Assembly: GCA_012960755.1 (NCBI GenBank)
Contig: DUAT01000009.1
Coordinates: 1-45,877 of the forward strand
Reading direction: 5' to 3'
DNA: 45,877 nt
Origin: Gammaproteobacteria bacterium
GTDB taxonomy: Bacteria > Pseudomonadota > Gammaproteobacteria > Pseudomonadales > Azotimanducaceae_A
The translations under genes and the position numbers were made by a program. Of the stretch, positions 1 to 45,877 are shown in pieces. The stretch's first letter is position 1. Each line of letters opens with the position of its first letter. The notes below the pieces were generated by a model, which worked only from the letters and a program-made list of their open reading frames with translations, was not told the DNA's origin and did not search any database.

Positions 1-1805
1 GTCATTTTATCGGCGTCATAGTTGGTTGGGTAGAACGGTTCACCCCGGGTACGGTTAGTGCCGCCGGGACGATAGCCGACTGTCCACAGACCGTAAACCA
101 TCGTGTCAGGGTTAATGTGATACGCCACGCTCAGCTTCGGTACGAACTCCGTCTCATCCCCTTTATGATCAGGAATCGCGGGGTTGCCGTCGGCATCCAG
201 ATATTCGTCCAGTAGATTGTTGTTCGGATGTTCAACGAAGTAAATATTGTTGTTCGTCCTGTCGAAGTAACGACCGCCGACAGTGATGTCGAGTTTTTCG
301 GTTGCGTGCCATACAGCTTCACCAAATATCGCTTTTTGCTCCCAGTCAGTGGAGCTATCCGAGTACCAGGTTTCTCGCGCATCGGGAAACGCACCTGCAA
401 CGCCATCACCGTAGTAAAACTCCATAAACTTCAAGGCAACGGAATCCTGATAGTCATTGCTGGTTGGAAAACCGAAGTCTGCTTGCCAGGCGTTTGTACT
501 GTCTTCATAGTACAACCCAACTAACCAGTCCAATGTGTCACCCTGGGAAGACAAGCGAATCTCCTGGGTAAATCGCTCCTGCTGTGCCGGAGCAGAATAA
601 GCCGCAAGATAGTCACCCTCTGCTGTTGGGGCATTACAGTAAGACCCCCAGAAGATAACCTCATCCGCATTACCAGGGTTTCGAAAATAGTATGGATATG
701 AAGCGGCACCAGGATCGGCGTATGTCTGACAATAAAGTCCAGCCCAATAATGATGGTATACCGTAATGTCGTAGACGGTTTTAATATCACGATCATAATA
801 AGACGTGGCGGAGACGAGTTGTGCGAAACCCAGATCACCCTCGATGGTGAGCGAATACATATCGTACTCGTCATCACTAAAGTCATTGAAAAACTTGATG
901 GTCTCAAGATCGCCAACATTCGGGTCGTAGTCGTTATCAAACCCGGATTCTGTCAGCTGATGGATAGCACTCACGGTAGCAGCCCAGTCGTCGTTTATCT
1001 CCCAACGAAGCGCAGCACGCCAGCCAGATACCTCAGAGTCATTTGCATCCTTTTTTACAAAAGCGGCATTATCCAGGGTACCAAACCCGGCGATAGTGTT
1101 ACCGACGGTATTGACATCGGGTGTGCGACCAAGAACGTTGTCAATATAGCCACCGTCTTTTGCCGCAAAACCTACCAGACGAAGTGCCAGCTTATCCTCT
1201 ACCAGGGGGAAGTTTAGAACCACCGAGCCGTCGTAACTGCCTTCACCCTCATTGTTCGCCCTCATACTGGCATCAATGACCGCACCAAATCTGTTCATCT
1301 CCGGCTTATTGGTAATGATACGCAAGGTACCCGCTTGTGCATCAGAGCCATAAATCGTGCCCTGTGGACCCGCTAATGCCTCGACCCGCTCAATATCTAC
1401 CATCCGGATCGATGGTTGATCTCCGGTTGAGGTCACGGAGATTTCATCCAGATAGACAGAAGATGTTGCCTGTGCAATGTAACCGCCGCCTTCAATCGTT
1501 GCACCGCGAAATACGATTGTGGAGGAACCATTTTGATAGTTAACGACGTTTACGGCTGGTATGAAACGGGAATAGTCCGCCAGGCCACGCGCGTTCATGT
1601 CTTTCAGGGTCTCTTCGGAAAGTGCCTGGATACTGCTGGGGATGTTCTGTACAGATTCAGTACGTTTACGAGCGGTGACCGTCACTTCTTCAAGGGCATA
1701 GCCCGAGTCGCCGTCCTGTTCAGCTGCAACCAATGGTGCAGGATGTAGTGCAGCAGAAATCGCTGCCGCAAGTGGAGTCAAAGCAAATTTATGATTCTGC
1801 TGCAT
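1..1805 (-). CDS. TonB-dependent outer-membrane receptor, C-terminus cut by window edge
   Basis: About 601 residues are readable on the minus strand, open to the window edge, so the end of the beta-barrel is missing (family members usually have 700-850 residues). The start is ATG at 1805, behind a strong ribosome site (GGGAGGG). An N-terminal signal peptide (about residues 1-28, ending LVAA) is followed by a TonB-box-like stretch, ALEEVTVTARKR (37-48). The plug domain has the usual signatures: VFRGA near 98, VYLDE near 117, and IERVEALAGPQGTIYGSDA near 138-156. The barrel part is rich in aromatic and acidic residues. Such receptors use TonB energy to import a scarce or large ligand across the outer membrane. 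The ligand cannot be read from sequence. The two sulfotransferases and the MetF-like gene lie upstream on the other side of a 144-base gap (1806-1949), which probably holds its promoter. Confidence 0.93.
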   Translation of the reverse strand, partial: MQQNHKFALTPLAAAISAALHPAPLVAAEQDGDSGYALEEVTVTARKRTESVQNIPSSIQALSEETLKDMNARGLADYSRFIPAVNVVNYQNGSSTIVFRGATIEGGGYIAQATSSVYLDEISVTSTGDQPSIRMVDIERVEALAGPQGTIYGSDAQAGTLRIITNKPEMNRFGAVIDASMRANNEGEGSYDGSVVLNFPLVEDKLALRLVGFAAKDGGYIDNVLGRTPDVNTVGNTIAGFGTLDNAAFVKKDANDSEVSGWRAALRWEINDDWAATVSAIHQLTESGFDNDYDPNVGDLETIKFFNDFSDDEYDMYSLTIEGDLGFAQLVSATSYYDRDIKTVYDITVYHHYWAGLYCQTYADPGAASYPYYFRNPGNADEVIFWGSYCNAPTAEGDYLAAYSAPAQQERFTQEIRLSSQGDTLDWLVGLYYEDSTNAWQADFGFPTSNDYQDSVALKFMEFYYGDGVAGAFPDARETWYSDSSTDWEQKAIFGEAVWHATEKLDITVGGRYFDRTNNNIYFVEHPNNNLLDEYLDADGNPAIPDHKGDETEFVPKLSVAYHINPDTMVYGLWTVGYRPGGTNRTRGEPFYPTNYDADKM

Positions 1806-1949
1806 GATGTTCCCTCCCAGTAAGGAATCTTTCGTATTCGGTCTAAGAGCCGATTTATGCGACGTTATCTTTTCATTTCCGCAAATTCGCTCTACCTCGC
1901 CTATAGGCAAACTACCCTGAACTCACGTTTAATCCCGCAGGATACCATA

Positions 1950-3920
1950 TCAATCGAGATCGGACTGATCAAGTGGCTCCAGGTTTTCGATTAACTCGGC
2001 CAGATCCCTTTCATAGTGCCGCCAAAAGCCAATTGAACTATTATAAATCGGCTGCCGTACCTGTTCAGAACTTGCGGTTGAAAATATTCGACCGGTGGCT
2101 TCATAGTCCAGGCAGGCCTCGTCCCATTCGAGACCACAATGTTCCACAATGCCTCTGATCTGATGCTCTGTATCGGTAACCATGTTTTCATAGTGAACGG
2201 TCAGTACTTTGCCAGGTAGCACCTTCTCCCAGTGTTTCATTATTCGGACATACTGCAGGTACATCTCAGCGAGTTCCACAAGGTCGTAAGAAAACTCCTT
2301 ACCCTGGGCATACAACTGACGAAAGTTAGCAACACAGGTATCCAGTGGCTGGCGTCTTGCGTCTATGACTATCGCCTCGGGCAACACCAGATGAATAAAG
2401 CCCACATAAGAAAAGTTGGATGGTAATTTGTCGATAAAGTACGGCTTTTGCTCATGCCGATGAGCCATCGTGGCAGAAAGGTACTTTGCACCCAATCTAC
2501 TCAATGCTGCGTCCCCAAGGGTAGACATCTGCGATAACCCCATCGCGTTGCCGGGCCAGCTCAGAGGAGATGCTATCTCTCCTAAATAGGGTAACTCCGC
2601 CGTGGCCTCGACAAGATGGTGGCTTGCCAGGATCTGCTCCAGTAGCGTTGATCCGGATCGCGGCATTCCGATAATAAAAATCGGAGTCGATTCCAGTGGC
2701 TTCGACATTGGCTCGCGATCCAATAATTCTTCACGATAGATACTGATCGTCCTGTCGATACCAGATTCGAACTCGGCCCCATCGTAACGAGTTTCGTTAC
2801 GCTTACGGTCATTCCCGGAAACATAATGTGCCCAGGCAGCGTCATACTCGCTCCGATCATCCAAAGCCTTGCCAATCGCAAAATCCAGTTGGATGGCGTC
2901 ATGGCTCGTGATGCCTTCTTTCATCCTGCACCTGGACATACTGGCGAGTTGCACGTCGCTGAATTCATAGGTGCGCATGCTTGCCAGGCTCCAGCATGCA
3001 TCAGCATACACTCCGTCGTCTGCCAAACATGTCTGGTAAGCATCAACCGCGGCTGCACCGTGACCAAGCGCCCGTAACGCATTTCCCCGACCGAGCATGG
3101 CACGGCTATTGTACTCATCAAGCGCAAGACAGCTGGAATAGCTCGATAACGCTGCCTCCGCTTTTCCAATCGTCAAAAATAACTGTGCCAGCTTAAATTG
3201 AACCTCTGAATTTTCCGGCTTCATACTGACTGCCAGCTGCAGCCATTCAATTGCCGCTACATAGTTATGTTGTTGATGACAGAGATCAGCCAGATCCATG
3301 TGCGGAACTACAGATACCGGATCCAGTTGGAGCACACGACGGAATAGACGTTCGGCGCCTGCAATTTCGCCTTCTTCAACTGATATCATCGCCAGCCGAC
3401 GCATCGCGGCCAGATTCTCGGGTTCCCTTGCTAACAGACGTCCGCATTCAAGCCGGGCTTTCTTCAGGTCACCATTTTTGTGTAGTGCTACAATCCGCGC
3501 CAGCGAATTGTCGGGCGTTAACTCCAGATATTTGTCAAACGCTTCGGCTGCGGCACTGGCATTACCGAGTTTATTGAGGGAGCGGCTTAGACCCGCGAAC
3601 GCTGAAGCCCGGCCCGGATCAATCTCAGTCGCTCGCTGAAAATATTTTGCTGCCGCCTGAAAGTCTCCGCGATTTACATACAGAACAGCCAGATCCTGAT
3701 GGGGTTGGGCAAAGCCAGGCGCCATCACCACCGCCTCAAGTAAAACTGACTCGGCTTCTTCAAGTTGACCGACTTTTAAAAGAATCGCACCGAGCAATGC
3801 AGTCATATTGACATCTTCCCGGCCTGATCCCAGTATTTTACGACACTCGAATTCTGCCTGATCCAGGTCATTTTCGGCAATCAGCTGAATAACTTTCTTA
3901 AACTGCGCATCGGGTTGCAT
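1950..3920 (-). CDS. TPR-repeat sulfotransferase family protein (copy 1)
   Basis: This 656-residue protein has tandem TPR repeats over roughly the first 330 residues and a C-terminal PAPS-dependent sulfotransferase domain. The 5'-phosphosulfate loop is IIGMPRSGSTLLEQ (about residues 416-429). The 3'-phosphate-binding region is the DARRQPLDTCVANF segment, preceded by FIDKLPSNF. The domain would transfer sulfate from PAPS to a hydroxyl group, and the TPR array would bind the acceptor, perhaps a protein or peptide. I start at ATG 3920, not the longer frame to 3971, because GGGGTGAG lies just upstream and the start falls 4 bases after the stop of the MetF-like gene, suggesting translational coupling. 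No signal peptide or membrane helix is seen. A paralogue of nearly the same length and layout lies at 4965-6983. The acceptor is unknown. Confidence 0.88.
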   Translation of the reverse strand: MQPDAQFKKVIQLIAENDLDQAEFECRKILGSGREDVNMTALLGAILLKVGQLEEAESVLLEAVVMAPGFAQPHQDLAVLYVNRGDFQAAAKYFQRATEIDPGRASAFAGLSRSLNKLGNASAAAEAFDKYLELTPDNSLARIVALHKNGDLKKARLECGRLLAREPENLAAMRRLAMISVEEGEIAGAERLFRRVLQLDPVSVVPHMDLADLCHQQHNYVAAIEWLQLAVSMKPENSEVQFKLAQLFLTIGKAEAALSSYSSCLALDEYNSRAMLGRGNALRALGHGAAAVDAYQTCLADDGVYADACWSLASMRTYEFSDVQLASMSRCRMKEGITSHDAIQLDFAIGKALDDRSEYDAAWAHYVSGNDRKRNETRYDGAEFESGIDRTISIYREELLDREPMSKPLESTPIFIIGMPRSGSTLLEQILASHHLVEATAELPYLGEIASPLSWPGNAMGLSQMSTLGDAALSRLGAKYLSATMAHRHEQKPYFIDKLPSNFSYVGFIHLVLPEAIVIDARRQPLDTCVANFRQLYAQGKEFSYDLVELAEMYLQYVRIMKHWEKVLPGKVLTVHYENMVTDTEHQIRGIVEHCGLEWDEACLDYEATGRIFSTASSEQVRQPIYNSSIGFWRHYERDLAELIENLEPLDQSDLD

Positions 3921-3924
3921 AAGC

Positions 3925-4809
3925 TCACCCCTGCTCACTTCTGACGCCACTCGCACTAATCGCGGCCCCAATGGTGTCTGTTGCCCCGAGAGTCATGAGA
4001 TTGACGCCGCTGATACCCGGGATTTCAGAATAACTCTGCAAGAGTTCACCGCAGATCAACACGCCTTCTGCTTCCGGGTCGCTGGACTGCTCCAGGCGCT
4101 TAATGACGACCGGTGGAATAAGCGCCCGGCGTCGGTTGTCGCGTAAAAAGGTCGCAATGCCTGCTGACGGCAGTGTCGCAAGGCTAACGATAAACTGAAC
4201 CCGATGGGTCATCTTTTTTGACCCAAGAAATGACATGTATCGCTTCAGAATGTCAGTGTCAAAACACAACTGGCTTATGACTACCTGGGCCCCGGCGTCA
4301 GCCTTGGCGAGCAGTTCTTTCGGTTCCCAACCGGGTTGGGGGTTATGTGCCGTTCCCGATGTGACGATGAGGAATTTGTTGCCAGTGAGCTTTTCGTCTT
4401 CATTCATCAGTTTCGCGGTCGCGATCAGTTCTTTGGCATTCATATCCAGTACAGCCGTCGGTCTCGGCTCGAATCCTTTTGGCACCCTGGCTCCCTCAAT
4501 GAGCATTACACTGCTCACACCCAGAGCCTGCAAACCAAGCAGCTCACTCACCAGGGCGATGCGATTACGATTACGACAGCTTAACTGGACGATGGGGTCA
4601 ACACCGGAACCCAACAGTAAACTCGCTGCTGCAGAAGTTGACATGTGAGTCAACCCATACTGGTTATCGGTTAAAACAACGCCATCAACATTCACGAACA
4701 GGGATTGTGCTTCGGTCGTTATTTCCACCGCGCTCATGTTCGGTTTCAAGGGCAGTTCAGCGGTGAGGACGAATTCTTTCTCGCCCACCGCCCGATAAAA
4801 TGTCTTCAA
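3925..4809 (-). CDS. Methylenetetrahydrofolate reductase (MetF)-like protein
   Basis: This 294-residue protein has the length of a bacterial MetF and its TIM-barrel pattern. TAELPLKPN near residue 16-24 carries the Glu that is catalytic in MetF. VQLSCRNRNR (strand 3) is followed by a LGVSSVMLIEGARVP segment equivalent to the MetF region before the flavin site, and GAQVVISQLCFD corresponds to the MetF GANRAITQFFFD motif. MetF reduces 5,10-methylene-THF to 5-methyl-THF using FAD and NADH. The start codon is TTG at 4809 with only a weak ribosome site; GTG at 4788 is an alternative. The gene lies directly upstream of TPR-sulfotransferase 1 in the same transcript. Its presence fits the one-carbon theme of the two GcvT-like genes in this window, though it is several kilobases from them. 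It may be a side branch of the MetF family, not the housekeeping enzyme. Confidence 0.8.
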   Translation of the reverse strand: MKTFYRAVGEKEFVLTAELPLKPNMSAVEITTEAQSLFVNVDGVVLTDNQYGLTHMSTSAAASLLLGSGVDPIVQLSCRNRNRIALVSELLGLQALGVSSVMLIEGARVPKGFEPRPTAVLDMNAKELIATAKLMNEDEKLTGNKFLIVTSGTAHNPQPGWEPKELLAKADAGAQVVISQLCFDTDILKRYMSFLGSKKMTHRVQFIVSLATLPSAGIATFLRDNRRRALIPPVVIKRLEQSSDPEAEGVLICGELLQSYSEIPGISGVNLMTLGATDTIGAAISASGVRSEQG

Positions 4810-4964
4810 TTCATTGCCACCACGAAATCAGTCTCGATTGAAAAATAGTTTTTTTGATAATGTTCGTCCAGGCAATCACAAATGAATAGCTGGAATCCAA
4901 GTCGATGCCTAAGCTACTATCGAGCCATTCTATGTTCAAGTTTTAAGGACAAAAGGTCAACCAG

Positions 4965-6983
4965 GTGCAATCACAGCAAGAGCGTTTTAATCTCGCTTTC
5001 AATCACATGCGGTCTGGCAATGCCGAGGCAGCAGCCCAGGTGAGCCTCGAAGGATTAGGTGACTACCCTGAGGATCCGAACATCCTTTGCCTCGCCGCTC
5101 GTGCACTGATTGCGCTGCAGAGAGTTGACGAAGCACGAGTGCATATTGAGAAAGCCAGATCGCTATATCCGGAATTTCCTATTGCACACGAGTCTTACGC
5201 CGATTTGCTGTTGATTGAAGGGTATTTTGATGAGGCTGTCGCGGCTTACAAGCACGCCATTCATCTTGATCCGGGTCGGTCAGACCTGCACCTGAAAATC
5301 GCCCGTGCACGAGAACTGCTAAGCGGTCATACAGCGCCTACCCAAGATAGCGAGTCTGCAAACCGGCAGCGCAGACAGATTGCCAATGGCGAAAAAATCA
5401 GCGAAGCAGCAAAACTCGAACGTAACGGCGAACCCGAAAAAGCAGAAAACATCTATCGGGATATTTTGAAACATGATCCGGATAATGTTGAAGCCATTCG
5501 CTTACTTGCTGCAGTCGCCGCCAAACATCGTAAATTTCACGACGCAGAGATTCTGCTGCTCCAGTCTGTTTCGATCGCCCCTGACTTTGCTCGAGCCTGG
5601 CTCGATCTGTCCAACGCGCAAGGGCAACTCGATAAATATCCTGAATCTATCGAAAGTGCCTTGCAGGTTGTGCGACTGGCACCCGAGATCGCAGAGTCGT
5701 ACATTGCCCTGGCCAATGCAGAGGCAAACGCTGGTCGACATGAGAAAGCAATCAACACCTATCAGCAGGCTCTGAAGATAACACCGACTCATCCCGGTGC
5801 ATTTTCAGGACTCGGCCACCAGCTCAAAACCGTCGGACGCCAGCAACAGTCTATTGACGTTTATCGACAGCATATCGCGGTCAATCCTGGCAACGCCGAA
5901 CCCTATTGGAGTCTCGCCAATATGAAGACATTTCGCTTCGAACAAAGCGAGGTGGACACGATGCGAGTGTTGCTTGAAGACCCGGGTATTGATGATCTAT
6001 CGGTTGAACAGTTGTGCAACTCTTTGGGCCTTGAGCACGAAGCCCGTAAAGATTATGAGCAGGCTTTCAAATATTTTAGTCGTTGTAATCAGAAGCGGCG
6101 CGAATCAGAGAGCTATGATCCTGTGACAAACGAAACCGTGACGGATCGGTTGATCGAAATATTCGATGAAGAATTTATCTCACAAAAACAAGGCAATGGC
6201 CTCTCTGACGCATCACCAATACTGATTGTTGGTCTGCCCCGATCGGGCTCTACCCTGATCGAACAGATTCTGGCCAGCCATAGTCTTGTAGAGGGTACCC
6301 ATGAACTGACCGATCTGCCGTTCGTGGTCCAGTCCATTGGTCGATCAAATCCTCAGTCGGAACAGTTCCCGGACTTTCTCACCGCTCTTGGGGAGCAGGC
6401 CTGGTCGAAGATAGGCGGCCAATATATTGAGCGCACGCAAAATTACCGCTCCGGAGCCGCTCGATTTATCGATAAAAACCCCAACAACTTTACTTATGTA
6501 GGCTTGTTACATTTAGCCATGCCGAACGCAAAAATCATCAACGCCCGCCGACATCCACTGGATAGTTGTTTCGGCACCTACAAGCAGTTATTCGCCAGTG
6601 GGCAACCTTTTAGCTACGACCTGACCGAACTCGGTGAGTACTACATACAATACCAGCGGTTAATGGATCACTGGCACGAGATTCTACCGGGCAAAGTGTT
6701 GGACGTGAATTACGAAGACGTAGTACAGGATCTTGACGGTCAGGTTCGACGTCTGCTGGAATACTGTGAATTACCCATCGAAGAAGCGTGTTTCAAGTTC
6801 CACGAGACCGAGCGAGCAGTAAAGACAGCCAGCTCTGAACAGGTACGCCAACCCATCTATTCCAGTTCACTCAATCTATGGCGTCATTACGAAACGCATC
6901 TGAACGAGCTGATTGAGACCCTGGAGCCAATCCTGAAAGCACTACCCGAATCGGACTGGCCCGGCCAGTGGCGACAGTCATAA
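4965..6983 (+). CDS. TPR-repeat sulfotransferase family protein (copy 2)
   Basis: The protein has 672 residues from a GTG start at 4965. TPR-type helical pairs fill about residues 5-120 and 145-320. The sulfotransferase domain begins at about 418: the PAPS 5' loop is LIVGLPRSGSTLIEQ, followed by FIDKNPNNFTYVG and the NARRHPLDSCFGTY 3'-phosphate segment. The C-terminal block SSEQVRQPIYSSS is almost identical to SSEQVRQPIYNSS in copy 1, so the two are clear paralogues. They are divergently transcribed around a 155-base promoter gap (4810-4964), with the MetF-like gene between them. The role is presumed sulfation of an unknown acceptor held by the TPR part. An ATG at 5007 is a possible alternative start but would remove the first TPR helix. 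Confidence 0.88.
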   Translation: MQSQQERFNLAFNHMRSGNAEAAAQVSLEGLGDYPEDPNILCLAARALIALQRVDEARVHIEKARSLYPEFPIAHESYADLLLIEGYFDEAVAAYKHAIHLDPGRSDLHLKIARARELLSGHTAPTQDSESANRQRRQIANGEKISEAAKLERNGEPEKAENIYRDILKHDPDNVEAIRLLAAVAAKHRKFHDAEILLLQSVSIAPDFARAWLDLSNAQGQLDKYPESIESALQVVRLAPEIAESYIALANAEANAGRHEKAINTYQQALKITPTHPGAFSGLGHQLKTVGRQQQSIDVYRQHIAVNPGNAEPYWSLANMKTFRFEQSEVDTMRVLLEDPGIDDLSVEQLCNSLGLEHEARKDYEQAFKYFSRCNQKRRESESYDPVTNETVTDRLIEIFDEEFISQKQGNGLSDASPILIVGLPRSGSTLIEQILASHSLVEGTHELTDLPFVVQSIGRSNPQSEQFPDFLTALGEQAWSKIGGQYIERTQNYRSGAARFIDKNPNNFTYVGLLHLAMPNAKIINARRHPLDSCFGTYKQLFASGQPFSYDLTELGEYYIQYQRLMDHWHEILPGKVLDVNYEDVVQDLDGQVRRLLEYCELPIEEACFKFHETERAVKTASSEQVRQPIYSSSLNLWRHYETHLNELIETLEPILKALPESDWPGQWRQS

Positions 6984-7065
6984 TCGAAATGGCAGAAGCA
7001 ATCAGTGAAGGAAATAGTGGTGCGGCATACCGCCCTTAATCAGACATCCCCAGGGGAACAAACAA

Positions 7066-7638
7066 GTGGATATTGATGTTCCTTTAAAAGACCTGGGATC
7101 CATAAGGATTGAAGAGCTCAGGCAGGCGATCCTGTCCCTTGATGAATCAGCCTGGAAATCACAGACCATCAGGCAAAATGAATACGAAGTGCATCAGCAA
7201 ACGGAGTCCATCGTGCTCGTGTTCACGGACGGTGCGGGTTGGCCAAATGTTGAAGTGAGGCAGGAGAGTGGCTGGGAGCTGCTGTCAAAAACGGCAATTC
7301 CAGTCATGCACGGTATTCTTGCTGAACATTATCCGAAAGGCGGAACCATCATTCGAGCCATGGCTGCCAAGTTACCTGCGGGTAATATCATCAAACCACA
7401 TGTCGACAAACATCCGTCTTTTCATGCGGGTCATCGAATCCATGTGCCAATTACGACCAACCGCAGGGTCAGGTTTATGATAGATGGGCGCCCTTACCAG
7501 CTTGAGGTGGGTAAAGCCTACGAGCTCAATAACCAGAAAAATCACAGCGTGATGAATAAGGGCAAAGAAGATCGAATCACTTTTATTTTCGACTATGTGC
7601 CCCCCGATCGAATAGATCGTAAAAGTGAAAGGGGATAA
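7066..7638 (+). CDS. Aspartyl/asparaginyl beta-hydroxylase-like 2-oxoglutarate oxygenase
   Basis: This 190-residue protein starts at GTG 7066, with AGGGGA about 8 bases upstream. It has the cupin-type core of the aspartyl/asparaginyl beta-hydroxylase family. The iron ligands are HVD (H112, D114) and H160 in NQKNHSVMN, and R170 in EDRITFIFDY is the likely 2-oxoglutarate-binding Arg. HRIHVPI (123-129) and the GRPYQLEVGKAYELNN stretch are typical family blocks. These enzymes are non-haem Fe(II), 2-oxoglutarate-dependent oxygenases that hydroxylate Asp/Asn side chains or free amino acids. It follows TPR-sulfotransferase 2 by 82 bases on the same strand, so it may be co-transcribed and act on the same unknown substrate. 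That link is inference. Confidence 0.82.
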   Translation: MDIDVPLKDLGSIRIEELRQAILSLDESAWKSQTIRQNEYEVHQQTESIVLVFTDGAGWPNVEVRQESGWELLSKTAIPVMHGILAEHYPKGGTIIRAMAAKLPAGNIIKPHVDKHPSFHAGHRIHVPITTNRRVRFMIDGRPYQLEVGKAYELNNQKNHSVMNKGKEDRITFIFDYVPPDRIDRKSERG

Positions 7639-7652
7639 TCAGCTTACCCCTT
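7629..7652. terminator. Candidate bidirectional terminator hairpin
   Basis: The inverted repeat AAGGGGATAA / TTACCCCTT (one bulged A, loop TCAGC) lies between two convergent genes, overlapping the last codons of the hydroxylase gene and ending 5 bases before the potI stop. A T-rich stretch follows on the plus strand (TTATTTTT). On the minus strand it is followed by a shorter T-rich stretch (CTTTCACTTTT). This placement fits a shared terminator. Confidence 0.5.
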
Positions 7653-7657
7653 GTTGC

Positions 7658-8485
7658 TTATTTTTCCAGCCTGGCCTCTTCCAGGCGCAACTGCTCTTGT
7701 CTGCGCATGATTAACCAGGCCACCACAACCCCTAGACTAACAACAACGATGATGATGGTTGCCAGAGCATTGACATCCGGTGAGACCCCCAGACGCACCT
7801 TGGAATAAATCACCATGGGCAACGTGCTCGAGCCTGGACCGGAAACGAAACTTGAGATAACCAGGTCGTCAATCGACAAGGTAAAGGCCAGCAACCAGCC
7901 GGATAACATGGCTGGTGCAATAATCGGCAATGTGATATCAAGCGCTACCTGAAAAGGTCGCCCCCCCAGATCCATTGCGGCTTCTTCCAGCGATTTGTCC
8001 ATTGATGATAATCGGGACTGAACGACAACCGCGACAAAGGCCATGGAAAATGTAATATGGGCGATGGTGATCGTTGTGGCACCTCGTGTTTCCGGCCAGC
8101 CAATGAGTTGTTCACTACTCACAAACACCAGCAACAACGACAACCCTGTTATCACCTCCGGCATTACCAGTGGTGCCGCTATCAACCCCGTAAACAGCAA
8201 TCGCCCCCTGAACGAACCCATATGGGTCAAGGCGAGCCCCGCCAAGGTGCCAAAAAAGGTCGCCACTGTCGCGCTGATGAACGCGATTTGCAAACTCAGT
8301 AAAGCCGCTTCAATTATCTGGTCGTTGTTGAATAACGCGGTATACCAGCGCAGTGAGAATCCGTTCCAGACCGAAGATATCCGCGAGTCGTTAAACGAAT
8401 AAAGCATCAACAGAAAAATAGGGATGTACAGAAACGCATAGCCAAAACCCAGGGCCGTGAGCAAAAACACTGAACGTTTTTTCAT
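7658..8485 (-). CDS. potI: Polyamine ABC transporter permease, PotI type
   Basis: This 275-residue integral membrane protein has six predicted helices; the first is ALGFGYAFLYIPIFLLMLYSF. The cytoplasmic EAA loop of ABC permeases appears as EEAAMDLGGRPFQVALDITLP (about 167-187). In the PotFGHI/PotABCD family the PotI/PotC subunit pairs with PotH/PotB to form the inner-membrane channel for putrescine or spermidine. Its ATG overlaps the potH stop by 4 bases (ATGA), and it is the last gene of the potF-G-H-I order. The C-terminus ends in a charged tail. A related amine substrate is possible, but family membership is clear. Confidence 0.92.
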   Translation of the reverse strand: MKKRSVFLLTALGFGYAFLYIPIFLLMLYSFNDSRISSVWNGFSLRWYTALFNNDQIIEAALLSLQIAFISATVATFFGTLAGLALTHMGSFRGRLLFTGLIAAPLVMPEVITGLSLLLVFVSSEQLIGWPETRGATTITIAHITFSMAFVAVVVQSRLSSMDKSLEEAAMDLGGRPFQVALDITLPIIAPAMLSGWLLAFTLSIDDLVISSFVSGPGSSTLPMVIYSKVRLGVSPDVNALATIIIVVVSLGVVVAWLIMRRQEQLRLEEARLEK

Positions 8486-9405
8486 TGCTCCACCCCATCT
8501 GAATCGTTCATCTGGTATTTCTGAAAGATCATCATCGGAACAACCAGGATAAACAGTAGGACAGTGGCGACTGCCGATGCCAGTGGCCAGTCGCGATTCT
8601 GGAAAAACTCATTGTAAAGCGTGCGCCCGATCATCAATGAATCCGTGCCACCGAGCAGTGAGGGAATGACGAATTCCCCGAGTGCGGGAATGAACACGAG
8701 CAGGCTCCCCGCAATAATACCTGGCATCGACATGGGGATGGTGATGTCCCGTAGCACCTGGAAAGGTCTGGCACCCAGGTCAGCCGCTGCCTCGTGCAAC
8801 GACAAATCAAGTTTCTCCAGGTTGGCATACAGGGGCAATATCATAAAGGGCAGGTAGGTATAGACGATGCCCAGGTAAACCGCAAAGTCTGTATACAGCA
8901 GCTTGAGCGGTTGATCGATCAGGCCAATCCAGATGAGCAAGCTATTGATGGTGCCGTAGCTTGAGAGCATTCCCATCCAGGCATAAACCCTCAATAAAAA
9001 GGATGTCCAGAAGGGCAATATCACCAGCAACAACAACAAATTTCGGGTTGTCGGTTCTGACCTGGCAATACCATAGGCCATAGGGTAGCCAATCAGTAAA
9101 CAGAACAAGGTAGATATCGCGGCGATTTTTGCGGACTTCAAATAACTGATCCAGTAAAGATTGTCTTCAGTCAGGAAGCGATAGTTGTCCAACGTTCCCA
9201 GGAAGGCACTAAACGAATCTTTTGACCAGTCAAACAATGGCGTAAAGGGGGGTTGGCCGATGACAGGATCAGAAAAACTGATCTTGAAGACAAACAGAAA
9301 CGGGATAAGGAAAAATACCACCAGCCACACATATGGCAGACTGATGACAAAACTTCGCCACACTCTATCTGCAAAATCGGGCCTGATCTTAAACGCCATA
9401 CTCAT
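8482..9405 (-). CDS. potH: Polyamine ABC transporter permease, PotH type
   Basis: This 307-residue protein begins with a short cytoplasmic tail and a first helix, VWLVVFFLIPFLFVFKISF, followed by a long periplasmic loop (about 50-90) typical of PotH/PotB. The EAA-loop motif is HEAAADLGARPFQVLRDITIP (about 204-224). It forms the permease heterodimer with PotI. Overlaps of 4 bases at both ends, with potG upstream and potI downstream, indicate translational coupling within one operon. No frameshift or missing segment is seen. Confidence 0.92.
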   Translation of the reverse strand: MSMAFKIRPDFADRVWRSFVISLPYVWLVVFFLIPFLFVFKISFSDPVIGQPPFTPLFDWSKDSFSAFLGTLDNYRFLTEDNLYWISYLKSAKIAAISTLFCLLIGYPMAYGIARSEPTTRNLLLLLVILPFWTSFLLRVYAWMGMLSSYGTINSLLIWIGLIDQPLKLLYTDFAVYLGIVYTYLPFMILPLYANLEKLDLSLHEAAADLGARPFQVLRDITIPMSMPGIIAGSLLVFIPALGEFVIPSLLGGTDSLMIGRTLYNEFFQNRDWPLASAVATVLLFILVVPMMIFQKYQMNDSDGVEQ

Positions 9406-10604
9406 TCGGTAAGCACGATGCTGCTTGACAGATCCCAGGAAATATAAACTTCTTCATCCCAGTCAATCGCCCGTTCAGCCAGGCGTTTTTGGTTCGGTGC
9501 GCTCACCTGCACCATATCCCCCGCCTCAGTTTTGACGCGATACACCGACAGATTGCCATAGTAGCCAATGTCCCACACGGTGCCTTTCAATACCGTCACT
9601 CTCGGGTCTTTTTCAGGTTCTTTCGAGATTGAGATCTTTTCCGGCCTGACCGCAACCCACACCTGATCCTGTTGTTTAATTTCTTTCGTCAGGGGCGCTT
9701 TCAATGCGGTATCCAATTTGCCCCCCTCAATCAACATATGGTCCTGTTGGAGGCTGCCGACTTTACCCTGGAACAGATTAATCGTCCCGAAAAAGTCAGC
9801 GACAAATCGGTTTACCGGGAATTCATAAATTTGATGGGGCGTCCCGGTCTGGATAAATTCACCTTCGTTCATGACTGCAATGCGAGTAGACAATGTCATC
9901 GCTTCTTCCTGGTCGTGAGTCACGACGATGAAGGTGATGCCCAATTGGTCCTGCAGATTCATGAGTTCAAACTGGGTCTGCTCGCGAAGTTTCTTGTCCA
10001 GCGCGGCGAGGGGTTCATCCAATAACAGAACCTTGGGTTTTTTAATCAGCGACCTGGCCAGTGCAACCCGTTGTCGTTGTCCACCAGACAATTGACCCGG
10101 CTTGCGACTCTTGAAATCTCTCAGTTGAACCAGGTCTAACATCTCTTCAACCCGACGTTCGATTTCGACTTTGGGGACACGCTCTTTTTTCAGTCCATAG
10201 GCGATATTTTTCTCGACTGTCATATGCGGGAAGACGGCATACGACTGAAACATCATATTGACGGGTCGATCGTAGGGTGGGATATGGGTCATATCAACAC
10301 CGTCAATCAGGATACGACCCGATGTGGGTGTCTCGAACCCGGCCAGCATACGGAGCAGGGTGGTCTTGCCACAACCCGACGCACCTAAAATGGCGAATAA
10401 CTCGCCCTCGTAGATATCCAGGCTGACATTGTCTACCACAGGGTTGCCATCGAACCGCTTGGTCAGTGATTCGATTCGAATGAACGGCACGGTATCCTTG
10501 TCCAGCCAGGGCGCATCCGATATCTTGTCAGACGCGGCCGTTCCCTGCTCTTTTGGTGGATGGTCCTCCGGTCCTTGTTCCTGCGGTAGATGTTCTTCAG
10601 TCAT
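9402..10604 (-). CDS. potG: Polyamine ABC transporter ATP-binding protein, PotG/PotA type
   Basis: This 400-residue ATPase contains Walker A GASGCGKTT, the Q-loop (MMFQSYAVFP), the ABC signature LSGGQRQRVALARSL, Walker B VLLLDEPLAALD and the switch His in FIVVTHDQEEA. A C-terminal TOBE-like domain (about 290-395) is present, as expected for the PotA/PotG subfamily. The first 38 residues are a low-complexity acidic and Pro-rich extension not needed for the fold. It energises PotH/PotI. The start is ATG 10604, with AGGAAAAAG about 14 bases upstream. It lies 64 bases downstream of potF and overlaps potH by 4 bases. Confidence 0.94.
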   Translation of the reverse strand: MTEEHLPQEQGPEDHPPKEQGTAASDKISDAPWLDKDTVPFIRIESLTKRFDGNPVVDNVSLDIYEGELFAILGASGCGKTTLLRMLAGFETPTSGRILIDGVDMTHIPPYDRPVNMMFQSYAVFPHMTVEKNIAYGLKKERVPKVEIERRVEEMLDLVQLRDFKSRKPGQLSGGQRQRVALARSLIKKPKVLLLDEPLAALDKKLREQTQFELMNLQDQLGITFIVVTHDQEEAMTLSTRIAVMNEGEFIQTGTPHQIYEFPVNRFVADFFGTINLFQGKVGSLQQDHMLIEGGKLDTALKAPLTKEIKQQDQVWVAVRPEKISISKEPEKDPRVTVLKGTVWDIGYYGNLSVYRVKTEAGDMVQVSAPNQKRLAERAIDWDEEVYISWDLSSSIVLTE

Positions 10605-10668
10605 TGTTGTTTTCTTTTTCCTGGTCCGTCCAAACCGGCTGTTCTAAAGCCACTTAATCAAAACTTCC

Positions 10669-11781
10669 CTAAAGGCCGGATTTGACCCTGGTCCAAACTC
10701 TTGATCGCAATCGTTCTTGTTTTGGCATGAGTATTTTGCCCGCGTATAACCGATCCAATACAGGATCGCCGGGATAAATCGCCGGATCAGAGGTTATTTC
10801 CGGATTGACCAATGCAGTCGCCGGAATATTGGCGTTTGCATAGCCTGTAAAATTTGAAATGTCTGCAATCACACCAGGCCTCAATAAATAGTCCAGAAAC
10901 AGATACGCATTCTCAATATGCGGCGCGTCAGCGGGAACAAACAAAAGATCAAACCAGATCAGGGATCCTTCCGTCGGTATATTAAAACGAAAATCTACCT
11001 CAATACCGGCTTCCCGAGCTCGCATCGAGGCAACCGAATAGTCCCCGGACCAGCTCATCGCAATACAAACTTCCTTACTTGGTAAATCAATCATCATTTT
11101 CGTTGAACTAAAGTACTTGATATAAGGTCGAATGGAGCGGAGCAAATTCTCCGCTGCCTTAAGGTGCACCGGTTCGATGGAATCTGCGTTGTAACCCAGG
11201 TAAATCAATGCCAGGGGAATAACTTCTGTCGGAGAATCGAGCAAGGTCACACCACAGTCGGCAAATTTCGACACTGTTTCCGCATCAAACACCAGCGCTG
11301 CGCTATCAAACGGCGCGTCCTGCATACGCTCGGCAATCATGTCGAAGTTGTAAGAGAATCCGGTCGTGCCCCACATATAGGGTACGCCGTATTGATTGCC
11401 CGGATCGTATTGTGCCACTGACTTCAACAGTGCCTGATCCAGATTGTTCCAGTTAGATAACTTGTCCCTGTCCAGACGTTGGTAGATACCCACTGGTATC
11501 AGCCGAGAAGAGAACCCGGCGCTATGAAGCACGACATCATAACCAGAATTGCCAGCCATCAGTTTTGCATCAACGATCTCGCTGGTGTCATAGACGTCGT
11601 AATTTACCTTGATGCCATACTCTCGCTCAAAATCTTCAAGCGTGGTCTCACCAATGTAGTCCGCCCAGTTGTATACATTCAGTACGGCTTCGGCGTTTTC
11701 TTCAGCGAAAACAGATACTGATTGCCCCAGCAGAAGGAGCAACCCCCCCAGGGTTGTCAATCGGGTCATTCGATCACTCAT
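10669..11781 (-). CDS. potF: Periplasmic polyamine-binding protein, PotF/PotD type
   Basis: I start at ATG 11781 (370 residues). This gives a signal peptide with hydrophobic core TLGGLLLLLGQSVSVFA and leaves the mature protein starting near EENAEAVLNVYNWADYIG, the classic PotF/PotD opening. The longer frame to 11838 would need a TTG start and adds an unlikely leader. Further family blocks are GYDVVLHSAGF, GVPYMWGTTGFSYN and MSWSGDYSVASMRARE. The protein delivers putrescine- or spermidine-like amines to PotGHI. It is the first gene of the pot operon and is read divergently from the flavoprotein operon, separated by the longest gap in the window. This supports joint regulation of amine uptake and breakdown. 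Exact ligand specificity cannot be told from sequence. Confidence 0.92.
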   Translation of the reverse strand: MSDRMTRLTTLGGLLLLLGQSVSVFAEENAEAVLNVYNWADYIGETTLEDFEREYGIKVNYDVYDTSEIVDAKLMAGNSGYDVVLHSAGFSSRLIPVGIYQRLDRDKLSNWNNLDQALLKSVAQYDPGNQYGVPYMWGTTGFSYNFDMIAERMQDAPFDSAALVFDAETVSKFADCGVTLLDSPTEVIPLALIYLGYNADSIEPVHLKAAENLLRSIRPYIKYFSSTKMMIDLPSKEVCIAMSWSGDYSVASMRAREAGIEVDFRFNIPTEGSLIWFDLLFVPADAPHIENAYLFLDYLLRPGVIADISNFTGYANANIPATALVNPEITSDPAIYPGDPVLDRLYAGKILMPKQERLRSRVWTRVKSGL

Positions 11782-12149
11782 TACATTCCAGGCTATCACA
11801 ACCAGTGTAGTGTCCTGCATAGACAGCACTTTAAGCAAGTCGCAAAATGCCTGATGAATCGGGGTTTAGGGGCAGTATATTTGCTGTTGTTGCCCGACTT
11901 GTCCATGCCTATAGGGATAAATGAGTAGTTCCTTTTTATTCAATATAGTGAAGGTCAAATTCTTACCGTGGCATGGACGGATCCTCTCATTCCGGGGTGA
12001 CAAAAGCACATGCCAGCAAAGCGAAACATGAGCCGCTCGAGTACCCACTTCAAAAAGGGTATGAACGTGGGTGGGGTGTTTCTCCTCTGTTCTTGAATGA
12101 TAGAGAACCCTTAGAGCAACAAACTGAATAAACATCAGGGAAATGCAGA
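11782..12149. promoter_or_regulatory. 368-base divergent intergenic region between potF and the flavoprotein operon
   Basis: No convincing gene is found here; the short frames are unsupported. The region must contain the back-to-back promoters of the pot operon (minus) and the 12150-21470 operon (plus). A perfect 9-base inverted repeat, GTCCATGCC at 11901-11909 and GGCATGGAC at 11970-11978, lies inside it, and CCTATAGG (11907-11914) is a small palindrome. I looked for a glycine-riboswitch-like fold because of the downstream GcvT gene and did not see its conserved core. Confidence 0.55.
11901..11978. repeat. 9-base perfect inverted repeat, arms 60 bases apart
   Basis: GTCCATGCC (11901-11909) and its exact complement GGCATGGAC (11970-11978) flank an AT-rich 60-base stretch in the potF/flavoprotein intergenic region. 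It could be a paired regulator-binding site (looping) or a long-range stem in a leader RNA. A chance match of this length cannot be excluded. Confidence 0.4.
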
Positions 12150-13766
12150 GTGAAAAAGTACGACGCGATTGTCATTGGCGCGGGCCACAACGGGCTGGCC
12201 AATGCAGCATATCTCGCCAAGGCCGGTCTTGACGTAATCGTGGTTGAAAAAAACGAGTACATCGGCGGCGCCACGGTCAGTCGTGAATTACACGAGGGAT
12301 GGAAATATTCCAACTGCTCTTACGTCTGCAGCCTGCTGAGACCAGAAATCACCCGGGACCTGAACCTGCCGAAATTCGGGCTTCAAGTCATCCCTTATGT
12401 GGGTGGTGTTACCTTTAAACGTGATGGTGGCTATTTCGGTAACTACGAGGATCACGAACGCCAGTATCGGGAAATGGCACGGCATTCCAAGCGAGATGCT
12501 AACGCCTACGAGCGCTACACGGCTGACGTCACCAAACAAACCCGATTCATTCGCCCGTTCCTGATGCGAACACCACCCGACCCCACGTCTTTTAAGCCAA
12601 GGGATATCAGGGAAATGCTATTTTTCGCCAAGTCATTTTACAACCTGGGTGAAAAGGTGCTGGGCGACGCCCTGCGGTTCTGGACCATGAGTATCGGCGA
12701 TTTCCTTGATGAATATTTCGAGACAGATGTCATCAAGGCTCATCTCGCCGGGAGCGGTATTATCGGGACTGCGCTGGGTGTTTATTCTCCTGGCACCGCC
12801 TACGTGTTACTGCACCACTACATGGGCGAGGTCGACGGCTCGGTTGGTGCCTGGGGATTTGCCCGGGGCGGCATGGGTTCTGTGTCCAGGGCACTGGCTG
12901 ACGCGTTCCAATCCTTTGGTGGAGAAATAAAAACCGAAGCTGAAGTGGATCATATCCTGGTGAAGCCTCGCGGCGTCGAGGGTGTCGTGCTCGCCAACGG
13001 GGACGAACTCTACGCCGATATAGTCGTATCAAACCTGGACCCTAAACGGACCTTCCTTAACATTATGCAGGAAGATGACTTACCGGCATCGATTGTAAAA
13101 CAGGCCAGAAACTTCAAGATCCGGGGCTCGTCCGGCAAACTGAACATAGCCCTGGACGGCCTGCCAACCTTCCGCGGTCTGCCGCAAAAAAGCCCATTAA
13201 TGACCGGTGACCTGCATTTTATCGATTCCATGGAACGTATGGAGAGAGCCTACGATGACTGGAAAAACGGCACCTGGTCACAGGATCCCTATGTAGACAT
13301 GCTGATCCCGACCCAGGTGGACCCGACCATGGCACCCACGGGCAAGCATGTGATGAGTGTTTTCGTCCAATATGCACCGCCAAAACTCGCCACAGGAGCC
13401 TGGACTGATGATGATCGTGAAGCATTCGGTAAAACGGTGATCGACCAGATCGGTAGTTACAGTCCCGATTTCAAGGACCTAATTCTTCACGCAGAAATCA
13501 GAACCCCGCAAGATATCGAGAACGAGATTGGCCTGACCGAGGGTAATATTTTCCAAGGAGAGCTGACATTTGATCAACTTTTATTTAACCGGCCATTCCC
13601 AGGTTATGCCCAGTATCGCGGACCTGTCAATGGGATGTACATGTGTTCTTCGGGTACTCATCCCGGCGGCGGTGTCATGGCAGCACCCGGTGCTAATTCG
13701 GCCAGGGAAATCCTGATGGACCTGAATAAGCCATCATCCGTTCCCGAGGCATATCCAGATGACTGA
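12150..13766 (+). CDS. PYROXD2/CrtI-like FAD oxidoreductase, cassette 1 subunit A
   Basis: This 538-residue flavoprotein starts at GTG 12150, with AGGGAAA upstream. The N-terminal Rossmann motif is VIGAGHNGLANAAYLAKAG (G10, G12, G15), followed by VVEKNEYIGGAT. The C-terminal FAD signature is MCSSGTHPGGGVMAAPGAN. Overall it matches the phytoene-desaturase-related PYROXD2 group, not true carotenoid enzymes. Members oxidise C-C or C-N bonds with FAD; the substrate is unknown. It is the first gene of a six-gene operon, and its last 8 bases overlap the start of subunit B. A close paralogue with the same C-terminal features (ending PEAYPDD here, PEDFGDD there) lies at 32706-34319 in an equivalent cassette. 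The context (polyamine importer, GcvT-like partner) suggests an amine substrate. Confidence 0.88.
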   Translation: MKKYDAIVIGAGHNGLANAAYLAKAGLDVIVVEKNEYIGGATVSRELHEGWKYSNCSYVCSLLRPEITRDLNLPKFGLQVIPYVGGVTFKRDGGYFGNYEDHERQYREMARHSKRDANAYERYTADVTKQTRFIRPFLMRTPPDPTSFKPRDIREMLFFAKSFYNLGEKVLGDALRFWTMSIGDFLDEYFETDVIKAHLAGSGIIGTALGVYSPGTAYVLLHHYMGEVDGSVGAWGFARGGMGSVSRALADAFQSFGGEIKTEAEVDHILVKPRGVEGVVLANGDELYADIVVSNLDPKRTFLNIMQEDDLPASIVKQARNFKIRGSSGKLNIALDGLPTFRGLPQKSPLMTGDLHFIDSMERMERAYDDWKNGTWSQDPYVDMLIPTQVDPTMAPTGKHVMSVFVQYAPPKLATGAWTDDDREAFGKTVIDQIGSYSPDFKDLILHAEIRTPQDIENEIGLTEGNIFQGELTFDQLLFNRPFPGYAQYRGPVNGMYMCSSGTHPGGGVMAAPGANSAREILMDLNKPSSVPEAYPDD

Positions 13767-15324
13767 TACCAATCAATTTGATGTGGTGGTCATCGGAGCT
13801 GGACACAATGGCCTGGTGAGCGCAGCCTACCTGGCCGAATCAGGGTTGAAAGTACTGGTGCTGGAATCCTCAGGCACCATTGGTGGCGCAGCCCGCACTT
13901 GTGAATTCAGCGAGGGCTATCGGGTTTCAGAGTGTGCACATCTTGTCTATGCACTGCATCCCACCATCGTCAGGGATTTGAAGCTGACGAATTATGGCTT
14001 GAGGTATGCCGCGACCGATCTCGGCACTATCTCTCTGGGGAGCGATGGCTTGCACGTCTTAATCAAAGGAGACTCAGTCAGCGGTGATATTTCCTATGAG
14101 GATGCGGATAGCTATCGGAAATTTCGATCCAAAATGATCAAGTTCTGTCAGGTGTTCGCCACTACCCTTGAACATCAACCGCCGAGACTGATGAACGGCT
14201 CCCTGGGAGATAAATTGTCACTGTTAAAGCTAGGCTGGCAGGTCAGAAAACTGGGCAAGACAGATATGCAAGAGCTGCTTCGCATCGGTTCGATTAACAT
14301 CTACGATGTGCTTGAAGAAAGGTTTGACAACCAACTTCTCAAAGGGGCATTGTGCCTCGATGCGGTACTCGGGTCTCATACTGGTCCGCGCTCTCCAAAC
14401 ACCGTTTTGGCGTATCTGTATCGACATGTTGGCGAAACCTTTGGTTTTAATGGGCCATCTATCCCATTGGGCGGTATGGGGACCGTGGTCGAGGCTATTG
14501 CGGCGTCTGCAAAATCGTCAGGCGCAGAGCTGCGTACGAGCAGCAAAGTCGAGAAGATCCTCACGGAGGGTTCCAAAGTGGTTGGCGTGAGGCTTGAAAC
14601 CGGAGAAGAGATAAAAACCCATACCGTGGTTTCCAACGCAGATCCCAGGGCTACATTTTCATCGCTGGTGGGTTACCCTCAACTGGATACTGAATTTTCC
14701 CGGCGCGTTCATAATATTCGCATGAAAGGCAACACCGCCAAGCTGCACCTGGCCCTGGACAGCCGACCCCGGTTTACCGGCGTCGGTGAAAGTGAAACAG
14801 GCAACCGGCTGGTAATAGCGCCTGATTCTGACTATGTGGAGCGAGCTTTTAACCACGCCAAGTACAAAGAGTATTCGGACAAACCTATTGTCGAAATAAG
14901 CATCCCGAGCATCCATGACTCGACCCTCGCGCCTGCCGGTAAACACGTTCTGTCAGCCGTGGTTCAGTACGCGCCACATAACCTCCAGCAAGGCTGGTCC
15001 CAGGCAAGTGATACGTTCAAGAACCTGTTAATCGACCTGATCGAAGACTATGCGCCTGGTATCAGGCAACAGATTGTAGCCAGCGAGCTGTTAACACCTG
15101 CTGATATTGAATCTCGGTTTGGAACCACCAACGGTCACTGGCACCACGGTGAGCTGGCTCTGGATCAATTTCTAATGTTAAGACCCTTCCCCGGCATGAG
15201 CCAGTACGCGACACCTGTTCATGGTCTGTATCATTGCAGTGCCGGGTCACACCCGGGCGGCAATGTGTTGGGAATGGTAGGTCGTAACTGCGCCCGGGCT
15301 GTCATTAAAAGGGGGGACAGATAA
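13759..15324 (+). CDS. PYROXD2/CrtI-like FAD oxidoreductase, cassette 1 subunit B
   Basis: This 521-residue protein starts at ATG 13759 inside the end of subunit A. The dinucleotide-binding motif VVIGAGHNGLVSAAYLAESG (G13, G15, G18) and the C-terminal block HCSAGSHPGGNVLGMVGRN identify the same flavoprotein family as subunit A, but the middle differs (ECAHLVYALHPTIVRDL in place of NCSYVCSLLRPEITRDL). The two are therefore distinct subunits, not recent copies, and the 8-base overlap suggests 1:1 synthesis, possibly a heterodimer. Its stop overlaps the GcvT start by one base (TAATG). The counterpart in cassette 2 is 31112-32713. The substrate is unknown; an amine or N-methyl compound is inferred from context. 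Confidence 0.87.
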   Translation: MTDTNQFDVVVIGAGHNGLVSAAYLAESGLKVLVLESSGTIGGAARTCEFSEGYRVSECAHLVYALHPTIVRDLKLTNYGLRYAATDLGTISLGSDGLHVLIKGDSVSGDISYEDADSYRKFRSKMIKFCQVFATTLEHQPPRLMNGSLGDKLSLLKLGWQVRKLGKTDMQELLRIGSINIYDVLEERFDNQLLKGALCLDAVLGSHTGPRSPNTVLAYLYRHVGETFGFNGPSIPLGGMGTVVEAIAASAKSSGAELRTSSKVEKILTEGSKVVGVRLETGEEIKTHTVVSNADPRATFSSLVGYPQLDTEFSRRVHNIRMKGNTAKLHLALDSRPRFTGVGESETGNRLVIAPDSDYVERAFNHAKYKEYSDKPIVEISIPSIHDSTLAPAGKHVLSAVVQYAPHNLQQGWSQASDTFKNLLIDLIEDYAPGIRQQIVASELLTPADIESRFGTTNGHWHHGELALDQFLMLRPFPGMSQYATPVHGLYHCSAGSHPGGNVLGMVGRNCARAVIKRGDR

Positions 15325-16508
15325 TGTCGGACCAAATCCCGCCACGCCTGATGCAAACACCTTTTCATTCACGAATCGCCACCGCCTGTGAACTCAATCA
15401 ATGGGAAGACTGGAAGGGCTATACCACGCCTTCTGCGTTTACCAATGTGGAACTTGAATATTTTGCGATGCGTAATTCCGCCAGCATCTTTGACCTGACC
15501 CCAATGACAAAATACCGAATCACAGGCCCTGACGCCCATGCCTACCTGGATCGGCTGGTCACCCGTAATCTTGGCAAACTAAAGCCAGGCAGGGTGACTT
15601 ATACAGCCTGGTGCAATGATGCAGGCCAGGTGATTGATGACGGCACAATATTTCGAATCTCACGCGATAGCTTCATTCTCTGTTCCCAGGAACGCCACCT
15701 GGACTGGCTGGAATGGTCTGCACTCGGCTTTAATGTAAGCATAGAGGATGAGACCGACCGTATTGCTGCATTGTCATTCCAGGGTCCTTCAACCTGTACA
15801 ATCCTGAAAAATATGGGTCTGTATGGCATCGAGAACCTCAAGCCCTTTGACCTGACTCACTATCCGTTCGAGCAATCCGAGCTGATGGTTTCTAGAACAG
15901 GATTTACCGGTGACTTAGGTTACGAGCTCTGGGTTGATCCGGACCAGGCTGAAAAATTATGGGACCGCCTTATGGATGCGGGCGAGCAATTTGATACCAA
16001 GCCCGCCGGATCCGAAGCCCTGCAGATCGCCAGAATTGAGGCGGGGTTTCTCCAGGCAGGCGCTGATTTTGTGCCCGCTGAACAGGAGGTTCGGGCGGGA
16101 CGATCCAGATCACCCTATGAGTTGGGCCTGGGCTGGCTGGTGCACCTGAAAAAATCTCACTTTAATGGCAAGCAAGCATTACAACTGGAGAAACGGAAGG
16201 GCTCTCGTTATCGTTTTGTGAAGCTGGATGTGGCGGGAAACAAACCGGCTGAACATTCGTTTATCTACAATCGGCACCACAAGGTTGTCGGTACCGTCAC
16301 ATCAGCAGCATGGGTACCCACGGCGAAGAGGAATGTTGCTTTTGCTTCACTGGAGATGCCATGGGGTAAACCCGGTGATGAACTGACCGTCGAAATCTAC
16401 TATTTACGTGAACTGAAATGGTCCCGCGTCATGGAAAAATGTACGGTCATTGAAGGCGCAGTCTTTGATCCGGAGAGACGCCACGCAACTCCACCAACCT
16501 GCCAATAG
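15324..16508 (+). CDS. GcvT-like tetrahydrofolate-dependent aminomethyltransferase, cassette 1
   Basis: This 394-residue protein of the glycine-cleavage T-protein superfamily has ATG at 15324 behind AGGGGGGACAG. The folate-binding N-terminal region includes FDLTPMTKYRITGPDA (56-71) and WCNDAGQVIDDGTIF (96-110), with Asp residues at the place where GcvT binds folate. SRTGFTGDLGYELWV is the conserved middle motif. Superfamily members take a methylene or methyl group from an amine or sulfonium and hand it to THF (GcvT, DMGDH/SARDH C-terminal domain, DmdA). Standing alone directly after two FAD oxidases, it resembles the GcvT half of dimethylglycine or sarcosine dehydrogenase encoded as a separate subunit. 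No other glycine-cleavage genes are nearby, so a housekeeping GcvT role is unlikely. A paralogue is at 29860-31110. Confidence 0.88.
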   Translation: MSDQIPPRLMQTPFHSRIATACELNQWEDWKGYTTPSAFTNVELEYFAMRNSASIFDLTPMTKYRITGPDAHAYLDRLVTRNLGKLKPGRVTYTAWCNDAGQVIDDGTIFRISRDSFILCSQERHLDWLEWSALGFNVSIEDETDRIAALSFQGPSTCTILKNMGLYGIENLKPFDLTHYPFEQSELMVSRTGFTGDLGYELWVDPDQAEKLWDRLMDAGEQFDTKPAGSEALQIARIEAGFLQAGADFVPAEQEVRAGRSRSPYELGLGWLVHLKKSHFNGKQALQLEKRKGSRYRFVKLDVAGNKPAEHSFIYNRHHKVVGTVTSAAWVPTAKRNVAFASLEMPWGKPGDELTVEIYYLRELKWSRVMEKCTVIEGAVFDPERRHATPPTCQ

Positions 16509-16518
16509 ATTGCAACCC

Positions 16519-18615
16519 ATGACACCCCTGGAGCCCCTGTTATGCCCAGCTTCTATCGCGGTATTGGGTGCATCGCAAAGAAAAGGCTCAGTCGGCAATG
16601 AGGTAGTACTGAACCTGATGAACGGTAAATATGCAGGGCAACTCTTCCCGGTCAACCCCCGCTATGAACTTGTCGAGACCCATCATTGTTATCCAACCCT
16701 GGATGATCTGCCGATTACCGTAGACCATGTGATTCTCACTGTTGGGGACGAAAATATCGAATCCGCATTAGTTTCAGCCATAGCACACGGTGCCAGGGCC
16801 TGTACCATATTCACCAACCTTTTCCTGGATTCGGACGAGGAACCCGGACTAAAAACAAGAATCTCAAACCTCGCAAAAGAAGCGGGCATTGCGTTGTTGG
16901 GCGGAAACAGTATGGGATTTTATAATTTCGTGAATAGTGTCTGGGTTTGTGGGTTTGCCACCCGGTCTCACTCTGCTACGGGTAATGTCGCGCTTATCAG
17001 TCAATCCGGCTCGGGCATGGCGGGTATCCTGGATGCGGAAGAGAGAATCAATTTCAATTTCGCCGCATCAACAGGCCAGGAACTCATTCTCGGCCTGGAG
17101 GACCTACTGCTGTACGCCATCGACCTGCCTTCAACCCGGGTTGTAGGTCTGTTTATGGAAACCTGCCGTAAACCTCTACTGCTGCTACAGGCACTGGAAA
17201 AAGCAAAGGCCCGGCGGATTCCAATCGTCGCAATCAAGGTGGGAAAATCGGAGCTGGCTGCCGAGCTGGGTGTTTCCCATTCCGGCGCACTCGCTGGGCG
17301 CGATGACGTATTCGAGGCTGTGTTTGACAGGTATGGCGTACAACGTGTCGCTGACATGAATCAGCTTGCGACAGCCCTCATCATGTTTGCGCAACCGCAC
17401 AAGGTTTCAACCGGCGGTCTTGCAACGATCCACGATTCAGGTGGAGAAAGACAATTATTGGCGGACCTGGCATCTGAGCTCAATGTTCAACTGGCCGTGC
17501 TAAACAAACACAGTCAATCAGAACTCGACAAGGTTCTAGAGCCAGGGATGCCTGCTGTGAATCCGTTAGATGCCTGGAACAAAGGCGGATCAGACGCTGA
17601 TGAGATCATGTCTAGGAGCTTTTCTATTCTCATGTCAGACCCGGATACCGCCTTCGGCGCGGTCGTCATGGACCGAGGCCCGGGCGGTCTTATTCACCAG
17701 GAATATCGTGATTATCTCACCGCCGCTCATCAAGCGTCTGCAAAGCCTGCTTTTCTGGTCACCAACCATCAGGGAGTGGGTAACGATAAGCTGGCCATCG
17801 ACATGACCAGGGCAGGGTTTCCGGTACTCGACAGCCTTCCGGCTTTTCTGGTCGGTGCCCGATGCTTGATAGATTATCGGGATTACTTCATCGTCGACAT
17901 TTCCATGCAACCTCGACTTCCTGAAAAAACCACGGCCCGCTGGAATCGGCATTTCGCTCAGAAACCTGCAACCAGTGAGTATATCGCCGCTAAATGGTTA
18001 TCGGAGTGTGGTATTCCAATGTCGGTTTCCTACGAGGTGACCAGTACTACGGACCTGCAGTTGTTGTCTAACAAACTGACATTCCCCACTGTGCTGAAAA
18101 CAGCTGAGCCAGGCATCGTTCATAAATCAGCAGCAGGTGGGGTGAAACTTGATATTGAAACCCCCCAGGCGCTGGAACTCGCGTTTCAGCAGCTTTCCAC
18201 TCAATTTGGACCCAATGCCATCGTTGCATCGATGGATTCCGAACCGGGTCTTGAAATGATCCTGGGGTCGATTGACGACAGTGAATTTGGTCCCGTCGTG
18301 ATTATGGGATTAGGCGGCACGCAAACTGAACTGCTAAGCGATGCAGTGATGGTTTTACCACCTTTTGGTGCCGGTGCCGCTAAACATGCAATCAGCAAAT
18401 TAAGGCACCATGACCTGTTCGATAATCCTTCCAGAAAGGCAAAGGGTCTACCTTCATATGACATAGACCACTTCTGTCATATAGCAGCAATATTCTCGAT
18501 GATTGTTGTTGAATTCTCCGATGTCTTTTCTGAAATTGAGATCAATCCCATCAAAGTGCTTGAAAAGGGTTGTTTAGGTCTTGACGCCCTGGTGGTTATG
18601 AGGAATGTGTCATGA
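16519..18615 (+). CDS. NDP-forming acyl-CoA synthetase (acetyl-CoA synthetase ADP-forming family)
   Basis: This 698-residue protein from ATG 16519 is chosen over a TTG at 16450 that would run into the GcvT gene. The order of domains is CoA-binding Rossmann (IAVLGASQRKGSVGNEV), succinyl-CoA-ligase-like domains with VALISQSGSGMAG and the candidate phosphohistidine at H254 in GVSHSGALAGRDD, then an ATP-grasp domain with HKSAAGGVKLDI and VIMGLGGTQTELL. This family interconverts acyl-CoA plus NDP plus phosphate with the free acid plus NTP; in catabolic clusters it activates a carboxylate. It follows the GcvT gene by 10 bases and overlaps the hydratase gene by 4, so it is in the same operon. It would activate a carboxylic product of the flavoprotein step (inference). 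Confidence 0.88.
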   Translation: MTPLEPLLCPASIAVLGASQRKGSVGNEVVLNLMNGKYAGQLFPVNPRYELVETHHCYPTLDDLPITVDHVILTVGDENIESALVSAIAHGARACTIFTNLFLDSDEEPGLKTRISNLAKEAGIALLGGNSMGFYNFVNSVWVCGFATRSHSATGNVALISQSGSGMAGILDAEERINFNFAASTGQELILGLEDLLLYAIDLPSTRVVGLFMETCRKPLLLLQALEKAKARRIPIVAIKVGKSELAAELGVSHSGALAGRDDVFEAVFDRYGVQRVADMNQLATALIMFAQPHKVSTGGLATIHDSGGERQLLADLASELNVQLAVLNKHSQSELDKVLEPGMPAVNPLDAWNKGGSDADEIMSRSFSILMSDPDTAFGAVVMDRGPGGLIHQEYRDYLTAAHQASAKPAFLVTNHQGVGNDKLAIDMTRAGFPVLDSLPAFLVGARCLIDYRDYFIVDISMQPRLPEKTTARWNRHFAQKPATSEYIAAKWLSECGIPMSVSYEVTSTTDLQLLSNKLTFPTVLKTAEPGIVHKSAAGGVKLDIETPQALELAFQQLSTQFGPNAIVASMDSEPGLEMILGSIDDSEFGPVVIMGLGGTQTELLSDAVMVLPPFGAGAAKHAISKLRHHDLFDNPSRKAKGLPSYDIDHFCHIAAIFSMIVVEFSDVFSEIEINPIKVLEKGCLGLDALVVMRNVS

Positions 18616-19508
18616 AGGATCTGGATTCGCGAAGCGACAGGTTAGCCCCAGGATCTACATCCGAGGAAATTGAGATGACGAATATCAGGTTTGAAACTCT
18701 ACTGTTCAAGGTCGAATCCGGAATTGCATCCATCGCTCTGAATCGGCCAGCGAAACTCAATGCTGTCAGCGGACCGATGATCAATGAACTTCATCAATGC
18801 CTTGACCTGGTCGCTACTGACGATGCTATACGTGCCGTTGTGTTAAGTGGCGAAGGTCGCGCTTTTTCAGCGGGTTTCGATCTTGAGTCCGATCCTGAGG
18901 CGCAAAACGATCCGGAATTCTGGAACGAAGAGCTCCGTCGCGATTTTGATATCATTATGAAGTTTTGGGACTGCCCCAAGCCAACCATCGCTGCAGTGCA
19001 TGGCTACTGCCTCGGCAGCGCGCTGGAAATAACCTTGGCATGTGACGTCACCATATCCACCGACGACTGCTTCTTTGGTGAACCAGAAGTCAAACATGGC
19101 GACGGTATCATTTGCCTGATTTTACCCTGGATTATCGGCGTCAAGGCAGCCAAGGAAATGTTGCTGACAGGCGACGATCGAGTCAGCGCCGAACGAGCGT
19201 TGGCGCTGGGGATAATTAACAAAATTGTGACGAAGGATGATTTGACTAAGGAAGCGCTGGACCTTGCAAAACGAATCGCTGCAAACGACCGCCTGGCAGT
19301 CATGCTGACCAAGAAGGCAATCCACCGCGGCTTTGAGATCATGGGAATGCGGGAAGCCCTGCTGGAAGCGATGGAAACGGATATCGTGATCACTAACACC
19401 GAAACCCCTGAGTCCCGGGCGTTTTCGAAAGTCAGTCGCGAGCAGGGCGTAAAAGCAGCTCTGGCCTGGCGCGCCAAGTCATTGTCGATAGACCAAAAAC
19501 CTTTGTAA
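18612..19508 (+). CDS. Enoyl-CoA hydratase/isomerase family protein
   Basis: This 298-residue crotonase-fold protein shows ALNRPAKLNAVSGPM, the oxyanion-hole segment GRAFSAGFDLE, and both catalytic Glu positions of classical hydratases (LGSALEITLACD and FGEPEVKHGDG). The Gly-rich block that normally follows the second Glu is absent (GDGIICLILP), so the exact reaction is uncertain. The start at 18612 overlaps the upstream stop (ATGA) with GAGG 8 bases before it. An internal ATG at 18675 also has a strong site (GAGGAAA) and matches the usual family N-terminus, giving 277 residues. It probably works on the CoA ester made by the preceding synthetase. Confidence 0.88.
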   Translation: MKDLDSRSDRLAPGSTSEEIEMTNIRFETLLFKVESGIASIALNRPAKLNAVSGPMINELHQCLDLVATDDAIRAVVLSGEGRAFSAGFDLESDPEAQNDPEFWNEELRRDFDIIMKFWDCPKPTIAAVHGYCLGSALEITLACDVTISTDDCFFGEPEVKHGDGIICLILPWIIGVKAAKEMLLTGDDRVSAERALALGIINKIVTKDDLTKEALDLAKRIAANDRLAVMLTKKAIHRGFEIMGMREALLEAMETDIVITNTETPESRAFSKVSREQGVKAALAWRAKSLSIDQKPL

Positions 19509-19526
19509 AAGTCATCTAGTGAGCCC

Positions 19527-21470
19527 ATGTCCAAGATCGATAAAGACAAGAAACTCGGTATGGAACGGCCTATCACTCGCCGTGAATTTGTCGGTGGTGT
19601 CGCTCTCAGCGTCGGTGCAGGGCTCATGGGTCCAAACCTTATCTACGGTGACACGCCTGGCGGGAAAAAAAATGGACCGCTATACCCACCCGGGCAGACA
19701 GGTCTGCGGGGATCACACCCCGGTTCTTTCGAGATTGCCCATGATGTAGCCTTTGGAACCAAAACCAGTGGGCTAACGATACAACAAGGCACAAAACCAG
19801 ACGACAATTTTTACGACCTGATTGTCGTTGGTGGCGGTATCAGTGGCCTTGCTGCCGCTTACTTCTATGCCCAACAAGCCGCCAGCGACACCCGTATTCT
19901 TATTCTGGAAAATCATGATGACTTTGGCGGTCATGCAAAGAGGAATGAATTTTACTATCAGGGCAAAACCTTGATTGGCTATGGCGGAAGTCAGTCAATG
20001 CAAAACCCGGGCAGCTATAGTCAGGTGACCAAACGACTGATCAAGGAATTAGGCATCGACGTGTCGAAGTTCTATACCGCTTATGACCAGTCCTTCTCAA
20101 AAGATCATGGCCTGGACAGTTTCGTCTTTTTTGACGAGGATCATTATGGCACTGATGCCCTCGTGCCCATGTCATTTTCCGGAGGGCTCAATGCCAGGTT
20201 GAAAACTGAGCTGGACAAGATCCCCATATCAGCCAACGCACGGCAGCAACTCGAACAGTTACTAGCCAGCACCGACGATCCATTTGAGGGGCGAAGCCAG
20301 CGAAAGCGGCGGCAACTGATGGATAAAGTCAGCATTGAGCAGTTTCTGAGGCAATATCGTGATTGTGACGATGAAGTTATTCACCTGCTTGCCAAGGTGT
20401 CCCTGGGCTACTGGGCAATCGGCATTGACGGGCTGTCCGTCCGTAATGGTTTTAACATGGGCTTCCCCGGTACGAGTGGCTTGCTTGCGCCACCAAAGAA
20501 GGCATCAAAGAAAGCAACAAAGGATGAACCCTACATTTTTCATTTCCCCGATGGCAACGCCAGCATAGCGCGACTGTTAGTGAACAAGCTTGTTCCCGGT
20601 ATCTCCACGGCAAAAAATATGGAAGAGATCGTAACCGCCAGGTTTGACTATGGTCTTCTGGACGTGCCGGACCAACCGGTGAACATTCGTTTGAATAGTA
20701 CCGTTACCCACGTGGAGCGAGTCATGCGCGGTCGAAAAGCAGGTGTTGAAGTGACTTATGTTAACCACGACCCAACACGCACGGGTCAGGGGCAGCCAGC
20801 TGAAACAGTTAAAGTGAAGGGCAGGGACTGCGTACTTGCCTGCTACCATAGAGTCATTCCGCATATTTGCCCTGGTCTTCCCAGGGGACAAAAAAAGGCA
20901 TTGCAATATGGCGTGCGCTCACCCCTGGTCTATACCAACGTGCTAATAAGAAACTGGCGATCTATGAAAGAACTGGGATTGGGCCGGGTGTTCTGCCCGA
21001 ATGGTCTGTTCCATTCGATCTCCATGGATTTCCCCGTCAGCCTCGGCAATTACTCCTTTACCGAAACGCCGGATGATCCCGCCGTACTTCATCTGACCCA
21101 CATCCCCTATATCCCGGGCATGAAACTCGACCCAAAGGAACAGTCAAAACGCGGTCGTCAGCAGCTAATGACACTGACATTCGAGGATTATGAACGGGCA
21201 GTCAGACAACAGTTAAACGCTATTCTGGGTCACGGCGGTTTCAACGCTGCGGATGACGTTGTCGCCATTACTGTTAATCGCTGGCCCCACGGTTACGCCT
21301 ATGAATACATTTCCCTCTGGGATAAAAAATGGCGCCGGGGCAGGGCGCCTCATATTCGAGCCCGCAAGACACGGGGACGTATTGCCATTGCTGGCAGTGA
21401 CGCTGCCGCACTTGCCTTTGCAGATGCAGCAATCGATCAGGCTCATAGGGCGGTCGGTGAATTGTTGTAA
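19527..21470 (+). CDS. Tat-exported spermidine-dehydrogenase-like FAD oxidoreductase
   Basis: This 647-residue protein begins with a Tat signal, ITRREFVGGVALSVGAG (twin Arg R18, R19), so it should be folded and exported to the periplasm. The block YPPGQTGLRGSHPGSFEIAH (53-72) is characteristic of SpdH-type spermidine dehydrogenases. The FAD motif IVVGGGISGLAAAYFYA lies at about 99-115, and a second flavin block, RIAIAGSDAAALAFADAAID, is near the C-terminus. SpdH cleaves spermidine oxidatively to 1,3-diaminopropane and 4-aminobutanal, passing electrons to the respiratory chain. A Lys-rich insert (KKASKKATKDE, about 326-336) is unusual. It is the last gene of the operon, 18 bases after the hydratase, and converges on the aminotransferase 8 bases away. 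With potFGHI next door, polyamine breakdown is a reasonable inference, though related alcohol or amine substrates are possible. Confidence 0.85.
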   Translation: MSKIDKDKKLGMERPITRREFVGGVALSVGAGLMGPNLIYGDTPGGKKNGPLYPPGQTGLRGSHPGSFEIAHDVAFGTKTSGLTIQQGTKPDDNFYDLIVVGGGISGLAAAYFYAQQAASDTRILILENHDDFGGHAKRNEFYYQGKTLIGYGGSQSMQNPGSYSQVTKRLIKELGIDVSKFYTAYDQSFSKDHGLDSFVFFDEDHYGTDALVPMSFSGGLNARLKTELDKIPISANARQQLEQLLASTDDPFEGRSQRKRRQLMDKVSIEQFLRQYRDCDDEVIHLLAKVSLGYWAIGIDGLSVRNGFNMGFPGTSGLLAPPKKASKKATKDEPYIFHFPDGNASIARLLVNKLVPGISTAKNMEEIVTARFDYGLLDVPDQPVNIRLNSTVTHVERVMRGRKAGVEVTYVNHDPTRTGQGQPAETVKVKGRDCVLACYHRVIPHICPGLPRGQKKALQYGVRSPLVYTNVLIRNWRSMKELGLGRVFCPNGLFHSISMDFPVSLGNYSFTETPDDPAVLHLTHIPYIPGMKLDPKEQSKRGRQQLMTLTFEDYERAVRQQLNAILGHGGFNAADDVVAITVNRWPHGYAYEYISLWDKKWRRGRAPHIRARKTRGRIAIAGSDAAALAFADAAIDQAHRAVGELL

Positions 21471-21478
21471 CCTTAACG

Positions 21479-22789
21479 CTAAAGCAATTGATTGAGGCCG
21501 GATTCGAGGATATCCACCATCAGGTCGATTTCAGTTTCACCGATGATAAACGGGGCACCAATACAGATGATATCCCGAACATCTCCCGTACCACCCGGGT
21601 AGAAAAATATACCGTTCTCCATGCCAAAGCCCACCAGCCGGTCAGTGATGCGCCGGTCCCGGTTAAACGGTTTAAGGGTGGCGCGGTCCTCTACGACTTC
21701 AATACCGATCAACATGCCTTCGCCTCTTATCTCGGCAACCAGCGGATGTTGCGAAAGCCGGTCATTCAAAGCAGATTTGAGTTGTTGTCCCATCTCCCCG
21801 GCGCGTTGTACCAGCGCATCCCGCCGCAGGATTTGCAGCACACTCACCGCGGCTGCACATGACTGGGGTAAGGCGGCAAAGGTATGGAACATGACATTCA
21901 ACCCGGCATCAACAATGGAGTCAGCAATCTCATCGGTGCCAAAAACACCGCAAATTGCAGCGTAACCACCCGCCAACCCCTTCCCTGCAACCATCAGGTC
22001 TGGCTTTATTCCATACAAATCCGAACCAAATTTGACGCCGGTACGCCCGAACCCCGTCATCACCTCGTCTATGATCAGCAGAATACCGTGCTGGCGCAAT
22101 ATTTCCTGAGCCCGTGGCCAGTAACCATCCGGCGGTGTAATCGCGCCTCCGCTGGAACCGTTTAGCGGCTCTGCAATTAGGGCGGCGATGTTTTCCGCTC
22201 CAATGGTGCTAATCGTCTCTTCAAGGTTATGAATATAATAGTCAGTAGCATCAACATGATGTTGCCCAAGCGGACACCGCAATGGATACGGGGTCTGTAT
22301 ACGCGGATACTCCTGTAGGATCGCTTCGAGGCCGCGCTTTCTGATGGGGTGTCCGGAGATCGCTGCCGTACTAATGGTGGTACCATGATAGGAGATATCC
22401 CGAGCCAGGATGACATTGCGTTTCGAGTCGCCGCGGCTGACGTGGTATTGAATGGCAATCTTTACTGCGGATTCATTGCCTTCGGAACCGCCAGAGGTGA
22501 AATGTGCCCGGGTTAAATGTGCCGGTAACCAGTGTTCCGTCAATTCCTCCATCAACTTTGCCCGCTGATCGGTCACCCAGCCAGGGACGACATAGGAACA
22601 GTTCAACAAGGCCGCTTTCACGGCCTCTGCGACTTCTTCCACCCCGTGACCTATGTTGGCGACGATAGCACCCCCGGCGGCATCGAGGATTTTTGATCCA
22701 TCTTCCAGATACAAATAGGCGCCTTCAGCCCGGGCGACTACCTTGTTTCGTTTTTGTGGCAAGAATGGCCAGGCTGCATGACTAGACAT
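21479..22789 (-). CDS. Class III PLP-dependent aminotransferase
   Basis: This 436-residue enzyme has the class III layout: GGSEGNESAVK (100-110), SYHGTT (133-138), LIIDEVMTGFGRTG with D241, and the Schiff-base Lys K270 in LMVAGKGLAGGY. The family moves amino groups from omega-amines (putrescine, beta-alanine, GABA, diaminobutyrate) to pyruvate or 2-oxoglutarate; specificity cannot be read here. Its ATG (22789) overlaps the molybdopterin oxidoreductase stop by 8 bases, so the two are translated from one message. It faces the SpdH-like gene tail to tail. Handling an amine or aldehyde product of polyamine breakdown is the simplest contextual role. Confidence 0.9.
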   Translation of the reverse strand: MSSHAAWPFLPQKRNKVVARAEGAYLYLEDGSKILDAAGGAIVANIGHGVEEVAEAVKAALLNCSYVVPGWVTDQRAKLMEELTEHWLPAHLTRAHFTSGGSEGNESAVKIAIQYHVSRGDSKRNVILARDISYHGTTISTAAISGHPIRKRGLEAILQEYPRIQTPYPLRCPLGQHHVDATDYYIHNLEETISTIGAENIAALIAEPLNGSSGGAITPPDGYWPRAQEILRQHGILLIIDEVMTGFGRTGVKFGSDLYGIKPDLMVAGKGLAGGYAAICGVFGTDEIADSIVDAGLNVMFHTFAALPQSCAAAVSVLQILRRDALVQRAGEMGQQLKSALNDRLSQHPLVAEIRGEGMLIGIEVVEDRATLKPFNRDRRITDRLVGFGMENGIFFYPGGTGDVRDIICIGAPFIIGETEIDLMVDILESGLNQLL

Positions 22790-24839
22790 TAGAATTCTCC
22801 AACTGGGTTCTCATGTCGATACTAACCCTTACCAACAAACCGTGTACACTGGTGCTGTCAGCCATGTCACACTTTTGACCCGCGTGGATGAAGTTGAGAT
22901 TCCTGCCATCCCGCTCGCGACTGGGCCAGCGCCCCTTGTAGGAAACCACAGTGCCAGGAAGCACAATATCACTGATCCTGGCCTGCAGTTGAATTGATCC
23001 AACGGTGGTCGATACATTGACACGATCACCATCTGTAACGCCCAGTTTCGCGGCGTCCTCGTTACACAGTATCAATTCAGCATCACCACTGCGATGACTG
23101 AGTTTCGCATCATTAGCATAGGCGTCATTGAGCCGCCATCTAGAAGCTGGTGATAACAATCGAAACTCGCCTTTAGCCAGCACGGGGTCCACGCCTGCAT
23201 GGGGCACGCGCGGTAAGGCCATCTGTTGTGCCTTGTCAGAGGCTACCTCGATATGACCACTGGGCGTATCAAATTGATAGTCAGCATAGAAAATTATCGG
23301 TTCATTATCATTAAGTTCAAAGAACCCACGCCGTTGCAGCTCTGTAAAATCATAGTCACGGCCCATTTGCCTGAGCAGGCTGGCAATAATTTCCTCGTCG
23401 GTTTCAAACAGGGCAGGTTCTTTGAGTTTCATGGCTGACGCAATTCGGCGAAAGATTTCCTGGTTAGGTAAGGATTCCCCGATGGGTTCACGAACTTTGC
23501 TCTGGGCTCCCACGGTAAGATTAAAGTAAGAATAGGCGATGTCGTCAAATTCCAGGAAGCTGGCTGCTGGCAGGATAATATCGGCGTAGCGTGCTGTATC
23601 AGTTTCAAAACAGTCGACGACCACTGTGAACAGGTCCTCCCGCGAGCAGGCCTGTCTGAGTTTTTGCTGGTCTGAACAGGATGCCAAGGGGTTGGTATTC
23701 CAGACCATAAACGCCTTGAATTCGTCCGGGTCAAGCAGGCGATCAGGCAGATCCAGCGCGCCAACAGTCTTCGGATTACCCTGGGCGAGTTTTTCACCTT
23801 CCAGATACGCAAAGTCCGCACCGATGAATGCTGCAGTCGCATTGATGTAATAAAAACCGCTACCGGGTTTCCCAATATTACCGGTGAGGGCAGGCAACAG
23901 ACCCGCCGCACGCATGATGTTGCCACCCTGGGGTTGCCGTTGCAGGGCCTGGCCTACCCACAATAATGCAGGACCGGCAGCATATATTTTAGCCGCCAAT
24001 CGGATGTCAGTTGCCGCAACGCCGGTCTGCTCCTCCCCCCACATTGGCGAACAGCGACCTATCTCAGCCGCGATCTCATCTGCACCCATCACATGTTTGT
24101 CGATAAAATCCTGATCGAATGCACCCTGTTCACGCAATGCATGTAACAACGCAAACGCCAGGGCTGCGTCAGTACCGGGGCGCGGCTGTAAATGCAGGTC
24201 AGCGGCAGCGGCGGTTTCTGTGCGAATCGGATCAATCACCACTATTTTGGCGGGTGACTCCCGCAACCAGTACTGGTGCATGTGGGGTGCGGAATGAGAA
24301 GGATTGGCACCCCACAAAAAAATACAGGATGAATCTCTTGCGGTGCGGGGGTCGAATCCCTTGTTTCCCGCTGATCCGCCATACAGTAACTCCCATGCGG
24401 TATACCCGGCGGCATTGCAGATGGTCCCGTACTCCACCTGAGACGCACCCAGATAAGACATCAAGCGGTTCGGGAAGGTAGAACTCAGCATGGCGATGGT
24501 GCCCGTATACTGGATACCCAGGATCGCTTCGGCGCCATGGTCATTGATAATGGCACTATAACGGTCGGCGATTGTAGCCAGTGCTTGATCCCAGCTTAGT
24601 GGCTCAAACTGCCCACTCCCCTTGTTTCCTGTCCGACGCAGCGGCGAGGTCAGTCGCATGCCATCATCCTGCCACACACCGTTATAGGCCAGGGCACACT
24701 TGCCACACAAATGACCTCGCGACACCGGATGATCCGGATCACCGAGTACCCTGGGTTGTTTGCCCTCCTCAAGGTGAACGGCGATACCGCAACCGTCATA
24801 ACAGTCACGGGGACAGGTACTTTTGATAATTTGGGTCAT
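22782..24839 (-). CDS. Cytoplasmic molybdopterin oxidoreductase (DMSO reductase superfamily)
   Basis: This 685-residue protein from ATG 24839 has a 4Fe-4S motif near the N-terminus, Cys 9, 13, 17 and 45 (TCPRDCYDGCG and RGHLCGKC). The bis-MGD-binding body follows, with a candidate molybdenum-ligand Cys in EYGTICNAAGYT, IFLWGANPSHSAPH, VIDPIRTETAAAAD, ADIILPAASFLEFDD and a C-terminal dinucleotide-binding domain (LCNEDAAKLGVTDGDRV). No Tat signal is present, so it is cytoplasmic. It resembles formate-dehydrogenase or assimilatory-reductase-like single-chain members. No electron-transfer or membrane subunit lies beside it. Its coupling with an aminotransferase is unusual and suggests a soluble oxidation or reduction in amine metabolism. 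The longer frame to 24905 lacks a convincing start. Confidence 0.87.
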   Translation of the reverse strand: MTQIIKSTCPRDCYDGCGIAVHLEEGKQPRVLGDPDHPVSRGHLCGKCALAYNGVWQDDGMRLTSPLRRTGNKGSGQFEPLSWDQALATIADRYSAIINDHGAEAILGIQYTGTIAMLSSTFPNRLMSYLGASQVEYGTICNAAGYTAWELLYGGSAGNKGFDPRTARDSSCIFLWGANPSHSAPHMHQYWLRESPAKIVVIDPIRTETAAAADLHLQPRPGTDAALAFALLHALREQGAFDQDFIDKHVMGADEIAAEIGRCSPMWGEEQTGVAATDIRLAAKIYAAGPALLWVGQALQRQPQGGNIMRAAGLLPALTGNIGKPGSGFYYINATAAFIGADFAYLEGEKLAQGNPKTVGALDLPDRLLDPDEFKAFMVWNTNPLASCSDQQKLRQACSREDLFTVVVDCFETDTARYADIILPAASFLEFDDIAYSYFNLTVGAQSKVREPIGESLPNQEIFRRIASAMKLKEPALFETDEEIIASLLRQMGRDYDFTELQRRGFFELNDNEPIIFYADYQFDTPSGHIEVASDKAQQMALPRVPHAGVDPVLAKGEFRLLSPASRWRLNDAYANDAKLSHRSGDAELILCNEDAAKLGVTDGDRVNVSTTVGSIQLQARISDIVLPGTVVSYKGRWPSRERDGRNLNFIHAGQKCDMADSTSVHGLLVRVSIDMRTQLENSNV

Positions 24840-25063
24840 AGGGTATCCAGTGTCCTTTTTTGTACAGTCCTTCTTTTGTGCAGCTATGCTAATACAGTTA
24901 CGCAATTAAGCCGGCAGCAGGTACATCCAACTTCGCATGCCATCGTGGCTTCATCTGGTGATAGCCCCGAACCGAACCTTAAAAAATCAATATTATTATA
25001 TTAAATCAAGGGGTTATACCCTCTGAAAGTTACGCGCGAAAATATATCTTCAAGGAGATTGAT

Positions 25064-25564
25064 ATGAATAAGCGCAAACTATCCTGGTTTTTTACTCTGT
25101 TCCTCTTTCCCGTTGGCTCTGTCTAGGCGAGTGGTTCGAATGTCTCAATAACCGAGGTTCATGTCGACGACGAAGGTGACATGATTTCCGTTATAGGTAA
25201 AAACCTCTGTGGTCCGGACACGAGCGCCACTTTGGGTATCACCGAATCAATAGTTGAAGCAGACATTTTTTCTTGCGACCCGCTCTTTGGCGGGCTTGAT
25301 TTAATGATACTTAACGATTTCGACATTCTGGAGTCTGGTTCTTATCGCCTCACTGTAGATAACTCGAAGGGCACCAGTAAGAAGTGTGGCAGCAAGAAAC
25401 AAAGTCATAAGAAGTATAGTTATAAAAAGCGCAGCCACAAGAAGCACGGTTATAAGACAAGTGGGAAATCTGATAAGTCATGCGATGCCGATAAATTCGA
25501 ATTCGCCTTTGATCTTGGCGGCGGGGCAGTGGGCCAGGTAACGGTATTACGCAAGACGATTTAG
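25064..25564 (+). pseudogene. Secreted IPT/TIG-like protein gene with in-frame amber codon
   Basis: ATG at 25064 has a strong ribosome site (AAGGAGATTGAT). The frame encodes a signal peptide (MNKRKLSWFFTLFLFPVGSV), then TAG at 25124-25126, then continues open in the same frame to 25564. A CAG in place of TAG would give VQA followed by Ser, a perfect signal-peptidase I site, so a single C-to-T change explains the stop. The following 80 or so residues have an IPT/TIG-like beta pattern (ISVIGKNLCG, SGSYRLTVDNSKG), then Lys-rich pentapeptide repeats, then KFEFAFDLGGGAVG. Intact relatives are typically surface or secreted proteins. The gene is a recent pseudogene, a readthrough case or a sequence error. 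Without readthrough, only the 20-residue leader is made. Confidence 0.65.
25388..25462 (+). repeat. Five 15-base repeats encoding Lys-rich pentapeptides
   Basis: Inside the amber-interrupted gene, five consecutive 15-base units encode GSKKQ, SHKKY, SYKKR, SHKKH and GYKTS. They share the pattern Ser/Gly, His/Tyr/Ser, Lys, Lys or Thr, variable. The segment is highly basic and rich in Tyr and His, so it could bind polyanions or metals if expressed. Confidence 0.7.
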
Positions 25565-25601
25565 ACCAAGCCTTGGATGCATTCAGGCCACACTGGCAGG
25601 T

Positions 25602-27506
25602 TCAACAGAGAATTCCTGATTTACTATCAGACGCGATAAGACCGTTAGACTCACCCGGAGGGAAAAGTAAACTCGCCACAGGAATCCTGCTTCGAACAAA
25701 GTCACCAAACTGTTTTACCAACACCTCCTTATCCAACAGCACACCCACAGAATAGCTACTCGATGCGAGACCTTCCTGCACGGACGCCGTCAGCACATTA
25801 TCCTCGTGCTGCACCTGCGCGTTGATTCGATTGTTGAGGTAACGGACCGCCTTCATCTCCCGACTCCTGTCGGTGGCGGATTTATGCAGCGCATAAGAGC
25901 GACCTCGTAGTTGCGACTTCCCTGGCCCGATGGGGAGGATCTGAAAGAAGTCCATTTTCTCGGGATATATATCTATAAACGTATTCGGATACAGCACGTA
26001 ATAGGTCCATCGACGTCTCATATGTGCAGGTAAATGCGTTTGCTCAAGCAATAGTCGATGATACTTCTCGACACTCCAGTTAGGTTTTGGGGTTTCACGC
26101 ATCGCATGGCTGAGGCGGGATATTTCAGTATCAAAAGGCTGCCGGTCGTACTCATCGGCCATCAGGGCAGAGAGACCCTTGCGGCCCATGAAGAAGTGAT
26201 AGTCCTCGAGGAAATTCTCAACCCCATTTTTCCAGTCGACATCGATATCCTGGGTCCAGAAGGAATGCTCGTCTTCCCGGCCAATATCGCGAATCATCTC
26301 AGGTGTTCGATAAGCTTCAAATTCCTTATTTACCGGCGCCATGCGCTCTACAACCCCGGGACCCTCCGACCTGAACCTGATGAAGACAAAACCTGCATAG
26401 ACTTCACAATCGATGGGATGGAGCGAAAAATTCGCAGCGTCATGCTCCCTGAAACTCGACGGAAACGCGACGGCAATTCGTTCACCATCGAGATTGTAGG
26501 TCCAGCCGTGGTATGGACATACCAGTTTTCCGGGGCATACCCCCTGCTCACCGGCCACTATCATATGAGCGCGATGCCGACAGACATTGTGAAACGCCTT
26601 GATCGAGCCACTCTGCGTTCGCACCACAAAGGCGCGTTCACTGAACAATTGAAAAGTGACATAACGACCCGCACGCTTGATATCGCTGGTATGGCACACA
26701 ATCTGCCAGGACGACATGAATATCCTTTCTTTTTCCAGTTTGAAAAAATTCTCACTGCTATAGATCCATGCTGGCAGGGTGTAAGTGAGGTTTTCTTCCA
26801 CGTTCGGTAACGGGTCCGATTCGGATGCCGGGACCTGCTCGACAGGCATTTCAAAACACCAGGGAAACACACTGGCGAGAAACGCGGAACACTGGCATCT
26901 GGCCTGGACAAGGTCAAAGTCCTCACCCTCGAAGAGGATTTCCTGCCAGATTTCATCAACCAAACCGCAGATCGCCCTGGAAATTGCTTTTGCATTTAAC
27001 TGCCGCTGTTTTCCTGCACTGCTGATAATTTCATCGCAAACGCTCAACACGGTTTGCGCATATTTGCGCTCCCGATTACCGCATATGTCGTGGTAATCCT
27101 CTCGGCTGTTGGCTTCAGAAAAAAACGCATACCATACTGCCACTTTTTTAAAGTCGATGATTTCGTCACTAAGCGATGCCTCGATAAGCGCGGTCAGTTG
27201 TTTGACGGGGTCCTGACCCACTCCTTGTGTCGCCTGATCAACAGTGAATTCAAATTCTTCGGCAACAGATCGCAGCGTCGCCAGCAGCAAGGCTTCCTTG
27301 GTTTCAAAATGAAAGTTCACTGTGCCTGCGGTTAACCCGGCCAGCGCCGATATCTTTGCCAGTGTCAGGTTGGAAAAACCGTGGATTGATATGGCGGTCA
27401 TTGTTGCATTGATCAGCAGCATGCGCCGCTCTGCCTGCAAAGTCAGATTTGGTACTGTCTGGTTCGGTACTGTTTGTGGCATGGCTTTTTTTGTCAGGGG
27501 GTTCAC
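25602..27506 (-). CDS. BetI-like TetR regulator fused to a Rieske oxygenase with a missing iron ligand
   Basis: One uninterrupted 634-codon frame holds two domains. Residues about 25-215 are a TetR repressor of BetI type, with a helix-turn-helix in LTLAKISALAGLTAGTVNFHF (48-68). Residues about 240-634 are a ring-hydroxylating Rieske oxygenase alpha subunit. The Rieske cluster ligands are intact (C309, H311, C330, H333). In the mononuclear iron site, H437 (ENFLEDYHFF) and D569 (HEDN) are present, but the second His, five residues after H437, is Arg 442 (codon CGC, one base from CAC). The catalytic iron may therefore be lost. An internal ATG at 26849 (Met 220) sits exactly before the Rieske part and could give a separate protein. 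The start is GTG 27506 or ATG 27482. The gene is divergent from the PuuB-like gene, with a palindrome in the shared promoter. Possible roles are a redox/ligand-sensing repressor or a decayed gene merger. Confidence 0.87.
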   Translation of the reverse strand: MNPLTKKAMPQTVPNQTVPNLTLQAERRMLLINATMTAISIHGFSNLTLAKISALAGLTAGTVNFHFETKEALLLATLRSVAEEFEFTVDQATQGVGQDPVKQLTALIEASLSDEIIDFKKVAVWYAFFSEANSREDYHDICGNRERKYAQTVLSVCDEIISSAGKQRQLNAKAISRAICGLVDEIWQEILFEGEDFDLVQARCQCSAFLASVFPWCFEMPVEQVPASESDPLPNVEENLTYTLPAWIYSSENFFKLEKERIFMSSWQIVCHTSDIKRAGRYVTFQLFSERAFVVRTQSGSIKAFHNVCRHRAHMIVAGEQGVCPGKLVCPYHGWTYNLDGERIAVAFPSSFREHDAANFSLHPIDCEVYAGFVFIRFRSEGPGVVERMAPVNKEFEAYRTPEMIRDIGREDEHSFWTQDIDVDWKNGVENFLEDYHFFMGRKGLSALMADEYDRQPFDTEISRLSHAMRETPKPNWSVEKYHRLLLEQTHLPAHMRRRWTYYVLYPNTFIDIYPEKMDFFQILPIGPGKSQLRGRSYALHKSATDRSREMKAVRYLNNRINAQVQHEDNVLTASVQEGLASSSYSVGVLLDKEVLVKQFGDFVRSRIPVASLLFPPGESNGLIASDSKSGILC

Positions 27507-27554
27507 TTTCCCGCTAGCTCACTTCAGAATACCCGAATTGAACAACCATATTGT

Positions 27555-27583
27555 TAATTAAACGGCTGTTTAAATTCTATCAA
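27555..27583 (-). promoter_or_regulatory. Candidate promoter with embedded palindromic operator for the TetR-Rieske gene
   Basis: On the minus strand, TTGATA (27583-27578) and TAATTA (27560-27555) are spaced 17 bases apart, like a -35/-10 pair. The palindrome TTAAAC-GGCT-GTTTAA (27558-27573) fills the spacer and overlaps the -10. A second small inverted repeat, AACAA-CCATA-TTGTT (27541-27555), abuts it. A TetR-family dimer bound here would block both this promoter and transcription toward 27669. The site assignment is by eye only. Confidence 0.5.
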
Positions 27584-27668
27584 ATAAAGGGCCTATATCC
27601 CTTCTGGCGGTTTAGAAAATCCAGTTAACTTACAATTCAGTCGAATAACCATACCGAACCAGGACGTT

Positions 27669-28940
27669 ATGAAAAACCCGGAAGAACATACAGACTCCTA
27701 CTACGCCGCCACCCGCAACGATTCCACCACCTACCCACAATTACAGGGAACTTGTGAAACTGAAATTTGCATTATCGGGGGTGGTTTTACCGGCGTCGCC
27801 GCTGCCCTGACCCTGGCTGAAAGAGGCCATTCCGTGACTCTGCTCGAGCAGCACAGGATCAGTTGGGGAGCTTCCGGTCGAAACGGCGGCCAGTTAATCC
27901 ACGGCCTGGGTGGTTCCCGGCATCTCGAACCGCTGCTGGGCAGGGACCTGATCTGGAAGCTTCATTATCGTGGTAACGATATCATTAAGGAACGGATCAG
28001 GAAATACGACATTGATTGTGACCTGAAACAGGGGTATATCGAAGTCGCGTCGAAACCCCGACATATGGAAGAACTCCGGGAAGACTTTGCTGAACATGAA
28101 GAGCGAGGCCTGAGTCATCACCTGAAAATGATCGACAGGGATGAAATCCGGTCGGTGCTGGGTACCGATGCGTACATGGGAGGCATGACCAACGATCTGA
28201 ATGGCCACCTACACCCGCTCAATCTCTGCGCCGGGGAAGCACGGGCTGCAGCAGGTTTAGGCGCAAGCATTTTTGAGCAAAGTGAAGTGACGGATATCGT
28301 GCACGGCGACAAGGTCAGGGTAAAGACGCGTCAGGGCACAGTGATTGCCGACAAGGTACTGATCGCCGGAAACGCCTACCATCACCTGGAGCAGAAAAAA
28401 CTGTCCGGCCTGGTGTTCCCCGCGGGTAGTTTCATTATTGCAACCGAGCCTTTGAGTGACGATCTGATCCAGTCGATCAATCCCCTCGATCTGGCTGTCT
28501 GTGACCTTAACCATATACTCGACTACTACCGAATGTCGGCGGACAATCGCATGTTATTTGGCGGCCGCTGTAACTATTCGGGCCGGGTGCCGAGCAGCAT
28601 ACAGGCCAGCATGCTGCCAAGAATGCTGGCCATCTATCCACAACTTGAGGGCAAACAAATTGATTACGAATGGGGCGGCAACATTGGCATCGTGATTAAG
28701 CGAGTCCCCTTGTTGGGCAGAGTAACGAAAAACGTATTTTATTCCATGGGTTACTCAGGACATGGTATTGCACCAACGCATATTGCTGCAGAGGTGATGT
28801 CCGATGCGCTGGAAGGCAATGATGAGATTCTGCAGGCCTACGAGAAAATCAACCACTTTCGGATCCCGGTAGGGCAGTGGTTTGGAAACCAGATCGTCGC
28901 ACTGGGTATGCTTTATTACAGAACCCTCGATCTGTTTTAG
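27669..28940 (+). CDS. puuB: Gamma-glutamylputrescine oxidase-like FAD oxidoreductase (PuuB family)
   Basis: This 423-residue flavoprotein starts at ATG 27669 behind AGGACGTT. From memory it closely follows E. coli PuuB: an EHTDSYYAAT N-terminus, FAD motif CIIGGGFTGVAAALTLAERG (G37-G42), WGASGRNGGQL, HLHPLNLCAGEA, GNAYHHLEQK, LDYYRMSADNRMLFGG and MGYSGHGIAPTH. PuuB oxidises the terminal amine of gamma-glutamylputrescine to the aldehyde, with release of ammonia and hydrogen peroxide. None of puuA, puuC or puuD is visible in the window, so the substrate may be another amine of the DAO family. It is divergent from the TetR-Rieske gene, 162 bases apart, and likely under its control. Confidence 0.88.
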   Translation: MKNPEEHTDSYYAATRNDSTTYPQLQGTCETEICIIGGGFTGVAAALTLAERGHSVTLLEQHRISWGASGRNGGQLIHGLGGSRHLEPLLGRDLIWKLHYRGNDIIKERIRKYDIDCDLKQGYIEVASKPRHMEELREDFAEHEERGLSHHLKMIDRDEIRSVLGTDAYMGGMTNDLNGHLHPLNLCAGEARAAAGLGASIFEQSEVTDIVHGDKVRVKTRQGTVIADKVLIAGNAYHHLEQKKLSGLVFPAGSFIIATEPLSDDLIQSINPLDLAVCDLNHILDYYRMSADNRMLFGGRCNYSGRVPSSIQASMLPRMLAIYPQLEGKQIDYEWGGNIGIVIKRVPLLGRVTKNVFYSMGYSGHGIAPTHIAAEVMSDALEGNDEILQAYEKINHFRIPVGQWFGNQIVALGMLYYRTLDLF

Positions 28941-29130
28941 TTCAACAACCGCAAATAATAGGCGAAAGATGAGCACAAAAAGATAAACCGTAGATTCCAC
29001 TCTTAATGAGGTCAACCTGACAATTTTGCCAATGCTGTCGCATCGAACAACCCTGAATCTTCATGTTCGTGAGGCAATCGAAAAAAGCTTCGAGTTCACG
29101 TCAAATCATTATGTCAAGGTCATCAAAAAT

Positions 29131-29826
29131 ATGTTGTCACTCTTCAGCGATCCAAAACTCAAAACCCTGCTCGATCGTTTGCACGCCCAGAGCGATGCGC
29201 AAATAGCCGAGACAGATGCGTATTGTGCAAGACTGGAACGGGAACAGGATGGGCCGGTTGACTGGCGCACCTTTGACGACTCGATGCATGATTTCTTTGC
29301 CGACAAACTGGTCGCTCTTGATCGCGACAAGGCAGAGTTCTGTTACCAGCTCTGTCGTTCCCTGGGCGCATGCCTTGTTGTTGAGGCAGGCACCTCGTAC
29401 GGTGTCTCCACCCTTTACCTCGCCGCCGCAGTCCGCGACAACACGACGAAAAGCAGCAGTGTAAAAAAAGGGACCGTTATTGCCACCGAATCCAATCCGG
29501 CGAAGGCAGCAACAGCACGGGCTAATTTTGAGGAAGCAGGTCTGAGCGAGTTTATTGAACTCAGGGAGGGCGACCTGCGCCAGACACTGCAGAATGTGGG
29601 CGGTGAGGTAGATTTTATGCTGGTCGATATCTGGGAGGTGGCAAGATCCGCACTAGAGCTGGTGTCACCTTATCTGCGCAAGGGTGCCATCGTGGTCTGC
29701 GACAACACGACCGTGGATATTGCCGAGTACCAGGACTACTTTGCATTCGTTAACGATCCGCAGAATCGATTCAGCACAATGACGCTGCCATTTCACGGCG
29801 GATTCGAGCTAACGGTGCGGCTATGA
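29131..29826 (+). CDS. Class I SAM-dependent O-methyltransferase family protein
   Basis: This 231-residue protein is taken from ATG 29131 (MLSLFSDPKLKTLLDRLH). In-frame TTG 29026 and ATG 29032 would add about 35 poorly supported residues. The SAM-binding motif I is VVEAGTSYGVSTLYLAAAV, followed by an acidic strand, VIATESNPAKAATARAN, and EVDFMLVDIWEVA, the pattern of caffeoyl-CoA/catechol-type O-methyltransferases. It transfers methyl from SAM to an unknown acceptor. It lies 190 bases after puuB on the same strand and converges on the second GcvT-like gene with a 33-base gap. A methyl-donating enzyme beside demethylating enzymes is notable, but no specific link can be made. Confidence 0.8.
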   Translation: MLSLFSDPKLKTLLDRLHAQSDAQIAETDAYCARLEREQDGPVDWRTFDDSMHDFFADKLVALDRDKAEFCYQLCRSLGACLVVEAGTSYGVSTLYLAAAVRDNTTKSSSVKKGTVIATESNPAKAATARANFEEAGLSEFIELREGDLRQTLQNVGGEVDFMLVDIWEVARSALELVSPYLRKGAIVVCDNTTVDIAEYQDYFAFVNDPQNRFSTMTLPFHGGFELTVRL

Positions 29827-29859
29827 AAGAAGGGCCTGGGAAAAAACTCTCGCGTCGTC

Positions 29860-31110
29860 TTAATACATTGCAGGCGGCTTGGCAGTCCGTCTCGGGTGGG
29901 ACCAGAACGGCTCTTCAGACACCGAACATTGTGCCCACGTAGCTCGCCACTCCAGTTCTTTCTGGTAGTAAATCTCAGCCCAGATGTCACCGGGTGCCTT
30001 ACCCTGCTTATACTCGATATCTGCCATGGTCAGGTTAGCCTTCAATATCGGGGACCAGATGTTCGTTTTGATCGTGCCAATGCGCTGGCCATTTTTGGCA
30101 TCATACAAAAATGAATCCGTCGGCGGTTTGTTGCCTTCAACTTTCAGCTTCACAAGCCGCCGCTTGATAGGATTACCCTGCTCCCTGCGCAGTGCCCGCT
30201 TGCCGGTGAAGTAACCCTTCTCAAAATTTACCAGCCAATCCAGACCCAATTCAAAAGGTGAGCGATCATGCTCTGCACGGACAGTGGTTTCCGCCGTATT
30301 GAAATCATCGCCGGGCAAAATAAACCCCGCCTCAACACGGACGATCTCCAGCGCCTCCAATCCAATCGGTTTCACATCGTACAAACCACGCGCCTTGACC
30401 CCGAAAATCGTATCCCAGAGTTTCAAGGCGTTGTCAGTACCTGTCCACAGTTCATAACCGAGATCACCGGTGTACCCTGTGCGGGAAACCGTCAGCTCAA
30501 ACCCCAGCATGGTAGTCTGCATGATTTGAAACGGTTTCAGTTGACCAAGATCTTCTATGCCAGCTTCCGATAGCACAGCGCATGCGGTCGGACCCTGTAC
30601 TGATAGCGCCGCAACATCATGGGTCTCCTCGATAATATTGACATCCATCCCTAAACTGGAAATCAGCAGCCAGTCCAGTTGATGGTGCTGGGAGCACAGG
30701 CGGTATTCACTCTCGGCCAAACGAAAAATAGTGCCATCGTCCAGCACCTTGCCATCATCATTACACCACACCACATACGTCACCCGGTTGACTCGTAACT
30801 TCGATATGTTCCGAACAACCAACCGGCTGAGAAACCTGTTGGCATCAGGCCCGCTGATTCGATACTTCTCCATCGGTGTCAGGTCCATCACACTGCATGA
30901 ACTGCGAATGGCAAAGTATTCGGATGCCAGCGTGTCGTAGCACCGGGCGGTCTGGTAGCCATTCCAGGAAGACCAGCTTTTTATCTGACTGATGTCATCG
31001 ACACGGACATGAAATGGCGAATGCTTGAGCACTTGCCTGAAATCATGGGCCTCACCTCTCTGGGATTCCGAGGTCTGTTCCATGGTCTTTTCCCAGGACT
31101 GTCCCGCCAT
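29860..31110 (-). CDS. GcvT-like tetrahydrofolate-dependent aminomethyltransferase, cassette 2
   Basis: This 416-residue paralogue of 15324-16508 shares MDLTPMEKYRISGPDA, VVWCNDDGKVLDDGTIF with its folate-site Asp pair, and SRTGYTGDLGYELW. It differs by an N-terminal extension; ATG 31083, with GGGAAA upstream, would shorten it by 9 residues. Its start is one base beyond the stop of the upstream flavoprotein B, as in cassette 1, where the stop and start overlap by one base. Cassette 1 is plus strand and cassette 2 minus strand. The predicted role is transfer of a one-carbon unit from the flavoprotein product to THF. The substrate is unknown and may differ from cassette 1. Confidence 0.87.
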   Translation of the reverse strand: MAGQSWEKTMEQTSESQRGEAHDFRQVLKHSPFHVRVDDISQIKSWSSWNGYQTARCYDTLASEYFAIRSSCSVMDLTPMEKYRISGPDANRFLSRLVVRNISKLRVNRVTYVVWCNDDGKVLDDGTIFRLAESEYRLCSQHHQLDWLLISSLGMDVNIIEETHDVAALSVQGPTACAVLSEAGIEDLGQLKPFQIMQTTMLGFELTVSRTGYTGDLGYELWTGTDNALKLWDTIFGVKARGLYDVKPIGLEALEIVRVEAGFILPGDDFNTAETTVRAEHDRSPFELGLDWLVNFEKGYFTGKRALRREQGNPIKRRLVKLKVEGNKPPTDSFLYDAKNGQRIGTIKTNIWSPILKANLTMADIEYKQGKAPGDIWAEIYYQKELEWRATWAQCSVSEEPFWSHPRRTAKPPAMY

Positions 31111-31111
31111 G

Positions 31112-32713
31112 CTATCTCGCCCCCATCGCCAGTATCCGCTGCGCCGCGTTGTGACCCGGGATGCCAGTCACACCGCCACCCGGGTGTGCGGCAGCACCAC
31201 ACAGGAATAAGCCATCAATCGGTGTATCGTACTGCGCCGTCCCATGAACCGGCCGCATCATAAAAGACTGGTCAATGGTCATTTCGCCATGATGCCAGTG
31301 CCCGCCGGTTATATTGTATTCTGCCTCGATATCAACCGGTGTGAGTATCTGTGACGCAACAACCCGGGAGGCAAAACCCGGTGCATAATCGCTAATCAAC
31401 GCGGTGACTTTGTCCAGGAAGCGTTCCTTTTCTTGTAGCCTGTTTTGAAGATCCGGTTGCAGACCGGTTTGCAGATCATCCTGCTGCCAGCCATTCTTGA
31501 GATGGTAGGGCGCAAAGCTCGCGCAGATCGACATCACATGGTGCCCGGAAGGTGCCAGCTCCGGATCAGTAATGCTCGGTATGGTAATCTCCAGCACCGG
31601 GTGTTCGGAATACTCCCCGTACTTGGCATGATTAAACGCGTGTTCGAGATACCGCATACTGGGCGCAACGATGAGCCGTTGACTGAGCTGTTCGGTTGAC
31701 AATCCTTCTATGCTGGGCAAGCCATTCAGCGCCAGATGAATTTTTGCCACGTTGCCGTTGGTTCGCGTTGTGTGAATACGACGGGCAAACATGGCATCGA
31801 GTTCCTGCGTCCCAACCAGATTCAAAAAGGTGTTTTTTGCGTCAGCGTTGGAAATGACAAGATCAGCGTTAACCAGTTCGCCAGTCTCCAGTTCCACGCC
31901 GGAAGCCCTGCCGTCATCAACTAGAATACGTTTTACCCTGGCGCTGGTCCGTATCACAACACCTGCCTTCTGCGCCGATTCAGACAGCATCCTGGCTATC
32001 TGGCCCATACCGCCAAGTGGGAGCGCTGCTGCGCCACCAATCTCTCCACGCAAGCGAAGCAGGTAAGTGAGCACGGTGGTTGGCGTGCGGGGTCCCATGT
32101 GGTGCCCGATAATGGCATCCGTGGCAATGGCTCCCTTTAACCTTTCGTCATCAAAAATTTCGTTCAAGACGTCAAAGATATTGATGCCACCGACCCTTAG
32201 GAACTCGCGCATGGAACCTGCGCCAAGCCCAAAGCGGAGTTTCCAGCCGAGTCTGGCCAAGGTCAGCTTATCCTTAAGGTCCATATCCTTCAGTCGCGGC
32301 GGCTTGTTCATCATCAGCGGTTCAAGCGCTTCTGCGTATGACAGGAATTCCTGTTTGAACGCCGGGTAGGCTTTGAGGTCTTTGTCGCTTAAGCCCTGAC
32401 CAGAAACCGAATTCTCACCCAGCGTCAGATGATGTCCCTGACGGTCAAGAGATATCGTATCAATAGCAAGCCAGGGTCCTGGACCAGCACCTGGCAGGTT
32501 GAGATCCCTGCAGACTTTCGGGCTCAGTGAATGCAGTATATGCGCCAGTCCCGAGACCTGGTAACCCGGTGCAAAGCTGATCGTAGACGCGGCACCTCCG
32601 ACAGTTTCGCGCGCTTCCAGGATCTGCACTTTGTAACCCGCCCTGGCTAAATAGGTCGCACAGACCAGTCCGTTGTGACCGCCTCCAACCAGAACTGCAG
32701 ACTGACTAGTCAT
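31112..32713 (-). CDS. PYROXD2/CrtI-like FAD oxidoreductase, cassette 2 subunit B
   Basis: This 533-residue protein starts at ATG 32713 (GAGGA upstream), not the longer frame to 32782, which runs far into subunit A. The FAD motif is VLVGGGHNGLVCATYLARAG (G10, G12, G15). B-type signatures shared with cassette 1 are GLAHILHSLSP, GGINIFDVLNE, HWHHGEMTIDQ and CGAAAHPGGGVTGIPGHN. The sequence is clearly paralogous to 13759-15324 but more diverged than the A pair. It overlaps subunit A by 8 bases, the same overlap length and the same ATGACT start as in cassette 1. It would act with A2, perhaps as a heterodimer, on an amine-type substrate (inference). Confidence 0.87.
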   Translation of the reverse strand: MTSQSAVLVGGGHNGLVCATYLARAGYKVQILEARETVGGAASTISFAPGYQVSGLAHILHSLSPKVCRDLNLPGAGPGPWLAIDTISLDRQGHHLTLGENSVSGQGLSDKDLKAYPAFKQEFLSYAEALEPLMMNKPPRLKDMDLKDKLTLARLGWKLRFGLGAGSMREFLRVGGINIFDVLNEIFDDERLKGAIATDAIIGHHMGPRTPTTVLTYLLRLRGEIGGAAALPLGGMGQIARMLSESAQKAGVVIRTSARVKRILVDDGRASGVELETGELVNADLVISNADAKNTFLNLVGTQELDAMFARRIHTTRTNGNVAKIHLALNGLPSIEGLSTEQLSQRLIVAPSMRYLEHAFNHAKYGEYSEHPVLEITIPSITDPELAPSGHHVMSICASFAPYHLKNGWQQDDLQTGLQPDLQNRLQEKERFLDKVTALISDYAPGFASRVVASQILTPVDIEAEYNITGGHWHHGEMTIDQSFMMRPVHGTAQYDTPIDGLFLCGAAAHPGGGVTGIPGHNAAQRILAMGAR

Positions 32714-34319
32714 CACCAAAGTCCTCGGGAACCGTGTTTGGTTTACCAAGATCCCGGAGAATTTCCCGCGCTGCGTTGGCACCGGGTGCGCCCATAACCC
32801 CGCCCCCAGGGTGTGTTGATGAACTACACATATACATGTTACTCACGGGCCCGCGGTACTGTGCATAACCCGGAAAAGGACGGTTGAACATGAGTTGATC
32901 AAGGGTGAGTTCTCCCTGAAAAATATTCCCCTCTGTCAGGCCAACTTCGTCTTCAATTTCCCGCGGTGTGCGAACTTCCCGATGCAGGATGAGTTGCTTG
33001 AAGTTGGGGCTGTAGTTTGCGATCTGATTAATAACCGCATCACCAAAGGCATCCCTTTTTTCACGGGTCCAACCACCTTCAACCTCAACCGGACAGTACT
33101 GGACGAAGACGCTCATCATATGTTTACCCGGTGGCGCCATCGTCGGGTCATACTGGGTGGGTACAAGACAATCAACATAGGGATCTCTGGACCAGTGATC
33201 GTCCTTCCAGTCATCATAGGCACGTTCAAGCCGTTCGAGTGTGTCCGTAAAATGCATATGTCCCAGCGTGAGGGGTGACCCTTTGGGTAAAGCAGGAAAG
33301 TCCGGCATGCCGTCGAGTGCAATATTAACCTTGCCGGACGAACCTCGAATCTTGAAGTTCAGGGCTCGCTCGTACAGATCATCCGGCACATCCTTTGGAT
33401 CCATCACTTTGAGAAACGTACGCTTCGCATCAAGGTTCGAGATCACAACCGAAGCTTCGATTTCCTCGCCGGAATTCAGCACCACGCCGGTCGCCCTTCT
33501 TGACTCAACCAGGATTTGAGCAACTTCAGCCTTGGTACGGATTTCACCACCAGAGGATTCAAATGATGCTGCGATGGCCCTGGCTACAGAGCCCATGCCG
33601 CCCCGGGCGAATCCCCATGACCCTATGTTGCCATCAATATCACCCATCGCATGATGCAGCAGGACATAAGCCGTACCAGGTGAATAAACACCCAGCCCGG
33701 TGCCGATAATACTGCCTCCGGAGAAGTGTGCGAGGATGACGTCACTTTCAAAGTACTCTTCCAGGTACTCTGCAATAGACATGGTGAAAAAACGAATGAA
33801 CTCGTAGATCTGGCTTTCTGTCAGACGGTAGAAACTTTTTAGCAGGTAGGCAAATTCCATCGCATCCCGGGGTTTGAATGACGCCGGATCCGGCGGTGTT
33901 CGCAACAGGAAACCGCGAATTAAACGGCACCATTTCATCAGGTCCGCATCAAACCGTATCGATGCATCGGCATCACGGATGGAATGTCGTGCTATTTCCC
34001 GCCGCCGGACCGTCGTTTGGTGATAGCTGCCGAAATAGTCGCCGTCTTGTTTAAAGGTCGTGCTGCCTTGCAAGGGTACGACTTCCAACCCATGCTGGCC
34101 CAGATTGAGTGCCTGGTATATTTCCGGGCGAAACAGGCTGCAAACGTAAGAACAGTTTGAGTACTGCCAATCCTCGTGCAACTCACGGCTGGCCGTGGCA
34201 CCCCCGATATAATCATTCTTTTCGACCACCAGTACGGATAGCCCGGCCCTGGCAAGGAAAGCGGCGTTGGTGAGACCGTTGTGCCCCGCGCCAATGACGA
34301 TTGCATCGTAGTTTTTCAT
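32706..34319 (-). CDS. PYROXD2/CrtI-like FAD oxidoreductase, cassette 2 subunit A
   Basis: This 537-residue protein from ATG 34319 has a good ribosome site (AGGTGAT); the frame open to 34439 adds an unsupported leader. It is one residue shorter than cassette 1 subunit A and matches it along its length: VIGAGHNGLTNAAFLARAG, SNCSYVCSLFRPEI, RTPPDPASFKPRD, GVYSPGTAYVLLHH, LTEGNIFQGELTLDQL, MYMCSSSTHPGGGVM and the acidic C-terminus PEDFGDD. This high likeness marks duplication of a whole cassette. It heads the A-B-GcvT operon on the minus strand and is divergent from the omega-aminotransferase gene across 213 bases. It probably performs the FAD-linked oxidation of the cassette. Confidence 0.88.
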   Translation of the reverse strand: MKNYDAIVIGAGHNGLTNAAFLARAGLSVLVVEKNDYIGGATASRELHEDWQYSNCSYVCSLFRPEIYQALNLGQHGLEVVPLQGSTTFKQDGDYFGSYHQTTVRRREIARHSIRDADASIRFDADLMKWCRLIRGFLLRTPPDPASFKPRDAMEFAYLLKSFYRLTESQIYEFIRFFTMSIAEYLEEYFESDVILAHFSGGSIIGTGLGVYSPGTAYVLLHHAMGDIDGNIGSWGFARGGMGSVARAIAASFESSGGEIRTKAEVAQILVESRRATGVVLNSGEEIEASVVISNLDAKRTFLKVMDPKDVPDDLYERALNFKIRGSSGKVNIALDGMPDFPALPKGSPLTLGHMHFTDTLERLERAYDDWKDDHWSRDPYVDCLVPTQYDPTMAPPGKHMMSVFVQYCPVEVEGGWTREKRDAFGDAVINQIANYSPNFKQLILHREVRTPREIEDEVGLTEGNIFQGELTLDQLMFNRPFPGYAQYRGPVSNMYMCSSSTHPGGGVMGAPGANAAREILRDLGKPNTVPEDFGDD

Positions 34320-34343
34320 ATCACCTGTCAACCATTGCCAAGA

Positions 34344-34375
34344 ATTTTCTCCAACAACCATTTTCTCCAACAACC
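34344..34375. repeat. Two tandem copies of a 16-base repeat upstream of cassette 2
   Basis: ATTTTCTCCAACAACC occurs twice in direct tandem (34344-34359 and 34360-34375), 25 bases before the subunit A start in the divergent promoter region. It could be a duplicated regulator site or simple slippage. No second copy was noticed near cassette 1. Confidence 0.6.
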
Positions 34376-34532
34376 ACGGTGCAATCCGGAAATGTACCAC
34401 CCCAAAAACTCCGATGCTTATGTGCCGATAGGCACACAAATCCTACCCTCGCGCAATGATGAAACTGATTCGCGAACCTCTTCAACCGTGTTAGGGTAGA
34501 TGCAAATGTTACCAACTCTAGAGTAGATCAAC

Positions 34533-35864
34533 ATGTCGGATAAATCTGCCGGGCTTACCCAGTCTCAGTTGGATGCTCACTGGATGCCATTTACCGCGAA
34601 TCGGCAATTTAAAAAGGATCCCCGGATAATCGTTGCCGCCGATGGTTGTTACTACACGGATGCAGAAGGTCGAAAAGTATTCGATGGCCTTTCGGGCCTG
34701 TGGACCTGCGGGCTCGGGCACAATGTGCCGCAAATCAATGAAGCGGTCAGCAACCAGATGAAACAGTTGGATTACAGCCCGGCATTCCAGTTCGGTCACG
34801 TCAAATCCTTCCAGTTGGCAGAGCGTATTACGGAATTTATGCCAGCAGGCCTGAATCGGGTTTTCTTTACGAATTCAGGCTCAGAGGCCGTGGAAACGTC
34901 CCTGAAAATAGCTCGGGCTTATTGGCGCAAGTTGGGTCAACCCGGGAAGACCAAACTCATAGGTCGGTCAAAAGGCTATCACGGTGTCAACTTTGGCGGG
35001 ATCAGCGTCGGCGGTATTGGTGCCAACCGGGCACTCTTCGGTGAAACCCTGGCAACCGACCATCTCAGGCACACGATGTTGGCCGAGAATGCCTTCAGCA
35101 AAGGCATGCCGGATCAGGGAGCCGATCTGGCAGATGACCTGCTTGAAATGATTGCGCTACACGACGCCTCAAATATCGCTGCCGTTATTGTCGAACCACT
35201 GGCCGGTTCCTGTGGTGTTCTGCCTCCACCGGTCGGCTATCTGCCACGGCTGCGGGAAATATGTGACCAGCACAATATTCTGTTGATTTTCGACGAGGTG
35301 ATCTGTGCGTTCGGTCGGATGGGTGCAAATACCGGGGCCGAAGCATTTGGCGTCACACCGGATATTATTGCAATCGCCAAACAGGTGACCAATGGTGCGA
35401 TGCCGCTGGGTGCAACGGTCGTGAAGCAAAACATCTACGACACATTCATGGATACCGATGCGCCGGAGTACATGCTGGAACTGCCCCACGGCTATACTTA
35501 CTCGGCACACCCGGTTGCCTGCGCAGCGGCTCTGGCTGCTCTGGAAGTTCTGGAGCAACAGCAACTAATCCCCCGGGTTGCTAAAACCGCCACGCATTTT
35601 GAAAAGGCGATTCACGAACTCAAAGATTGTGAAAATGTAATGGACATTCGCAACTATGGACTGGCTTCCGGTCTTACCCTTGCACCCTACCCTGGAGAAC
35701 CAGCCCGACGACCCTATGAAATCGCCATGGGCATGTGGGAGAAGGGTTTTTATGTTCGATACGGTGGCGATACAATACAGCTGGGCTTGCCATTTATCGT
35801 TGAGCCGCAGGAAATAGACAGCCTGACCAATGCTCTGGCCGAAACGCTTGATGAATGCGCGTGA
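34533..35864 (+). CDS. Omega-amino acid--pyruvate aminotransferase (class III)
   Basis: This 443-residue PLP enzyme starts at ATG 34533. The N-terminal LDAHWMPFTANRQFKKDPRI block is typical of beta-alanine/omega-amino-acid:pyruvate transaminases. Other family features are FTNSGSEAVETSLKIARAY (112-130), KGYHG (147-151), LLIFDEVICAFGR with D254, Schiff-base Lys K283 in IAIAKQVTNGAMPLG, and HGYTYSAHPVACAAALA. It transfers the terminal amino group of an omega-amino acid or diamine to pyruvate, giving a semialdehyde and alanine. It is a different subgroup from the aminotransferase at 21479-22789. The gene is divergent from cassette 2 and stands 160 bases before the Rieske oxygenase. Confidence 0.9.
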   Translation: MSDKSAGLTQSQLDAHWMPFTANRQFKKDPRIIVAADGCYYTDAEGRKVFDGLSGLWTCGLGHNVPQINEAVSNQMKQLDYSPAFQFGHVKSFQLAERITEFMPAGLNRVFFTNSGSEAVETSLKIARAYWRKLGQPGKTKLIGRSKGYHGVNFGGISVGGIGANRALFGETLATDHLRHTMLAENAFSKGMPDQGADLADDLLEMIALHDASNIAAVIVEPLAGSCGVLPPPVGYLPRLREICDQHNILLIFDEVICAFGRMGANTGAEAFGVTPDIIAIAKQVTNGAMPLGATVVKQNIYDTFMDTDAPEYMLELPHGYTYSAHPVACAAALAALEVLEQQQLIPRVAKTATHFEKAIHELKDCENVMDIRNYGLASGLTLAPYPGEPARRPYEIAMGMWEKGFYVRYGGDTIQLGLPFIVEPQEIDSLTNALAETLDECA

Positions 35865-35893
35865 TGATTACAAACGAATATGGAACAAGTTCT

Positions 35894-35977
35894 TTTGCCA
35901 ACATGTTGCAACGAAAAAGGTCTGTTCGGGTAGCTCGGCGCCCCACCGAACAACTCTGAGTCTTCAAGGTTGGCAAA
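35894..35977 (+). promoter_or_regulatory. Nested inverted repeats in the leader of the Rieske oxygenase gene
   Basis: An outer perfect 9-base stem pairs TTTGCCAAC (35894-35902) with GTTGGCAAA (35969-35977). An inner perfect 7-base stem pairs TGTTCGG (35923-35929) with CCGAACA (35946-35952). A further small stem, AAGCA-CAAA-TGCTT, follows directly. It lies between the aminotransferase stop and the Rieske start. It may be a structured leader RNA, an attenuator/terminator of the upstream gene without a U-run, or binding sites. Confidence 0.5.
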
Positions 35978-36024
35978 GCACAAATGCTTGGAATTAGTGT
36001 CAGGCCAAGACTAGAATCAAGCCT

Positions 36025-37182
36025 ATGGATACCGATAAAAAGGGATTTAACAATCTGACGGAGGTGATTCCTTCACTTGCGGCCAAGAGTTACTTTGATG
36101 AACGAACCTACGAGTCTGAATTAACGTCAATCTGGTACCAGAACTGGATATACGCCGGTCGAGCCGACGAGATCAAAAATGTCGGTGATTTCAAATCAGT
36201 CAGGCTCGGGTCCCAGAATATTCTTCTCGTTAGAAGCACAGATCTGGTAATTAATGGTTTTTTTAACACCTGCAGACACCGGGGTTCCAAATTGTGCACG
36301 CAAGACAAGGGCAATCTTAAAACCAAGCATATTTCCTGCCCCTATCATCGATGGACCTATTCGCTCGACGGTGCCCTGGTCAAGACCCCGCGCCTCACGC
36401 CGACTGACGACTTTGACAGGTCTAACTATTCGTTATACCCGGTGGCCGTGGAACAATGGGGTGGTTGTTTGTTCGTTAACCTGGCGGGAGAAAACGCAAC
36501 TTCATTTGACCTGTCGATGGATCCATCCTATGACCTTCTTGACAACTGGCCATTGCAGGATTTGAAGCTGGCCCATTCATACCAGAGTCGTCTGCAGTGC
36601 AACTGGAAGATTTTCTGGGAGAACTTCGTCGAGTGCTATCACTGTCCGGGTTTGCATCCTGAATTGTGCGATCTTGTCCCTATTTACAAACGAACCCAGG
36701 TCAGCCACGACGATGAACCGGATTGGGAGAATCACCAGCAGGACACCGATCCAAGCTATCGGGGTGGCATAAAAACTGGCGCCGGTTCCTGGTCAATGGA
36801 CGGAAAAATCCACGGCTGTGTGTTTCCAAAACTGAGTACAGAAGAACGGCAAATCGGGTTTGTCTACGTTCAAAATCTACCGTCAGTATTCGTTGTTGCA
36901 CACGCAGACTATGTGAGGATCGTCTCGATCCTGCCGGACGGACCGGATGGTATTCTGCTCAAAGTCGAGTGGCTGCTTTCTGAGGAGTCACTGGCGAAAG
37001 AGAACCTGGCCCTGGCAAAAATCGTCGATTTCGGTCTCTTGATTATTCAGCAGGATGCCACTATATGCGAACTCAACCAGCAAGGTGTCCAGTCAATTCC
37101 CCATCACAATGGTGTGCTTATGCCCCAGGAATATGATGTTGCGAATTTTCATCGTTGGGTCCAAAAACACGTGAGTCCGTAA
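36025..37182 (+). CDS. Rieske ring-hydroxylating oxygenase alpha subunit, GbcA-like
   Basis: This 385-residue protein has a complete set of metal ligands. The Rieske 2Fe-2S site is C83, H85 (NTCRHRGS) and C105, H108 (ISCPYHRW). The mononuclear iron site is H206 and H211 (FVECYHCPGLHPE) plus D344 (IIQQDATIC), and bridging E203 is present. This is the class that includes glycine betaine monooxygenase GbcA and stachydrine and carnitine oxygenases, which N-demethylate or cleave quaternary amines and release formaldehyde or an aldehyde. No reductase gene is visible in the window, so electrons must come from elsewhere. The start is ATG 36025 with a weak ribosome site. The 3' end overlaps the convergent symporter gene by 65 bases. 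The exact substrate is uncertain. Confidence 0.9.
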   Translation: MDTDKKGFNNLTEVIPSLAAKSYFDERTYESELTSIWYQNWIYAGRADEIKNVGDFKSVRLGSQNILLVRSTDLVINGFFNTCRHRGSKLCTQDKGNLKTKHISCPYHRWTYSLDGALVKTPRLTPTDDFDRSNYSLYPVAVEQWGGCLFVNLAGENATSFDLSMDPSYDLLDNWPLQDLKLAHSYQSRLQCNWKIFWENFVECYHCPGLHPELCDLVPIYKRTQVSHDDEPDWENHQQDTDPSYRGGIKTGAGSWSMDGKIHGCVFPKLSTEERQIGFVYVQNLPSVFVVAHADYVRIVSILPDGPDGILLKVEWLLSEESLAKENLALAKIVDFGLLIIQQDATICELNQQGVQSIPHHNGVLMPQEYDVANFHRWVQKHVSP

Positions 37183-38707
37183 AATTAGGGTCTGTTGTCG
37201 CCAGGTCGCTGAGATAAGCGTCCTGTTGGGCCTGGTTTCTTGACAACAGGCTCACTAAGAAACCAGCCGTCAGCGACAGCGCGAATGCTGGCGGTAAAGC
37301 TTCCAATGCGGTGAAATGAGGTCCGACTGACTCGAAATTCTGAACGACAAATTTGAATAAGGGAATTGCAAGAAATCCCACCAGCATTGAGCTGATCGCG
37401 CCGCTTGCCGTATATTGTTTCCAGAACAGTGAGAGAATCATCATGGGGCAGAAGGTTGCCGCGATTCCCGACCATCCAAAAATAACAAACCAGAAAATAG
37501 TCCGATCAGGCGACAGAACCGAAACCGTGAGCGCAACGCCCAGCGCTATCACCGCCAGGCTGACTGTGACCCAACGAGAAAAACGGGCTGCTTGATGGTC
37601 AGCAAGTGCAGGATTGACGATAACCTGATAAAAATCATGGGTCACAGCACCTGCCGCCATGATGAGCAACGATGACACGGTGGACATAATCGCCGCCAGA
37701 ACTGCCGCGATGTAGAGCCCAACAAGAATCGACGGGAATACATGCTCAACAAGCTCCGGCAGTACATTCTGGGCACCGTTGCCGAGAACCGACGTCGGGT
37801 CTGTTCCCGTATCCGTAAACAGATAGCGCCCAATCAATCCAATACTCACCGCCGAGGTATCTACCAGCAAGGTAAAAGCAACAGCAACCCAGCGGCCTTT
37901 TTGTATTTCCTGTTCGCTTTTAATCGCAATGAATCTGACAAATATCTGCGGTGAACCCATAAAACCCAGGCCAATCAACATCATGCCAACAATCGTTAAG
38001 ACACTCATCAGACTGACTTGGGTACTACCGGTAATCGATACCAGCGCGGGGTCGATAGACGCCAGCTTTTCAAACAGACCGACCGAGGGGTCAAGCGAGT
38101 ACCAGGCCACAAGCGGCAGCGCAACGAGGCAAACCAGCATCACCACACCTTGAAAAAGATCAGTCCAGGCAACGGCGAGAAAACCTCCCAGGACACAGTA
38201 GATAACAACCACGACGAAGCCGATCACCGCCCCAAGGTGGTAATCCCAGCCCAGGAAACGTTCGAAGGCAGAACCGGTGGCATCGATTTGTGCGCTGATA
38301 TAGGCAAGTACAAACGCCGTCAGGGAGACTGTTGCAACCAATCGCAGCAAATGCGACTTTTGTCGGAAACGGCTGACCAGAAAGTCCGTAACCGTCAGGC
38401 TATCATAGTGATCGGTCAAGGCTTTAAATCGCTTTGCCATCAAGAACCAGGCAACGGATACACCTACCAGCTCACCGACTACCACCCAATAGGCACTGAC
38501 ACCCGCAACCGCGCCCATCCCGGTAAGGCCTAAAAGTAACCAGGCACTTTCACCTGTCGCCTGGGTGGAAAAAGCAGCAACCCAATATCCGAGGCTTTTA
38601 CCGCCGACAAAAAAGTCTCTAATCCCGTGGATCCGACGGGACGCAATGTAACCAATCGCAATCAACACACCAAAGTAAAGGAACATCATGAGGTATTTTT
38701 CTAACAA
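37118..38707 (-). CDS. Sodium:solute symporter, PutP-like
   Basis: This 529-residue protein has about 13 hydrophobic helices. The N-terminal region (RIHGIRDFFVGGKSLGYWVA, ESAWLLLGLTGMGA) matches the SSS family near the sodium/proline symporter PutP. It imports a small solute with sodium: proline, a betaine or another osmolyte. The annotated start is TTG 38707 with no clear ribosome site. Two adjacent ATGs at 38689 and 38686 are alternatives, but they would trim the first helix compared with PutP. The last 65 bases overlap the 3' end of the Rieske gene on the other strand, so its C-terminal tail (TDPNFTDSRVFGPND) is encoded antisense to the oxygenase. Neighbouring quaternary-amine enzymes make a betaine-type substrate plausible. 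Confidence 0.88.
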   Translation of the reverse strand: MLEKYLMMFLYFGVLIAIGYIASRRIHGIRDFFVGGKSLGYWVAAFSTQATGESAWLLLGLTGMGAVAGVSAYWVVVGELVGVSVAWFLMAKRFKALTDHYDSLTVTDFLVSRFRQKSHLLRLVATVSLTAFVLAYISAQIDATGSAFERFLGWDYHLGAVIGFVVVVIYCVLGGFLAVAWTDLFQGVVMLVCLVALPLVAWYSLDPSVGLFEKLASIDPALVSITGSTQVSLMSVLTIVGMMLIGLGFMGSPQIFVRFIAIKSEQEIQKGRWVAVAFTLLVDTSAVSIGLIGRYLFTDTGTDPTSVLGNGAQNVLPELVEHVFPSILVGLYIAAVLAAIMSTVSSLLIMAAGAVTHDFYQVIVNPALADHQAARFSRWVTVSLAVIALGVALTVSVLSPDRTIFWFVIFGWSGIAATFCPMMILSLFWKQYTASGAISSMLVGFLAIPLFKFVVQNFESVGPHFTALEALPPAFALSLTAGFLVSLLSRNQAQQDAYLSDLATTDPNFTDSRVFGPNDENSQHHIPGA

Positions 38708-38923
38708 TTTTTAGCCCGGTGATCGGTTGCAAACGTATTGATTTTGTCACGGTTTCAAGTTTCGTAATAGCCCCGAGGAGGTTGCAAAAAGGAACGAACA
38801 GCCCATTATCAGCTTAACCAACTTGGACAGTGGCTGAGAAAAGATACTCCGCCTATGCGCTGCTGTTGGGGAAGCCAATGCATGTTTTGATCAGCAAACC
38901 GAATTAATCGAAAGGGGGTTAGG

Positions 38924-39328
38924 ATGATTACCGGCAGATGTGAGTGCGCCAGAGTGCAGTATGCGGTGGACGGGGAAATTGTGGATTTTTCCCACTGTCA
39001 TTGTTCGATTTGCAGGCGCATTCATGGTGCTGCTTTTGCCACCTGGGGCGGAGTCGCCCGTGACAAATTCTCCTACCTGTCTGGGGAGGACAGCCTCAAA
39101 ATCTACGCCTTCTCGGTAAATGCTGACAGCATTTTTTGCAAGCACTGTGGTTCGACCCTTTTGGTCGATTTTAAACCCGAGCCGGAAGCACTCTACATTA
39201 CCCTCGGCACAGTCGACGGAACGGTGAAGTGCCCACCGGGTTACCATCAATTTGTTGGCTCAAAAGCCCCCTGGTTTGAAATTCACGACGAGTTGCCACA
39301 GTATAAAGGCTGGCCCGAGGACGGTTAA
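38924..39328 (+). CDS. GFA/CENP-V family zinc protein
   Basis: This 134-residue protein has a strong ribosome site (AGGGGGTTAGG). The zinc-binding Cys pattern of the glutathione-dependent formaldehyde-activating (GFA) family is complete: C6 and C8 (GRCECA), SHCHCSICRR, and FCKHCGST. The length is normal. The family is named for an enzyme reported to speed formation of S-hydroxymethylglutathione from formaldehyde; many members have no proven activity. Here it lies 20 bases before the PhyH-Nudix-like gene in a probable two-gene operon, and near enzymes that would release formaldehyde by N-demethylation. A formaldehyde role is therefore attractive but inferred. Confidence 0.87.
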   Translation: MITGRCECARVQYAVDGEIVDFSHCHCSICRRIHGAAFATWGGVARDKFSYLSGEDSLKIYAFSVNADSIFCKHCGSTLLVDFKPEPEALYITLGTVDGTVKCPPGYHQFVGSKAPWFEIHDELPQYKGWPEDG

Positions 39329-39348
39329 ACCTCATTACGGAAAAAATT

Positions 39349-40533
39349 ATGCTGACAGAGCAACAAATTGCCCAGTACCAACAGGACGGGTATCTCATAC
39401 TGCGATCTCAATTCTCCGAGAGCGAAATGCAAACCCTGGACTCTGCCTGTGAGGAGCATCCACCACTTGATGACGGCAAACCGGTGGGTACATACCCGCA
39501 ACCGGGTCGGTACACCCTGGCAAAAAGCTCCTGGAACCATCCGGGGTTTGTTGGTTTTGCCGAACATGCAACGATAGTGGGCGGCGCGAAAGCACTGCTC
39601 GAGGATGAGGTCTACCTGACAGCTTATGTGATGTACGATCGAACACCGGGTGGAAAGGGTCTACCGGCACACCATGACTACAAACGCTGGCGTCCCGTGG
39701 GATCTTCCGTTAACTGGCTGTTTACCGTTATTCCAATTTGCGATTTTGACGAGGTGACGGGACAGCTTTTTATTGCTCCCGGTTCCCACAGGCTCGACCG
39801 ATATACCGATCGCGGTGAAGGGGTGACCCACATCAACGAAGCTGTTGTTCCCAAACCGGACGACTTCATTGATCCGGGGCTCAAGCGTGGCGATCTGCTT
39901 TTTATGAATATGCACCTGTGGCACAAAGCCGCCGACAACAACTCAAACCAGCACCGGACCGGGCTTTTCAACAAGTACGCAGCACAGCACTGCCCACCGG
40001 CGACGGGTTACTTTCTGTTTACTGATGATATCTATGACGCCTTCTCGGACACGGGTAAAGAATTGATCGCGGTTCACAGTAACAAAAAAATCGAGACCAC
40101 CAGGCTTCTGTTACATCGCAATCGCGACGATCAGGATGAATTTTTCTTCGTTGAAAAAGACGGTGTGCTGGAACTTCCCGGCGGAAATACTTTCTTCGAA
40201 GACGCGATCCCGGACTGGGATATTGGAAACTACATCGGTGCATTACAGAAAAATGTGATCAGGCAAATAAGGCTTGAAACACCCTGGGTCAGCTACATCG
40301 GCGACTACGATGAGGAAGATCACCTTTGTCGGATTTATGGTTATCCCATGAACTGGAATGGATTTCCCGTCCCTTATTCTGAAGGGAAATGGGTTTCAAA
40401 ATCCGAACTGGAGAAAGTGCAATTCAAGTTCGGCTATGAAGCCGCAACCATCAAAGACTGGCTGAAACCAGGCGTCATCCGGGGCAAAGGATTAACCCAG
40501 GCGAAGTCCCGGGTTGATCAATTCGCCTATTGA
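39349..40533 (+). CDS. Phytanoyl-CoA dioxygenase (PhyH) domain fused to a degenerate Nudix-like domain
   Basis: The protein has 394 residues. Residues about 5-235 form a PhyH-type Fe(II)/2-oxoglutarate oxygenase with iron ligands H108, D110 (PAHHDYKRW) and H192 (MHLWHKAADN), and R203 as likely 2-oxoglutarate ligand; GSHRLDR is also typical. Residues about 248-372 look like a Nudix fold: TTRLLLHRN, DGVLELPGGNTFFED, then a helix VIRQIRLET where a Nudix box would have REUxEE, and GKWVSKSELEKVQF near the end. The catalytic Glu pair is not conserved, so pyrophosphohydrolase activity is doubtful; the domain may bind a nucleotide or substrate. PhyH enzymes hydroxylate acyl-CoAs or small molecules such as ectoine. 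The gene is co-oriented with the GFA gene, 20 bases downstream. Confidence 0.8.
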   Translation: MLTEQQIAQYQQDGYLILRSQFSESEMQTLDSACEEHPPLDDGKPVGTYPQPGRYTLAKSSWNHPGFVGFAEHATIVGGAKALLEDEVYLTAYVMYDRTPGGKGLPAHHDYKRWRPVGSSVNWLFTVIPICDFDEVTGQLFIAPGSHRLDRYTDRGEGVTHINEAVVPKPDDFIDPGLKRGDLLFMNMHLWHKAADNNSNQHRTGLFNKYAAQHCPPATGYFLFTDDIYDAFSDTGKELIAVHSNKKIETTRLLLHRNRDDQDEFFFVEKDGVLELPGGNTFFEDAIPDWDIGNYIGALQKNVIRQIRLETPWVSYIGDYDEEDHLCRIYGYPMNWNGFPVPYSEGKWVSKSELEKVQFKFGYEAATIKDWLKPGVIRGKGLTQAKSRVDQFAY

Positions 40534-40552
40534 CACATAGCAGGTGCAACAC

Positions 40553-41665
40553 TCACAACGCTATAAATCGAGCCGGATTGTCGAGCACCACCTTATTGCC
40601 GACGTCCTCTCCGACGGCATCGAAAGTTGACTGAGCCTTCGTGTATGCACCCGGGTAAGTACAGTCAAAGTGCGGGTAGTCTGACCCCCACAGGATGCAG
40701 TCCAACAGTCCCTTTTCCTTCATCCAGCGTAAACCCGTTTCCTCATCGGGTTCCATCGAAACAAAACACTGCTCTTTGAAGAGTTCACTGGGACGACGTG
40801 TCAGCCAGGGCGTATGATGTCCCATCACTTCAAAGTGCTCATCCAGTCGATCAATCCAGTACGGAATCCAGCCCAGGCCGCTTTCAAAAAACCCGACCCG
40901 TAATTGGGGAAAACGATTCAGCACACCACCGGCGACAATGTCCATCACCACTGCCATTTGTCCGAAGGGGTGTGCAATCATATGATCGTAAAATACATTG
41001 CCTTCATAGCGCTCCGATGAGAATCCTTTCATGCGTGAACCAAAGCTGCCGTGGATTCCGACCGCCAGGTTGTCTGCCTGGGCTACCTGCCAGATAGGAT
41101 CGCAACGCTCGTCGTATAGTGCCAAACCGTTAAAACGTTCCGGACGAATGACCAGTCCTTTTAAACCCAGTTTGGCCAGGCGTTTTGTTTCCGCCACGGC
41201 AAGTGCCGGGTCCTGCATCGGAATGATCCCCATGGCAAACAGTCGATTGGGATTTTCCTTGCAGAAATCGCTTATCCAGTTGTTGTATGCCCGGCAGGTT
41301 TCAGCGGCAATTTCCGGATCCCGGATATCACCCCACAACAAGTGTATTGAGGGGAAGAACAGGGCCTGGTCGATACCTTCTTCGTCAAGCACCACTATTC
41401 TTGCTGCGGGATCATAACCACCGGGTAGAATATCATCCCAGGTAAGGGATTGACCAGGCGCCATACCGCCCGGAATACATGCTTCAGCCGGGCCCGGGCC
41501 TTGCCCGCCCATGCGGGAATGACCCTCAACAACAATACCACTATGCCCATTTTCGGTGCGGATCTGTAATACATCGGCGCGATACTTCGACGCCGTGTAT
41601 TCTGTCCATACCAATTCAGGTTCACAGATATGTCCATCTGCATCGATTACTGTGTCCGGGCGCAT
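40553..41665 (-). CDS. Amidohydrolase-2 family metal-dependent hydrolase/decarboxylase
   Basis: This 370-residue TIM-barrel protein starts at ATG 41665, with GAGGACC upstream. Metal-site features of the amidohydrolase-2 family (ACMSD-like) are VIDADGH near the N-terminus, IHGSFGSR (strand-4/5 His), and the C-terminal ILWGSDYPHFD with the catalytic Asp. GLKGLVIRPERFNGLALYDE is also family-typical. Members hydrolyse C-N or ester bonds or decarboxylate aromatic acids. The substrate is not identifiable. The gene is convergent with the PhyH-type gene, 19 bases apart, and is not in an operon with a neighbour. Confidence 0.87.
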   Translation of the reverse strand: MRPDTVIDADGHICEPELVWTEYTASKYRADVLQIRTENGHSGIVVEGHSRMGGQGPGPAEACIPGGMAPGQSLTWDDILPGGYDPAARIVVLDEEGIDQALFFPSIHLLWGDIRDPEIAAETCRAYNNWISDFCKENPNRLFAMGIIPMQDPALAVAETKRLAKLGLKGLVIRPERFNGLALYDERCDPIWQVAQADNLAVGIHGSFGSRMKGFSSERYEGNVFYDHMIAHPFGQMAVVMDIVAGGVLNRFPQLRVGFFESGLGWIPYWIDRLDEHFEVMGHHTPWLTRRPSELFKEQCFVSMEPDEETGLRWMKEKGLLDCILWGSDYPHFDCTYPGAYTKAQSTFDAVGEDVGNKVVLDNPARFIAL

Positions 41666-41877
41666 GGCAGGTCCTCTTGGCGATGAGTTAAATCAGTATG
41701 CGCGTTGAGTTTCGTCAATGAAAGCCCCGTCCTAATTCTGGCCTCCATATTAATACCTTCCCCCATTGAATTTGAAATAAAGCCCTCGCATGTCAGGCCA
41801 AATGATTTCGACACTACAAGCGGGAAATACATGCGGGAATACGGGATAATACCGACTCATCACAAAGTGACAAGCAA

Positions 41878-42960
41878 ATGGACAAGTCCAGTTTTTTTAA
41901 GGATCTAAAAGTAGTTGAACTGGCCAGCGTGCTGGCAGGGCCTTCGGTGGGTTTATTTTTCGCTGAGCTTGGCGCAACAGTCACCAAGGTGGAAAATAAA
42001 CTGACCGGTGGAGATGTGACTCGAAACTGGCGCCTGCCGGGAGAAATGAACGACGACAATGCCTCTTCCTACTACTACTGCGCAAACTGGAATAAACAGG
42101 TTTTAATGCGCGATCTATCCAGTGAGAAGGACCTGGAAGAAATAGTCGCGCTGATTACAAACGCTGACCTGGTGATATCAAATTTCAAAGCCGGTGCAGC
42201 AGAAAAACTGGGGGTGTCATATGATCAACTCAAGACGCTTAACCCACGATTAATTTACGCCAGTGTTAATGCTTATGGTGAATCGGACCCGACACCGGGT
42301 TTCGATGTGGTTATCCAGGCCGAAACAGGATGGATTTATATGAATGGCGAGTCCGACGGGCAGCCTGTGAAGATGCCCGTCGCCTTAATGGATGTGTTGG
42401 CCGCGCATCAGTTGAAAGAAGGTATCCTGCTTGCGTTATTGGATCGGGAGCGAACCGGGCTTGGCTGCCATGTGTCAATTTCCCTGTTTGACACCGGGGT
42501 TGCGTCACTTGCAAACCAGGCAACCAACTGGCTGAACCTGCAAAACATCCCGCAGCGCCTCGGCAGCCGTCATCCAAATATTGCGCCTTATGGTGACACT
42601 TTTTATACAGCGGATAAAAAAGCATTGATCGTTTCCACCGGCACAACCAAACAATGGGAAGCGCTCTGCAAGCTGCTTGAACTGCCTGAATTGATCACGG
42701 ACAGGAGATTTGAAACCAACACATCGAGGCTGGAGCATCGGGATCAGCTGGCTGAACAACTTGAGCGAGGCTTTGGTCAGTTCCAGGCAGATGAGCTGTT
42801 AAGAATCTGCCAGGAACAACAGGTTCCGATTGCACCTATTCGGAATATGCAGGAAGTCTTTGCTATTCCTGCAGCCCAGGATCTGGTGCTGGAGGAGACA
42901 GCCGGGGATGGAACCGTATCCAGGCGGGTTCAGACGGCAGTGTTTAAAGTTCGTCGCTAA
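41878..42960 (+). CDS. Family III CoA transferase (CaiB/BaiF)
   Basis: This 360-residue protein has the family III CoA-transferase fold: VVELASVLAGPSVGLFFAELGA (12-33), a VEN motif, LVISNFKAGAAEKLGV, and catalytic Asp D172 in MPVALMDVLAAHQL. It moves CoA between carboxylic acids through an aspartyl-CoA intermediate, as in carnitine, formate/oxalate or bile-acid metabolism. The length is at the short end of the family, and the C-terminus ends soon after RMQ-like positioning blocks (IRNMQEVFAIPAAQDL). It overlaps the convergent phosphatase gene by 4 bases. Together with the NDP-forming acyl-CoA synthetase it suggests a carboxylate is processed as a CoA ester; the acyl group is unknown. Confidence 0.89.
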   Translation: MDKSSFFKDLKVVELASVLAGPSVGLFFAELGATVTKVENKLTGGDVTRNWRLPGEMNDDNASSYYYCANWNKQVLMRDLSSEKDLEEIVALITNADLVISNFKAGAAEKLGVSYDQLKTLNPRLIYASVNAYGESDPTPGFDVVIQAETGWIYMNGESDGQPVKMPVALMDVLAAHQLKEGILLALLDRERTGLGCHVSISLFDTGVASLANQATNWLNLQNIPQRLGSRHPNIAPYGDTFYTADKKALIVSTGTTKQWEALCKLLELPELITDRRFETNTSRLEHRDQLAEQLERGFGQFQADELLRICQEQQVPIAPIRNMQEVFAIPAAQDLVLEETAGDGTVSRRVQTAVFKVRR

Positions 42961-43523
42961 CCTGCCAGGATGTAGTCGTCCATCTCACCATTGGCCAGTT
43001 GGTAGGAAAAATACTGTTGGTCAGTGGCTCTTCTCAGCACACCATGAAGCGCCCTTAAAGCCCCACCATGGCATACGAGTAACATCGTAACATCAGAATA
43101 CAGTCGCTGGATTTCCCTAACACCGGTATGAACACGAGTTGCCAGTTCAAACAGGGATTCTCCACCCGGCATGGAGGCATGTATTTGCCTGCTGGCGTTT
43201 TCCCGCAACAGCTCTGGATATTCAGAGGCTATTTCTTCACGGGTCTTACCTTCGAACACGCCAAAGTTTCTTTCAACAAAAGCCGGGTCGGGTGTTACTT
43301 TTAACCCCAGTGCGGTGCCAACAATTTCTGCAGTCTCCCAGGCCCGGGCTTGAGGCGAACTCAGGATATGGTCAATACCCTGCAGTCTGAGATAGTCCAC
43401 AGCGGATGCTGCCTGGGCACGTCCTGTCTCGTTCAGGGGAGTATCAACCGTGCCCTGGTAGCGACCAATCCTGTTATGGTCAGTCTCACCATGGCGCAAT
43501 ACAATTAGTCGAATCTTGCCCAT
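42957..43523 (-). CDS. Histidine phosphatase family protein
   Basis: This 188-residue protein of the phosphoglycerate-mutase-like superfamily has the phosphohistidine motif LRHGETDHN (H11), RYQGTVDTPLNETG, the SSPQARAWETA region, ERNFGVFEG with its acidic proton donor, and the second catalytic His in LLVCHGG. It resembles CobC/alpha-ribazole phosphatase and general GpmB-type phosphatases; the substrate is not defined. The start is ATG 43523, and the coding end overlaps the CoA transferase tail by 4 bases. It lies 37 bases downstream of the M3 peptidase stop on the same strand and may share its transcript. Confidence 0.9.
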   Translation of the reverse strand: MGKIRLIVLRHGETDHNRIGRYQGTVDTPLNETGRAQAASAVDYLRLQGIDHILSSPQARAWETAEIVGTALGLKVTPDPAFVERNFGVFEGKTREEIASEYPELLRENASRQIHASMPGGESLFELATRVHTGVREIQRLYSDVTMLLVCHGGALRALHGVLRRATDQQYFSYQLANGEMDDYILAG

Positions 43524-43560
43524 TAGAGCCCTGAATCAACTATGACGGTCACGTCAAACC

Positions 43561-45423
43561 TCATAACAATGTCTCTATTCGATCCATCAACGAAGTCATT
43601 CTTTGTATGATCGGCCTATAAGCTTCTGGTTTGGTCATATCCAAACCAGCTTCATCAAGGAGTATGTTGTGGGGATAGTCCGAACCCCCAGCACTCAGGA
43701 CTCGAATGAATGCATCTTTAACAGCCTCATCCCCGGCCAGAAACTGCTGCACAAACCAGGCTGCACCGGATATCGATGTCGCATATTGAAAGACATAAAA
43801 TTCTCGATAAAAATGCGGAATATATGCCCACTCAATCATGTATTTTTCGTCTATACTCAGCACGCCTTCAGCATCTCCATGATATCGTTTTAATAACTCA
43901 CCATAGAGCTCTGTGAGTCGGGGACCCGTTAAGGGCTCACCTTTTTCAATATTGGAGTGAATCGTCAACTCGAATTCTGCAAACATGGTCTGGCGAAACA
44001 ACGTACCCCTGATGCTCTCCAGCGCCTGGCCCAGATAGAACAGCTTTTCATCATCTGTCTTTGCATTTTCGATCATGTATTCTTCAAGCAACATTTCGTT
44101 GATGGTTGACGCCATCTCAGCGATGAAAGTCGAGTACCCGGCGGTTTCCCAGGGGTTGTTCTCCTTCGCCAACAGTGTATGAATCGCGTGCCCCCATTCG
44201 TGGGCAAAGGTTGAGAGTGACTCGTAGTCTTCATTATGGTTGAGCAACACATAAGGGTGAACGTCATAGGCAAACCCCGAAACATAAGCACCCGATCGTT
44301 TGCCGGGTTGCGGATGGCTGTGCATCCACTGCTGGGATAAACCATGTTTGAACAGATCAAGGTAACGTTCACCGAAGGGCGCGAGGGCCTTCAGGGTGAT
44401 GCTCTTGGTACGTTCCAGATCAAATCCACCGACATCGACATCAACCATGGGTGGGTAAATATCGTAATATTTCAGGTCGTCAACCCCCAGCAATTTCCCA
44501 CGTAACTTCAGGTATCTGTGGAAAACTGGCAAGGATGAATTGACCTGTTCGACCAGTTGGACATAGACCTCCGGGGGTAAACCATCATCAAACAGATTTT
44601 TGGCCAGAACACTGTCATGATTCCGCACCCGTGCCGAGAAAACGTTCGACTGGACTTCTGCGGCGAGTGTCGCTCCCATACCGTTGCTGTATTGCTGCCA
44701 TGTGTCCCAAAAAGTATCAAACACCAGTTTTCGATCTTCCCGGTTGGATACACGTCTCCAGCGCGAATAGCCCGTCTGGGTTAATTCTGCTTCAGAGCCG
44801 TCACTCAAGGTCACAGTGGGCCATGGGATCCCGGCATTGGCGTAGTTCTGGTAAATCTGAGTTGGCGAAGACAACACCAGACCGGCTTGCGCCAACAGAA
44901 CTTCTGTTTTTTCATCCAGGGTATGGGGAGCCTGGCGGAGAATGTCAGCCAGAGTAAATTCAAATTTTGATAATCCATGCTCTTTCTTTAGAAACTTCTT
45001 AACACGGGCTTCTCCAATCGACAGGATCTCCGGGTTTAGCCAGGCCACAGCTTCTGAGAAATCAGCAAACAATTTCCTCGCCTTGCCAAACCTGGCCTGG
45101 GCATCCGCATCCCCCTGGTCTTCATCCCGGGACAGGCTGCTGTAGACAAACAGGCGCCCGACTTCTTTGTAAGTGTCCGAGTACTCCGTCAGCGCCTTCA
45201 GCATTGATTTCGGGTTCTTCCCCAATGTGCCCTTGTAAGATCGCAGATTCCCGATTCTGTCCGAGAGTTTCTTATATTCTTTTTCCCAGGACGCCGGGCT
45301 TTCATAAAGTTCAGTCAGGTCCCAGACATATTTAATAGTCGGTGCATCCTGCCCCCCAGACTCCCCGACAGCCAGAAAAGGGAGAAAAAGTATGGTACTG
45401 ACAACCAGGCGAATAATTTTCAC
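43561..45423 (-). CDS. pepF: Exported oligoendopeptidase F-type M3 metallopeptidase
   Basis: I start at GTG 45423 (620 residues) because it gives a signal peptide, MKIIRLVVSTILFLPFLAVG, directly before the conserved domain; the frame open to 45537 would bury it under an arginine-rich leader. The zinc-binding HExxH is HEWGH at 408-412 (FAHEWGHAIH), with E436 (TFIAEMAST) as third ligand. The PepF N-terminal region (TIKYVWDLTELYESPASWEKE) and C-terminal DEKYMIEWAYIPHFY are intact. PepF cleaves short peptides of about 7-17 residues. Most PepF proteins are cytoplasmic; this one is predicted periplasmic or exported. It might process peptides taken up by the cell or signalling peptides. Confidence 0.88.
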   Translation of the reverse strand: MKIIRLVVSTILFLPFLAVGESGGQDAPTIKYVWDLTELYESPASWEKEYKKLSDRIGNLRSYKGTLGKNPKSMLKALTEYSDTYKEVGRLFVYSSLSRDEDQGDADAQARFGKARKLFADFSEAVAWLNPEILSIGEARVKKFLKKEHGLSKFEFTLADILRQAPHTLDEKTEVLLAQAGLVLSSPTQIYQNYANAGIPWPTVTLSDGSEAELTQTGYSRWRRVSNREDRKLVFDTFWDTWQQYSNGMGATLAAEVQSNVFSARVRNHDSVLAKNLFDDGLPPEVYVQLVEQVNSSLPVFHRYLKLRGKLLGVDDLKYYDIYPPMVDVDVGGFDLERTKSITLKALAPFGERYLDLFKHGLSQQWMHSHPQPGKRSGAYVSGFAYDVHPYVLLNHNEDYESLSTFAHEWGHAIHTLLAKENNPWETAGYSTFIAEMASTINEMLLEEYMIENAKTDDEKLFYLGQALESIRGTLFRQTMFAEFELTIHSNIEKGEPLTGPRLTELYGELLKRYHGDAEGVLSIDEKYMIEWAYIPHFYREFYVFQYATSISGAAWFVQQFLAGDEAVKDAFIRVLSAGGSDYPHNILLDEAGLDMTKPEAYRPIIQRMTSLMDRIETLL

Positions 45424-45583
45424 GTTTCCAGGGGCTCCAATGTTCGAAGAAGATTTTGTTAGTGCACAAACGCAGCGGCGGTGCAGTCTACGCGAATCTG
45501 AACCAGATTTCAGTGCGGCTGTGTCGTCAGTTTTCACATGATCGATTACAACAGTCCGGTTGCTGGCTGCCAGGGAGCGCGGA

Positions 45584-45861
45584 ATGTCTAACCACTATTA
45601 CCAAAGTAGCTTTATCGGTGGCGGTATCCAAATAAAAGAGCCCGGTTTCTCAACCGAACTGGCGGGAGCTGTGTTCCGGAATGATCAGCTTCGAGAAGGT
45701 ATCTTTCTTGATTTCGAGCACTATTGCGCTGTCATGAACAAAACCAGAAAGCCAACGATGATACTTTCTTTTACACAAATGCCGCATTTCAGCACAAATT
45801 CTTCAACCAGGACGAATGGCTCAAGCTTGAGAAATTTGTGGGTTCGCTGGACCTAGCTTAG
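45584..45861 (+). pseudogene. Small uncharacterised gene with a probable single-base frameshift
   Basis: ATG 45584 has a good ribosome site (AGGGAG 7 bases upstream). The first frame reads MSNHYYQSSFIGGGIQIKEP and onward with natural-looking composition until about 45742. After a run of four A's it becomes Ser/Thr-rich and unlike a protein. The overlapping frame, one base back, reads NQKANDDTFFYTNAAFQ then HKFFNQDEWLKLEKFVGSLD and stops at TAG 45859-45861. Joining the frames at the A-run gives a coherent protein of about 92 residues. I recognise no family. One A may have been lost in the genome or in sequencing, or the run may be a -1 slippage site. It is divergent from pepF. Confidence 0.45.
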
Positions 45862-45877
45862 CTAGCTAGTGCCCATA

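Follow-up and report, generated by a model that had tools for sequence, protein, structure and literature searches.

A TetR repressor-Rieske oxygenase fusion recurring in proteobacteria, with an operator-like site upstream of its own gene and a probable role in amine catabolism

Results

Fusion gene and domain architecture

The window (the whole stretch of 45,877 nucleotides analysed) carried on its minus strand a gene of 634 codons (25602..27506) encoding a BetI-type TetR repressor fused to a Rieske oxygenase alpha subunit. The gene started with a GTG codon at 27506 and its stop codon ended at 25602; as judged from the alignment, translation may start at Met9 instead. The 634-aa chain displayed, in order, a TetR helix-turn-helix, a BetI-type TetR C-terminal domain, a linker, a Rieske domain and an oxygenase catalytic domain, all four Pfam domains scoring above their gathering cut-offs. 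The single TetR plus Rieske frame described by the sequence-only reading, which gave no strand, was thus recovered, with no stop codon or frameshift between the halves at residues 215-240.

The helix-turn-helix (TetR_N, PF00440, residues 31-76, 27279..27416, minus strand) scored 35.5 bits for a cut-off of 24, and its residues T48, G57 and F67 were invariant in the 120 database proteins among the matches listed. The BetI-type ligand and dimer domain (TetR_C_6, PF13977, residues 101-214, 26865..27206, minus strand; 43.1 bits, cut-off 27) was helical in the structure model, which was computed for a single chain, and W125, F128 and R135 were found in 120/120 of the same proteins. The interdomain linker (residues 217-239, 26790..26858, minus strand) counted 23 residues, with pLDDT values below 50 at residues 224-232, and was predicted to be flexible or disordered; its length ranged from 17 to 53 residues over 120 proteins, including that of the window. 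The Rieske [2Fe-2S] domain (PF00355, residues 266-346, 26469..26711, minus strand, 64.6 bits) and the mononuclear-iron catalytic domain (Ring_hydroxyl_A, PF00848, residues 414-608, 25683..26267, minus strand, 98.3 bits) followed. The cluster ligands C309, H311, C330 and H333 (CXH...CX2H), the bridging E434 (acidic bridge from cluster to iron) and the iron ligands H437 and D569 were conserved in all 120 proteins among the matches listed.

Iron site of the window copy

Codon 442 (26181..26183, minus strand) encoded an arginine, where the other 119/120 sequences compared had the second histidine of the mononuclear iron. The 2-His-1-carboxylate site was therefore incomplete in the window copy (H437 and D569 present, Arg at 442) and complete in the 119 others. 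Iron ligands of YeaW, as given in PMC9508527, served for the comparison; the same text gives Glu208 as the bridging residue of YeaW. The window copy also departed at P487L and S591L, two columns conserved in 97% of the other sequences, and only 8/120 sequences showed more departures. Because of the arginine at an iron-ligand position, catalysis by the window copy is doubtful; with one histidine missing, this copy is best described as a relative by descent of oxygenases, its oxygenase role being putative. The arginine had not been anticipated by the sequence-only reading.

Distribution of the fusion

At least 839 database proteins matched the window protein at E <= 1e-3 (best 7996 candidates scored). 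The same four Pfam domains were found in 120/120 proteins among the matches listed (one being the window's own entry), and the listed relatives, own entry excluded, were 47-70% identical to the window protein over 92-98% of its length. Among the first 38 genome loci, 32 carried the fusion in frame, and it was retained in loci titled Gamma- and Alphaproteobacteria. Some of these loci were near-duplicates (the Inquilinus-like L018, L020, L021 and L026; L019/L028; L003/L010; L007/L009), so that locus counts do not represent independent events.

All of the 48 fusions fell inside one supported clade of the Rieske tree. In the TetR tree, 47/48 lay inside the fusion clade, with L106 placed outside on weak support; L106 was within the fusion clade in the Rieske tree, and its TetR placement may reflect a second, separate fusion event. 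Both trees came from quick searches of a hand-picked subset of database proteins, with SH-aLRT support only and long-branch warnings.

Separate arrangements were also observed. The TetR part was absent from a sister clade of Rieske genes (four sister loci), and one TetR-less sister genome that was searched gave no TetR match at E <= 1e-15. In L109, L111 and L112, an unfused TetR gene directly followed the Rieske gene. The halves also appeared as two proteins (P0213, P0125) that seem to lie on a single database contig, both being assigned to a contig 642,333 bp long, in a way resembling a frameshift there. L099, L091 and L126 encoded a TetR half followed by a short C-terminal segment, which looked by eye like an eroded Rieske domain and in which no Pfam domain was found. 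Two adjacent genes as the rule among relatives, the case that the sequence-only reading had held up against a true fusion, can be dismissed with 32/38 first loci fused, P0213/P0125, L109, L111 and L112 being the exceptions.

Candidate operator

A 16-bp dyad (YTNAAYNNNNRTTNAR) was matched exactly in the upstream regions of 24/32 fusion genes, for a mean of 0.1 in shuffled sequences, and was often present as two copies 20 bp apart. L020, whose upstream DNA was not part of the data set, was left out of the operator counts and retained in the neighbour counts. As the dyad consensus had been derived from the very sequences in which it was counted, which is circular, an automatic split test was run: a model learned on 14 loci was recovered in 13 of 18 held-out regions, against a null of mononucleotide shuffles. 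The strongest dyad site of the entire locus preceded the fusion in 27/31 loci, in a scan whose model was built from sites of 23 of these 31 loci. Site pairs at <= 1 mismatch (n=34) were separated by 20 bp in 12 cases, by 11 bp in 6 and by other distances in 16.

In the window, the dyad lay between the fusion gene and a divergent FAD oxidoreductase gene. The candidate operator O1 (TTAAACGGCTGTTTAA, 27558..27573) was the best site of the window, scoring 21.8 bits with a model built without the window, for 10.1 bits at the next-best site. A weaker candidate, O2 (27538..27553, 9.4 bits), was located exactly 20 bp from O1, the spacing seen at other loci; about 1.7 sites of its strength are expected by chance per window. 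No sigma-70-like promoter was found at the candidate operator, and a wider regulon within the window was discarded, no other dyad site being clearly above chance.

The dyad was not found at <= 2 mismatches upstream of four TetR-less sister genes. It also occurred at standalone TetR paralogs in seven loci, and is therefore a feature of the TetR subfamily, not one specific to the fusion. A candidate operator upstream of the own gene, as in TetR repressors and in the PutA-type class, is indicated here by sequence evidence.

Gene neighbourhood

The divergent gene, sharing the promoter region of the fusion, encoded an FAD oxidoreductase of the DAO family (27669..28940, plus strand; PF01266, 237.8 bits). 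In L001, L022, L024, L027 and L029, too, a DAO gene lay divergent to the Rieske or fusion gene, and DAO relatives were found in 7/32 fusion loci, at an identity of only about 31%. Further along, the minus strand encoded a GcvT-like folate-binding aminomethyltransferase (29860..31110, PF01571) and two FAD amine-oxidase-like proteins (31112..34439; genes at 31112-32782 and 32706-34439). GcvT genes were in 13/32 fusion loci versus 1/41 and 3/41 control loci, and amine-oxidase-like genes were in 10/32 versus 0/41; 19/32 and 22/32 fusion loci, respectively, lacked them in the DNA covered. The repeated neighbours had also been considered as corrinoid methyltransferases, an assignment rejected as the genes are FAD amine-oxidase-like.

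The plus strand carried a second set (12150..19508) of two amine-oxidase-like genes, GcvT, a CoA ligase and an enoyl-CoA hydratase, and the minus strand a PotFGHI-like polyamine ABC transporter (7658..11838). The transporter ATPase passed the polyamine ABC model TIGR01187 (411.3, cut-off 355.6) and stayed under the PotG cut-off (479.5 vs 613), as did PotF under its own (362.3 vs 636). PotF was found in 8/32 fusion loci and 1/41 control loci. The window also encoded an MTHFR-like protein of one-carbon metabolism (3925..4809, minus strand), a second, unfused GbcA-like Rieske oxygenase (36025..37182, plus strand; NF058607, 202.7 bits for a cut-off of 670) and a GFA-like (glutathione-dependent formaldehyde-activating) protein (38924..39328, plus strand). 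GGPut-synthetase-like genes were present in relatives L003 and L007, with PuuA (gamma-glutamylputrescine synthetase) matches of 201 and 196 bits versus a cut-off of 650, and a PuuC-like gene in L003. GbcA, PotF, PuuA and PuuC matches were all under curated cut-offs. Neither PuuA nor a reductase was found among the window ORFs scanned, a set excluding three overlapping ORFs and most of those below 150 aa; a reductase may be encoded elsewhere in the genome. Taken together, this setting points to amine demethylation or a polyamine-type catabolism.

TetR-GNAT relatives

Outside the Rieske fusions, the TetR half was most closely related to TetR-GNAT acetyltransferase fusions in similar clusters, which made up the top 23 of its best 100 matches. 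In these proteins (P0190, P0237 and others, with names including Dasania and Halioglobus), the TetR half, 50-57% identical in the near-full-length ones, was joined to a GNAT acetyltransferase in place of the Rieske oxygenase, with the junction, by eye, at the matching place. TetR-GNAT proteins were nested inside the fusion clade of the TetR tree, at two places, so that more than one exchange is possible.

The operator-like dyad was found at <= 1 mismatch in 6/10 TetR-GNAT loci and not in the other 4/10 at that threshold. DAO, GcvT or aminotransferase relatives adjoined 7/10 of these loci, and the DAO gene was divergent to the TetR-GNAT gene in L118 and L121. The GNAT domain of P0190 was closest to structures 2eui and 8a9o, the latter named a polyamine acetyltransferase. 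The only GNAT-type NCBIfam match of P0237 was an aminoglycoside acetyltransferase (42.9 versus a cut-off of 305), and because this match is so far under its cut-off, the polyamine label of the GNAT half rests on one comparison.

Discussion

Because numerous proteobacteria carry the fusion together with a matching DNA site in front of its gene, the protein is probably an enzyme that controls its own pathway as well. The favoured reading, held with moderate confidence, is that of a PutA-like autogenous repressor-enzyme assembled from unrelated parts. The TetR half would bind the tandem 16-bp dyad in the region separating the fusion gene from the divergent DAO oxidoreductase gene, and would repress both genes until an amine enters the BetI-type pocket. 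The inducing amine may be the substrate, whether quaternary, methylated or polyamine-like, or else a product. The flexibly tethered Rieske half would act as an oxygenase like CntA and stachydrine demethylase, acting on that amine or on a related one, so that the sensor of the inducer would be physically joined to the enzyme removing it and repression would resume once the amine is consumed. The Rieske half was swapped at least once for a GNAT resembling a polyamine acetyltransferase, another would-be consumer of amines. The conservation of the fusion, of the metal ligands in the relatives and of the operator-like dyad, the enrichment of amine-catabolism neighbours and the GNAT exchange were observed by computation; that the protein binds DNA and represses, which amine it recognises, that both halves have a common ligand and that the window copy turns over substrate are inferred.

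An artefact of assembly or sequencing joining two genes is hardly credible: the apparent split of the halves in one database contig (P0213, P0125) might hint at it, but the recurrence of the fusion in 32/38 first loci and in 120/120 proteins among the matches listed rejects it for the family. A rather unlikely alternative is that an ordinary repressor and an ordinary enzyme share one chain solely because this secures co-expression and fixed stoichiometry, without any exchange between the halves. The variable, predicted disordered linker is consistent with such a simple tether, as are the unfused members of the TetR subfamily with the same dyad, the unfused TetR gene after the Rieske gene in L109, L111 and L112, and the complete loss of TetR in the sister clade. 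However, loci titled Gamma- and Alphaproteobacteria alike have kept the fusion, and on at least one occasion a different enzyme, again in a cluster of similar make-up, took the place of the Rieske partner. This suggests that a tether to an enzyme consuming amines is of importance.

The sequence-only reading had proposed that the Rieske cluster, through its redox state, or a quaternary amine in the oxygenase pocket could directly influence transcription. An amine ligand is plausible, as the closest structures were quaternary-amine oxygenases (CntA, stachydrine demethylase), but a transcriptional response to cluster redox is not supported: the linker varies and is predicted to be disordered, and the TetR half has a BetI-type ligand domain of its own. 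A Rieske half acting as a sensor, which would pass cluster redox state or ligand occupancy on to the DNA-binding half, its catalysis secondary or lost, is improbable. It would fit the window copy, which keeps all cluster ligands with Arg at one mononuclear-iron position, and the short eroded-looking pieces of L099, L091 and L126; it is opposed by the complete catalytic site of the other 119/120 sequences, by the predicted flexibility of the linker and by the TetR-GNAT relatives, which regulate, if at all, without a cluster. As the Rieske half is replaced by GNAT in close relatives keeping the dyad (6/10) and window-like neighbours (7/10), the TetR module needs no redox centre. For the window copy alone, it is possible, albeit doubtful, that a dead oxygenase has turned into a repressor with a passenger domain while its relatives are active. 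Arg442 with P487L and S591L, and the second Rieske oxygenase encoded at 36025-37182, point that way, against which stand the retention of the other metal ligands and the remaining frame, and the chance that a difference at a lone position is an assembly consensus error. Such a dead copy is compatible with the repressor-enzyme reading of the family. A more speculative extension of that reading, not likely as a whole, is a portable TetR module tethered to varied inducer-consuming enzymes (Rieske, then GNAT) within amine-catabolic loci of one type, with the enzyme state feeding back on DNA binding and with Rieske trimers and TetR dimers forming a hexamer that holds both operators 20 bp apart.

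To our knowledge, few enzymes carry their own DNA-binding repressor domain, and we know of no fusion of a TetR repressor with a Rieske oxygenase. The earlier view that the arrangement was undescribed holds for the literature matches listed, whose titles and abstract openings (preprints and most subscription literature lying outside the scope) contained no TetR-Rieske or TetR-GNAT fusion; a search aimed at TetR-GNAT gave no relevant match. The word 'Rieske' was absent from the main text of PMC5882156. With its large size, its conserved operator-like dyad and its natural cases of repressor loss and of enzyme exchange, the family offers a ready set for comparison. It raises the question of what a cell gains when a sensor is tied to the enzyme that eliminates the inducer, and whether DNA binding could be used as a readout of enzyme state. 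Under the favoured reading, proteins named only 'SRPBCC family', 'Rieske 2Fe-2S domain-containing' or 'AcrR family' would be given a mode of regulation and probably also a substrate, an amine.

Comparison with known systems

The carnitine monooxygenase CntA/YeaW and stachydrine demethylase (Stc2), both of quaternary-ammonium chemistry, matched the Rieske half best in both sequence and fold, at about 21% identity over the fold, and the bridging Glu of the fusion is as in YeaW according to PMC9508527. Unlike them, the fusion has a TetR domain and its window copy lacks one iron histidine; no CntB-type reductase was found among the window ORFs scanned. Glycine betaine monooxygenase GbcA (NF058607) was the top NCBIfam match of the window protein, and membership was rejected by score (135.7 bits versus a cut-off of 670). 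The TetR half, with its BetI-type C-terminal domain, resembles the choline-responsive repressor BetI and, unlike BetI, is joined to an enzyme; its scores excluded it from BetI proper (TIGR03384, 86.3 vs 201.3; NF001978, 84.6 vs 118).

PutA, as described in the abstract of PMC5293562, is an oxidoreductase of catabolism whose N-terminal DNA-binding domain serves for the autogenous repression of the pathway to which the enzyme belongs. Trifunctional PutA consists of a ribbon-helix-helix (RHH) DNA-binding domain, proline dehydrogenase and P5C dehydrogenase. The two proteins are not homologous, the fusion having TetR instead of ribbon-helix-helix and a Rieske non-heme iron oxygenase instead of a flavoenzyme, and nothing in the fusion data bears on membrane switching of the PutA type. 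As in PutA, a DNA-binding domain and a putative catabolic oxidoreductase are joined in one chain, and the operator-like dyad in the divergent promoter region of the fusion parallels the self-repression of PutA.

Domain structure and spread of the fusion

The minus-strand frame at 27506-25602, which opens with GTG and closes with its stop codon, encoded a 634-aa protein with four Pfam domains above gathering score: TetR_N (residues 31-76), TetR_C_6, the BetI-type ligand domain (residues 101-214), Rieske (residues 266-346) and Ring_hydroxyl_A (residues 414-608). The sequence-only reading of a TetR repressor and a Rieske oxygenase in one frame was thus borne out. The AlphaFold model (39 aligned sequences) reached a mean pLDDT of 87.3 and a pTM of 0.63, with pLDDT below 50 in the linker (residues 224-232); each half is predicted to be well formed, their placement relative to each other not being fixed. 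CntA (TM-score 0.83, normalised by target) and stachydrine demethylase were the best PDB fold matches, and sequence searches agreed in placing them nearest to the Rieske half. Two further open frames were noted here, a 127-aa ORF just downstream (25181-25564, plus strand) with a repeated Lys/His/Ser/Tyr-rich stretch and without Pfam or NCBIfam match, and a probably spurious 250-aa frame antisense to the fusion (26058-26810, plus strand), without Pfam match.

Using the whole fusion as query, at least 839 proteins were retrieved at E <= 1e-3 (scoring covered the 7996 best candidates), and each of the 120 entries listed, one of which is the window protein itself, had all four domains. A scan of genome contigs, which retained 80 of the 120 confirmed stretches, gave at least 79 loci. 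The same two-domain order, which the earlier reading had proposed to seek in other genomes, was found in a single frame in 32 of the first 38; L022, L024, L027, L029 and L036 had the Rieske gene only, and L038 an interrupted Rieske frame without TetR match. None of the remaining 41 loci (Rieske genes 27-33% identical) had a TetR match. Sequence comparison indicates that the fusion is a family, not an accident. The TetR subfamily was uncommon, with fused or unfused matches at E <= 1e-25 in 8 of 369 and 11 of 289 genomes of two sampled classes, samples that include known fusion carriers and so are not prevalence estimates. Among the titles and abstracts listed by the literature searches, no description of the fusion was found.

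Database proteins P0213 and P0125 carried the halves separately, apparently on one 642,333-bp contig, a split that resembles a frameshift close to where the TetR domain ends. The L018 fusion, from a record titled Mycobacterium sp. KBS0706, was nearly identical to Inquilinus limosus fusions, and the title may be wrong. Immediately after the fusion came another Rieske oxygenase gene, not fused to TetR, in L001 (3730-4941), L002 (8383-9543), L003 (11776-13146), L005 (12026-13426) and L010 (11944-13140); these genes formed a clade of their own and possibly encode a partner subunit or a second step. The start of such a gene was also present in L106.

Metal sites and probable loss of the repressor half

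All 120 listed proteins kept the Rieske ligands C309, H311, C330 and H333, the bridging residue E434 and two iron ligands, H437 and D569; position 442 was Arg in the window copy and His in the other 119 (window counted once). For YeaW, PMC9508527 gives the ligands as Cys89/His91/Cys109/His112 and His211/His216/Asp325 and places Glu208 for inter-subunit transfer; judged by spacing, position 442 is the counterpart of His216. The window copy departed at 3 columns 97% conserved in the others, and 8 of the 120 sequences had more such departures. The relatives look catalytically complete, whereas the window copy does not, a consensus error at 442 being possible.

The Rieske tree placed all 48 fusions in a single clade (SH-aLRT 96). 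Since sister genes without TetR were nested inside it, beside the window copy, they most likely lost the repressor half. G007, the genome of L024, had no TetR match at E <= 1e-15. In L109 (1447-3488), L111 (154-2124) and L112 (150-2121), an unfused Rieske gene was followed on the same strand by a TetR gene of the fusion's wider subfamily, possibly a precursor-like arrangement. Frames of 338-346 aa in L103, L104 and L105 encoded subfamily TetR proteins with about 130 extra C-terminal residues; scans of L103 and L104 recognised no additional Pfam domain.

Operator-like site

Listing palindromes upstream of each fusion first revealed a repeated 16-bp dyad. Among 32 upstream regions (31 loci and the window; L020, which lacks upstream DNA, was left out), exact YTNAAYNNNNRTTNAR occurred in 24, whereas 100 dinucleotide shuffles averaged 0.1 and never exceeded 1; 29 contained it at one mismatch (2.8 in shuffles) and all 32 at two (16.9). 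It was absent from four sister loci without TetR, even allowing two mismatches. To guard against the circularity of a pattern taken from these very sequences, automatic discovery of a palindromic motif was trained on 14 loci and applied to 18 held-out regions including the window. Of these, 13 scored above the 99% level for shuffled sequence, and p was 0.02-0.03 for the five remaining.

When whole loci were scanned, with a model containing sites from 23 of the 31, 27 of them had their top site in the 330 bp preceding the TetR domain of the fusion; 2 of 41 control loci had any site reaching 14 bits. Ten further sites reached 14 bits, one among the L032 Pot genes, one ahead of L034's second Rieske gene (position 19853, a strong operator-like site of 24.6 bits) and eight, by position, in front of standalone TetR paralogs (L021, L025, L026, L028, L030, L034, L035). 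Such placement identifies the motif as a candidate operator of the wider TetR subfamily.

Among 34 site pairs at up to one mismatch, 12 were exactly 20 bp apart, about two helical turns, and 6 at 11 bp. Candidate operator O1 (27558-27573) scored 21.8 bits with a model built without the window (next best 10.1), and the weaker candidate O2 (27538-27553), exactly 20 bp away, 9.4 bits, not significant alone. Both lay between the fusion gene and the divergent DAO oxidoreductase gene, a region in which a search for a sigma-70-like promoter found none.

Gene setting and exchange of the enzyme half

Besides the fusion and the DAO oxidoreductase, the window encoded a second Rieske oxygenase, a transporter resembling PotFGHI, four FAD amine-oxidase-like and two GcvT-like proteins, class-III aminotransferases (two), a CoA ligase and an enoyl-CoA hydratase (ECH), and MTHFR-like and GFA-like proteins. 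The MTHFR-like gene was flanked by genes for two TPR-sulfotransferase proteins (1950-3971, minus strand; 4965-6983, plus strand). Neighbours were compared over 476 kb (32 fusion loci) and 639 kb (41 control loci). Relatives at fusion versus control loci numbered 13/32 versus 1/41 for GcvT (3/41 controls with the second GcvT query), 11/32 versus 0/41 for CoA ligase, 10/32 versus 0/41 for both amine oxidase and ECH, 8/32 versus 1/41 for PotF and, at only about 31% identity, 7/32 versus 0/41 for DAO. PotG lacked specificity (10/32 versus 8/41), and the window's SSF symporter, PhyH, amidohydrolase and methyltransferase genes had relatives in none of the 32 fusion loci. Gamma-glutamylputrescine-synthetase-like genes in L003 and L007 and a PuuC-like gene in L003 were all below curated cut-offs. 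The neighbourhood suggests that the locus serves to demethylate and degrade an amine, whose identity is a matter of inference.

With the TetR half alone as query, a search covering proteins up to about 378 aa and hence not full Rieske fusions, the top 23 matches were TetR-GNAT proteins, in which a GNAT acetyltransferase replaces the Rieske half; near-full-length ones were 50-57% identical to the TetR half. The TetR tree included seven of them, which branched from within the fusions at two separate points. The one GNAT half compared (P0190) was nearest to 2eui and 8a9o, the latter named polyamine acetyltransferase. The dyad occurred at up to one mismatch in 6 of 10 TetR-GNAT loci, three as 20-bp-spaced pairs, and in none of the other four. 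Relatives of the window's DAO, GcvT or aminotransferase lay within about 1.5 kb in 7 of 10, the aminotransferases being only 29-34% identical; L118 and L121 had a DAO gene divergent to TetR-GNAT, just as the window has one divergent to the fusion, and the products share 58-60% identity with the window's DAO. Such window-like neighbours, together with the dyad, indicate that the enzyme half has been swapped within the same type of locus.

A putative repressor-enzyme

With the fusion, its ligands, the dyad, the setting and the exchange established by computation, an autogenous repressor-enzyme is the best-supported account: the TetR half would repress, the fusion would sense an inducer, and the tethered enzyme half would remove it. 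The earlier idea that transcription answers to the redox state of the Rieske cluster is possible only as an addition within the Rieske branch. TetR proteins in L099 (1246-2154), L091 (1246-2154) and L126 (1441-2646) had a short tail resembling, by eye, an eroded Rieske domain, a resemblance given no support by Pfam; of the evidence gathered, these tails hint most strongly that the C-terminal half may matter without catalysis. As an autogenous repressor-enzyme, the fusion would work like PutA, as the latter is described in PMC5293562, without being a member of the PutA family.
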